The position numbers were made by a program, and so were the translations under genes. Positions 1 to 37,370 of a stretch of DNA of 37,370 bases are shown here, one piece after another (position 1 is the stretch's first letter; each line of letters begins with the position of its first letter). The notes under the pieces were generated by a model. It was not told the origin of the DNA. It saw only the letters and a list, made by a program, of their open reading frames with translations, and searched no databases. The DNA comes from Candidatus Hydrogenedentota bacterium (GTDB taxonomy: Bacteria; Hydrogenedentota; Hydrogenedentia; Hydrogenedentales; SLHB01). The DNA is taken from NCBI GenBank assembly GCA_016215105.1, contig JACRLJ010000005.1, positions 35,589-72,958 on the forward strand, written 5' to 3'.

Positions 1-1227
1 GATCACCTGGAATAGTTGCGTGTCGGAAAGTGTCCTGGCCATCAACGATTCGTACTGGCGATCGAATGGATACATCCTCGGCCCGCTCACGGAAACAACA
101 TAGATGGTTCCCGGCTCTGACGGAAGAACTACTTTCCCTTGCGCTAGTTTCGCGGTCCGCGCGTACACATGGTCATGCCCCTGCAAGACCACGTCAACAT
201 GGTACTTATCGTACAATGGAACAAGAGCATCGCGCAGTATAGGATTGTCGGAGTTTCTTCCTGCCTTGTAGATTGGCTCATGGTGCAAGACGATGGTCCA
301 TCGATTGGGATTGTCTCTCAAGATCCTCTCCAGCCATTCGACTTCCTTTTTCTGAACTGTGCGCCGCGCCTCGGGATCGTAATCTTCGTCGGAGAAAGCG
401 TTCCCTTCAACAGAGATCAGACGCAGCCCCTGATAGTCCACGTAATAGGCTTCATCCTCCAGCATCGGGGCGTCAGCGGGACCGTTTCCGGGCAGCGCAA
501 AATGCGCGCGCCACAGCGGGGAAACCGATACTGGCTGGCGGGACTTGGCCTCAGCGGGCGAGAGGTTCATGTCATGGTTTCCGGGCGTAGCCAAGTTGGG
601 AATCCACGCCCCGATGAAACCCAAACCGTTGCACCAATCGCCCCACTGGGTATCGTCGTATCCTTCGTCCACGAGATCACCAGCGTGAGCAATGAAACGC
701 GCGTCCGGCGCATGGATGAACGCCATTCGCGGCACGCGAGACCACTGCGACTTTACGTCCCTTTGCGCGTCACCCAAGAAGAGAAAGCGAAACCTCTCCG
801 GGCGGGCGCTGGCCAGACGAAAGCGATTCCATTCGCTCCAGACCGTCCCATCACCAACGCGATAGGCGTACTCCTTAGCGGGTTCAAGTCCGTTGAAGAC
901 GGCGACGTAGTGGGTTGCTTGTAGGCCGTCGCCAAGCGGTACCGTGGTAGCCGACGCCTTAACCGTCGTTGCTCCCGAATCCGATATCGGATTTCCAGAC
1001 CATAGTGTGAATTGGGCCTGAGGAGAATCCACACTCGCGGGGGTCCGCCAAGTTACGGATTGGCTGTGAGCAGGGTCGGTGGTCATACCGAGCAGGATAC
1101 GCTGTGGAATACGCTCTACATTCGTCAGCGGCGCTGGCCACACAGCCACCGAACCCGCGCTGAGCGCCCAAAGAACCAGCAGCACTCGAAGTTGGATTGC
1201 CCGAAAACGAGTCATCGCGTTAGCCAT
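1..1227 (-). CDS. Purple-acid-phosphatase-like metallophosphoesterase, 3' end outside window
   Basis: Secreted phosphomonoesterase-type enzyme, likely cleaving phosphate esters outside the cytoplasm. The frame is open for 409 codons from the ATG at 1225-1227 to the window edge, so no stop is visible. Residues 10-32 form a hydrophobic signal peptide. Residues 40-140 resemble the fibronectin-like domain that precedes the catalytic domain in purple acid phosphatases. The metal-ligand motifs appear in family order: GDAQ (152-155), AGDLVDEGY (182-190), GNHD (216-219), LHHEP (314-318) and QGHDHVYAR (349-357). An AGGTG lies just upstream of the chosen start; the spacing is short, and M5 is an alternative. 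It is the last gene of a minus-strand run after the alkaline phosphatase and an ankyrin lipoprotein, 185 bp from the latter. The family call is strong; the substrate is unknown. Confidence 0.9.
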   Translation of the reverse strand, partial: MANAMTRFRAIQLRVLLVLWALSAGSVAVWPAPLTNVERIPQRILLGMTTDPAHSQSVTWRTPASVDSPQAQFTLWSGNPISDSGATTVKASATTVPLGDGLQATHYVAVFNGLEPAKEYAYRVGDGTVWSEWNRFRLASARPERFRFLFLGDAQRDVKSQWSRVPRMAFIHAPDARFIAHAGDLVDEGYDDTQWGDWCNGLGFIGAWIPNLATPGNHDMNLSPAEAKSRQPVSVSPLWRAHFALPGNGPADAPMLEDEAYYVDYQGLRLISVEGNAFSDEDYDPEARRTVQKKEVEWLERILRDNPNRWTIVLHHEPIYKAGRNSDNPILRDALVPLYDKYHVDVVLQGHDHVYARTAKLAQGKVVLPSEPGTIYVVSVSGPRMYPFDRQYESLMARTLSDTQLFQVI

Positions 1228-1412
1228 ACATTACACCTACTCTGATGAATCCCATCTAGCAAGACTCCCGTTCGAATTGTTACGGCGCGTTATTCCCGTT
1301 AACCATCAAAGAACTTGCGACAACGACACTATAGCGCATTTTGGCCGCCGGCGCGCTGTCTAAGCCCTATAGACTTGTCCTGTTAGCCCGCCCTTACCGT
1401 ATCTCGACTCTC

Positions 1413-1796
1413 CTACCTCACCAACCTTTGAAACACCTGAAGCGCTTTTTCTCTTCGCCCCTGTTCAGCCACGTCTTCGGCGGTGCGCCCTTGTGCGTCT
1501 TTTATCCTGAGGTCGGCCTTGGCCCGAATGAGTTTCCTGACCGCGTCCCCGTTGTTGTTGGCGGCGGCGTGGTGCAGGGCGGTCATGCCTTCTTCATCCT
1601 GGGCGTTCAAATCAACCCCGGAGGAAATGAGCATCGCTAGAGTTTCATTGTGCAGAGGATCTTTTGCCGCGTCAAATAAGTTTGTCGACCCGGCATTAAC
1701 TTGGGTCACGTCTTTACCGCGACCACCACTTCCGGCGCAATCCGAAAACGCAAAAACACAAAGCGCGCAGGTCATTACGAATGCAACTTGTCGCAT
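1413..1796 (-). CDS. Ankyrin-repeat lipoprotein, copy 1 (127 aa)
   Basis: Small envelope protein with ankyrin repeats, probably a protein-binding partner rather than an enzyme. The start at 1796 is chosen because GGAG sits 8-10 bases upstream and because it gives the same length (127 aa) as the paralogue at 4525-4908. A longer in-frame start upstream adds 14 residues that break the signal peptide. A hydrophobic leader ends at C20, but the lipobox reads FSDC, with Asp at -1, so lipidation is less certain than in copy 2. Ankyrin repeats cover about residues 38-125, with the hallmark GMTALHHAA at 78-86. The gene starts 44 bp downstream of the alkaline phosphatase stop, which suggests co-transcription and perhaps a chaperone or protective role for that enzyme. 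That role is inference. Confidence 0.85.
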   Translation of the reverse strand: MRQVAFVMTCALCVFAFSDCAGSGGRGKDVTQVNAGSTNLFDAAKDPLHNETLAMLISSGVDLNAQDEEGMTALHHAAANNNGDAVRKLIRAKADLRIKDAQGRTAEDVAEQGRREKALQVFQRLVR

Positions 1797-1840
1797 TTCA
1801 CGTCTCCTTGAATGAACAACTATCGCAACAACTAGCAATT

Positions 1841-3037
1841 CTATCTCCGCTGCTTCATCAGACTCGATATAATCTTGGCCACGTCGGTGTTGTCGATAAA
1901 ACCGTGAAAGGAGGGAGCGCCAACTCCGGTGGCCATCAAGGGAACCAGGGCCGGCGTGTGGCCGTCACACGCAAACGCGATCTGCGCCTTGTCCTGCTCA
2001 ACCTTTGCGCCGAGCCCCACTCCACCTGTTTCGTGGTCTCCCGTCACGATGACAAGCGTTTCCTTGTCCAGCTCCGCAAACTCGAGGGCCTGGCCCACGG
2101 CCTGGTCGAAGTCAACCATTTCGTTCAGCAACAACGCCGCGTTTCCGTCATGCGCCGCGTCATCCATTTCCGTCCCCTCCACGAGTAGAAGAAAGCCGTT
2201 CGGAGCAGACTTGTTGAGTTTTTCGATAGCCATTCGGGTGAAGGCAGGCAGATCCAGGCGATTCGTAGGACTGGTCTGATCGAAACTGTCCTCGGCGAGA
2301 AGGGCCATCACTTTGCCCTCTGCAAGATCAACCTTTCGAAGGGAATCCAGGTCTTGTACCGGTCGGAATCCATTTGAGGGAATGCCATCAAGGAACGCCC
2401 CCGTCGTTTCCGCCCCCCCGGAGGGACCCAGTTTACGGAAGACGGACCGGCCGCCGCCGATGACCAGATCGATGTCGCTATCCAGCAACTGGCGGGCAAT
2501 CGTTGCATCGTTCCCACGCTTGGCGACGTGCGCGTACGCCGCAGCGGGAGTGGCTTCCGTGACCTCATCGGACGTAAGTATGGCAGTCCGTTTCCCGGCC
2601 TGCTTGGCCTTGACGAACAGGCTCGTCAAGGGTCGGCCGTCGGGTGCCTGGCCGATGCTTCCTCGGTTGGCTTTCTCGCCACACAGCAGCGCCGTCGCGG
2701 CCGCCGCCGAATCCGTGGTAGGGCCATTGGCGCTATTCGTCGAACATAGCGCCACCGAACTGCTGCGCTCGGTGTGAGTCCTCGCCGCGGGTCCCAATGC
2801 GGCTTTGGCCGCGGAAAGATCGTTGAGTCCCATCCCATCACCTACGAGCAAGATCACGTTCTTTGGCGTGCCCGTCCTCGAACACGTGAGCACAGTCTGC
2901 GCCGGCGGCGCATGCGTAATCGTAACCTGAACGGTCTGCATGCCGGCGGGTGGCTTGTCTTCGGAAGCGAATACACATGAACAGGCAAGCATAAGCGCGC
3001 TTCCAAGAACCACCATGAGTGAATGAAGACGAATCAT
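1841..3037 (-). CDS. PhoA-type alkaline phosphatase
   Basis: Periplasmic or secreted phosphomonoesterase of the alkaline phosphatase superfamily, releasing phosphate from organic esters. The protein has 398 aa with a signal peptide at about residues 1-24. Ligand positions match the E. coli enzyme pattern: D67 in GDGMG, nucleophile S110 in TTDSAAAATA, T163 in EATPAA, then E287, D292 and H296 with the same 5- and 4-residue spacing as E322/D327/H331, D334-H335 in TGDHETGG, and H360 in GHT. The position equal to E. coli R166 was not resolved by eye. The ankyrin lipoprotein follows 44 bp downstream. A terminator-like hairpin at 3137-3162 separates the gene from the upstream pseudopilin, so its own promoter should lie in 3038-3136. 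I saw no clear Pho box. Family call is firm; no gene symbol is assigned. Confidence 0.93.
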   Translation of the reverse strand: MIRLHSLMVVLGSALMLACSCVFASEDKPPAGMQTVQVTITHAPPAQTVLTCSRTGTPKNVILLVGDGMGLNDLSAAKAALGPAARTHTERSSSVALCSTNSANGPTTDSAAAATALLCGEKANRGSIGQAPDGRPLTSLFVKAKQAGKRTAILTSDEVTEATPAAAYAHVAKRGNDATIARQLLDSDIDLVIGGGRSVFRKLGPSGGAETTGAFLDGIPSNGFRPVQDLDSLRKVDLAEGKVMALLAEDSFDQTSPTNRLDLPAFTRMAIEKLNKSAPNGFLLLVEGTEMDDAAHDGNAALLLNEMVDFDQAVGQALEFAELDKETLVIVTGDHETGGVGLGAKVEQDKAQIAFACDGHTPALVPLMATGVGAPSFHGFIDNTDVAKIISSLMKQRR

Positions 3038-3136
3038 GTCTAGGATCTACTTTCCGTGGCAGAATGATGTGGCGCAGAGTTTTCTACCGGTGTGCCCAGG
3101 TTCTTGGTGAAGTCCAGCTAAGTAGTTTGGGGTAGC

Positions 3137-3162
3137 GAAAGCCCGGATTGAACCGGGCTTTC
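3137..3162 (-). terminator. Terminator-like hairpin after pseudopilin 1
   Basis: Perfect 10-bp inverted repeat GAAAGCCCGG / CCGGGCTTTC with a 6-base loop, 29 bp past the stop of the minus-strand pseudopilin. There is no long U-tract, so termination strength is uncertain. Its position between the pseudopilin and the alkaline phosphatase suggests separate transcripts. Confidence 0.6.
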
Positions 3163-3190
3163 GTCGAGAGTGAAAGACATCGGCGCCGCT

Positions 3191-4252
3191 CTAGTACCCC
3201 GTCCGTTCCTTGCTTACGTACCAGTACTTGCTGTTAGAGGGCTGCGGGTACTTGACGAACTCGACATGCCCGTCCAAGAACATCAAATTGGCGCCGCCGG
3301 GAAGATGGTTGAACTTGAGACCCTCGGTTGGGTCGGCGGCCTGGTCGATCTGACTAACGAAATCGGACATGTAATAGATATTCGACTGCGCTTGCGCGCC
3401 AGCAGCCGGATTGTTGATATCCGTTATCAAGAAGCGTTCAATACCGTCCTTCAGGCGATAGATCGTATTCCCATTTGCCGTAGTCAGGGAACTGCTCAGG
3501 TACTCACCGAGAAGCAGTTTGTACGCGCGGTCCATCGAGTCACCCGGCGAATTTGGATCAGTGCCCGACGCCCCTGCAACGAATTTCGTGAACTCGACGG
3601 TATAGGGGAAGACGGCATACGTCTCGGCCAACGGCTTGAACATGCAAAGTGTCAAGTCGGCGCCTGGAGGAGGGGCATGATACACGGACGTCGAGCCACC
3701 GTCCAGGTGACCCACTGCATCGTAGCCCCCACAGTTGTGGCAAGCGTCGTTGTTATTTCGGATCTGACCGCTGGTTCCCCACCTCACAGCCGAATTGTGG
3801 ATTGCCGACTTGACGTTACCAGGAATCCACGATTGCGACATTACTATAGGATTGTCCCAAGCAGGATCGAGTGGATACCAAGTGGCCGCCATGACACCGT
3901 CGCCGAGGTCCGTTGACGGACAGAATAGGACTTTGTTATCGCTCAGATACTCCGGGTATACCATCGTGATGTCGTATTGTGTTTCGGAATCTGGGATACG
4001 CCAAGTGGCCGCAGCCGCCGGGGCGCCCGGCGAGCGGTGATACCGGGGCATGCTGCCAGGAAAGTAATTGCCGCGGCTCTCGTCTGCGAACATCTTGTTG
4101 ACGAGGGCAAGCTGCTTGAGGTTGTTTTGGCAACTGGCGCGCCGGGCGGCTTCGCGAGCCCGGGCCAGCGCCGGCAGCAGAATTGCTGCCAAGATGCCGA
4201 TTATGGCGATGACCACTAGCAGTTCGATTAAGGTAAAACCTTTCTTACGCAT
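3191..4252 (-). CDS. DUF1559-type pseudopilin 1 (type II secretion pseudopilin G-like)
   Basis: Predicted prepilin-like exported protein of 353 aa. It opens with a short basic leader, MRKKG, and then [19 protein letters not shown], the classic N-methylation and type IV prepilin peptidase site: cleavage after G5, Glu at +5 of the mature chain. The conserved [12 protein letters not shown] follows, then a large globular domain, and near the C terminus a [14 protein letters not shown] motif typical of DUF1559 proteins of planctomycete-like bacteria. The start at 4252 is set by GGAGGTG 7-8 bases upstream; an earlier in-frame start adds six unlikely residues. It is a paralogue of the gene at 5017-6069. 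Members of this family are numerous per genome and their function is not known; roles as minor pilins or in secretion at the cell surface are proposed. No pilus assembly genes are in the window. Confidence 0.92.
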
Positions 4253-4423
4253 TGGATCACACCTCCCCACTTCTGTGGTTACTTCATGAGGAATCTAACA
4301 ACAACTGTTCCCACAAACTTAACCCCATTCTGATTAGGTATGGTTTCAATTGGGAGCTTCTTCTCCCTTTGAGTCTAGTTAGGGGCATATTGTCCCCTTC
4401 ATCCCAGGAGAAGCTCTCAACGC

Positions 4424-4441
4424 CTATCACCTCCCTTCACT
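4424..4441 (-). promoter_or_regulatory. Leader motif shared upstream of both pseudopilins, copy 1
   Basis: On the minus strand this reads AGTGAAGGGAGGTGATAG, a strong anti-SD-like match about 170 bases upstream of the pseudopilin 1 start and not followed by a start codon. A near copy lies at 6175-6193 upstream of pseudopilin 2. The rest of 4253-4524 is pyrimidine-rich on the plus strand and holds the pseudopilin promoter, which I cannot place with confidence. Confidence 0.3.
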
Positions 4442-4524
4442 AACATCCGCCCCCGTCATCATTCATCCCCCAAAGAGTATCTCTGACCATACAACTTCGT
4501 CCCGCCCAAAACAGGACCACTGTC

Positions 4525-4908
4525 CTACCCTACCGCCCTTTCAAAGGCCCGAAGCGCTTTCTTTTTCCCTTCCTGCTCCGCCACCTGTTCGGGCGTACGT
4601 CCCTGAGCATCTTTGATGGCAGGATCGGCCTTCGCCCGGACTAGCATTATGACAGCGTCCCCGTTGTCGGCAGCGACCGCGTGGTGGAGAGCTGTCATGC
4701 CGTCCTTATCCTTGGCGTTTAGATTCGCGCCCGAGGATATTATGGCGTCCAGTTTGGCGATGAGTGAGGGATCTTCCGCCGCCTGAAACAACGTCGTTGA
4801 TCCGATGTCTACCGTCGGGGCGCCTTTTCGGCCAGCGCTGGCGTTACTGCACCCCGCAAGCACTAGAACGCACGCCAGAGAAAGCAATTTCCAAAACACT
4901 TCGCGCAT
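4525..4908 (-). CDS. Ankyrin-repeat lipoprotein, copy 2 (127 aa)
   Basis: Paralogue of the protein at 1413-1796, with the same length and domain order. The signal peptide ends in a canonical lipobox LAGC with the lipidated Cys at C20. The mature part has ankyrin repeats from about residue 38 to 125, with GMTALHHAV and the shared KDAQGRTPEQVAEQ near the C terminus. Its RBS region, CATTCAAGGAGAAGTGAAATG minus the ATG, differs by one base from that of copy 1, so the duplication included the ribosome-binding site. It follows pseudopilin 2 with 108 bp between them. That gap holds two hairpins, so it may be transcribed separately or post-transcriptionally controlled. A binding partner is not evident; a role in holding surface or periplasmic enzymes is inference. 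Confidence 0.87.
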   Translation of the reverse strand: MREVFWKLLSLACVLVLAGCSNASAGRKGAPTVDIGSTTLFQAAEDPSLIAKLDAIISSGANLNAKDKDGMTALHHAVAADNGDAVIMLVRAKADPAIKDAQGRTPEQVAEQEGKKKALRAFERAVG

Positions 4909-4924
4909 TTCACTTCTCCTTGAA

Positions 4925-4957
4925 TGGACGTGGAAGGGTAGTTCCCTTCCACGTCCA
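4925..4957 (-). promoter_or_regulatory. Perfect 14-bp hairpin just upstream of the ankyrin copy 2 RBS
   Basis: Arms TGGACGTGGAAGGG (4925-4938) and CCCTTCCACGTCCA (4944-4957) with a 5-base loop. On the minus strand the hairpin ends 16 bases before the ATG and abuts AAGGAG. It could be the terminator of pseudopilin 2, although it lacks a U-tract, or a stabilising or regulatory 5' stem of the ankyrin mRNA. The copy 1 gene has no equivalent. Confidence 0.6.
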
Positions 4958-4977
4958 AGGATACCGGCTCAGATAAT

Positions 4978-5001
4978 GAAGCAGACTAGGGAATCTGCTT
5001 C
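4978..5001 (-). terminator. Possible terminator after pseudopilin 2
   Basis: Inverted repeat GAAGCAGA / TCTGCTTC with an 8-base loop, 15 bases past the pseudopilin 2 stop. It has no U-tract. It lies only 20 bp from the stronger hairpin at 4925-4957, and the two together may form a termination region. Confidence 0.4.
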
Positions 5002-5016
5002 CCCTATGACGTTGGC

Positions 5017-6069
5017 TTAGAAATATGCGTCCGCAGGGTCGCCACTGAGAGTGAAGCCCGCCGGAAGCGGCTGCTTATCGAGGGAGACCCTGGCAACGGG
5101 ATACGTCGCCTGCGAAAGCTCCGCCGGATACTTTACAAAAGAGACGTGGCCATCCATGTACAGGATGTTCGCGCCACCTGGGGGGTGGTTAAACATCGAG
5201 ATACCTGGCTGTGCGCTGTAGTTACCTCTGTTCTTTGCCGAGTCCCACAGAACCGGAACAGTGGACTGAGCCGCAGCCGAGCCGGCGGGATTGTTGATGT
5301 CAGTGACCATGAAGCGTTCAACGCCTTCCTTGAGAACGTTGCTGGTCACTGTGCCGACCGAAAGGCCGGGAATACTAACATCCGATTGGTCAGTCTGTTG
5401 GTTGTTTACTGCGCCCTCACCGGCCTGGAGATTGAACGCTACTATGCAGTTGTCAACGGGATTCGTAACCCACTCCGCCTTAACCATGTGATTGACGTAA
5501 GTATAGTCAAACGTTTGTGTGGCGACCTTGTTGCCTCCAACCGGCGCCCATCGGTATGTACCGAAGAACGGAGTCTCTCCATTGCAGTTACCGACCGCGC
5601 ACCAGGTCGCTTTGTCCGCATCGGACATCGGCGTGAAAGCCCCGCCGTTGCTGTAGCTGCCAAGGTCGGCGAAGAAGGAAGGTTGGTTGTTGTCCGGACC
5701 AGGCGTCCAGACTGTGGGGTGGGCCGCTCCCGAAGACGGACATATTCCGATTTGGGGATCGGAAATGTATTCGGGATAGACCTGCCACCCTGCGGGGCCG
5801 TACACCTTGGGCCAAGTGCCCGTGAGCGGGTTAATCGGACAGCCTTCCCCTTTATCTGTCTGGTGATACGGGAATAGGCCTCCCTTCGATTCGTTCGAAA
5901 ACATCTTGAACACCAACCCCCACTGCTTGAGGTTGTTCTGGCAGCTCGCGCGGCGCGCGGCCTCTCGCGCCCGAGCCAGCGCGGGAAGCAAAATCGCCGC
6001 AAGAATGCCGATAATGGCGATCACTACGAGTAGCTCGATAAGGGTAAAACCCCTCTTCTTAGTTCTCAT
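5017..6069 (-). CDS. DUF1559-type pseudopilin 2
   Basis: Paralogue of the gene at 3191-4252, 350 aa. The leader is MRTKKRG, cleaved after G7, then [19 protein letters not shown] and [18 protein letters not shown], almost identical to copy 1. The globular part has diverged strongly, while the C-terminal [18 protein letters not shown] signature is kept. The start at 6069 is supported by GAGGAG 8 bases upstream; the longer frame from 6126 adds 19 residues that would spoil the prepilin leader. It is the first gene of the minus-strand block, with the 582-bp region 6070-6651 upstream and the divergent kinase beyond. Two pseudopilins each paired with an ankyrin lipoprotein suggest that these products work together in the envelope, which is inference. 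Confidence 0.92.
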
Positions 6070-6174
6070 GGGAATCTCTCCTCGTTCGGTAAGTAACAGG
6101 CATGATTGGTTATCAATACAGTCCATAGCACGTCGCGGAAGGATGGCGAGGCCGGCAGAAAGCGACCCCAGTGT

Positions 6175-6193
6175 CTATCACACCTCCTTTCTC
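6175..6193 (-). promoter_or_regulatory. Leader motif shared upstream of both pseudopilins, copy 2
   Basis: The minus strand reads GAGAAAGGAGGTGTGATAG about 106 bases upstream of the pseudopilin 2 start. It matches the element at 4424-4441 apart from a few bases. No start codon at normal spacing follows it, so it is not an ordinary RBS of an annotated gene. Confidence 0.3.
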
Positions 6194-6239
6194 TGGCGCC
6201 AGTTCCTTCTTACTACTCCGTCATCTCCACAACGTGTCT

Positions 6240-6273
6240 GATAGTGTAGGAGTGATTCGCGCACTACACTATC
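6240..6273. repeat. 10-bp inverted repeat between divergent genes
   Basis: Perfect arms GATAGTGTAG (6240-6249) and CTACACTATC (6264-6273) with a 14-base spacer, followed on the plus strand by GGATTTT. It could be a terminator for an unseen transcript or an operator for either divergent gene. Centre-to-centre spacing of about two helical turns would suit a dimeric regulator such as the LuxR-type protein encoded at 8888-9577. Confidence 0.4.
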
Positions 6274-6651
6274 GGATTTTGCCTGATTCTTTGCGTGGGG
6301 GATTCACCCACACACATGACGGTCCGAACAAGGAAACTTCATGCAGAACACACAGCGGCAACCCGAATTAACTGGACCGTCCCGGTGCGCCTCGGAGAAA
6401 GAGCCGCGGATCTAATTCCACCGGATGCGCTTCGCAACGGGAACATGAGTTCGTTGTTGCACCGTTGCCGGGACCCTAATAACGGCCATGTTGCCGAAGG
6501 AAAGATTGATGCGCTACCGGTTGCCTGCTAGACTTCACCTGTATTCGTAATATGGGGTGGCGGCTGTGTGCGTCAGCCGGCTATCCACCAATTCGAGCGC
6601 ATCGTGAGGTCCTGAGCGAATGGTTCACCTGAATTCGAGAAGGGACGCCAT

Positions 6652-8898
6652 TTGTACGCAAACATCAGTATAGTCGCGGCGTTACGCAAGGTAGTTTCTT
6701 CCCGCTCCCGATCACCAAACGCGCTCCCCTTGTCTCTCGAAGCGGCCACGTATCTCGTGGCGGCATTTGCGATTGCCGGACTCGGCTCCTACAAGGCGGC
6801 CACGGCAGCCACGTATATGGAAGCCGTAAAATGGTCCCAGGCGGCGTCAATCGTGAGCCAGGCGAGTCTCGTGTGGCTGGTGGCCCGCCTCACGGGGCAG
6901 CGGCCCCTTGCGCTTCTCATCCCCTTGACGGGAGCATTCGCCATCGCACTACTTATTCACATCACTTCAGTCTCAGGACTGTTCATGAGCTATCTAAGAG
7001 AACTATATTTGGTGTCGAATTCCTGGGGCGAGGGGATTGTTCATCCTCGCAATGCGTTTGACTTTTGGCGAGCCCCAATCGACGTACCGAACGTGATAGC
7101 TCTGATGTGGATTCCCTACGCATTCTGGCGTCAGTATCGCCGAGGTGAATGGTTGCGCGCATTGCTGGGCAGCCTCCTTGTCCTGGTCATCGTGGCGGCA
7201 AACCTGCACGACATGTTCTTCGTGGGCCCGGTATACCTGGCGCCTTACGGACTACTGCTTATGCTCGTGGTGTTTTGGAAGTACCGGCAGCCCGCGCTAA
7301 TTCCCACTACCTCCGGCGTTGAATCGCCAAGCGTAACGGAAGGCACCGTTCGGCGCCGTGACGATTCTCGTCCCCGCAGGACTTGGCTCCTCTTAGGCGC
7401 TCAAAACCCTTTGGTAGGCGCGGCGCTGGCCATGCTTCTGGTGTCCGTGGCGCAAGGAATTGGCTCTGACACGCTGGAAAGCGTCGTCGTTCTGCTGGTC
7501 CTCGTGGGCATGATGCAGGCGACCATCGGCGTACTGTACAGGGTCGGAAGCGGGAAGTGGTTGCGGCGCTTGGCCGTACTCGCGCTGTGCATATTGGGCC
7601 TGTCGCAGATGGTTGCCATACTGCACGGAGTCGGTACCTTTCCCGAGCTGTATTTGCTCGGCCCTGAAGGCCTTCTCCACCCTCGCGTTCATGACTGGTT
7701 ATGGATTTTCGGCCTCCTTCTGGTCCTCAGCGCATTCTATCTCGCCGGAATGGAAGCTGGAGACACCCGAAAGAAGCTGGTCTTGGAACACGACCAACTT
7801 GTCGCGGAGGTGGCGGAGCGCAGGCGGGCCGAGGAGAACTTGCGAAAGAGCGAGAAGCGCTTTCGCGCCCTAATCGAGAACTGCTCGGATATTGTCGCGG
7901 TTCTCAATGAGGAGGGACGGTTTCTTTATGTGGGCACGTCCGTGGGTCAGATCCTCGGCTATAGTCCGGACACCATGGTAGGCAAGAAGGTGTTCGAATT
8001 CTGCCATCCCGACGACTTGACCCTGCTCACGCGCGCGCTCGAGCGGATATCGTTCGAACGGCCTCACTCGATACGGGCAACCGAGGTACGTATTCGGCAC
8101 AGCGACGGCTCGTGGCGTGTCATGGAGGGAATCGGCCGAAACCGGCTATCCGATCCCGTACTCAACGGAATTGTAGTCAACGCTCGCGACATCACCGAGC
8201 GAAAGTTGATGGCAAACAGGCTGGAGACTGTCAAGGCGGAAGAACAACAACGCATCCGGCACGATCTTCATGATACCGTGGGCCAAGATCTTACCGGGTT
8301 GCTATGTATGGCTGGAAGCCTGACCAGAAAGCTGCAGAAGCATTCCGGGCCGGACGCCGCGCAGGCGGACGCCATCGTGAAAGGCGTTCGGCATACGATC
8401 GAGGATGTGCGCAGAGCGATCCACGGCATTGCCCCAGTCGAGGCGGATCCGAGAGGCCTTGAGGTCGCCTTAGCCGAGTTGGCGGACAAAGCCAGGGCTC
8501 AGCATGAAATTGAGGTGCGTTTTGAATGCCACGCGCCTGTCCCCGTCGCTGACTACGGGGCGGCAACGCAACTGTTCCGGATTGCCCAGGAAGCTCTCAC
8601 CAATGCGGTGAAACATGCGCGGGCGCGCCGAATCGTACTGACGCTCGTTTCGGAAACCACAAGAGTTGCCGTAGTGGTCGCGGACGACGGGATCGGCATT
8701 GACGGGCGGCGAAGACTCACTTCGGGTATGGGGCTTCACACGATGCGATCCCGTGCTTCGGCAATAGGCGCGACATTGACCATCTCGGGGGCGGCCGCAG
8801 GGAACGGCACTCGCGTCGAGTGCATACTCGGCAGGGACCAGTACGAAGATGACACTGAGACAGAAGATATGAAAGGGCCACACCATTTTGAAATCTGA
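6652..8898 (+). CDS. Membrane PAS sensor histidine kinase, HisKA_3 (NarX/DegS-like) type
   Basis: Two-component sensor of 748 aa. The N-terminal half (about residues 30-370) is rich in hydrophobic helices, roughly eight, and is probably a membrane-embedded sensor of unknown ligand. A charged coiled coil (about 372-403) leads into a PAS domain (about 404-520; ALIENCSDIVAVLNEEG, then DITERK). The dimerisation and phosphoacceptor motif is RHDLHDTVGQDL with H540 as the likely phosphorylated His, as in HisKA_3 kinases. The HATPase_c domain shows an N box, QEALTNAVKHA (about 645-655), DDGIGID (about 677) and SGMGLHTM. The start is TTG at 6652, with AAGGGA upstream; no ATG is available until residue 55. 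It overlaps the next gene by 11 bp, and the pair should be co-transcribed and act together. Confidence 0.92.
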   Translation: MYANISIVAALRKVVSSRSRSPNALPLSLEAATYLVAAFAIAGLGSYKAATAATYMEAVKWSQAASIVSQASLVWLVARLTGQRPLALLIPLTGAFAIALLIHITSVSGLFMSYLRELYLVSNSWGEGIVHPRNAFDFWRAPIDVPNVIALMWIPYAFWRQYRRGEWLRALLGSLLVLVIVAANLHDMFFVGPVYLAPYGLLLMLVVFWKYRQPALIPTTSGVESPSVTEGTVRRRDDSRPRRTWLLLGAQNPLVGAALAMLLVSVAQGIGSDTLESVVVLLVLVGMMQATIGVLYRVGSGKWLRRLAVLALCILGLSQMVAILHGVGTFPELYLLGPEGLLHPRVHDWLWIFGLLLVLSAFYLAGMEAGDTRKKLVLEHDQLVAEVAERRRAEENLRKSEKRFRALIENCSDIVAVLNEEGRFLYVGTSVGQILGYSPDTMVGKKVFEFCHPDDLTLLTRALERISFERPHSIRATEVRIRHSDGSWRVMEGIGRNRLSDPVLNGIVVNARDITERKLMANRLETVKAEEQQRIRHDLHDTVGQDLTGLLCMAGSLTRKLQKHSGPDAAQADAIVKGVRHTIEDVRRAIHGIAPVEADPRGLEVALAELADKARAQHEIEVRFECHAPVPVADYGAATQLFRIAQEALTNAVKHARARRIVLTLVSETTRVAVVVADDGIGIDGRRRLTSGMGLHTMRSRASAIGATLTISGAAAGNGTRVECILGRDQYEDDTETEDMKGPHHFEI

Positions 8899-9577
8899 GG
8901 GAGCCCGTCCTACGCGAATTCTGATCGTTGATGATCACCCCATGATCCGAATCGGTCTGACCCAACTCATCTCGGACGAACCTGATTTTGAGGTCTGCGG
9001 TGAGTGTACGGACGCGAGAGAGGTGTTTCCGCTCATCGACTCCCGGCAACCCGACCTCATTGTTGTCGACATTTCGCTAGAGAACAGCAACGGACTGACA
9101 CTCATCCACGATATCAAGAAGACGTACAAATCGCTCAAGATGCTCGTCTACTCGATGCACGACGAGTTGTTGTTCGCGCCACGTGCAATCCATGCCGGCG
9201 CCATGGGATATGTGAACAAACACTCCCACCCGAAAGAAGTGATAGACGCTATACGAAAGATATTGCGGGGGCGTCTTGCGGTGAGCGACCGAGTCTCGGA
9301 AGGTCTCTTGGCGCATCTGGCCAGTACCGGTATGGAACCGGCGGGAAATTCCATGGCCTCGCTTTCTAACCGCGAGCTTGAAATATTCGAGCTACTGGGC
9401 CGTGGGGCAACCATCAGGGAAATCGCTGAACGGCTGGGCAGAAGCGTGAAGACCATGGAGACGCATCGCGAGCGTATCATGGCTAAGTTGGGCCTGGACA
9501 GCAGCGCAAAGTTGGTTAGGCAGGCCGTTGAATGGGTCACGGAACAGGACCGTATCCAACGCAATTCGGTAACGTAA
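8888..9577 (+). CDS. NarL/FixJ-type response regulator (REC-LuxR HTH)
   Basis: Cytoplasmic transcription factor of 229 aa, partner of the kinase that ends at 8898. The receiver domain (residues 9-125) has the acidic pair D15-D16, phosphoacceptor D61 in VVDISL, S89 and K111 in GYVNKHS. A GerE-type helix-turn-helix (about 159-217) begins LSNRELEIFELLGRG and contains VKTMETHRERIMAKLGL, the DNA-reading helix region. The start is TTG at 8888 inside the kinase 3' end; AAAGGG lies about 13 bases upstream, so translation is likely coupled. The next gene, a large glycosidase-like protein, begins 97 bp downstream on the same strand, which makes it a candidate target. The inverted repeat at 6240-6273 could be a binding site, but nothing in the sequence proves this. 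Confidence 0.94.
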   Translation: MKSEGARPTRILIVDDHPMIRIGLTQLISDEPDFEVCGECTDAREVFPLIDSRQPDLIVVDISLENSNGLTLIHDIKKTYKSLKMLVYSMHDELLFAPRAIHAGAMGYVNKHSHPKEVIDAIRKILRGRLAVSDRVSEGLLAHLASTGMEPAGNSMASLSNRELEIFELLGRGATIREIAERLGRSVKTMETHRERIMAKLGLDSSAKLVRQAVEWVTEQDRIQRNSVT

Positions 9578-9585
9578 GCCTTGCG

Positions 9586-9617
9586 CCCGCGCGCAACGCG
9601 GGATTCCCCTGCTTTTT
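9586..9617 (+). terminator. Weak terminator-like hairpin after the response regulator
   Basis: Stem CCCGCG / CGCGGG with a 5-base loop 9 bp after the stop, followed 11 bases later by TTTTT. The distance between stem and T-run makes it a poor intrinsic terminator, so read-through into the glycosidase gene is possible. Confidence 0.4.
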
Positions 9618-9673
9618 CAACGAATGCTGTGGTACCATCCGGTGTAATGGGGAGGCCCACGGGAGTAGTCACC

Positions 9674-12600
9674 ATGATAGGAAGGTCTTGCTTAAGCATT
9701 GTTACGTCCTGCCTGATCGCGGCGCCAAGTATGGCCGCCGTTGAAGTTCGCGAGGGAGACGCGTTTGCGAGGGCAGACGCGGAGAATCAAACGTGGACGA
9801 TCGGCGCCAAGGCCGCGCAGATGACGTTTGCCTCGAAGGATGGGCAATTCCGTCTGGTGAGCTTTCAGAACACTCTGACAGCGCCGGCCCGTGAGTACGC
9901 TTCGTCGTCGGCTCCATTCGGGGTAGAGCCGCTGTCCGTCGGCGCGTTCGCGCTCGAAAAGGTCTGGTCGAAACCGATGGGCGCCGGAACAACAATCGAT
10001 CCGGCGGCGGACAAACTCCGCCTGAACGTGAAGACGGGCGACCTCATCGGATTCGGCGTGGCGACGTACTCAGACGAAGCCGGCGCGACCGTTAACTGGA
10101 CGACGACGCTCGATTACGGCGACGGGGTCAGATTTTCCTCCTCGGAAGACACTGAACTTAATCAAGGTCCCGTTTGGCAGTACTACACACGCGCGCCTGG
10201 CACAGGCTGCATGGATCTCCTGGGTGAAGTGATTCAACCGCCTACGCCCGGACAACCAAAATTCCGTGTGCCGAGCGGATACCGCGCTCCGGCAGAATGT
10301 TCGAGTCTCGGCGCAACGAAATTCTACGTGGCCAACGCGTACGAAATGGTTCGGGTGTGGAAGGCGCCCAAGGATGGCGTTGTGACCATTCACGGCGCCG
10401 CGCAACACGCCGGCGGTTCCGCCGTCCATCTCAACGCATATCGCATAGCAGCCAGGGCGAGCAAACCCATCGCGGCGCCAGACGGCCGAGATCGCTGGGT
10501 GGTGGAATCGGGAACCGTCCAGCAGGTCGCTGTGGGAGGACGCCCGGCCGTTCAGTTGAACCTAGTCCTCAACCGGGACGGCTTGCGCGCGCTTCTGCAC
10601 GTTCAGGCGTACCCCGGAACTTCGATACTTCGCCAGTGGGTCGAGTTCGAGAACACCACGAACGCCGCCGTGACACTGGCTTCGCCAACACCGCTGAGCA
10701 TCGGCCTGCGCAGAGACGACCCCACTCCGCTCACCAACTACTGGATGTGCGGCGGCACGAGCAGGCCGAACCAGGGTCAATTGGAAAGCGCCGAAGCCGG
10801 CGCGACCTATCATCATGCGCTACTCGGGGATCGAACGGACAACTACGTGCCTTGGATGGCGCTCACACGGCAGAAGAGTGGTGAGCCGGGCGACGGCCTA
10901 TTCGTTGCATTGGACGATTTGGGAACATGGACGCTCGGCGTGGATTACGCCACCGGGCAGGGGGCGCTAACGGCGAGTTTCCCGGCGCTGACGGACTATT
11001 CGTTGGCCGCGGGCGAACGGCTTCGGCTGCCGCTGGTCACCCTGGGCGTGTTCGACGGTGATCTGGACGACATGGGCCGCCGCGTGTACGACTGGCAGTA
11101 CGAGTACCTCTGGGACTACACGAACAGTGACTACTTCGCCCGGACGAAATGGACAACGTCGTGGTTCTTCTGTTCGCGAAACCTTCAAGAGCAGTTTGCC
11201 GCGCGTTTGGCCGGTCTTGATATGGACGCCGACCTCCTGCGTACGATGGGCATGGAGATGCTCTGGGACGACGCCGGGTGGTCGAAATACCCGGGGTGGC
11301 CGATCGAGGACTCCTATGCCGTGGTCTTTTCGCCGACGTACGAAGGTCCGGATTTTGCGGAGACTCTCCGGTACCTGGGCAAGATGAACATGAACTGGCT
11401 GTTGTGGATGGCGGGCCGTCCGACGGCGGGACTGCTAGACACCAAGGTTGGATCGTGGGGCAATTTCCAGTGGCGGACGGACGGCTTCGGGCGGTTCGGT
11501 CTCAAATCGGAGTTCGCGATCCGCGCGCAGATCGAGCACTTTCTGCAGGCGAATCCACGGTGCTCGTTCCACACCTGTTGCGGCGGCAGCCGCTATGCGC
11601 ACCAATTCGAGATCCAGCGCTATGCCGACGTCAATTATCTGTCGGACATGGGACGTGGGGACCAGACCAACCATTACTTGTCATACCTCGAATTGCCGGA
11701 CAAGTGGTTGGACTTGATGGACGCGCTGATTCAACCCGGTGCGAAGTATAACCCGGCCACCGGGCCCGGTCAGCTTTCGATGGCGCCGGGATGGTACATG
11801 CAGGCAAGCGGGCCGGAGCAGGAACAGCTTCGCCGGCTGATGGAAGTTTACCGATACCTTCGGCGGGAGGGCGTCGCGGGACGCTGGTCGCACATGACGC
11901 ATCCAGAGATCAAAGGCGACAAGGACTTCTACTACGATCAGCGGATCAACTACGACGGCGCGAAGGCCTGCATCATTCTCAAACATCCGGCAAAGGGCGA
12001 GGTTACGATCTACCCGAAGGGCCTGCTCGCCGAGCACAACTACAAAATTGGTTTTGAAGTGGCGAAAGATCGCGCGACACGAACCGGCGCCGACCTGATG
12101 GCGAATGGGATTGTTCTCAAGGACACTGCACCGGGCGAATTGATCTACCTGGGCTTGCCGGACATGCCCGGCGCCGGACGCGACACGGTAGCCCCCAACG
12201 CGCCGGGACGCGCGCTGACCCAGCGTGAGACCAATATTGGCCACAGCGGCGTCGGGGTCTACTGGTCCCCCACTTCCGATACTCGCTGGATAAGCTACTA
12301 CGAAGTCCGCCGCAACGAGAAGATCGTTGGCAAGGCAAGCGTCGGAGCCTACTTCTTTGATCACAGCCCGGGTTGGGACGCCAAATCCGCCTATGCCGTT
12401 CGCGCCGTGAATGGCGACGGCGTAACCAGCGCGTGGACTCCGGCTAAACCGTTGGCCAATGGTCCGGATGTCTACGCGGCCCTCGGTGGACATTTCTCAG
12501 AGGCGGGCCGCGATGGATGGAGCGCGGAGACCTCAACGGATAGCCGTGCGGTTGTTGGGATGACGTGGGTAGTGCCTGCCAAAAGCCCTGCGGGCGACAC

Positions 12601-13963
12601 CGGCGGCACACCCAATCAGCCCGGCGGTGTGGAAGGCTATTGGGAAGGACCCGGCCAAGCGCGAGTAGGCCGCGGCTGGCAGCAGGCCTCCCCCGAAGCC
12701 GCGTGCGTGCGGACATGGACCGCGCCGAAGTCAGGAACCGTGACCGTCGTTGGCCGGGCGATGAAGGAATGTTACCGCCAGGCGATGGGCGCGCCGTTGC
12801 GCGTCCGCATTCTCCACGCCGACAAGCAGGTGTGGCCCGAACAAGGGTGGGCCGAGGTCCCAATCAACAACCTGCAAGGCGTCATGCACGATTTCAGTCT
12901 CAAGGTGGCCGCAGGCGATACCCTTCGCTTTGTGCTCGACCGCGGCGTGTCGCCCGATACGGACATCATCGCCTGGATGCCGCGGATCGTGTATGCGCAC
13001 CCCGATCCCAAGTCGAAAGGGACCTGCATTCGCATCGTCTGCGGGGCGAACAAGCCCTACACCGACCATACCGGCAATGTGTGGTCCAAGGATGCCTACT
13101 TCACCGGGGGAAACGCCGCGTCCACAACAGCTGCAATATCCAATACGCTACCGACAACGGATGACGTAGCGCTCTATCAACAAGGGCGGACCGGGCGCGA
13201 CTTCACCTACACCATTCCCGTCAAGCCGGGACTCTACACCGCTCGCCTAAAATTCGCGGAGACAACCTACGCGTGGTCCTTCGAGCGCCCATTCAACTTG
13301 ACCATCAACGGACGTCGCGTGCTGGACAACTTCGATATCTGCCAGGCCGCGCACGGTCCCAATCGGGCCTACGAACGCGTCTTTCACAATCTAGTCCCCG
13401 ACGAAAAAGGGAAACTGGTGTTCCGCTTCACCGGCGGCTTCGAACCCATGCAGAAGACGGACGAAGCCATTGTCCAGGCCATCGAAATTCTTCCCGAGAC
13501 CAGACCGGTGATCCGTATAGACGCGGGCGCGGAACGTGACTTCATCGATTGGAACGGCTTCATCTGGACTGCCGACGCACATTTCGACGGCGGAACAATC
13601 GTTCGCTCCGAAGCGCCGGTCCTCCAGGCCTCCCCCACGCTCTACGACCAAGCCCTGTACCAGACCGCCCGAAGCGGTAGGACCTTCAGTTATACCGTGC
13701 CCGTCCCACCGGGAGTCTACGTAGTCCATCTCAAGTTCGCCGAGCTCTGGCTGAAAGCGCCCGGTCAACGCCCCATGACCATCGAAGTCAACGGCCGCAC
13801 CGTGCGCGATCACTGGGATCCCGCCGAAGCCACCGGCCACCCCGGAATGGCCGCGGACATCCGAGTCGAAGACGTTACCCCCGACAAGAACAACACGATC
13901 ACAATCCGCGTCACCGCCACCGGAACCAACGACGCCATTCTCCAAGGAATCGAAATCGAGTGA
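9674..13963 (+). CDS. Secreted clan GH-D-like glycosidase with two C-terminal malectin-like domains
   Basis: Exported 1429-aa multidomain protein, probably acting on a branched or galactose-type glycan. The start is ATG at 9674, chosen for GGGAG 8 bases upstream and a clean signal peptide (residues 1-21, ending SMAA); an upstream in-frame start adds 31 unlikely residues. The N-terminal third is beta-rich, like the super-sandwich of GH36 enzymes. The barrel region carries MLWDDAGW (529-536), CCGGSRY (635-641) and LSDMGRGD (656-663), echoing the WDDGW, GGGR and SDxxD motifs of GH36/GH27-type alpha-galactosidases. The canonical KxD nucleophile motif was not identified, so activity is uncertain. 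A fibronectin-III-like segment spans about 855-930. Two malectin-like modules cover about 1117-1275 and 1278-1429; both share the ALYQ and GRxFxYT(I/V)PV(K/P)PG(L/V)Y signature and bind carbohydrates in known relatives. It lies 97 bp after the two-component genes. Confidence 0.85.
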   Translation: MIGRSCLSIVTSCLIAAPSMAAVEVREGDAFARADAENQTWTIGAKAAQMTFASKDGQFRLVSFQNTLTAPAREYASSSAPFGVEPLSVGAFALEKVWSKPMGAGTTIDPAADKLRLNVKTGDLIGFGVATYSDEAGATVNWTTTLDYGDGVRFSSSEDTELNQGPVWQYYTRAPGTGCMDLLGEVIQPPTPGQPKFRVPSGYRAPAECSSLGATKFYVANAYEMVRVWKAPKDGVVTIHGAAQHAGGSAVHLNAYRIAARASKPIAAPDGRDRWVVESGTVQQVAVGGRPAVQLNLVLNRDGLRALLHVQAYPGTSILRQWVEFENTTNAAVTLASPTPLSIGLRRDDPTPLTNYWMCGGTSRPNQGQLESAEAGATYHHALLGDRTDNYVPWMALTRQKSGEPGDGLFVALDDLGTWTLGVDYATGQGALTASFPALTDYSLAAGERLRLPLVTLGVFDGDLDDMGRRVYDWQYEYLWDYTNSDYFARTKWTTSWFFCSRNLQEQFAARLAGLDMDADLLRTMGMEMLWDDAGWSKYPGWPIEDSYAVVFSPTYEGPDFAETLRYLGKMNMNWLLWMAGRPTAGLLDTKVGSWGNFQWRTDGFGRFGLKSEFAIRAQIEHFLQANPRCSFHTCCGGSRYAHQFEIQRYADVNYLSDMGRGDQTNHYLSYLELPDKWLDLMDALIQPGAKYNPATGPGQLSMAPGWYMQASGPEQEQLRRLMEVYRYLRREGVAGRWSHMTHPEIKGDKDFYYDQRINYDGAKACIILKHPAKGEVTIYPKGLLAEHNYKIGFEVAKDRATRTGADLMANGIVLKDTAPGELIYLGLPDMPGAGRDTVAPNAPGRALTQRETNIGHSGVGVYWSPTSDTRWISYYEVRRNEKIVGKASVGAYFFDHSPGWDAKSAYAVRAVNGDGVTSAWTPAKPLANGPDVYAALGGHFSEAGRDGWSAETSTDSRAVVGMTWVVPAKSPAGDTGGTPNQPGGVEGYWEGPGQARVGRGWQQASPEAACVRTWTAPKSGTVTVVGRAMKECYRQAMGAPLRVRILHADKQVWPEQGWAEVPINNLQGVMHDFSLKVAAGDTLRFVLDRGVSPDTDIIAWMPRIVYAHPDPKSKGTCIRIVCGANKPYTDHTGNVWSKDAYFTGGNAASTTAAISNTLPTTDDVALYQQGRTGRDFTYTIPVKPGLYTARLKFAETTYAWSFERPFNLTINGRRVLDNFDICQAAHGPNRAYERVFHNLVPDEKGKLVFRFTGGFEPMQKTDEAIVQAIEILPETRPVIRIDAGAERDFIDWNGFIWTADAHFDGGTIVRSEAPVLQASPTLYDQALYQTARSGRTFSYTVPVPPGVYVVHLKFAELWLKAPGQRPMTIEVNGRTVRDHWDPAEATGHPGMAADIRVEDVTPDKNNTITIRVTATGTNDAILQGIEIE

Positions 13964-14475
13964 CCTATATCACCTATATATAAGGGGCATCTGTTTCGGC
14001 TGTTCGAGGCCCAGGGAGGCAGGTCTCGGGTTCCGGTGTGGGAGGTCGGCAGCGGGGTCGAGTTCGTGCGCGAGACGAGGGGTGTTTGGTTGTCGGAGCG
14101 CCGTCTGGTCTGGGAAGGGTCCGAAGGCGGCCGAGGGGTTTCGCGTGCGAGACGAGGGGTGGTTTATTGACAGAATCAGCCGTTCTTGCACTTTCCGGTG
14201 GTGTATAGGGTAGGCAGAAACGCGAGACAAGGGGGATTTAATTTCCATATCTATAGTAATATCAATATTATCTCTACATACATAATACGCAGTGTTGCTG
14301 TTCTAAGATTGTCGCACGTTTCCCTGTTGCTTCTTTTTGCTTGGGTCTGTGACTCGCCCCAATTACGGAAGCTGCATATCGTGGCAAGAGTGGCAGCGCT
14401 GAAGTTTGGTATACGTCAGGGTATCCTGCCGCTCGCTTGCTTCTCGTGACCTCGCACGTTTCGAGAGGACTGTGG
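13964..14475. other. Intergenic region at the 3' edge of the ROCO-phosphoesterase module
   Basis: These 512 bases lie between two convergent genes and hold no convincing coding sequence. Two parts stand out: a GC-rich part with three spaced copies of a 13-base motif (14071-14235), and a sharply AT-rich block at about 14232-14290 that includes the small inverted repeat TAATAT-CA-ATATTA (14257-14270). The abrupt change in composition next to a probable defence gene pair may mark an insertion boundary. No clear terminator was seen. Confidence 0.6.
14071..14235 (+). repeat. Three spaced copies of a CGAGACGAGGGGT-like motif
   Basis: CGAGACGAGGGGT occurs at 14071-14083 and 14148-14160, and a variant CGAGACAAGGGGG at 14223-14235, in the same orientation with spacings of 77 and 75 bases. 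The sequence between copies is only loosely similar. It may be a degenerate interspersed repeat or a set of binding sites. Confidence 0.5.
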
Positions 14476-15363
14476 CTAGACACAAAGCTCCACTATGCGG
14501 CGGGTAACTCGCCTCGATACTCCACCTATTTGGTACTGCCAGAAGCGGCACACTTGGCCACCTTCCTTGTCGAGCGGTTGCGTGCTGGCGGGAGCGCCGA
14601 CGATCGTGATTCCATTTACCTGTCGGCATTCCTCAAGGTGCAGGTGACCATGCAGCACCAGCCGCACGCGGTGCGACAGGCACAGGAGCCGTAGCGCCCG
14701 CCGCTCGCTTTCTGGAATTTGATGTGCAAGCCGCGACACGCTCGACATGGGCTTATTTCCTCGCTTCAGGGCTGTCTGTGATTCAGGGATATTGGGGCTA
14801 TGGTGCAGCGCCACTATCTTTACCGGCACGTCGCGGAATTGGTAAAGCAGACCCGCAAAGCGGACTAGATCGAAGTGAGCGATCACGCCTACAGCATTCG
14901 TGGCAGACGACGTGTTGCCAAGATTGTTCGAGTTAAGTACGAAAACGACCGTATCGTCGTGAATCCTGTGCATAGAAGGAAATCGCGTCGGCTGGCCGCC
15001 CATACGCAGCCCCTTCGCCATGCGTGCCATGTCCAGCTCCCTGTTCTTGGCTGAACGACGCCGAAGGCCCAGGCAGCACGCGTCGTGATTACCCGGCGCA
15101 ACGATTACCCGGCTCCGCAGACCCGCCAGATCGATCGCGTCCCAGAAGACCTCCCAAGCCTCAGGCTTCCCGCGGTCCGTCACGTCGCCAGTAACAATTA
15201 CCGCGTCGGCCTCCTGGACCGTGCGACTGCTGACGATTTGTCGGAAGTACCGGTTCATTCCCTTCAAACGCCCAAAGAGCTTCGGTTCGCTTCGAGTGGC
15301 GCCGTCCGAGGCCGTCAGGTGAAGGTCGGAAATGTGTACGATCCTCGTCTTGTGTTGAGCCAT
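14476..15363 (-). CDS. Calcineurin-like metallophosphoesterase beside ROCO protein
   Basis: Cytoplasmic 295-aa phosphoesterase with no signal peptide. The full ligand set of the calcineurin-like/CpdA-type fold is present: D13 and H15 in HISDLHL, D60 in GDVTDRG, N92-H93 in APGNHD, H187-H188 in ALHHSP, and H238-H242 in LHGHLH. Relatives hydrolyse cyclic nucleotides, nucleotide phosphoesters or nucleic-acid ends. The substrate cannot be read from the sequence. The start is ATG at 15363 with a GAGAG stretch just upstream. The gene follows the LRR-Roc-COR gene on the same strand, and the two frames overlap by 203 bases as sequenced, which is probably caused by a frameshift in the upstream gene. 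Tight linkage suggests that it acts in the same pathway, for instance making or removing a nucleotide signal or trimming nucleic acid. That link is inference. Confidence 0.9.
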   Translation of the reverse strand: MAQHKTRIVHISDLHLTASDGATRSEPKLFGRLKGMNRYFRQIVSSRTVQEADAVIVTGDVTDRGKPEAWEVFWDAIDLAGLRSRVIVAPGNHDACCLGLRRRSAKNRELDMARMAKGLRMGGQPTRFPSMHRIHDDTVVFVLNSNNLGNTSSATNAVGVIAHFDLVRFAGLLYQFRDVPVKIVALHHSPNIPESQTALKRGNKPMSSVSRLAHQIPESERRALRLLCLSHRVRLVLHGHLHLEECRQVNGITIVGAPASTQPLDKEGGQVCRFWQYQIGGVSRRVTRRIVELCV

Positions 15364-18334
15364 GAGTCTCTCTTAGTGTCGTGTGGAAGCGACTTCCGAG
15401 AGTCCTAGATTGTTCCCGGCAGCGGGGAATCCAAAACCTAGGGGTAAGCAGCTCGATCTCTGGGCAGATATCCCGCAACTGCTGTTCTTGGTGGCCCGTC
15501 AGCGCCACGTTGCTGCACAAGACGTATTTCACCCATGGCAGTTTCTCGCGCGTTAGCAGCGCACTTCGCAGGGACTTCTCGGCCTTGGTGACACTGAACT
15601 TTCCGCTTGACTCTTCTACCGACTTGCATTGATAGGCAATCTTCTTTTCGGCCCAGTACAGGTCCACCCCACCTTCCGGGGGGGTGCGCTGGTAAATCTT
15701 GTCGGTCTTCTCGTAGCGGTTCAAGACATCGCAACAAAACACCTCCCATGCATCCGCGAAAGAGGTCTGCGGCTCGATGACGAACAGCGGCGGGTAAAGA
15801 TGCGATTCACCGAAGTCTCGGAGCCACGGGTCCTCGATACCGTCGATAAGCTCGGTCACGGCGTAACGCTTATTCGTTCCTGGCGGGATGAAATCCCTCA
15901 CCTGTTGCTGTTCCAGAGTAAGTAAGTGCTCATATGACACTACGATATCCGGGTTATCCGGCAGCGGTACCATCTGCTGGGGCAGCAGGTTGGGAATAGT
16001 CGAGTGGATGCGGGCAAACTCATCGCGCAAGACGGACAGGAAGGCCCGGCGGCCTCCTTCGGGGCCGATGACGGCGATGTGCATCCGCCCCTTGTCCGTA
16101 TCGCTGCGAACAAGGGCCTTGCACCCGTCAAACTGCAACACGGAGCCGCTACGCCAGTAAACGGGCGGGGTGGTCAGGTTCTCGTAGCGGCGGACGATGA
16201 ATCGGCAGATGATACCCCCAGGCAATACGTCGTAGTGGTACTCGAACCGTAGCGCGTCCGCCCACTCACCGAGTTTAGTGGGCTCTTTCTTGGGCAGCAG
16301 TTCGGCCACGAGCCACTTATGGTCATCGCTCACGGTAAAGCACAACTCGAACTTGTGCATCATGCCCATGATGAAAGGGTGACAATGGGCAGGATGGGCA
16401 CGCCCCTTGAGGATACGGGATAGGTCGGATTTGCTCAGCACGCCGCCTGCGTCAGCAAGGGCATCGTCGTTGAGGATTTTGTACACGCCCTGCGTTACCC
16501 AGTGCGGGTTGAGCACGCTCATTTCCCGCAGGGGTAGCGGGCTGTCGGGGTCGGTGAAACTCAGTACGCTGCCAAGGTCATGCAAGAAACGTAGTAAGCG
16601 ATCCTGCTGATCGCGTTCGCGCACCCCATTGTCGTGACACAGCGTATAGTAGTCGCGGATATCGATGTAGTTCCTTGCCTGCGCCATCTCCTCGAGATCT
16701 TGCTTGACTGTGAAGTAGGCTTTGGGCAGCGGATCGAATATATGGCGCATGGCGGGGCTACGAATCTGCTTTTCGATGCCCGCCTTAAGTTGCTTAATCC
16801 CGACGCCGTTGTCGCACGAGGTTTTGAAAAAACCGCGGATACTGGGGTAGTCCTTTTGCAGGCGAGTTTCGTTTAGGTCCAGGTGGTGGGTGTCGCTTTT
16901 GTTGGTCACGATCAGTACCGGCGCATCGCCGCCGAAACTGCGAATGATCTTGAGCCAGTAGTGAATATTGCTTTCGTTCTCGCCCTTGCGGGCGTCCAGG
17001 ACCAGGAGATATACCGTCCGCTTGGTCAAGAAGAACTGGTGTGTGGCGTGCATAATCTCTTGGCCGCCAAAGTCCCAGAAGTTCACCTGAACTTTCTTGC
17101 CTTTGTTCTTACCTGGCACACTCCAGGTCTTCTCGATATAGATTCCCTCAGTTTTCTTTTCTCGCTTGTTAAAGGTGTCGTAGACGATCCGCTTTACCAA
17201 AGAGGTCTTCCCGACGCTCCCTTGTCCTACCAGGATAACTTTAACTTCATTCAGGGGCCGACGGTCGGTGGCGCCATTGGTGCGGAAGTAGTAATCCAGA
17301 ATGTCAGCGGGTACGGCCGGCGTCTTGTCGCGGCGAACTTCTCCGAGGATTTCCGGTGGAATGCCAAGACCGTCATTGAAGTGGAGATAGAGCTTTTCCA
17401 GTGAAGTGAGTCGGCCGACCTCGGGGGGTAGCGTGGAAAGCTGATTGTTGCTGAGGTCCAAGTGCGTCAGCGCGGTGAGTTGGCCGACCTCGGGGGGCAG
17501 CGCGGAAAGCTGATTCTTGCTGAGATCCAGTTTCGTCAGCGCGGTGAATTGGATTAGCACCGAAGGCAACGTGGAAAGCTGATTGTCGTTGAGGATCAGG
17601 GTCGTCAATGTGGCGAGTTGGCCAATTTCGGGTGGCAGCGTGGAAAGCTGATTGCTGTTGAGGTAGAGCGTCGTCAGTGCGGTGAGTTGGCAGACCTCTG
17701 GGGGCAGCGTGGAAAGCTGATTGTCGTCGAGGTCAAGAACCAACAGTGCGGTGAGTTGGCCGATTTCGGGGGGCAGCGTGGAAAGCTGATTACTCATGAG
17801 CGTGAGTGACATTAGTGTGGTGAGTTGGCCTACCTCGGGGGGTAGCGAGGAAAGCTGATTGTCGCTGAGGGGGAAGTTCGTCAGTGCGGTGAGTTGGCCG
17901 ATTTCGGGGGGTAGCGTGGAAAGCTGATTGCCGTCGAGGTCTAGAACGAACAATGCGGTGAGTTGGCCGATTTCGGAGGGCAGCGTGGAAAGTCTATTAC
18001 TCGTGAGTATAAGTGTTGTTAGTGTAGTAAGTTTGCCGACCTCGGGGGGTAGCGAGGAAAGCTGATTGTCTTTGAGGTTCAGGTTCGTCAGTGCGGTGAG
18101 TTGGCCGATTTCGGGGGGCAGCGTGGAAAGCTGATTGTCGTTGAGGTTCAGCCTTTGAATGTTTTCTACGCCTGGCTCGCCGAGGAGCTTGCGGAGGTCG
18201 CTGTCCTGGACTTCACACCTGGATAAGTCCAATTCGCGCCAGCCGTTGTTTCTGGCTCGGGTGACTCGGTCCGCGATCTTCTTGGATGAATAGGGAGTCT
18301 TGGAGGTCTTGCGTGTCTGGCGTGTCTTTTTCAT
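15161..18334 (-). CDS. LRR-Roc-COR GTPase (ROCO protein) with C-terminal Mrr-like PD-(D/E)xK nuclease domain
   Basis: Large cytoplasmic switch protein, 1057 codons in the frame as sequenced. After a basic N terminus come twelve leucine-rich repeats of 23 aa (58-333), eleven of them very regular. The Roc GTPase domain has P-loop GQGSVGKTS (370-378), WDFGGQE (420-426), TNKSD (477-481) and a G5-like TSC. The COR domain follows from about 535 to 850, with LHDLG, SVLNPHWVTQGVYKIL and RFIVRR. The C-terminal domain reads as a restriction-endonuclease fold: E864, GGVD (D891) and YQCK (Q902, K904), i.e. the D-Xn-QxK variant of Mrr-like enzymes. The start at 18334 has AGGGG upstream. The last roughly 70 codons are a shadow of the phosphoesterase gene, so the true stop is probably near 15375-15407. 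LRR plus Roc suggests ligand-triggered oligomerisation with nuclease output; no substrate is known. Confidence 0.9.
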   Translation of the reverse strand: MKKTRQTRKTSKTPYSSKKIADRVTRARNNGWRELDLSRCEVQDSDLRKLLGEPGVENIQRLNLNDNQLSTLPPEIGQLTALTNLNLKDNQLSSLPPEVGKLTTLTTLILTSNRLSTLPSEIGQLTALFVLDLDGNQLSTLPPEIGQLTALTNFPLSDNQLSSLPPEVGQLTTLMSLTLMSNQLSTLPPEIGQLTALLVLDLDDNQLSTLPPEVCQLTALTTLYLNSNQLSTLPPEIGQLATLTTLILNDNQLSTLPSVLIQFTALTKLDLSKNQLSALPPEVGQLTALTHLDLSNNQLSTLPPEVGRLTSLEKLYLHFNDGLGIPPEILGEVRRDKTPAVPADILDYYFRTNGATDRRPLNEVKVILVGQGSVGKTSLVKRIVYDTFNKREKKTEGIYIEKTWSVPGKNKGKKVQVNFWDFGGQEIMHATHQFFLTKRTVYLLVLDARKGENESNIHYWLKIIRSFGGDAPVLIVTNKSDTHHLDLNETRLQKDYPSIRGFFKTSCDNGVGIKQLKAGIEKQIRSPAMRHIFDPLPKAYFTVKQDLEEMAQARNYIDIRDYYTLCHDNGVRERDQQDRLLRFLHDLGSVLSFTDPDSPLPLREMSVLNPHWVTQGVYKILNDDALADAGGVLSKSDLSRILKGRAHPAHCHPFIMGMMHKFELCFTVSDDHKWLVAELLPKKEPTKLGEWADALRFEYHYDVLPGGIICRFIVRRYENLTTPPVYWRSGSVLQFDGCKALVRSDTDKGRMHIAVIGPEGGRRAFLSVLRDEFARIHSTIPNLLPQQMVPLPDNPDIVVSYEHLLTLEQQQVRDFIPPGTNKRYAVTELIDGIEDPWLRDFGESHLYPPLFVIEPQTSFADAWEVFCCDVLNRYEKTDKIYQRTPPEGGVDLYWAEKKIAYQCKSVEESSGKFSVTKAEKSLRSALLTREKLPWVKYVLCSNVALTGHQEQQLRDICPEIELLTPRFWIPRCREQSRTLGSRFHTTLRETHGSTQDEDRTHFRPSPDGLGRRHSKRTEALWAFEGNEPVLPTNRQQSHGPGGRRGNCYWRRDGPREA
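17336..18163 (-). repeat. Tandem 69-bp LRR-coding repeats with a 207-bp higher-order unit
   Basis: Twelve consecutive 69-bp units encode the leucine-rich repeats of the ROCO protein. Units 2-4 (17888-18094) and 5-7 (17681-17887) match each other better than neighbouring units do; for example GGTAGCGAGG recurs exactly 207 bases apart (17841 and 18048). This indicates duplication of a three-repeat block and makes the array prone to copy-number change. Confidence 0.9.
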
Positions 18335-18470
18335 TGCGGTCCCCTTTGTTGCTGCAATTACGAATGAAGAGAGCGGCGCTGGGGCATTGTGTTGGGGGTA
18401 TGTTAGCTAGTGTGGTGGTGGGAGAGCAAGGTGGAGGTGGCTGGAGTTTTGGAGTGGGCGGATGGGGCGC

Positions 18471-20834
18471 TCACTTTGGCGTTTCCACCACCTTGAGAAA
18501 TCGCTTTGTTCCGAGAACGCGCTTTCCGACGACTTTCACGCCGTAGAAACCCGGCAGCGCGTCGCCGGGCGCTGTGATGACGGCCGCTCCGGGGACCGAG
18601 CTCGATTGCGGCGCAACGGCCAGACCTGCCGCCACGAGTTCAACCGTCAACGGAAGGGCCTCTTTCGCTTCCCCCTGCAGCGCGCTCCAATGAACCGTAG
18701 TTGACTCGCCCGGATGCAACTCCGGCAGCGGGTCAATTGAAACTATGGGTGGGCCTCCCGCTTCAGACAGAACCATCAAGGCCCAATTGGTGTTCAGGCA
18801 AATTTGGAGGTCGGCGCCGGCTCGATTCAGTTCGAGCGGTTTCCACGTCAAAGTTTCGATGTCGCACAGGGTCCCGGATGCGATTTTCGGCGCGACTCCC
18901 TGAACGGTAACTGTGTACTCACCGCGCTTGCCGGACAATTCCGAGTAGGGACGCTGTTCGAAGGACTCTTGGCTCGCCAGCCGGGCCGCGACCACCGCCC
19001 AATAGCCGTCGCCGTGAAAGGCCCGCGTGACGACCTCCGGCTCTGAGGTCCGGGGATCTTCGTCGGGAATGTCGCCTTCCGTCAGCGCGGTGTTCACGGG
19101 CGTCCGCGCACACATCCAGTTCGCTTCGGGGGGTTGGAGGTCGCTTGCTGGAAGGCGGCCGCCCATGAGGCCCGAGAGCGAACCCCACACGGGTCCGGCC
19201 GGCGACCACGCAAACTCGCGATACGGTCCCACGGCTAGGCGCATTTCCGGCAGATCGCGCGGATAGACCTGCGTCAAGGCGCCGTGAAACCATTGACCAA
19301 ACCAGTCTACCGGAATTTCCGTGGTCAACAACGCGTCGGGCTTGACAGCAAGCACGGCGTCGCGCACCTTGGACAACAGTTGCTTTAGCCAATCGTTGTA
19401 GCCGAAAGGCGTCGCGTGGTGGTGGGCCGGATTGTAGCAGGGCAGGAAATAAGTGCCGAGCGAATCCAGGCGAATGCCGTCGGCGCCGGTTTCACGCATC
19501 AAGCGGGCCGACATGGCAGCGAGATAGTCTTGCCATTCTACACAGCCGGGGCACATGTGCAGGAAGCCTTGATTCGTGTAAATGCCGGTAATGGTTCGGT
19601 CTTTGTGCATGACCGACCATTGTTCGGCCTTGCCCGATTTGGCCAGCTCGCTTTCCTTGTAGACGATGTATCCTTCGACGTACAGCGTGGTGTGCAGACC
19701 ATAGCGATGCGAACCGGCAATTCCGTCGCGCAGGGCTTCGGCGCCGCCGAGATCTTCGCGGATGATGTTGTCGCCGTCGCTGTGCTTGTTGTAAAGCATC
19801 GCGCCTCGGCAGAAGAAGGCGTATTCCATGTTGTCGACGGGAATTTGCAGGCGCGCGCCCGGCAACTCCCGGAAACTGTTCAACTCGAACGGGGCGCCGC
19901 CAACGTCCGTGACGCCGGAGCCGGCCTTCTTGAAATGCCGACCTTCCCACCCGTCGCACTCCTTGAACCATGCGGGCAACTCCGCGTGCGTGTACGCGCC
20001 GTCGTACCAAGCTCGGTACACCCTCGCCGCGGGCCGCCAATCGCCCGGCAAGTCGAGGGAAGCCCCCGGCACGAGGTTCACGGGCGGAAAATAGCGCAGT
20101 TCAATTCCGCGGTTTTCGAGGCGCAACTGCTTCGGCTTCGTGTCGGGGTCCATGAAGATCAGCGCGAAGGCGCTGCGCGAATCCGGGTCCCAAATCGCGT
20201 GCCATTGCATGGACATTTGCACGCCGGCCCCGACTACGCCGCCCGGATGCGACCATGCCGGCGTGACGAGCCCCGCCTGGTTCATGAGCGTCGCCGAATT
20301 TCGCCCGGGGTTGGGGCCCAACGCCACTTCGTTGAAGCTGGGAAAACTGGGAAGTATGTCGCGCGGCGAGCCGTCCGTATTGGTAATGCGCAGCGACCAT
20401 ACGGACGCGCGCTCATCCTTTTCGAAGGCCACGCGCAGGCGTAACTCGAGCCCATTACCTTCGTAAGTGAACGTCAGCCCGTCGTCCTGCCGCACGCTTT
20501 TCAGGCGGAAATTGCCGGGGCCCAGTACGGTCCGACACATGCCGCGCACTTCGGGACCATAACCGAACCACTTTGTGTAGTCGGCGTCGGCCATTTCGAA
20601 CTCTTTAGTGAAGTCGGTATAGATGCGAAATGGCGCGTCGTTGGGATTGGAGCCCTTAAGGCATTCGTCGCCCAGGAGCGCGTTCGTGATGCTTTGCAGC
20701 CCGCCGTGTTCCCGGTCGAATCGAATTCGACAGTTATCGTTGCTCAGCTCCACGGGGCCATTGACCTTATCCGCTGTGTCGGACGCCGCCATTCCACAAA
20801 CCGCTATAAGAGTCACGCCGATGTAGCCGATCAT
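18471..20834 (-). CDS. Secreted glycoside-hydrolase-like TIM-barrel protein (DUF6259-like)
   Basis: Exported protein of 787 aa, probably a glycosidase. The signal peptide covers residues 1-17 (ending MAAS). The N-terminal part (about 25-300) is beta-rich, like the sandwich domain in front of GH31/GH36-type barrels. The central barrel holds GADGIRLDSLG with D457 at the end of a predicted strand, a candidate nucleophile, and LLTTEIPVDW with E506 on the next strand. Between them sits a Cys/His-rich stretch, CYNPAHHH (466-473), that might bind metal. The C-terminal 200 residues are beta-rich with a PG..y-like Ig-type end. The start at 20834 is set by GAGGTG 6 bases upstream. It follows the Tat-exported gene by only 22 bp, so the two form an operon. 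The family resemblance is from memory; the substrate is unknown. Confidence 0.75.
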   Translation of the reverse strand: MIGYIGVTLIAVCGMAASDTADKVNGPVELSNDNCRIRFDREHGGLQSITNALLGDECLKGSNPNDAPFRIYTDFTKEFEMADADYTKWFGYGPEVRGMCRTVLGPGNFRLKSVRQDDGLTFTYEGNGLELRLRVAFEKDERASVWSLRITNTDGSPRDILPSFPSFNEVALGPNPGRNSATLMNQAGLVTPAWSHPGGVVGAGVQMSMQWHAIWDPDSRSAFALIFMDPDTKPKQLRLENRGIELRYFPPVNLVPGASLDLPGDWRPAARVYRAWYDGAYTHAELPAWFKECDGWEGRHFKKAGSGVTDVGGAPFELNSFRELPGARLQIPVDNMEYAFFCRGAMLYNKHSDGDNIIREDLGGAEALRDGIAGSHRYGLHTTLYVEGYIVYKESELAKSGKAEQWSVMHKDRTITGIYTNQGFLHMCPGCVEWQDYLAAMSARLMRETGADGIRLDSLGTYFLPCYNPAHHHATPFGYNDWLKQLLSKVRDAVLAVKPDALLTTEIPVDWFGQWFHGALTQVYPRDLPEMRLAVGPYREFAWSPAGPVWGSLSGLMGGRLPASDLQPPEANWMCARTPVNTALTEGDIPDEDPRTSEPEVVTRAFHGDGYWAVVAARLASQESFEQRPYSELSGKRGEYTVTVQGVAPKIASGTLCDIETLTWKPLELNRAGADLQICLNTNWALMVLSEAGGPPIVSIDPLPELHPGESTTVHWSALQGEAKEALPLTVELVAAGLAVAPQSSSVPGAAVITAPGDALPGFYGVKVVGKRVLGTKRFLKVVETPK

Positions 20835-20856
20835 TGTTGCACCTCGTTGCCCAGAT

Positions 20857-22956
20857 CTATGGAATTGGGCCTGCCATAGGCTCTAGGAGTTTCGCCCTCA
20901 GTTTCGGATTTCGCGTGAATGCGGCCATGAGAAAGTTGTAATTCTCCGGCAGATACCCTTCATAGCCGCAGGTTCGGCCGTCGCTGTAGAAGTGCTCCGC
21001 GCCGCCATAACCCACGTTTACGATTCCGTTCTGGAATAAGCCCTGTTCCGCGGATGCGATCATCGCGTTCAGAATCCGGTCAGACTCATGCTCGAGTCCG
21101 GCAACCTGCAATCCAAGCAGGTAGGGCCAAACCAAGGCCGGGTGAATCGTTCCGTTCGGGTAGCGATGGCCAAAGGCCTGATCTTCGGTAAGCGAGTCGG
21201 GCCAGTAGAAATTATCTCGCACGGGCTGGCCATCCAAGCCGATGCGTGGGCCAATCATATCAGCCTTTCTGCACGGGACTAGATTCCCCGGAACCCCAAG
21301 GCGCCAGTTTGTGAAGCCGATAGACCGGCTCTTGGCCACGACTCGGGTCAGAATATCCCGCCCGCGCTCTGGGTCCACGATGCCGTACGCCACCGCCATC
21401 CCATTGATGAACGTGTGACAGTAGTCGTGTACTTGCCCGTCCTGACTGATCCAACTAACGAACCAGCCGTTCTCCGCGCTCAGAAACTGGCGCACATATG
21501 CCTCGCGCAAAGCAGCGGCCCGCTCCCGGTAGTGCGCCGCCCCGTCCGCATGGTCCGCCGCGTCGAGCATGACCGCCAGGCAATGGAACGCCCTATACGA
21601 GATCGCGTTGGTCCACGTGTTCTTGTGACCGAAGTTCATCATCTCGAACCAGATATCCGCCCGGTCAGGGTCGCGCAGGGTTCCGGCGTTGCCGCTGCCG
21701 TAACTCTCCACCAGTCCATCGCTGTCAACATCGCGGCGCAATAAGTAGTCACCCATGCGATGGAGCATGGGTATCTGCTTCTTTAGCCACTCCCCATCTT
21801 GCGAGACCGTCCAATAGTCCCAGGCGGAAATGAGCAGGCACGCCCCCGCGGAAACGTAGAGGTCATACATCGCGCCAAACGCGTTGACGTGCCCCTGTGC
21901 GCTGACGCCGTGTTCGAGCCAGTAATCAAGCGAGCGGCGCAACAACCGGCGCAGATCGATTCCCGGCAGCGGTTGCGTATAGAAAATCATCGGCTCGGAA
22001 TAGAACCACAATGATATCGAAGCCGGGTCGGACAGCACGTTGTTGGCAAGAACCGTTGCGCGCTCAGGGCCGCACCACGTGCCGCACGGCTGCCAATGGT
22101 TGAGATAGGCCCGGCGAATCCGCTTCCATGTGTGCGCGGGAATACCCTCGGGATTCGATAGTTCCTGCGGACGGAACCGTAATGTCACCAGCGTCCCTGG
22201 GCCGAGCGCCGCATCGCTCGCGAATTGCAGCGAGAGCTTTCCACGCCGGTACCCCGGCGCCCGAACCGCATCAAGCCACGCATCTCCCCGAAGCCGCGGA
22301 TCGACTCCTTCCTGAGGCGCGTTTTGTGCCGACCCACCGCGCGCGCCCTCATTTATCGCGAACCACGTGACGGAAGACTCGGCTTCGACCAGGAGATGCC
22401 CGAAGTCGGGCGCGACCAGCAACCATGGCCCTAGCCCGCGATTCAGTTCGTTCACGCGGGCCGGAATGAGGACTGCCGCAGCCAACAGCGCGTTGATCGG
22501 GAGGCCGATGCGCAGGTTCTCAATCGTTCCGTCGCCCGCGTACTCCAACTTCCAGATCAGGTCGTCTTTCTCCCCGCTCACGGTCCACGTGACGACGCCA
22601 TTCTTGTCGCGACACGGAATCGTACAGATCCAGCGGTCTCTGGCAGTCGAGTCCCACTGCGCAGCCGGTGTGTCCGCATCGGCCCAGGTAGGCATGACAA
22701 GGTCGGCCAGCAAATTGGTCTTCTCGCGGCCCGTCCCTTCCGAGTCCAGGCCGAAGAAAACCACACCGCGCCCGGAGTCCAATCCAAGTACCCAACGTCT
22801 GCGCGCATCGTGAAGGTGGCGCATCTCTTTCGAATGTTCGTCCGACGTGTGGCCCCGCTCAAGCCCCGCGGCGTTCATGGCGCCCACTCCTACCAACAGA
22901 CCCGCGTTGACAATGAATTCACGGCGGTTAATCCGGTTTCGGCGGAATGATTCCAT
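20857..22956 (-). CDS. Tat-exported six-hairpin-type ((alpha/alpha)6) glycosidase-like protein
   Basis: Protein of 699 aa with a twin-arginine signal: NRREFIVNAGLLVGVGAMNAAG near the start, with RR at residues 11-12, so it is folded before export. Residues 50-280 form a beta-rich N-terminal domain. The rest is helical, with repeated W/Y-rich helices typical of six-hairpin glycosidases (GH63-, GH78- or GH15-like). Examples are RRDVDSDGLVESYGSGNAG, ADIWFEMMNFGHKNTWTNA, and a late TEDQAFGHRYPNGTIHPALVW. Acidic residues in these motifs are candidate catalysts, but the exact pair cannot be assigned by eye. An upstream GAGGA lies 9-10 bases from the ATG at 22956. It is the first gene of a two-gene operon with the TIM-barrel protein, and the divergent neighbour is the FG-GAP/DUF4091 gene. 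Confidence 0.8.
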   Translation of the reverse strand: MESFRRNRINRREFIVNAGLLVGVGAMNAAGLERGHTSDEHSKEMRHLHDARRRWVLGLDSGRGVVFFGLDSEGTGREKTNLLADLVMPTWADADTPAAQWDSTARDRWICTIPCRDKNGVVTWTVSGEKDDLIWKLEYAGDGTIENLRIGLPINALLAAAVLIPARVNELNRGLGPWLLVAPDFGHLLVEAESSVTWFAINEGARGGSAQNAPQEGVDPRLRGDAWLDAVRAPGYRRGKLSLQFASDAALGPGTLVTLRFRPQELSNPEGIPAHTWKRIRRAYLNHWQPCGTWCGPERATVLANNVLSDPASISLWFYSEPMIFYTQPLPGIDLRRLLRRSLDYWLEHGVSAQGHVNAFGAMYDLYVSAGACLLISAWDYWTVSQDGEWLKKQIPMLHRMGDYLLRRDVDSDGLVESYGSGNAGTLRDPDRADIWFEMMNFGHKNTWTNAISYRAFHCLAVMLDAADHADGAAHYRERAAALREAYVRQFLSAENGWFVSWISQDGQVHDYCHTFINGMAVAYGIVDPERGRDILTRVVAKSRSIGFTNWRLGVPGNLVPCRKADMIGPRIGLDGQPVRDNFYWPDSLTEDQAFGHRYPNGTIHPALVWPYLLGLQVAGLEHESDRILNAMIASAEQGLFQNGIVNVGYGGAEHFYSDGRTCGYEGYLPENYNFLMAAFTRNPKLRAKLLEPMAGPIP

Positions 22957-23304
22957 CTCGTGTCAGTCCTCGTCCTGGTCCAGAGTCTGTTTGAATCTAT
23001 GTTGCCGTCGCAAGTTTTCCCGAAGATTCGCGAACTATACGGAGGCTGTTCGCCCAGTCACAAGACGACCTGCGCCCCTGTCTTCGCCGACTCGGCCTCA
23101 ATCTTACAGAAGACTTCTGTAGTTCGATGCAATATAATCACTCTCTTGTGAGTTTGCCTGCGCACCTTAGTTTCTTCGTTGGCGTCTCCCGCGCGGGAAG
23201 CGCGGAGGACGCCCGCAAAGAAGTCACACCCACCACTCCGATGTCGCGCCTAAGCTGCGTCCAAATCGGAGGGACAAGCAACGCAATTAGCGGGAGATTG
23301 GAAA
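22957..23304. other. Divergent promoter region
   Basis: These 348 bases separate the minus-strand glycosidase operon from the plus-strand FG-GAP/DUF4091 gene. No ORF with a credible RBS is present. A 15-bp palindrome and a TATAAT box at 23106-23138 are the only clear signals. The leader between that box and the start at 23305 would be about 160 bases. Confidence 0.65.
23106..23138 (+). promoter_or_regulatory. Palindrome plus TATAAT, possible regulated promoter
   Basis: ACAGAAG-A-CTTCTGT (23106-23120) is a perfect 15-bp palindrome, and TATAAT follows at 23133-23138. The palindrome covers where a -35 box would be, so a regulator bound there could activate or block a promoter for the gene at 23305. 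No good -35 hexamer is present, which favours an activator-dependent promoter. Confidence 0.4.
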
Positions 23305-26300
23305 ATGAGAGTCATCTGCTCGATTATCGGCGCGGCTGTACTGGCCGGGGCCGCCTGGTCCCAAGCGACGGTGTGGACGTATGCGCCGCCCGCGGGCCAC
23401 ATTGACGTATCGCCGGGAATAGGCGACCTCGACGGAGACGGTAACGTCGAGATCGTCGTGGGAACGACGGCGGGTCTTGTCGTCGCCCTCAATGGCGCAG
23501 GCACGGACCTGTGGCGCCGCGAGACCGGCGCGTCCATCTGTATCCCGCCCACAGTAGCCGACGTGATCGGCGACACGGCGCCGGAAGTTCTCGTCGTGAA
23601 CCGGCAGGGGCGGGTACTCTGCCTGGAGGGGCGGACCGGCGCCGTCATCTGGGACAGGGCGCTTCTTGCGCGGCCGGAATGGGGCACAACCGCTCTGGCC
23701 GTGGGCGACCTCGACGGCGACGGCGCCCCGGAAATCGTCACCGGCGCCCTGGATGGGACTGTCGTGTGCCTTCGGGGGTCCGGTGAACAAGCTTGGGCCT
23801 ATCACGACAAGCTCGGCAGAGTGTTCTGCCCGGCCATCGCCGACCTGGACAACGACGGCCAGGCCGAAGTGCTTGTCGGCTCGGATAAGGTTTCTCTAGT
23901 GTGTCTCTCGGCCTCGGGAAAAGAGCGATGGCGCCTGGACAAAGGCGTCGGCGGAAGCCCTTTTGTATGCGACTTGTCCGGAACAGGAAAGCCCACCATC
24001 CTGACCGGGATCGGCAAGGCGCTGAAGGCCCTCGACGCGACTGGAAAGACCTTGTGGTCCTGCCCAATGCCGCGTGAACTCGACAGCGCCATCACGGTCG
24101 CGGATGCGGACGGGGACGGCGCGCTCGAAATCTATGCGGTGGATCTGGGGGGAAATCTTGTATGTCTCTCACCGGATGGGAAAGCCCGGTGGACCGCCAA
24201 CGTGCAAGAACGGGTTCGGCGCTCGCCCTCCGTAGGCGACGTGGACGGCGATGGGAAGATGGAAATCCTGGTCGCGGGTTACAGTAGCGCGGTGCATGTG
24301 TCTGACGCGCTGGGACACCTGAGAATCCGCGTTCCGTTGCCCGGCCCATCCAATTCTACCGCCACACTCGCGGTCCTCGGCGAAGCCGGCCTATGCGTTA
24401 TTGTCCCCGTGTTCGGGGCGCCGATGCAGGCGCTGCGCTGGCAGGGCACGACGCCCGGCGCCAAAGTCGCCTGGCCGGAATTTCGGTATAACTCACGCCG
24501 AACGGGCGCCCTCCTGCCGAATGCCAAGAAGCCGCTCATCGATCTCACGGCCGATTTCGGTGGAATGTGCGCAGGAACAAATTCCCTCAAGGCGGTCGTG
24601 AACAACCCCGAACGCCGAAAACTGACACTTCGCGTCGAGGCCGTCCGCAGCGGCGGAAAGTCAACGGTGACTGAAGCGGCATCCAGCGAGGCACGGGTCG
24701 AGCGCCAATTCCCATACACTTTATCCGCCGACGACTCCGGAGACTTGACCCTCGTGTGTACGGTCTCGGAAGGAAAGCGCATACTAGCGCGGCGGGAACG
24801 GGTGGCGCCCGTAGCCCCGTTCGAAAAGGATATCTCCGAAGCCGAGAGGATAATCGCGGCGGTAAAAGAGCGCCTGCCGAAATTGCTCGACGCGGACGGC
24901 ATCGAACAACGGACCTTCTTCGTGGCGGCCAAGCTGCACGAATTGCGGCCCCAGGTCGCGTCAGCCGGCGCTTCCGGCGACGTGGCCCGGGTCGCGCATC
25001 GCGAGTCCCTAGCCGCGGTTCTGCGCGAAGCGCGCGAGCTCGATAAACTATCGGCATTGGCGGCGGGCGTCGCCGCCGAAGGGCGCACATCCGTCGTCCG
25101 CGCGGCCAATCCCTGGAGCCCCTTTGGCGGAACGGGCGACCTGGCGAAGAACGAGGGCGCGCAAAAGGAGTTGACCGTATTTGCCTTTGGAGGCGAGACG
25201 GAATCGGCCGCGCTCAACGTGTTCAACATCTCGAATCGGCCGCGCGCGTACCGCGTGGAGCTCGAAGGTCTCTCCCAGGGAAACCAGATGGTTCCGGCGC
25301 GGGACGCGGTCAAGCTGTTCGAGGCGCTCAACGTGCCAACGGAACGGTGCGATCTGTCGGCGGACGCATTGGCGGCCTTGAACGCCGCAAACGTCCTGCA
25401 GGCGCCGGCATGGGGCGCGCGTCAGCTCTGGCTCAACGTCAACACCCGAGCCCTCGCCCCCGGCGAATGGAAAGGCGCCGTCGTACTGCGCAGCTTGGAT
25501 GTGACGCCGATCGAGATCCGCGTTCCGTTGACTGTAACTGTATGGAAAACGCGCCTGCCCGAACACCAGGTCCTGCGGAATTGCAGTTGGGGAAATGTGG
25601 ACGCCTCCATGTTGAAGGACCAACCGGAAGAGGCGCTCAACGATCAAGTCGCGCATGGAACTAATGTATTCGTCGCAACGGCTCCGCCGAAGGCGCGATT
25701 CGATGCGGAAGGAAACCTTGTGGGCGACGTCGATTTCGCCGGGCACGACGCCTACGTGAAACGGCACGCCCCGCACGGGATCATCTTGTTCTGCGGCTAT
25801 CAGGGGGCCCTGGCGGGACCCGCTGGCGCCTCTGCGGAAACCTACGGCAAGGCGCACGTGCAATGGCTGCGAACATGGGTAAAGCATCTGGCGGACCTCG
25901 GAGTGGGCTATGATGGCTTCGCGTTGTATCCGGTGGACGAGCCCGGAATCGAAAAGGGCCGGGTGGAGGAGTTCCTGCGCCTGGCGAAACTCGCGCGCGA
26001 GGCGGACCCGAATATCCAGATGTACACCGACCCCGTGCCCGGGATCACGACGAACGAATTGCGCGCCATGACGCCGTACGTTGACATCTGGTGTCCGAAC
26101 CGCGCCGGCATGGTCCTGGACAAGACCAGCGCCAAGAAACTTGCGATCATTCAGGCCTGTGGAAAGCCGGTGTGGACCTACGAATGCGACGACAATGGCA
26201 AGCATCTGTCACCCTTGGGCTATTACCGGGGCCAGGCGTGGCTGGCCTGGAAGCACGGGCTAACCGGCATCGGGTTCTGGACCTATTGCACCTCCCCGGA

Positions 26301-26661
26301 CGATCCCTGGTTTGTTCCCAGGGCGCGCTACGACTATCTGCTCGTATATCCCGGCAATGGAGTCGTGGCGAGCAAGCGCTGGGAGGCCGTGCGTGACGGT
26401 ATCGAGGACTACGGCGCGCTCACGATGCTGAAACAGGCCATCGCGACCAAGGGCGCCTCGGCCAAACCTGAAGACCTCGAAGCGGCTAAACGGGTAATCG
26501 GTCAACAAGCCGCGAACGTGGCCGCATTCTGTATCGTACCCGACAAAATGGCGCCGCTCGGCGCTGACGAGATCGCCATTCGTTCCGGCGTCGCGGATCG
26601 CCAGTGGACGGATATCCAACGCGTTCGCAATGAAGTGGCTCGTCTGCTCGACGCGCTCTAG
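23305..26661 (+). CDS. Secreted FG-GAP/PQQ-like propeller fused to a DUF4091 glycosidase-like domain
   Basis: Exported protein of 1118 aa. The signal peptide spans residues 1-19 (ending AWSQA). Residues about 25-390 form a beta-propeller of repeated GDLDGDGxxEIVxG blades (for example starting near 39, 135, 175, 260 and 310), typical FG-GAP/VCBS calcium-binding motifs mixed with PQQ-like 'LD.tGk.lW' strands. A linker of beta and helical segments follows (about 410-600). The C-terminal half matches DUF4091, a GH123-related TIM barrel, with YPVDEP at 875-880 (D878, E879 as candidate active-site acids), DIWCPNR, and the late RWEAVRDGIEDYGALTML signature. The start is set by GGGAG about 9 bases upstream. 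The propeller may bind substrate or surface glycan. The reaction is probably exo-glycosidase-like; GH123 members act on N-acetylgalactosaminides, but specificity here is not shown. Confidence 0.88.
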   Translation: MRVICSIIGAAVLAGAAWSQATVWTYAPPAGHIDVSPGIGDLDGDGNVEIVVGTTAGLVVALNGAGTDLWRRETGASICIPPTVADVIGDTAPEVLVVNRQGRVLCLEGRTGAVIWDRALLARPEWGTTALAVGDLDGDGAPEIVTGALDGTVVCLRGSGEQAWAYHDKLGRVFCPAIADLDNDGQAEVLVGSDKVSLVCLSASGKERWRLDKGVGGSPFVCDLSGTGKPTILTGIGKALKALDATGKTLWSCPMPRELDSAITVADADGDGALEIYAVDLGGNLVCLSPDGKARWTANVQERVRRSPSVGDVDGDGKMEILVAGYSSAVHVSDALGHLRIRVPLPGPSNSTATLAVLGEAGLCVIVPVFGAPMQALRWQGTTPGAKVAWPEFRYNSRRTGALLPNAKKPLIDLTADFGGMCAGTNSLKAVVNNPERRKLTLRVEAVRSGGKSTVTEAASSEARVERQFPYTLSADDSGDLTLVCTVSEGKRILARRERVAPVAPFEKDISEAERIIAAVKERLPKLLDADGIEQRTFFVAAKLHELRPQVASAGASGDVARVAHRESLAAVLREARELDKLSALAAGVAAEGRTSVVRAANPWSPFGGTGDLAKNEGAQKELTVFAFGGETESAALNVFNISNRPRAYRVELEGLSQGNQMVPARDAVKLFEALNVPTERCDLSADALAALNAANVLQAPAWGARQLWLNVNTRALAPGEWKGAVVLRSLDVTPIEIRVPLTVTVWKTRLPEHQVLRNCSWGNVDASMLKDQPEEALNDQVAHGTNVFVATAPPKARFDAEGNLVGDVDFAGHDAYVKRHAPHGIILFCGYQGALAGPAGASAETYGKAHVQWLRTWVKHLADLGVGYDGFALYPVDEPGIEKGRVEEFLRLAKLAREADPNIQMYTDPVPGITTNELRAMTPYVDIWCPNRAGMVLDKTSAKKLAIIQACGKPVWTYECDDNGKHLSPLGYYRGQAWLAWKHGLTGIGFWTYCTSPDDPWFVPRARYDYLLVYPGNGVVASKRWEAVRDGIEDYGALTMLKQAIATKGASAKPEDLEAAKRVIGQQAANVAAFCIVPDKMAPLGADEIAIRSGVADRQWTDIQRVRNEVARLLDAL

Positions 26662-26674
26662 ATCATAGCCACTC

Positions 26675-26691
26675 CACCGGCGCCGCCGGTG
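26675..26691 (+). terminator. Hairpin after the DUF4091 gene
   Basis: CACCGGC-GCC-GCCGGTG, a perfect 7-bp stem with a 3-base loop, 13 bp after the stop codon. No T-tract follows, so it may stabilise the mRNA end or terminate weakly. Confidence 0.45.
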
Positions 26692-26821
26692 AGAATTGAA
26701 AAGGAGCCGCCATTGCCGCGATAGGGTGGAAGAGCTGCGTGTTACCGCATTCTGACCGGAGCTCCCGCCGCGGCGATTTGTTTGTAACAAGAACACCAAG
26801 TACGGGCGCCACGGCCGGGAG

Positions 26822-26841
26822 GGCGGATGTCCTCATCCGCC
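26822..26841. repeat. REP-like palindrome
   Basis: GGCGGATG-TCCT-CATCCGCC, an 8-bp perfect stem with a 4-base loop, flanked by GGCCGG-rich sequence on both sides. Only one copy exists in this window, so its repetitive nature is a guess from its form. Confidence 0.4.
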
Positions 26842-26990
26842 GGCCGGAACGCATCAACCCGTTCCGTCTTGTGAGCTACTTTGGGCTCGAAACCTCCGCC
26901 AGGCAGTGTTCGTTATCGTGAGTTCTGCCCATTGAATGACAACGGCTTACGTACGCCGTACGCTTCGCGGGGAATTGGCTGAAAAAAGGC

Positions 26991-27019
26991 TTGACAACTG
27001 AACCGCGATGGACTATAAA
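26991..27019 (+). promoter_or_regulatory. Sigma-70-type promoter of the blaI-like operon
   Basis: TTGACA (26991-26996), a 17-base spacer, and TATAAA (27014-27019). This is close to the ideal housekeeping promoter and lies 40 bases upstream of the repressor start codon. Confidence 0.8.
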
Positions 27020-27026
27020 TATAGTC
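27011..27026. promoter_or_regulatory. Dyad operator overlapping the -10 box
   Basis: GACTAT-AAAT-ATAGTC is an inverted repeat that covers the -10 hexamer of the promoter at 26991-27019. BlaI/MecI-family repressors bind short dyads in this position and repress their own operon, so this is the likely BlaI-like site. The binding itself is inferred. Confidence 0.65.
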
Positions 27027-27058
27027 GGTGTTGTCAATCATAGTACGAGGTGAATGTG

Positions 27059-27469
27059 ATGAAACGAAGAAGCGCTGCTCGGGAACTGCCGGAGTTGTCC
27101 CGTCTTGAACAGGAAATCATGAATGTCGTGTGGGACTTGGGAGAATGCGCCTCGGGAGACGTCATCGCCGCGTATACACCGGCGCGCCCGCTGGCCAATA
27201 CGACAATACGGACGGTGCTGACAAACCTGCGCAAGAAGGGATACGTGGAACTGGTTCCGAGCATCGACCGCGGCTACCGGCTGCGGGCAGCCGTGCCGCG
27301 AGCCACGGTGGCCGGGCGATCGCTGAAGACGCTGGTTCGCACCTTGTTCGGGGGGGCGCCGCAGCACGCTATCGCATATCTAATACGTGAGGAAGCGATC
27401 GGCGAGAGCGACTTGGAAGAGATACGGGAAATGCTCGAAGCGCGAAGAAAGAGAAAGGACAAACCATGA
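27059..27469 (+). CDS. BlaI/MecI-family transcriptional repressor
   Basis: DNA-binding winged-helix repressor of 136 aa. The N-terminal domain includes LSRLEQEIMNVVWDLGE, then TTIRTVLTNLRKKGYVE, the recognition helix and wing region typical of BlaI/MecI/CopY proteins, and the C-terminal part (about 85-136) is the helical dimerisation domain. In this family the protein is cut or released when a membrane M56 protease senses a signal. The ATG at 27059 is chosen because GAGGTG lies 6 bases upstream; an in-frame GTG at 27050 falls inside that RBS. It is preceded by a strong promoter with an operator dyad and overlaps the receptor gene by 4 bp (ATGA), so the two are translationally coupled. The regulon beyond its own operon is unknown. 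Confidence 0.93.
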   Translation: MKRRSAARELPELSRLEQEIMNVVWDLGECASGDVIAAYTPARPLANTTIRTVLTNLRKKGYVELVPSIDRGYRLRAAVPRATVAGRSLKTLVRTLFGGAPQHAIAYLIREEAIGESDLEEIREMLEARRKRKDKP

Positions 27470-30400
27470 ACACAGCAGAGCGGTTCCAATCTGCGTTGTC
27501 TATTCTTTCGAGCGAGCCCATACTGGGCCGCCTGTTCGTCGCGAGCGTAGAAATGGCGGTCCTGGCAGGCCTTGTGTGGGTCGCCATCCACGCGGGGATC
27601 GTGCGGTCACCGCGCTGGCAATCGCTGTTGTGGCTGCTGGTGCTGGTGAAACCGCTTGTTGCTGTGAGCTTGGGGGCGTTGCTACCGGTCATACAGCTTG
27701 AAGCAGCTCCTCCCGTCACCCCTGCGTCGAGAGAGGTCTTCAGCCGCGATTCCGCTCGCTTGGCGCCATCCAGTGACGACACCAAGCCTGCCCATGCGGT
27801 CGAGGAGCGTGCAGCGTGGGTAGAGAAAGGCAATGCCAGCGCGCCAGTGTCCACAGATTCCGTCCCGCCGTACGCGCGCGCGTGGCGCTGGCCGTGGGGC
27901 CTTCTACGTACGCTCGTGACGGCTTGGGCCACAGGGGCGTTCCTCCTCGCAACATACGTGGTGTTTGATCGGATACGTCTGTGGCGTCTTATCGCTGCGG
28001 CATGCCCGGCGCCCGAAGCGCTCGGGAACCAGTACCGCGAACTAGTCGCGAACTTGGGCGTAGGAAAGCCTCCGCGCCTGCGGATTACGAGCGCGCTGGA
28101 ATCGCCCGCGCTGGCGGGCGTGCTCCGCCCAACAATCCTCTTACCGGGTTGGCTGGCGGATAAACCATGGAACTCGGAACTGGAGTGGTCGCTGCGTCAT
28201 GAGTTGGCGCACTGGAAGCTGGGCGACTCGCTCGCCAACGCCGCGCGTCAGGCGGCGCAAGTATTCTTTTTCTTTCATCCAGTGACCTGGTGGGCCGGGC
28301 GGAAGTGGCAAGAGGCCGCCGAACTAGCGTGCGACCGGGCCGTGGTACACACGGAAAGCGAAGTCGAAGACTATGCCGGCAACCTGTACCAGGTGCTGGC
28401 GCAGATCCATGGCCAACGCCGGGGTCTGCTCGCCAGCGGTCTGTTTGCGACCCGCACGCAAATCGGGCGCCGAATCGCCGAACTGCTGAGCGACCCGCTG
28501 AAGTATCCCGCAAGGCTCGGCGCACGGGGTCTTGTTGTCTTGATGGCAGTGGCGGCAATCAGTCTGGCCGTAGGAAGTTCGTTCGCAAGTGGCAAGGAAG
28601 AAACGCCCGCCACGAGCGCTATCACGGTAGAGGTTCAGAAGAACATCCAACACGCCATCGAGATGCTTTCGACGACGTCGGAATTCGAGAGGGATAAGGT
28701 CAAAGCAGTATTCGACATCGTTCGCGCGCAACCCAACCGCCCTGCGCTGGACGCACTGTGTGAATGGCTAAAGAGCGACGTGGCAACGAAGCGGCGATCT
28801 GCCGTCCACATCATTGGGGCGTTGCCGTGGGAAGACGCTAGCCCCGCGTTTCAGCCGCTGCAGGACCTGCTGACGCATAAAGAAAACTCAACGCGCGGAA
28901 TGGCGGCCTTGACCTTGGCGACGATCGGCGGCAGCGCGTCCTATGACGCCATAGTAGGCATGGCGCAGAAAGATACCGATGCCTACGCCCGCCGCTGCGC
29001 GGCGTGGGCGCTGGGCGAGCTGGGCGACCCAAAGGCGCTGGAGCCGTTACAGACGGTCAGTAAGGATCCGGATACAAATGTTGCCCGGAACGCGGAGAAC
29101 GCTATTGACCGGCTCACGTTCCTGCGCAATCACGCCGGCGCAACAGGCGACGCGAAACAAGTTGTCCGAGGCATCTGGCTAGTTGCAGGATCAACCCCTT
29201 GGGATGAGACGCGGCTCGGACGCGCGGTGGACTCGGTGCGTAGCGCGGCGCCGGATGTTCGCAAAGCGCTATTGGATGAGGCCGCGTCGAACCCTTCAAC
29301 GGCGATCAAGAACAGCGCCTCGTACGTAATGCAGAAGCTTGCAGATACCGCGTCCCCGGCTTCGGGCGCAGGCGCCCCATCTCCGTCAGGCTCCGCCAAT
29401 ACGCCACACCGCGACTGGGGACCCGAACAAGCCACCGGCGCGCCTGACACAAACGAGGCAGGCGATATTGTAACGGCTTGGGCCTCTCTGACACCGGACG
29501 AACAGCCGGAATGGCTTCTGCTCAAATACGACGTGTCCGTAATTCCCAAAGGCGTGAAGATCTACGAAACCTACAATCCCGGCGCCGTCAACAAAGTGAG
29601 CGTGCTCGGCGCGGACGGCAAAGAAGTCAACGTTTGGGAAGGCCCGGACCCTACACCCACTGGCAAGGGAAAGGGCGTGTCGGAAATCGCATTCACAACT
29701 CCGTTCAAAGTGAATGCTGTGAAAATCTATCTCGATTCGCCGCGCGTGCAGGGCTGGAACGAGATTGACGCCGTGGGTCTGGTGGACGAGTCCGGAAAAG
29801 AGCACTGGGCCTCGAGCGCCGAGGCCAGCACCACATTCGCGGAACGAACACACGAGTCACGACATGCCCAGCAGGAGCCCGCCAAGCCCCAGGGCCAGGC
29901 GTCGGTCACAGTGCTGGGCGTAGATGGACAGCCGGCCGGTTCGGTGAGTATCGACGCGCTTCGCCTCGATACGTCGGCGGAGAATCTCGCCGAAAAGGAC
30001 GCCATCGTCTGGCGCGAAGGGGAAGCTCGATGGGCGCCAAGGCTCTCGACGGGTGGGCGCGGCAAATGCCAGCTCGATAATCTCGAACCTGGCAGGTACC
30101 GATTCGTTGCACAACTTGTGAACGAGGATCGGCGTGATCCGACACCTCTCGGCGTTTCCGATGCCGTCCAGATCGAGGAAGGACAAACAAAAGAAGTCGT
30201 CGTCCGGCTGCAAGGCCGCGAAGCCCTTGCCATCCGGTTCATTGACAGTGAAGCCGGGAAGGCGATCTCAACGGCTTGGTACGTACTGTACCGGGAGGAC
30301 GGACTGCCCATTGGCCGCGCCTCGAACTACAACAATTGGACAAGTGATGACGGCACGGCCCACTTCCGAGCACTCATGCCGGGCCGGTACCGGCTTCAGG

Positions 30401-32310
30401 CGAAGCGCCAAGCCGACTACCAGCACGACGCCGAATACTCCCAGGAAGGCGGACCCACTTGGATCGAGGTGACCGCCGGACGCGAAAACGCCGTGGAAAT
30501 CCATCTAAAGCCCCACCCGCTTTCCGAGGCGGAGCAGATGGAGCGCTGGCCCTTCTCGGTCTTCGGAACCGTAACCGACGAGGCGGGGAATCCGGCGCCG
30601 GACGTCGAAATCAGGGCCAGTTGCGGGATGGGTACACTGATGCCCACGGGCAATACGCGCTCTGGCGCCGATGGCAAGTATTTGCTCCGTTTCGGTCCCG
30701 GAATGCATTCATTTGAGGACAGTGGGCGCGAGCGTGTCAACCTGCAGGCAGCCACCATCCACGCCTCCAAGCCCGGTTTCTACGAGAAGAACCTTTGCCG
30801 TCAAGGCGGCCTCGGAATGGCTAACGTAAGGCCGGAGAAGACAGATGGATGGCCCGCGTCGCCGACGCAGATTGTCGTACCCAACGAGCCGTACCGGCTG
30901 GATTTCATCATGACGCCGGCCGCGCAGGTACGGGGAAAGCTCTTGGATGCCGCAGGCAAACCCGTCGTGGGACAGCGCATTACCGTGACGGGGCCTGAGC
31001 TCGGGCCGTCGAGCAGCGCCTTGACGTCTTTACAGACGATCGACGAGGGACTGTTCTCATTCGAGGCGCCCTGCAAACCGTTTCGGCTCGAACTAAACAA
31101 GCCGCCCGCTGACGGTAAAACTACGTTGATGAATCTCCAGAAACCGGGTCATTACGAAATCATACTGACGTTGGAGGACACGTCCGGCGCGGCGCGCGTG
31201 AAGGTACAGGCGCAATCCGTTCCATCGGGGATGACCAAAGAGTCGCTGCTGGCGCTGCCGCCGATCGAGTTACCGGCGGGTTTGCCGAAAGGTGTCGTGG
31301 CGCTGAGTACGGGCGACGGCACAGCCGAAGACAAGCGAAGTCTGGGGGCTTCAGGACACGCGATACGTTTTTCAAAACCGAAGGATGTGCGCTTCGTCGA
31401 GGCTGTCCAATTCTGTGGATCACGCTACGGCACGGCGGAACCGCCCAAGGACAACTTCCATGTCTACATCTTGAACGAGCAGTTCCAAGTTCTGGGCGAC
31501 CTGCCATTTCCCTACGCGATGGTCGAGCGCGGCGATATGAAGTGGTACACGCTGCGGACGCCGTCAATCGAGGTCCCGGAACAGTTCAGCGTGGCAATTG
31601 CCTTCAACCCGAGCGACACTAAAGGCATCTACTTGGGCATGGACAAAGACGTCGAGCAATCCCACTCGTACCAGGGGCTTCCCGAAGACGGATTCGAGCC
31701 GGTGAAAGATACCTTCGACTGGACGGTGCGCGTGTTCATGTCGAACGAGGCCTCGGGAGAGAAAGGCGTCCAGCACCTCGCAGACTGGACACCTCCGAAG
31801 ACCGTCAATGCCTTCGAGGGCTTGACCGAGGCCAAATACGACACGGGTAATTCCGACGGCAAGCAGAGCTACGGAGGACGCGGCCCCAGGATCGAGTTGG
31901 CGCTTGGAACTCTGGTTCCCGGCGCCGCACAACTTAAGGGATTCCGCGTCTACGGCAGCCGCTACGGGTCCGGATTCGATCCGCAAACGACTATGTTCAA
32001 ATCGGCCGTGTTGGACAAGACGGGCGCCGTGATCTGCGAACAGCAGTTCCCCTACTCGCTATTCAGTTACAAGGAAAAGTGGGTCGATCTGGTCTTGACG
32101 ACGCCTCTTTCCCTTGACAAGACCGCCGCCGATGGTGGCGCAATCTCGGTCGCCCTTGATCCCGAAGCGACGCAGTTCAAAGGCATCTACTTCCACTACA
32201 ACAAGGACCCGCAGGTATCGCACTCGTCGCGCGGGACCATAGCGCGCGGCTTCGAGCCTGTGCCCGACCGCGAGTGGATGATCCGGGCGTACGTGACATT
32301 GGCGAAGTAG
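27466..32310 (+). CDS. BlaR1-like M56 metalloprotease receptor with giant HEAT/discoidin/Cna-like extracytoplasmic region
   Basis: Membrane signalling protease of 1614 aa, partner of the BlaI-like repressor. Predicted TM helices lie near residues 21-45, 50-70, 145-165 and 355-375, the BlaR1 layout. The zinc site is HELAH (245-249) with E286 in AELACDRAVV, as in M56 peptidases. The usual penicillin-binding domain is absent. Instead, about 390-560 contains HEAT-like repeats, 645-790 a discoidin-like domain (HRDWGPEQATGAPD ... WNEIDAVGL), 820-1240 three carboxypeptidase-regulatory-like beta domains (for example SVFGTVTDEAGNPAPDVEI), and 1278-1427 and 1451-1614 a duplicated domain sharing GSRYG and GFEPV. 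These modules suggest sensing of glycan or surface contact rather than beta-lactam. The gene ends 15 bp from the convergent gene. Protease activity and ligand are inferred. Confidence 0.9.
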   Translation: MNTAERFQSALSILSSEPILGRLFVASVEMAVLAGLVWVAIHAGIVRSPRWQSLLWLLVLVKPLVAVSLGALLPVIQLEAAPPVTPASREVFSRDSARLAPSSDDTKPAHAVEERAAWVEKGNASAPVSTDSVPPYARAWRWPWGLLRTLVTAWATGAFLLATYVVFDRIRLWRLIAAACPAPEALGNQYRELVANLGVGKPPRLRITSALESPALAGVLRPTILLPGWLADKPWNSELEWSLRHELAHWKLGDSLANAARQAAQVFFFFHPVTWWAGRKWQEAAELACDRAVVHTESEVEDYAGNLYQVLAQIHGQRRGLLASGLFATRTQIGRRIAELLSDPLKYPARLGARGLVVLMAVAAISLAVGSSFASGKEETPATSAITVEVQKNIQHAIEMLSTTSEFERDKVKAVFDIVRAQPNRPALDALCEWLKSDVATKRRSAVHIIGALPWEDASPAFQPLQDLLTHKENSTRGMAALTLATIGGSASYDAIVGMAQKDTDAYARRCAAWALGELGDPKALEPLQTVSKDPDTNVARNAENAIDRLTFLRNHAGATGDAKQVVRGIWLVAGSTPWDETRLGRAVDSVRSAAPDVRKALLDEAASNPSTAIKNSASYVMQKLADTASPASGAGAPSPSGSANTPHRDWGPEQATGAPDTNEAGDIVTAWASLTPDEQPEWLLLKYDVSVIPKGVKIYETYNPGAVNKVSVLGADGKEVNVWEGPDPTPTGKGKGVSEIAFTTPFKVNAVKIYLDSPRVQGWNEIDAVGLVDESGKEHWASSAEASTTFAERTHESRHAQQEPAKPQGQASVTVLGVDGQPAGSVSIDALRLDTSAENLAEKDAIVWREGEARWAPRLSTGGRGKCQLDNLEPGRYRFVAQLVNEDRRDPTPLGVSDAVQIEEGQTKEVVVRLQGREALAIRFIDSEAGKAISTAWYVLYREDGLPIGRASNYNNWTSDDGTAHFRALMPGRYRLQAKRQADYQHDAEYSQEGGPTWIEVTAGRENAVEIHLKPHPLSEAEQMERWPFSVFGTVTDEAGNPAPDVEIRASCGMGTLMPTGNTRSGADGKYLLRFGPGMHSFEDSGRERVNLQAATIHASKPGFYEKNLCRQGGLGMANVRPEKTDGWPASPTQIVVPNEPYRLDFIMTPAAQVRGKLLDAAGKPVVGQRITVTGPELGPSSSALTSLQTIDEGLFSFEAPCKPFRLELNKPPADGKTTLMNLQKPGHYEIILTLEDTSGAARVKVQAQSVPSGMTKESLLALPPIELPAGLPKGVVALSTGDGTAEDKRSLGASGHAIRFSKPKDVRFVEAVQFCGSRYGTAEPPKDNFHVYILNEQFQVLGDLPFPYAMVERGDMKWYTLRTPSIEVPEQFSVAIAFNPSDTKGIYLGMDKDVEQSHSYQGLPEDGFEPVKDTFDWTVRVFMSNEASGEKGVQHLADWTPPKTVNAFEGLTEAKYDTGNSDGKQSYGGRGPRIELALGTLVPGAAQLKGFRVYGSRYGSGFDPQTTMFKSAVLDKTGAVICEQQFPYSLFSYKEKWVDLVLTTPLSLDKTAADGGAISVALDPEATQFKGIYFHYNKDPQVSHSSRGTIARGFEPVPDREWMIRAYVTLAK

Positions 32311-32324
32311 TGTAAGCCGCTGAA

Positions 32325-34877
32325 TTAGGGTACCTTCTTCTCCGGGGCTGTCGGAGCGATGGGCACGGGAGTCGCCCCAGTACCGCCGTCGCCGGGGCCA
32401 ACTTCGATGGCCTGAACCATAGCCTCACCCGCGGGGTTGCGGAACCGCAACTCGATTACGCCGTGGTTCGGCAGGACGCCGTTGAACACCAGATCGACAG
32501 CCCGATGCTGCCCGCCGGCTGTCGCAGCGACATCCATGTTGGTGACGCGCTCTTCACCATTGATCAGGACCGTGACAGCGCGCTTAGCTGCGGTAAGCTC
32601 GAAGGACTCCATGAACTTCAGCCGCACGTGATAGGCGCCGGGCGCCACGGTAACGTTCACCCAGAATTCCGGCGCGTGTATGCCGTAGCGATACAGCTCC
32701 GGATCGGGCGTATTCGCCACTTCGAGGCGGCGGCGCTGCGTCCACCACGTCTTCTGCACGACGTCGGTCAAAGCGCCCGTGCGACTGGCCCATTCCGTGC
32801 AGGGACGCCAGGCGTTGCTTTGCGAATCAATATAGTCGGTACGTCCATTGTATCCGCAGATCATGCGTTGCGTGTACTTGGGTCCGCCTCCCACGCCGTA
32901 GCCGGCGGCGCCGGTCGCGGCGGACCACTGGACCTCGTCAACGCACACGTTCGCGCCCTTCGACACCGCATTGCCCGCGCCGCGCGCGGCCACGCGCAGC
33001 GTGTGCTCGCCCTCGGGCAGGCCGTTCCGATAGTAGAGAACCTGCGCGGCCCTGGGCGCGGGGTTCCAGCAATCAACAGGAACTCGCTGCTTCGCGCCGT
33101 CCAAGTACACGTCCGCAAGACCGCCGTCCGGCCCGACGCGTCCGACGAGGCGGACTTGGTTTCCGGTGAAACGGTGCTCGAACGCGGCCCCTGGCGCCGC
33201 GGCTGCGCGAGCCTTCCCTTCGACTGGGGCCCACGTGCCGTCGAAGGCTAGCTCGGAGGCGGGACGCGCCTCCTGCGGGTCCGGCCCTTCGATCACGATG
33301 CGCTTCTTGCCGTCGTGCCGTATCGTCACGATGTAATCCCCCTGCGAGAGTTCCCGAAGCGTAAGCCCGTTCATCTCCAACGAAGGGCGTAACTCGAGCG
33401 GGGCGCCATCGGCGCTGACGGCCGCGGGGCGATACGCCAGGCGCAGCACGTCCAATGTCTGCGAGGGCGCATCGAACGTTGAGTATTCGATGCGGCCTTT
33501 ACCATAGACCACCCGATTCACGACGGCGCTGCTACGCACAATATGGTTCTCGCGATTGGCCCCGAACACCTCTGGCAGCCACGCGATCGTGCCGAGCACA
33601 TGCTTCAGAGGCATCGGGTGCGTAATCTTGAACCAGCTCCGAGCCACGATCACGCCGCCGTCGATGTGGTCCTCCACCATGCCCGTCTCGTGGGCGTCGT
33701 AGGTGGCCAGTATCTGCTGACGACGGGCCAGTTCCGCGACTCCGTACTGCGCAAGCGCCGTGGCGATTTCCATCGGGCCATACCACAGCGAACGCCCGCA
33801 GCAGCCCGATGACTCCGGATAGGCCCACGCGCCGCTGTACACGTCGCCCTTCGATTCGTTCGCGACGCTGGTGCGATTGAGGAATAACGACAGAACATTC
33901 CGGGTATCGTTACGCCAATTGGGGAAAACGTCGGGGTGTTCGATGAGGTACCGCGCCGCAAACTCGGTCACATTCTCCGCCTGGACGGGATCGGGCCAAT
34001 CCCAGTAATTTCGGCCCCAAGTATCGTCGACGGTCCACTTCGGCAGTAGTTCATCACGCAACCAAGCCCGGCCGTCGTCACGCGCTTTGGCGATGATCCC
34101 TCCTTCGCCCGAATAGCCGAGCCGAATCAGCTCATCGAAAAAAGTGAGCAGGAAGACGACCCCACCGGTCATGTGGTCATCCCACTGGGTGTCCGCCGGA
34201 TTCGCGTAGCGGTTCCACAGTGGCATACCGGGTTTGTTGTTGCGATGTATCGCGAGCTGATCACCCCAATGCTTGCACGCCTCGAACCACCGCTCGTTGC
34301 CCGTCATCTGGTATGCGCGAAGAAGCGCTAGACCGGTTTCAGCGGCGATATCGAGTTGGATCATACCCTGCGGGTTGCATTGACCGTAGGGCTTGCCTTT
34401 GGTGGGAACGCTGATGAGAAATCCCGGCCACGGGTGGTTCGGCGGGGTCAGACAATAGCCGAGCAGATAGTCGGCCATGTAGGTCACGTGAGCGATGGCC
34501 GCCGGGTCACCGCTGTATCGGTAGTAATCAACCCAGGAAGAGAACACGTAGGCCGCGCGCTGCCCGAGATCGCCGTTGTCCCAGTCGCGCAGGTCAGGAA
34601 TCTCGATGTCGCCCGCCGGCGAGATCCGCCACGTCCCGTTGAACACGTACTCGGGCGCTGGCATCTGCGATTTCGGCGGCGCCGCCCACGGGTATCGCTT
34701 GAGCGTTTCCGCCGCGATGCGCACGCGAAAGTCGAGCTGACCGTTCAGCCCCGAGTACCACGGCGCGATAACTCCGTTGGAATCCTCGACGGTCGGATAC
34801 GCGTAGTAGTGGTCCTGCCGAGTGGCGGAGAGACTCACTAGCGGGATCAGACATAGCGCGAGTGTGGACATAGTCAT
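32325..34877 (-). CDS. Secreted (alpha/alpha)-barrel glycosidase-like protein with C-terminal malectin-like domain
   Basis: Exported protein of 850 aa with a signal peptide at about residues 1-18. The first roughly 400 residues are helical with W/Y/D-rich repeats (DLGQRAAYVFSSWVDYYRYSGD, TGLALLRAYQMTGNERWFEACKHWG), typical of (alpha/alpha)6 barrels. An SSGCCGRSLWYGP motif with C359-C360 recalls the paired cysteines of GH127/GH146-type arabinofuranosidases, but the resemblance is short. A beta sandwich follows (about 400-550), then a galactose-binding-like domain (about 555-680) and a malectin-like module (about 700-830; GAYHVRLKFMESFEL ... AMVQAIEV). The start is ATG at 34877 with GGGAG 4-5 bases upstream; ATG at 34871 is equally possible. 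It follows the SGNH esterase by 52 bp and is convergent with the M56 receptor gene. Confidence 0.78.
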   Translation of the reverse strand: MTMSTLALCLIPLVSLSATRQDHYYAYPTVEDSNGVIAPWYSGLNGQLDFRVRIAAETLKRYPWAAPPKSQMPAPEYVFNGTWRISPAGDIEIPDLRDWDNGDLGQRAAYVFSSWVDYYRYSGDPAAIAHVTYMADYLLGYCLTPPNHPWPGFLISVPTKGKPYGQCNPQGMIQLDIAAETGLALLRAYQMTGNERWFEACKHWGDQLAIHRNNKPGMPLWNRYANPADTQWDDHMTGGVVFLLTFFDELIRLGYSGEGGIIAKARDDGRAWLRDELLPKWTVDDTWGRNYWDWPDPVQAENVTEFAARYLIEHPDVFPNWRNDTRNVLSLFLNRTSVANESKGDVYSGAWAYPESSGCCGRSLWYGPMEIATALAQYGVAELARRQQILATYDAHETGMVEDHIDGGVIVARSWFKITHPMPLKHVLGTIAWLPEVFGANRENHIVRSSAVVNRVVYGKGRIEYSTFDAPSQTLDVLRLAYRPAAVSADGAPLELRPSLEMNGLTLRELSQGDYIVTIRHDGKKRIVIEGPDPQEARPASELAFDGTWAPVEGKARAAAAPGAAFEHRFTGNQVRLVGRVGPDGGLADVYLDGAKQRVPVDCWNPAPRAAQVLYYRNGLPEGEHTLRVAARGAGNAVSKGANVCVDEVQWSAATGAAGYGVGGGPKYTQRMICGYNGRTDYIDSQSNAWRPCTEWASRTGALTDVVQKTWWTQRRRLEVANTPDPELYRYGIHAPEFWVNVTVAPGAYHVRLKFMESFELTAAKRAVTVLINGEERVTNMDVAATAGGQHRAVDLVFNGVLPNHGVIELRFRNPAGEAMVQAIEVGPGDGGTGATPVPIAPTAPEKKVP

Positions 34878-34929
34878 TGATCTCCCGAGGCGCCCATCGG
34901 GCGCATGCTAATGCGATGTACAGCGCGAT

Positions 34930-36063
34930 TCAGGGCTTGTCCGTAAGCACACGTCGCAATACGGGCTCCAGCGTGTCGGCAATCCGGGTAAAACCGAGGT
35001 CGCTCGGATGAATCCCATCCACGGCGGCCTCTGAATCATGTCCAAACAGCTCTGGATTGGGCACGTAGTACACCTTGGCGACCCCGGCCGCGGTCAGCCC
35101 ATCGTACGCAGCGCGCAAAGCGGCGTTATTCGCTTGTATACCCCGTTCGAGCGGCGGTAACAGCCAGGCATTGCTCTGTTCGACATGTTCCACCAGAAGG
35201 ATAGGCGTATCAGGCCGGGACTTGCGAAGCCGCTCGACGAAGGGCCGCGTGCGCGCCGCGACCTGCGTCGCATCCATGTTTGGCAGGCAATTGACGACAT
35301 ACGCCGCCGCGTCCAGTTCCGCCATCAAGTCGGCCAACTCAGGATCCATCGTGCCATTGCTCGCGAACCCGAGGCTAATGAATGAACGTCCGAGGCGCCG
35401 CCCCAGAATGGCCGGGTAGCTCATGCCCGGACGCGACGCCGCCACACCGTGCGTTATGGACGTGCCGTAGAACACCAGCGGACGGGCGTCGACGCGCGGC
35501 GGCGCTTTGCTCACCGTTGTGCCTGGCTTCACACCAATCCGGACCGACTCAACGCCGTTGAATAGAGGAAGGTAGAGCAAGTACTCATGCGCGACCGACG
35601 GAATGCCGACCAGCATGCGCGCCGTGTTCTCGCCGGCCGTCTTGGGCCGCGCCAGCCCCGCCCAGCGCCAGCGATCCCCGTCACGCGCATAGAGGTCCAG
35701 ACCGCTCGAACCGCTGGCGGCCATGTATTCGAGTGGCATAGGCTCCGAACGCAACGCCCATCGCGCGGATATCTCCTCGGCGTCGGTAACGAAGCGAACC
35801 GCGATGCCCGCGCTGTGCTTCGAGAGCTGCCACAACTGTTCGCGCACCGTTCCCTTCGCTCGGGCCGGTAAGCGATCATAGGGCTGCTCGGTGTCGCCCC
35901 AACCACGACCTTCCACGTCCAACGCCTGCGCGTCGTACCACAACAAGCCACCGTCGGCCACAGCCGTCGCGGGGTCCAAACGCGGCGCCTCCGCGGGCGG
36001 AACCGCATTATTACCCACTGAAGTGGCCAAAAGGACCATCATCTCTCCAAGAATCGCTGCCAT
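34930..36063 (-). CDS. SGNH-fold esterase with GxDLY N-terminal domain
   Basis: Probable secreted carbohydrate esterase or lipase-like hydrolase of 377 aa, suited to removing acyl groups from glycans. A short hydrophobic start (residues 1-18) may be a signal peptide. The N-terminal beta domain carries the GLDLY signature (121-125) of the GxDLY family that commonly precedes SGNH_hydro_3 domains. The catalytic domain has block I FYGTSITHG with nucleophile S202, block II SLGFASNG (G232), block III with N258 or N262, and DGIHPSDLGF with D349 and H352, completing the Ser-Asp-His triad. AGGAAGA 7 bases upstream supports the start at 36063. It lies 52 bp upstream of the barrel protein on the same strand, so the pair may deacylate and then hydrolyse one polymer. 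Confidence 0.9.
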   Translation of the reverse strand: MAAILGEMMVLLATSVGNNAVPPAEAPRLDPATAVADGGLLWYDAQALDVEGRGWGDTEQPYDRLPARAKGTVREQLWQLSKHSAGIAVRFVTDAEEISARWALRSEPMPLEYMAASGSSGLDLYARDGDRWRWAGLARPKTAGENTARMLVGIPSVAHEYLLYLPLFNGVESVRIGVKPGTTVSKAPPRVDARPLVFYGTSITHGVAASRPGMSYPAILGRRLGRSFISLGFASNGTMDPELADLMAELDAAAYVVNCLPNMDATQVAARTRPFVERLRKSRPDTPILLVEHVEQSNAWLLPPLERGIQANNAALRAAYDGLTAAGVAKVYYVPNPELFGHDSEAAVDGIHPSDLGFTRIADTLEPVLRRVLTDKP

Positions 36064-36271
36064 CTATATCTTCCTTGATTGCGGTTATGCGGTTGCCAAT
36101 GTACAGGCTGGTGTGCGGCGGAAATTACACTGCCTCTGAGCGCTTCTAGGCATCACGACCACGGGAAAAGACCTATGAATAGCGGCTCACAACGCCGGGC
36201 AAGCGAATAGAGGGATGATAGAGACCGATTGGGCGTTCCGTCAACTTTCGCAGGGCTGCGCTATGAAGGGG

Positions 36272-36299
36272 AAGCGGCCGCGCCGTCAGACCGCCGCTT
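36272..36299 (-). terminator. Hairpin after the OmpR-type regulator
   Basis: AAGCGGC (36272-36278) pairs with GCCGCTT (36293-36299) across a 14-base loop, about 33 bp after the regulator stop. No U-tract is present, so this is a weak candidate. The rest of 36064-36331 shows no gene. Confidence 0.4.
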
Positions 36300-36331
36300 T
36301 CCATATCACGCGGCTCGCCGCTTGGTTCGGA

Positions 36332-37024
36332 TCAGGTTGCCTGAGGCGCCTCAAAGCGATAGCCAATCTCACGCACGGTTCTGATAAACGTGGGATGGTC
36401 AGGATCGGGCTCGATTTTGGCTCGCAGCGTCGTAACGCATCGATCTACGCTGCGGGATGATACAAAGACGGAGTAGCCCCACACTACACGCAGGATCTCG
36501 TCGCGTGTAAGCGCGCGTCCCGGACGCTCTGCAAGAAGGGACAAGAGGCCGCATTCTTTCGGCGTGAGCGCTACCTCTTCCCCACGCCGCCTCAACGTGC
36601 GCGACGCGAGATCGAATTCGCAGTCGCCGAAATGACACGGACCAGAGTCCGCCGTCCGGCGGCGGCGCAAGAATGCATTGGCGCGCGCCAGCAGCTCATT
36701 TACGCGAAACGGCTTCGTCACATAGTCGTCCGCGCCCAGATTGAGGCCAAGAATGATGTCCGCTTCCTGCCCCTTGGCGGTAAGCATGATGATGGGCATG
36801 TCTAGTCCCTCTTCCCGGAGAAGCCGGCAGATCTCGAAGCCGTTGATCTTGGGAAGCATGATGTCGAGGATAATCAGATCGGGTTTTCCGTCCAATGCGG
36901 CGTCGAGGCCCGACTTGCCATCCGGCGCGGTGCGAACGGTGTAGCCCTCATACGCGAAGTTGTCCTTGAGTCCACGGAGCATAGCCGGGTCATCTTCGAC
37001 GATCAGAACCGTTTCTCGATTCAT
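36332..37024 (-). CDS. OmpR/PhoB-type response regulator
   Basis: Cytoplasmic transcription factor of 230 aa. The receiver domain (residues 5-115) has E10-D11-D12, phosphoacceptor D54 in LIILDIMLPK, T82 in MLTAKG and K104 in YVTKPF. The C-terminal winged helix (about 130-226) shows LTPKECGLLSLLAERPGRALTR, SRSVDRCVTTLRAKIEPDP and TVREIGYRFE, all typical of Trans_reg_C domains. The start ATG overlaps the stop of the upstream kinase by 4 bp (ATGA), so the two are translationally coupled and form one system. Targets are unknown. The nearby esterase and barrel genes lie downstream on the same strand, 268 bp away, and are plausible but unproven targets. Confidence 0.95.
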   Translation of the reverse strand: MNRETVLIVEDDPAMLRGLKDNFAYEGYTVRTAPDGKSGLDAALDGKPDLIILDIMLPKINGFEICRLLREEGLDMPIIMLTAKGQEADIILGLNLGADDYVTKPFRVNELLARANAFLRRRRTADSGPCHFGDCEFDLASRTLRRRGEEVALTPKECGLLSLLAERPGRALTRDEILRVVWGYSVFVSSRSVDRCVTTLRAKIEPDPDHPTFIRTVREIGYRFEAPQAT

Positions 37025-37370
37025 TCGGCCGGTACCCCCTCCCCCATCGATTTCGCGACGCCGTCTACGGGCAGCGATACGGTAAACGTGCTTCCTTTGC
37101 CCGGCTCGCTCCGCACATCGACCATTCCCCCGTGCGCCGTCACGATGAACTTTACGATGCTCAACCCCAGACCGCAGCCTCCCGCCCTCCGCGACAAGGA
37201 GCGGTCGACTTGGTAGAATCGCTCGAACACGCGCCGCGCCGCGCGGCGGGAAAGGCCGATACCGTTGTCCTGTACTTCCAAGCGCACGCGGGCGCCGTCC
37301 GCCGAGGCGCGCACCCGGAGTATCTTCTCATCGCCAGAGTACTTGAAGGCGTTATCGAGAAGGTTGATTA
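37021..37370 (-). CDS. Sensor histidine kinase, C-terminal HATPase domain only
   Basis: The gene runs off the right edge, and only the last 115 codons are visible. They form the ATP-binding domain: N box NLLDNAFKYS, DNGIGL (G1 box), ERFYQVDRS (F box) and GGCGLGLSIVKFIVTAHGG (G2 box), then the terminal strand GSTFTVSLP. This order matches HisKA-type kinases of the PhoR/ResE group. The upstream sensor and His domains are not in the window. It overlaps the OmpR-type regulator by 4 bp and is transcribed before it. The frame is open to the edge and continues past the nearest internal GTG at 37314. Confidence 0.93.
   Translation of the reverse strand, partial: INLLDNAFKYSGDEKILRVRASADGARVRLEVQDNGIGLSRRAARRVFERFYQVDRSLSRRAGGCGLGLSIVKFIVTAHGGMVDVRSEPGKGSTFTVSLPVDGVAKSMGEGVPAE

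Follow-up and report, generated by a model that had tools for sequence, protein, structure and literature searches.

The 37,370-nucleotide stretch of Candidatus Hydrogenedentota DNA analyzed here (hereafter the window), part of a 6.7-Mb draft genome of 171 contigs, contains a ROCO gene whose product is probably a single-chain intracellular immune receptor, combining an LRR sensor, a GTP switch, and a nuclease output. This reading draws on sequence comparison, a predicted structure, and analogy with known proteins. A calcineurin-like metallophosphoesterase gene follows on the same strand (Table 1).

Table 1. Features of the ROCO locus; coordinates are those of the window, residues those of the ROCO translation
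Feature	Coordinates	Strand	Basis
ROCO ORF, LRR-Roc-CORA-CORB-nuclease (1057 codons)	15161..18334	(-)	Pfam; 71% identical relative L002
LRR array, residues 59-327	17354..18160	(-)	LRR_8/LRR_14, repeat register
Roc GTPase, residues 365-517	16784..17242	(-)	Pfam Roc 1.7e-32; CtRoco structures 3dpu/6hlu
COR-A and COR-B dimerisation/switch domains, residues 537-832	15839..16726	(-)	Pfam
Predicted PD-(D/E)xK (Mrr/Avs4/LmuA-type) nuclease domain, residues 851-970	15425..15784	(-)	PADLOC, hhalign, AlphaFold, purifying selection
ROCO 3' tail, unlike L002, entering the phosphoesterase gene out of frame	15161..15424	(-)	Codon-position identity
TAA in the phosphoesterase frame, 12 nt 5' of its ATG	15373..15375	(-)	Sequence
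Calcineurin-like metallophosphoesterase, 295 aa	14476..15363	(-)	Pfam Metallophos 6e-17

Pfam matches to the ROCO ORF comprise LRR_8 (2.7e-35), Roc (1.7e-32), COR-A (4.2e-40), and COR-B (4e-28); Roc is linked to COR, and Roc, COR-A, and COR-B all score far above the Pfam cut-offs. The Roc-COR region aligns over its full length with that of CtRoco (3dpu/6hlu; E about 1e-75). In direct translation, the GTPase motifs are intact (G1 GQGSVGKTS at 370, G3 WDFGGQE at 420, and G4 NKSD at 478), and the repeat register shows that the LRR array (about residues 59-327), presumed to act as the sensor, consists of 12 units, each 23 residues long. A preliminary description of the window had proposed a 12-repeat LRR array followed by Roc and COR; both Pfam and the repeat register agree, and the coordinates, motifs, and residue numbers that it gave are exact by translation. 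The ROCO protein returned no Pfam match to a STAND or NACHT ATPase, its switch being the Roc GTPase; the protein may work in an NLR-like manner but is not itself a STAND-NTPase NLR.

Behind COR-B lies a domain of approximately 120 residues, carrying E864, D891, Q902, and K904. It has no Pfam match at E-values up to 10; querying the PDB with its sequence returned nothing, and neither NCBIfam nor PHROGs gave a usable match. The PADLOC profile for LmuA does match the domain (0.0011 for the window protein and 5.1e-6 for its relative L002), as does, weakly, that for Avs2 (0.021), both profiles being matched in their N-terminal parts. The LmuA profile also picks up Mrr-like proteins from related genomes, and eight of these were compared with both ROCO nuclease domains using hhalign. 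The resulting alignment (P 0.0011, vs 0.25 and 0.027 for two control profiles) places E over E, D over D, and QCK over QCK, the QxK form; its reported probability is just 20%, because both profiles are shallow.

AlphaFold modeling, built on two sequences and giving one good model of five, predicts an H-E-E-E-H-E-H-E core (H22-37, E43-45, E55-57, E62-65, H78-91, E99-103, H110-119, and E124-126; pLDDT mostly 75-92), with the catalytic residues (27, 54, 65, and 67 in model numbering) on the expected PD-(D/E)xK core elements. The predicted structure has the alpha-beta-beta-beta-alpha-beta core of restriction endonucleases, E, D, and (E/Q)xK included, consistent with the Mrr-type nuclease that the preliminary description had proposed. 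Structural comparison with VIA-align placed AF1548 (Z 11.7) and the N-terminal domain of Avs4 (residues 2-184; Z 10.4) at the top, with Card1 (9.3), Can2 (8.7), Cap4 (6.5), and HamA (6.5) further down, and rows at Z near 6 with RNA polymerase subunits or other proteins taken as background. Cdn1, XisH, and restriction enzymes also appear in the list, and the leading matches are nearly all PD-(D/E)xK nucleases, many of them from defence systems. Foldseek matches were weak (best E 0.006, to MspJI). Codon-position identity of the nuclease core to L002 (0.78/0.83/0.48) indicates purifying selection. Each of these lines is modest, yet all agree; because the profile matches, the Mrr alignment, and the predicted structure converge, the assignment of this domain as a PD-(D/E)xK nuclease, predicted to cut DNA, is mostly supported.

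Searches of genome contigs, of 68 Hydrogenedentota and 386 wider genomes, and of plasmids and viral contigs recovered a single further nuclease-ROCO, L002 (JAKQOG010000020.1; 71% identical), so that the type as found has two members, both from Hydrogenedentota. All four catalytic residues are kept in L002; the preliminary description had proposed the retention of D891, Q902, and K904 in homologues as a check on the nuclease, and the only homologue bears it out. The LRR array is less conserved than Roc-COR between the two proteins (62% vs 81% identity) and has fewer repeats in L002 than the 12 of the window protein; in this comparison of two sequences, the LRR array evolves faster than the switch.

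A third Hydrogenedentota ROCO protein, 48% identical through Roc-COR, carries a TIR domain at its C-terminal end. Across the ROCO proteins compared, this effector position is taken by TIR (L009, L042, and L081), CHAT (L043 and L077), or EAD1 (L037), and other ROCO C-terminal parts contain, as judged by eye, DUF4062-like sequence or membrane segments. These comparisons of sequence support an interchangeable C-terminal effector on a conserved Roc-COR switch, the pattern expected of immune receptors. Separately, ROCO proteins of Photobacterium (L074:7263-10001) and of a Spirosoma plasmid (L036:5209-7986) have a common C-terminal domain, 37% identical over 113 residues, which lacks a Pfam match and shows a nuclease-like GExDI...TIIE pattern with no clear lysine.

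In the receptor that we propose, the LRR array would detect an invader molecule, and Roc-COR would act as a GTP-driven switch as in CtRoco and LRRK2, compact as a resting dimer and opened by GTP binding. By analogy with CtRoco, the LRR array would restrain the nuclease at rest and free it upon ligand recognition; the opened switch would then allow the Mrr/Avs4-type PD-(D/E)xK domain to cut DNA, and the invader would be cleared or the cell killed. With a nuclease behind COR, the GTP switch, one common to LRRK2, could be followed by a simple biochemical assay. If this reading is correct, NLR-like immunity in bacteria would gain a branch built on a GTPase, and the function of bacterial ROCO proteins would gain a defined readout. 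A fuller version of the same proposal, in which an LRRK2-type ROCO GTPase serves as an immune receptor by directly controlling a DNA nuclease on its own chain, and the phosphoesterase is a second enzyme, the whole forming a GTP-driven counterpart of the ATP-driven Avs proteins, is put forward tentatively, at somewhat less than an even chance.

The phosphoesterase itself retains all seven metal ligands (D13, H15, D60, N92, H187, H240, and H242), in line with the intact ligand set noted in the preliminary description, and all are invariant in its nearest relative, a Desulfosarcina protein (45% identical over 99%) located in a CBASS island. Its best NCBIfam match is DS9_1_antiphage (7.9e-14, aligned along 3-255), at a score of 51.4 bits that does not reach the curated cut-off of 420. 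On the Desulfosarcina plasmid (L033:5805-12879), a CBASS locus with a NucC-type protein is immediately followed by successive genes for a PD-(D/E)XK protein, a UvrD-type helicase, and the phosphoesterase, which possibly form a three-gene defence cassette. A Nostoc plasmid (L034:4996-9327) encodes a 1443-residue chain of WD40 repeats, a Roc/Ras GTPase, a metallophosphoesterase, and a CHAT-like C-terminal region, flanked on both sides by NACHT genes. Within the window, two 35-nt direct repeats, 80% alike and 77 nt apart, lie between the phosphoesterase gene and a convergent gene (14063-14174).

The phosphoesterase, which the preliminary description counted as part of the system, was not supported as a conserved partner of the ROCO gene. 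The pair was found only once: no phosphoesterase occurs in the 418 bp remaining on the L002 contig, and none was seen by motif scan in the surroundings examined of other ROCO genes, the single-chain Nostoc fusion excepted. No full-length orthologue was detected among the 67 other Hydrogenedentota, and none in viral contigs or, using the Desulfosarcina relative as query, in phages. The absences from the L002 contig, the other ROCO surroundings, and the other Hydrogenedentota, together with the break in ROCO homology just 5' of the phosphoesterase start, favor the phosphoesterase being an independent neighbor, brought in by rearrangement and without a part in ROCO function. The gene nevertheless lies on the same strand as the ROCO gene with an operon-like junction and resembles DS-9A; its Desulfosarcina relative closes a nuclease-helicase cassette in a CBASS island, and the Nostoc chain unites Roc and phosphoesterase domains with a CHAT-like region. 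We give the independent-neighbor explanation a somewhat less than even chance, and it is compatible with the receptor reading of the ROCO protein. Our working assignment of the phosphoesterase, a weaker claim than that made for the receptor, is that it probably provides the ROCO locus with a second, optional enzyme whose substrate is a nucleotide or nucleic acid.

Genomic context bears on the purpose of the ROCO protein. The preliminary description had set the locus among polysaccharide genes; carbohydrate-active proteins are indeed encoded nearby, though a two-component system is present as well. A change in base composition had also been noted, and it is mild (GC 0.56 and GC3 0.69 for the ROCO gene, vs 0.61 and 0.74 for the next gene). 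Because the shift is mild and the genes at 1.8-9 kb have the same values as the ROCO gene, it gives no sign that the locus is foreign, and composition was discarded as a sign of transfer. A search for mobile-element borders found no tRNA and no Rfam match, with repeats searched within each flank.

Both nuclease-ROCO genes lie outside defence islands, among metabolic or carbohydrate-use genes. This placement, as well as the role of animal ROCO relatives in cell death (DAPK; PMC8195603), would fit a switch for cell death under stress or DNA damage, in which Roc-COR would respond to a signal from inside the cell and the nuclease would then break down the chromosome. However, other ROCO genes do occur beside defence genes. 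Among 13 plasmid ROCO matches (raw counts), one lies between DarTG-like genes (DUF4433 and macro domain) and BREX, one adjoins a type I R-M locus, one is within a type I-F CRISPR-associated transposon (L074, Photobacterium), one is next to MoxR and CHAT genes, and one is a Roc protein among NACHT genes. The effector menu of TIR, CHAT, restriction endonuclease, and EAD is likewise an anti-phage menu. A stress-induced death switch appears unlikely. Effector swapping and the defence neighborhoods of other ROCO proteins support the NLR-like logic of the preliminary description, and we infer a defence function for the ROCO locus. Two ROCO genes on Haliscomenobacter plasmids (L075:4690-7815 and L080:3950-7291) have closely similar C-terminal parts, one of the two lying between DUF4433/macro genes and BREX and the other beside type I R-M genes.

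Less likely again is that the C-terminal domain is a restriction fold that is unable to cleave DNA, either by loss or from the outset, and instead binds nucleic acid or mediates dimerization. It shares little sequence with its structural matches (6-15% identity), as such a reading would have it; against this, E, D, and QxK are kept in both members of the type, across a domain that is 68% identical overall.

At its 3' end, the ROCO ORF extends 203 bp into the phosphoesterase gene and, because of this overlap, residues ~991-1057 of the translation represent the phosphoesterase gene in another frame. Homology to L002 stops at residue 970; the 24 aligned codons beyond it are 21% identical, with codon-position identities of 0.38/0.42/0.42 (no bias), as compared with 0.84/0.94/0.51 across Roc-COR. 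The native protein is likely to end at about residue 970-985. With a one-base shift farther upstream, the ROCO ORF would stop at the TAA listed in Table 1, giving an ordinary operon junction. Because homology and codon bias both end here and a TAA precedes the phosphoesterase ATG, the overlap probably arose through a one-base shift or the loss of a stop codon at the ROCO 3' end rather than by design; in a draft genome of this kind, assembly error may be its source. A programmed fusion of both ORFs was considered and rejected, a frameshift or stop loss being simpler as judged from the reading frames. That the gene is decaying, with the overrun marking a frameshifted, dying ROCO gene or an assembly error, as the tail without homology and the shifted stop might suggest, is very improbable, given a frame open across about 970 conserved codons, functional residues that are all intact, and Roc-COR and nuclease identities of 0.48-0.51 at the third codon position vs 0.78-0.94 at positions 1 and 2.

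Among known systems, the proposed receptor resembles Avs2 and Avs4, whose single chains likewise link a repeat sensor and an NTPase switch to a nuclease that shares this fold. In Avs2 and Avs4, however, the nuclease is N-terminal, and the chain uses a STAND ATPase and a different repeat sensor in place of the Roc GTPase and LRR array. The nuclease domain is also like that of Lamassu LmuA, an Mrr/PD-(D/E)xK effector; LmuA partners the SMC-like LmuB (PMC10586767), and no such gene was found among the scanned proteins of the window, which sets this locus apart from Lamassu. The phosphoesterase shares its catalytic domain with DS-8 and DS-9. The DS-8 phosphoesterase is coupled to a NACHT switch (DefensePredictor, PMC13092281), and catalytic mutants of the anti-phage phosphoesterase of DS-9 lose protection (PMC13092281); the window phosphoesterase differs in having neither a HAD partner nor a NACHT domain, and in having a ROCO gene as its neighbor.

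Prokaryotic Roco proteins have been described as LRR-Roc-COR only (PMC6337361, PMC11052575). The LRR-Roc-COR core of the window protein is common to CtRoco of Chlorobium tepidum (3dpu, 6hlu, 8r4b), whose solved structures show that GTP binding converts a compact dimer into an open monomer as the LRR swings away (PMC11052575); CtRoco differs in that its last 150 residues lack density and an assigned effector (PMC11052575). The closest precedent is a comparative study: LRR-AP-GTPase (Roc)-COR proteins with at least 24 C-terminal effectors were predicted in 2021 to act as counter-invaders (eLife 10:e70394, PMC8195603, Fig. 6D). No report of protection against invaders by this class was found in the literature searched. 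The window protein is like the class in its LRR array, Roc GTPase, COR, and variable C-terminal effector. The effectors named in PMC8195603 are GT4, TIR, DRHyd, caspase, trypsin, FGS, and EADs, with no restriction-endonuclease-fold effector in the text itself, source data aside; the window locus differs in this nuclease effector and in the phosphoesterase gene that follows. Because that study already foretold LRR-GTPase-COR-effector counter-invaders, the window ROCO is, on sequence grounds, a nuclease-armed variant of a class already predicted, and one that makes the 2021 prediction (PMC8195603) directly testable.

Follow-up and report, generated by a model that had tools for sequence, protein, structure and literature searches.

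The window analyzed here, a stretch of 37,370 nucleotides from a Candidatus Hydrogenedentota bacterium, contains a two-gene operon in which an open reading frame (ORF) for a BlaI/MecI-type repressor is followed by an ORF for a membrane protease-receptor of the M56 family, the two overlapping by 4 bases at the repressor stop (Table 1). The repressor scores 80 bits against Penicillinase_R (PF03965; Pfam cut-off 22.6), and residues 27-338 of the receptor match Peptidase_M56 (PF05569) at 104 bits (Pfam; cut-off 31, E 1.1e-29). ATG at 27059 is favored as the repressor start over GTG at 27050, with GAGG at 27047-27050. An earlier note on this DNA, made from the letters alone, had called the M56 module and its BlaI partner canonical, and the HELAH motif, E286, the four transmembrane (TM) segments and the Penicillinase_R match bear this out.

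Table 1. Features of the BlaI-M56 operon, its promoter and its products (aa, residues of the receptor).
Feature	Position in window	Strand	Basis and remarks
-35 box TTGACA	26991..26996	+	sequence; pattern TTGAC-N13-19-ACTATNNNNATAG
Operator dyad GACTATAAATATAGTC (predicted), over -10 box TATAAA at 27014-27019	27011..27026	+	sequence; kept in lineage
Third half-site ATAGTA, at a fixed distance from the dyad	27040..27045	+	[AG]TAG with this spacing shared by 7 of the 10 lineage promoters inspected
BlaI/MecI-type repressor	27059..27469	+	Pfam Penicillinase_R, E 2.2e-22; PDB match 1sd4 (penicillinase repressor), E 6e-11
M56 protease-receptor, 1614 aa	27466..32310	+	ORF listing and Pfam
TM1 (aa 23-41), loop, TM2 (aa 58-76)	27532..27693	+	hydropathy scan
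Extracytoplasmic loop EL1, aa 77-148 (predicted)	27694..27909	+	hydropathy and analogy with BlaR1 topology (PMC9834060)
TM3, aa 149-167	27910..27966	+	hydropathy scan
HELAH zinc motif, aa 245-249	28198..28212	+	sequence motif
E286-LAC-D290, third zinc ligand motif	28321..28335	+	sequence alignment
L326-F327, predicted autocleavage bond	28441..28446	+	aligned with BlaR1 Ser283-Phe284
TM4, aa 356-374	28531..28587	+	hydropathy; aligns with the signal-peptide-like N-terminus of free protein L076:4389-5237
HEAT-repeat region, about aa 386-625	28621..29340	+	HEAT_2 at 464-546 (Pfam, E 2.2e-18); free L076 protein, 54% identical
F5/8C (discoidin)-like domain, about aa 645-800	29398..29865	+	homologues, model, fold matches
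Carboxypeptidase-regulatory-like region, about aa 812-1240	29899..31185	+	three PF13620 stretches, best 1031-1082; SpaA-like 926-986 (Pfam)
C-terminal domain copy 1, aa 1276-1428	31291..31749	+	self-alignment
C-terminal domain copy 2, aa 1450-1614	31813..32307	+	self-alignment

The dyad proposed by the earlier note as a BlaI operator is real in the sense that it lies at the promoter of the repressor's own gene, as is typical of the BlaI family, and is kept in the lineage. A promoter scan of 26600-27200 found nothing because its rule requires T as the last position of the -10 box, and the promoter was assigned by inspection. At the cleavage site of BlaI the P1' Phe is described as almost invariant (PMC9834060), and the window residue aligned with P1' Phe102 of BlaI is Leu; this lowers the certainty about the cleavage site and leaves family membership untouched, because Phe is not a Pfam criterion.

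The catalytic part of the receptor is that of its family, with the HExxH and ExxxD zinc motifs present in all 22 M56 proteins compared. F327 aligns with Phe284 of Staphylococcus aureus BlaR1, the P1' residue of the Ser283-Phe284 autocleavage bond (PMC9834060), and by alignment of sequence alone the putative cleavage bond of the window protein has the bulky hydrophobic P1' residue. The four hydrophobic segments fall where the M56 family expects them on hydropathy; the N-out/C-out orientation is taken over from BlaR1, and the analysis of the loops covered their charge counts. Beyond TM4 lie 1240 residues, which would be found on the side of the BlaR1 sensor if the two proteins share their topology.

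This predicted ectodomain is composite. The HEAT-like repeats, discoidin-like domain, three carboxypeptidase-regulatory-like domains and duplicated C-terminal domain that had been read from the translation were all recovered by Pfam, fold comparison and self-alignment, CarboxypepD_reg matching in three stretches (Pfam, E 3.3e-14). The F5/8C-like copy of the window scores 16.6 bits against PF00754, below the cut-off of 28.2, and four of the seven aligned homologues (window copy included) match that family, the best at 6.7e-07; the homologues sit in loci labelled Spartobacteria, Planctomycetota and Nanoarchaeota. An AlphaFold2 model built from the seven sequences has a mean pLDDT of 67.5 with a good core, and among known structures it comes closest to domains of PAPP-A and of the CBM32 type, with Z about 9. 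Among the best 50 rows the jelly-roll matches have Z of 8.2 to 9.4 at 5-24% identity, and the Foldseek E-values all exceed 0.001. The window domain would thus share its predicted fold with the F5/8C (discoidin)/CBM32 and PAPP-A jelly rolls but stays under the Pfam cut-off, and on its homologues and model we take the predicted discoidin-like domain to be real. Neither HEAT repeats nor carboxypeptidase-regulatory-like folds point specifically to glycans; with at least one predicted fold of a glycan-binding type (F5/8C-like, with CBM32 fold matches) in the ectodomain, a glycan-type sensor is plausible and the label "glycan-like sensor" appears reasonable.

The two C-terminal domains are a tandem duplication (30% identity, E 9e-16). 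The fold model, built from two sequences, is weak (mean pLDDT 62.7); its best Foldseek match is BcsB at E 3.6e-03, and its VIA matches (Z 6.5 to 9.3) are mixed beta sandwiches, the top rows being baseplate or fibre proteins of phages, while BcsB and carbohydrate-binding modules rank lower. The doublet was found in two of the 68 class genomes, the window genome and G004, and no relatives were found in the viral contigs searched.

The BlaI lineage of the window comprises 12 members (window included) in 10 of the 68 class genomes at E 1e-20. In all twelve the BlaI gene is followed by an M56 gene, that of G048 ending at the contig end, and 10 of the 12 promoters fit TTGAC-N13-19-ACTATNNNNATAG exactly, the two divergent ones carrying related forms; the dyad type of the lineage is RACTATnnnnATAGTC, over the -10 box. 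Behind this common switch the ectodomains differ. The window protein carries HEAT, F5/8C-like and carboxypeptidase-regulatory-like parts and the C-terminal doublet; of these, one G004 protein has just the last carboxypeptidase-regulatory-like part, together with the doublet. STN/SecDF-like ectodomains occur in G026 and G033 (the G026 protein, assigned through its homology to G033, also shows a run of N and the beginning of a HEAT part), and leucine-rich repeats (LRR) with carboxypeptidase-regulatory-like parts in G037, G065, G066 and G063 (the G065 protein and the first G066 protein being assigned through their homology to G037). The second G066 protein has an additional thioredoxin domain, and the G020 protein and the second G004 protein are short. 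In the M56 tree the window protein falls into a five-member group (support 98) with three ectodomain layouts, one member, L107, ending at the contig end with its ectodomain unreadable; the deep nodes of the lineage have support of 29-75. An M56 receptor at L110:5778-10286 (+) has an ectodomain ending in a thioredoxin/TlpA-like domain, and at L071:4125-4934 (-) a third gene with collagen-like repeats overlaps the M56 stop.

The boundary at which ectodomains are exchanged may be TM4. A free, secreted-type HEAT protein of 282 residues in genome G013 (L076:4389-5237, -) is 54% identical to receptor residues 358-623, and no M56 part was found beside it. The match begins inside TM4, which corresponds to the hydrophobic N-terminus of the free protein, and BlaR1 is documented to be cut by signal peptidase directly behind its last TM helix (PMC9834060); TM4 may therefore be interchangeable with a signal peptide. 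The best reading of these comparisons is that the relay and its operator are inherited and that the ectodomain is exchangeable cargo behind TM4. An operator kept while the ectodomain changes within one lineage is the outcome that a modular receptor platform predicts. Public domain databases also display large M56 architectures. Within the literature covered, which was partial and excluded preprints, we found no paper on exchanged M56 ectodomains.

The window genome itself holds 11 M56 genes and 11 BlaI genes, all 11 paired, the highest count in a class in which M56 genes were found in 38 of 68 genomes at E 1e-6. The other ten pairs share with the window pair its gene order, promoter type and catalytic motifs but differ from it in operators and ectodomains, the latter being LRR (three), HEAT, secretin-like, Big_5, carboxypeptidase-regulatory-like, CsgG/LpoB-like and, in two cases, without named domains; no penicillin-binding family was matched in these ten at E 0.01. 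A TTGAC box stands upstream of each of the 11 pairs, inverted half-sites can be read by eye in every case, and a script listed an inverted repeat in 9 of the 11. At L067 an M56 protein of 385 residues without an ectodomain (6272-7429, +) is followed by a separate ORF of 1199 residues (7447-11046, +) that appears by eye STN-like and carboxypeptidase-regulatory-like, an arrangement that may represent either a frameshift or a split receptor. Plasmid matches to the receptor (10 records) are all confined to residues 115-393, in the M56 part. The variety of ectodomains bears on an account in which the ectodomain would be a sensor of envelope state that reports envelope assembly or stress: the STN/SecDF-like, secretin-like, CsgG/LpoB-like and thioredoxin-like variants among the paralogues and the lineage derive from envelope proteins, but the window protein has HEAT, F5/8C-like and carboxypeptidase-regulatory-like parts and none of those families, and no target genes were found, which leaves this account unlikely.

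The reach of the switch was assessed by searching for the dyad in its own genome (up to two mismatches), in six genomes (up to one), in 68 genomes with promoter context and in the window (up to three); none of these searches gave a convincing second target. Without mismatch the dyad occurs once in the genome, at its own promoter. With up to one mismatch there are four sites (three extra), against three for a reversed-pattern control, and in the window up to three mismatches give 8 dyad-like sites, against a shuffle mean of 6.5. Across the 68 genomes TTGAC-N13-19-ACTATNNNNATAG has 16 matches, of which 10 are the lineage promoters; the reversed-pattern control gives 5 matches, against the remaining 6. 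Among these six, two are intergenic (G066:C293 and G013:C152) and are leads only; no BlaI of the window lineage was found in G013 at E 1e-20. The match at G066:C293:9586-9622 (L125) is promoter-like and lies, by eye, upstream of a pilin-type ORF, which is a possible second target in a genome that has the window BlaI lineage.

The same pattern holds for the paralogues whose operators were searched. For five pairs (the window pair and four paralogous ones), 8 of 9 exact operator cores in their own genome lie at the pairs' own promoters; the exact patterns of L058, L065 and L062/L063 give 3, 2 and 3 sites, with 2, 2 and 3 at own promoters and 1, 0 and 4 per strand for the reversed controls. The odd site out (C149) lies in what was judged by eye to be coding-like DNA. 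These searches covered five of the 11 pairs, no pair giving a known multi-gene regulon as proof of the method's reach, and exact patterns miss degenerate sites because they admit no mismatch. At this stringency exact cores lie nearly all at the pairs' own promoters, so the regulon, and with it the control exerted by the switch, appears limited to the operon itself. The search proposed in the earlier note as a way to map a BlaI regulon from the 27011-27026 dyad accordingly lent no support to targets beyond its own operon; a relay that serves only itself has no obvious output, and degenerate operators elsewhere may therefore have been missed. The two LRR-type M56 pairs L062 and L063 have one operator type in common (ACTACNNNNGTAGT), so cross-talk between these two circuits may occur.

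The earlier note had placed the pair between secreted glycosidase-like genes and suggested that the relay controls adjacent secreted enzymes of polymer degradation. The placement stands in part: the upstream neighbor encodes an FG-GAP/beta-propeller protein whose match to the GH123 catalytic domain is weak (30 bits against a cut-off of 23.1), and the downstream neighbor (ORF 32325-34877) encodes a malectin-domain protein. Carbohydrate-active-type genes do flank the pair on both sides (FG-GAP/GH123-like, malectin-domain, GDSL, DUF6259/GH66-like and 6-hairpin-like), the G004 relative has a GH95 gene nearby, and the ectodomain has a predicted CBM-like fold. Control of such enzymes is nonetheless improbable, since the exact dyad stands only at its own promoter and the window shows no enrichment of operator-like sites, which together argue against control of the flanking genes; the downstream neighbor lies convergently on the opposite strand and so cannot belong to the operon, and none of the glycosidase-like neighbors in the window recurs at the 11 related loci compared. 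At those loci the upstream gene matches only by its FG-GAP repeats, and the conserved neighbors are generic pilin-type, FG-GAP and regulator matches. Farther off in the window, 15161-18334 (-) encodes an LRR-Roc-COR protein of 1057 residues, a bacterial ROCO-type GTPase.

The defining sensor of BlaR1 was searched for in several ways. Searched at E 1 against Pfam and NCBIfam, the receptor matched no penicillin-binding family other than BlaR1/MecR1 models, and those matched its M56 part only: blaR1_generic (NCBIfam) aligns over model positions 102-326 of 585 at 79 bits, far below its cut-off of 400. The PDB search with the ectodomain returned no BlaR1 sensor at E 1, and the transpeptidase-like domain named in the earlier note as the finding that would speak against it was not found in Pfam, NCBIfam or PDB. 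Its statement that no SxxK/SxN/KTG set is present holds for the ordered triad, which is absent from the ectodomain at the spacing chosen; isolated strings exist (five SxxK, two [SY]xN and one KTG at 1518). That the receptor senses beta-lactams through a penicillin-binding domain that went unrecognised, a reading favored by the shared M56/BlaI module and the KTG string, is extremely improbable and already contradicted by these sequence searches, in which no transpeptidase or beta-lactamase family matched the receptor at E 1 in Pfam and none of the 16 window ORFs scanned matched a beta-lactamase family. Because the defining sensor was tested for and is absent, the window pair is, judged by its sequence, an M56-family module of BlaR1-BlaI type and not a BlaR1/MecR1 beta-lactam receptor; the Pfam and NCBIfam matches support the protease relay without a beta-lactam sensor that had been proposed.

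We consider it fairly probable that the pair is a proteolytic relay of the BlaR1 type with a swapped, probably glycan-binding sensor, which mainly induces its own operon. The large ectodomain would bind an extracellular ligand, most likely a polymer such as a glycan, and the signal would cross the membrane through the TM helices to reach the M56 zinc site in the cytoplasm. M56 would then cleave BlaI, and release of BlaI from the dyad that overlaps the -10 box of the operon's promoter would induce the two genes. A bolder and rather doubtful extension of this relay is that M56-BlaI is a portable self-induction cassette fronting secreted or envelope proteins: TM4 would serve in place of a signal peptide, a private operator would act on its own promoter only, the ectodomain would be both sensor and product, binding of the target would raise its own expression, autocleavage with signal-peptidase processing may shed the ectodomain, and lineages would swap the cargo but keep the switch and operator.

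With the S. aureus BlaR1-BlaI and MecR1-MecI systems the window pair shares the M56 gluzincin module, the four TM segments, the BlaI partner, the dyad operator and the aligned autocleavage loop, but it differs from them in having a multi-domain ectodomain of 1240 residues in place of a penicillin-binding sensor, no beta-lactamase in the window ORFs scanned and an exact operator at its own promoter only. Use of a BlaI/BlaR1-like pair outside beta-lactam resistance is already known from cyanobacterial PetR-PetP, as described in a commentary (PMC7896320), where the regulon is small (four proteins) and includes petE and petJ. Compared by that description, PetR-PetP shares with the window pair its family membership and non-beta-lactam role but differs in its regulon and in the copper sensing proposed for PetP (PMC7896320). 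Two features appear new within the literature searched: an operator that is kept while the ectodomains behind it are exchanged, and circuits that look private.

Most work on BlaR1 and MecR1 has treated them as antibiotic sensors. In the class compared here, a single genome carries up to 11 copies of this relay, their ectodomains unrelated to one another, and each pair would be an insulated circuit if its operator is as private as it looks. This raises the testable question of what role is played by an M56-BlaI pair whose sole visible target is itself.
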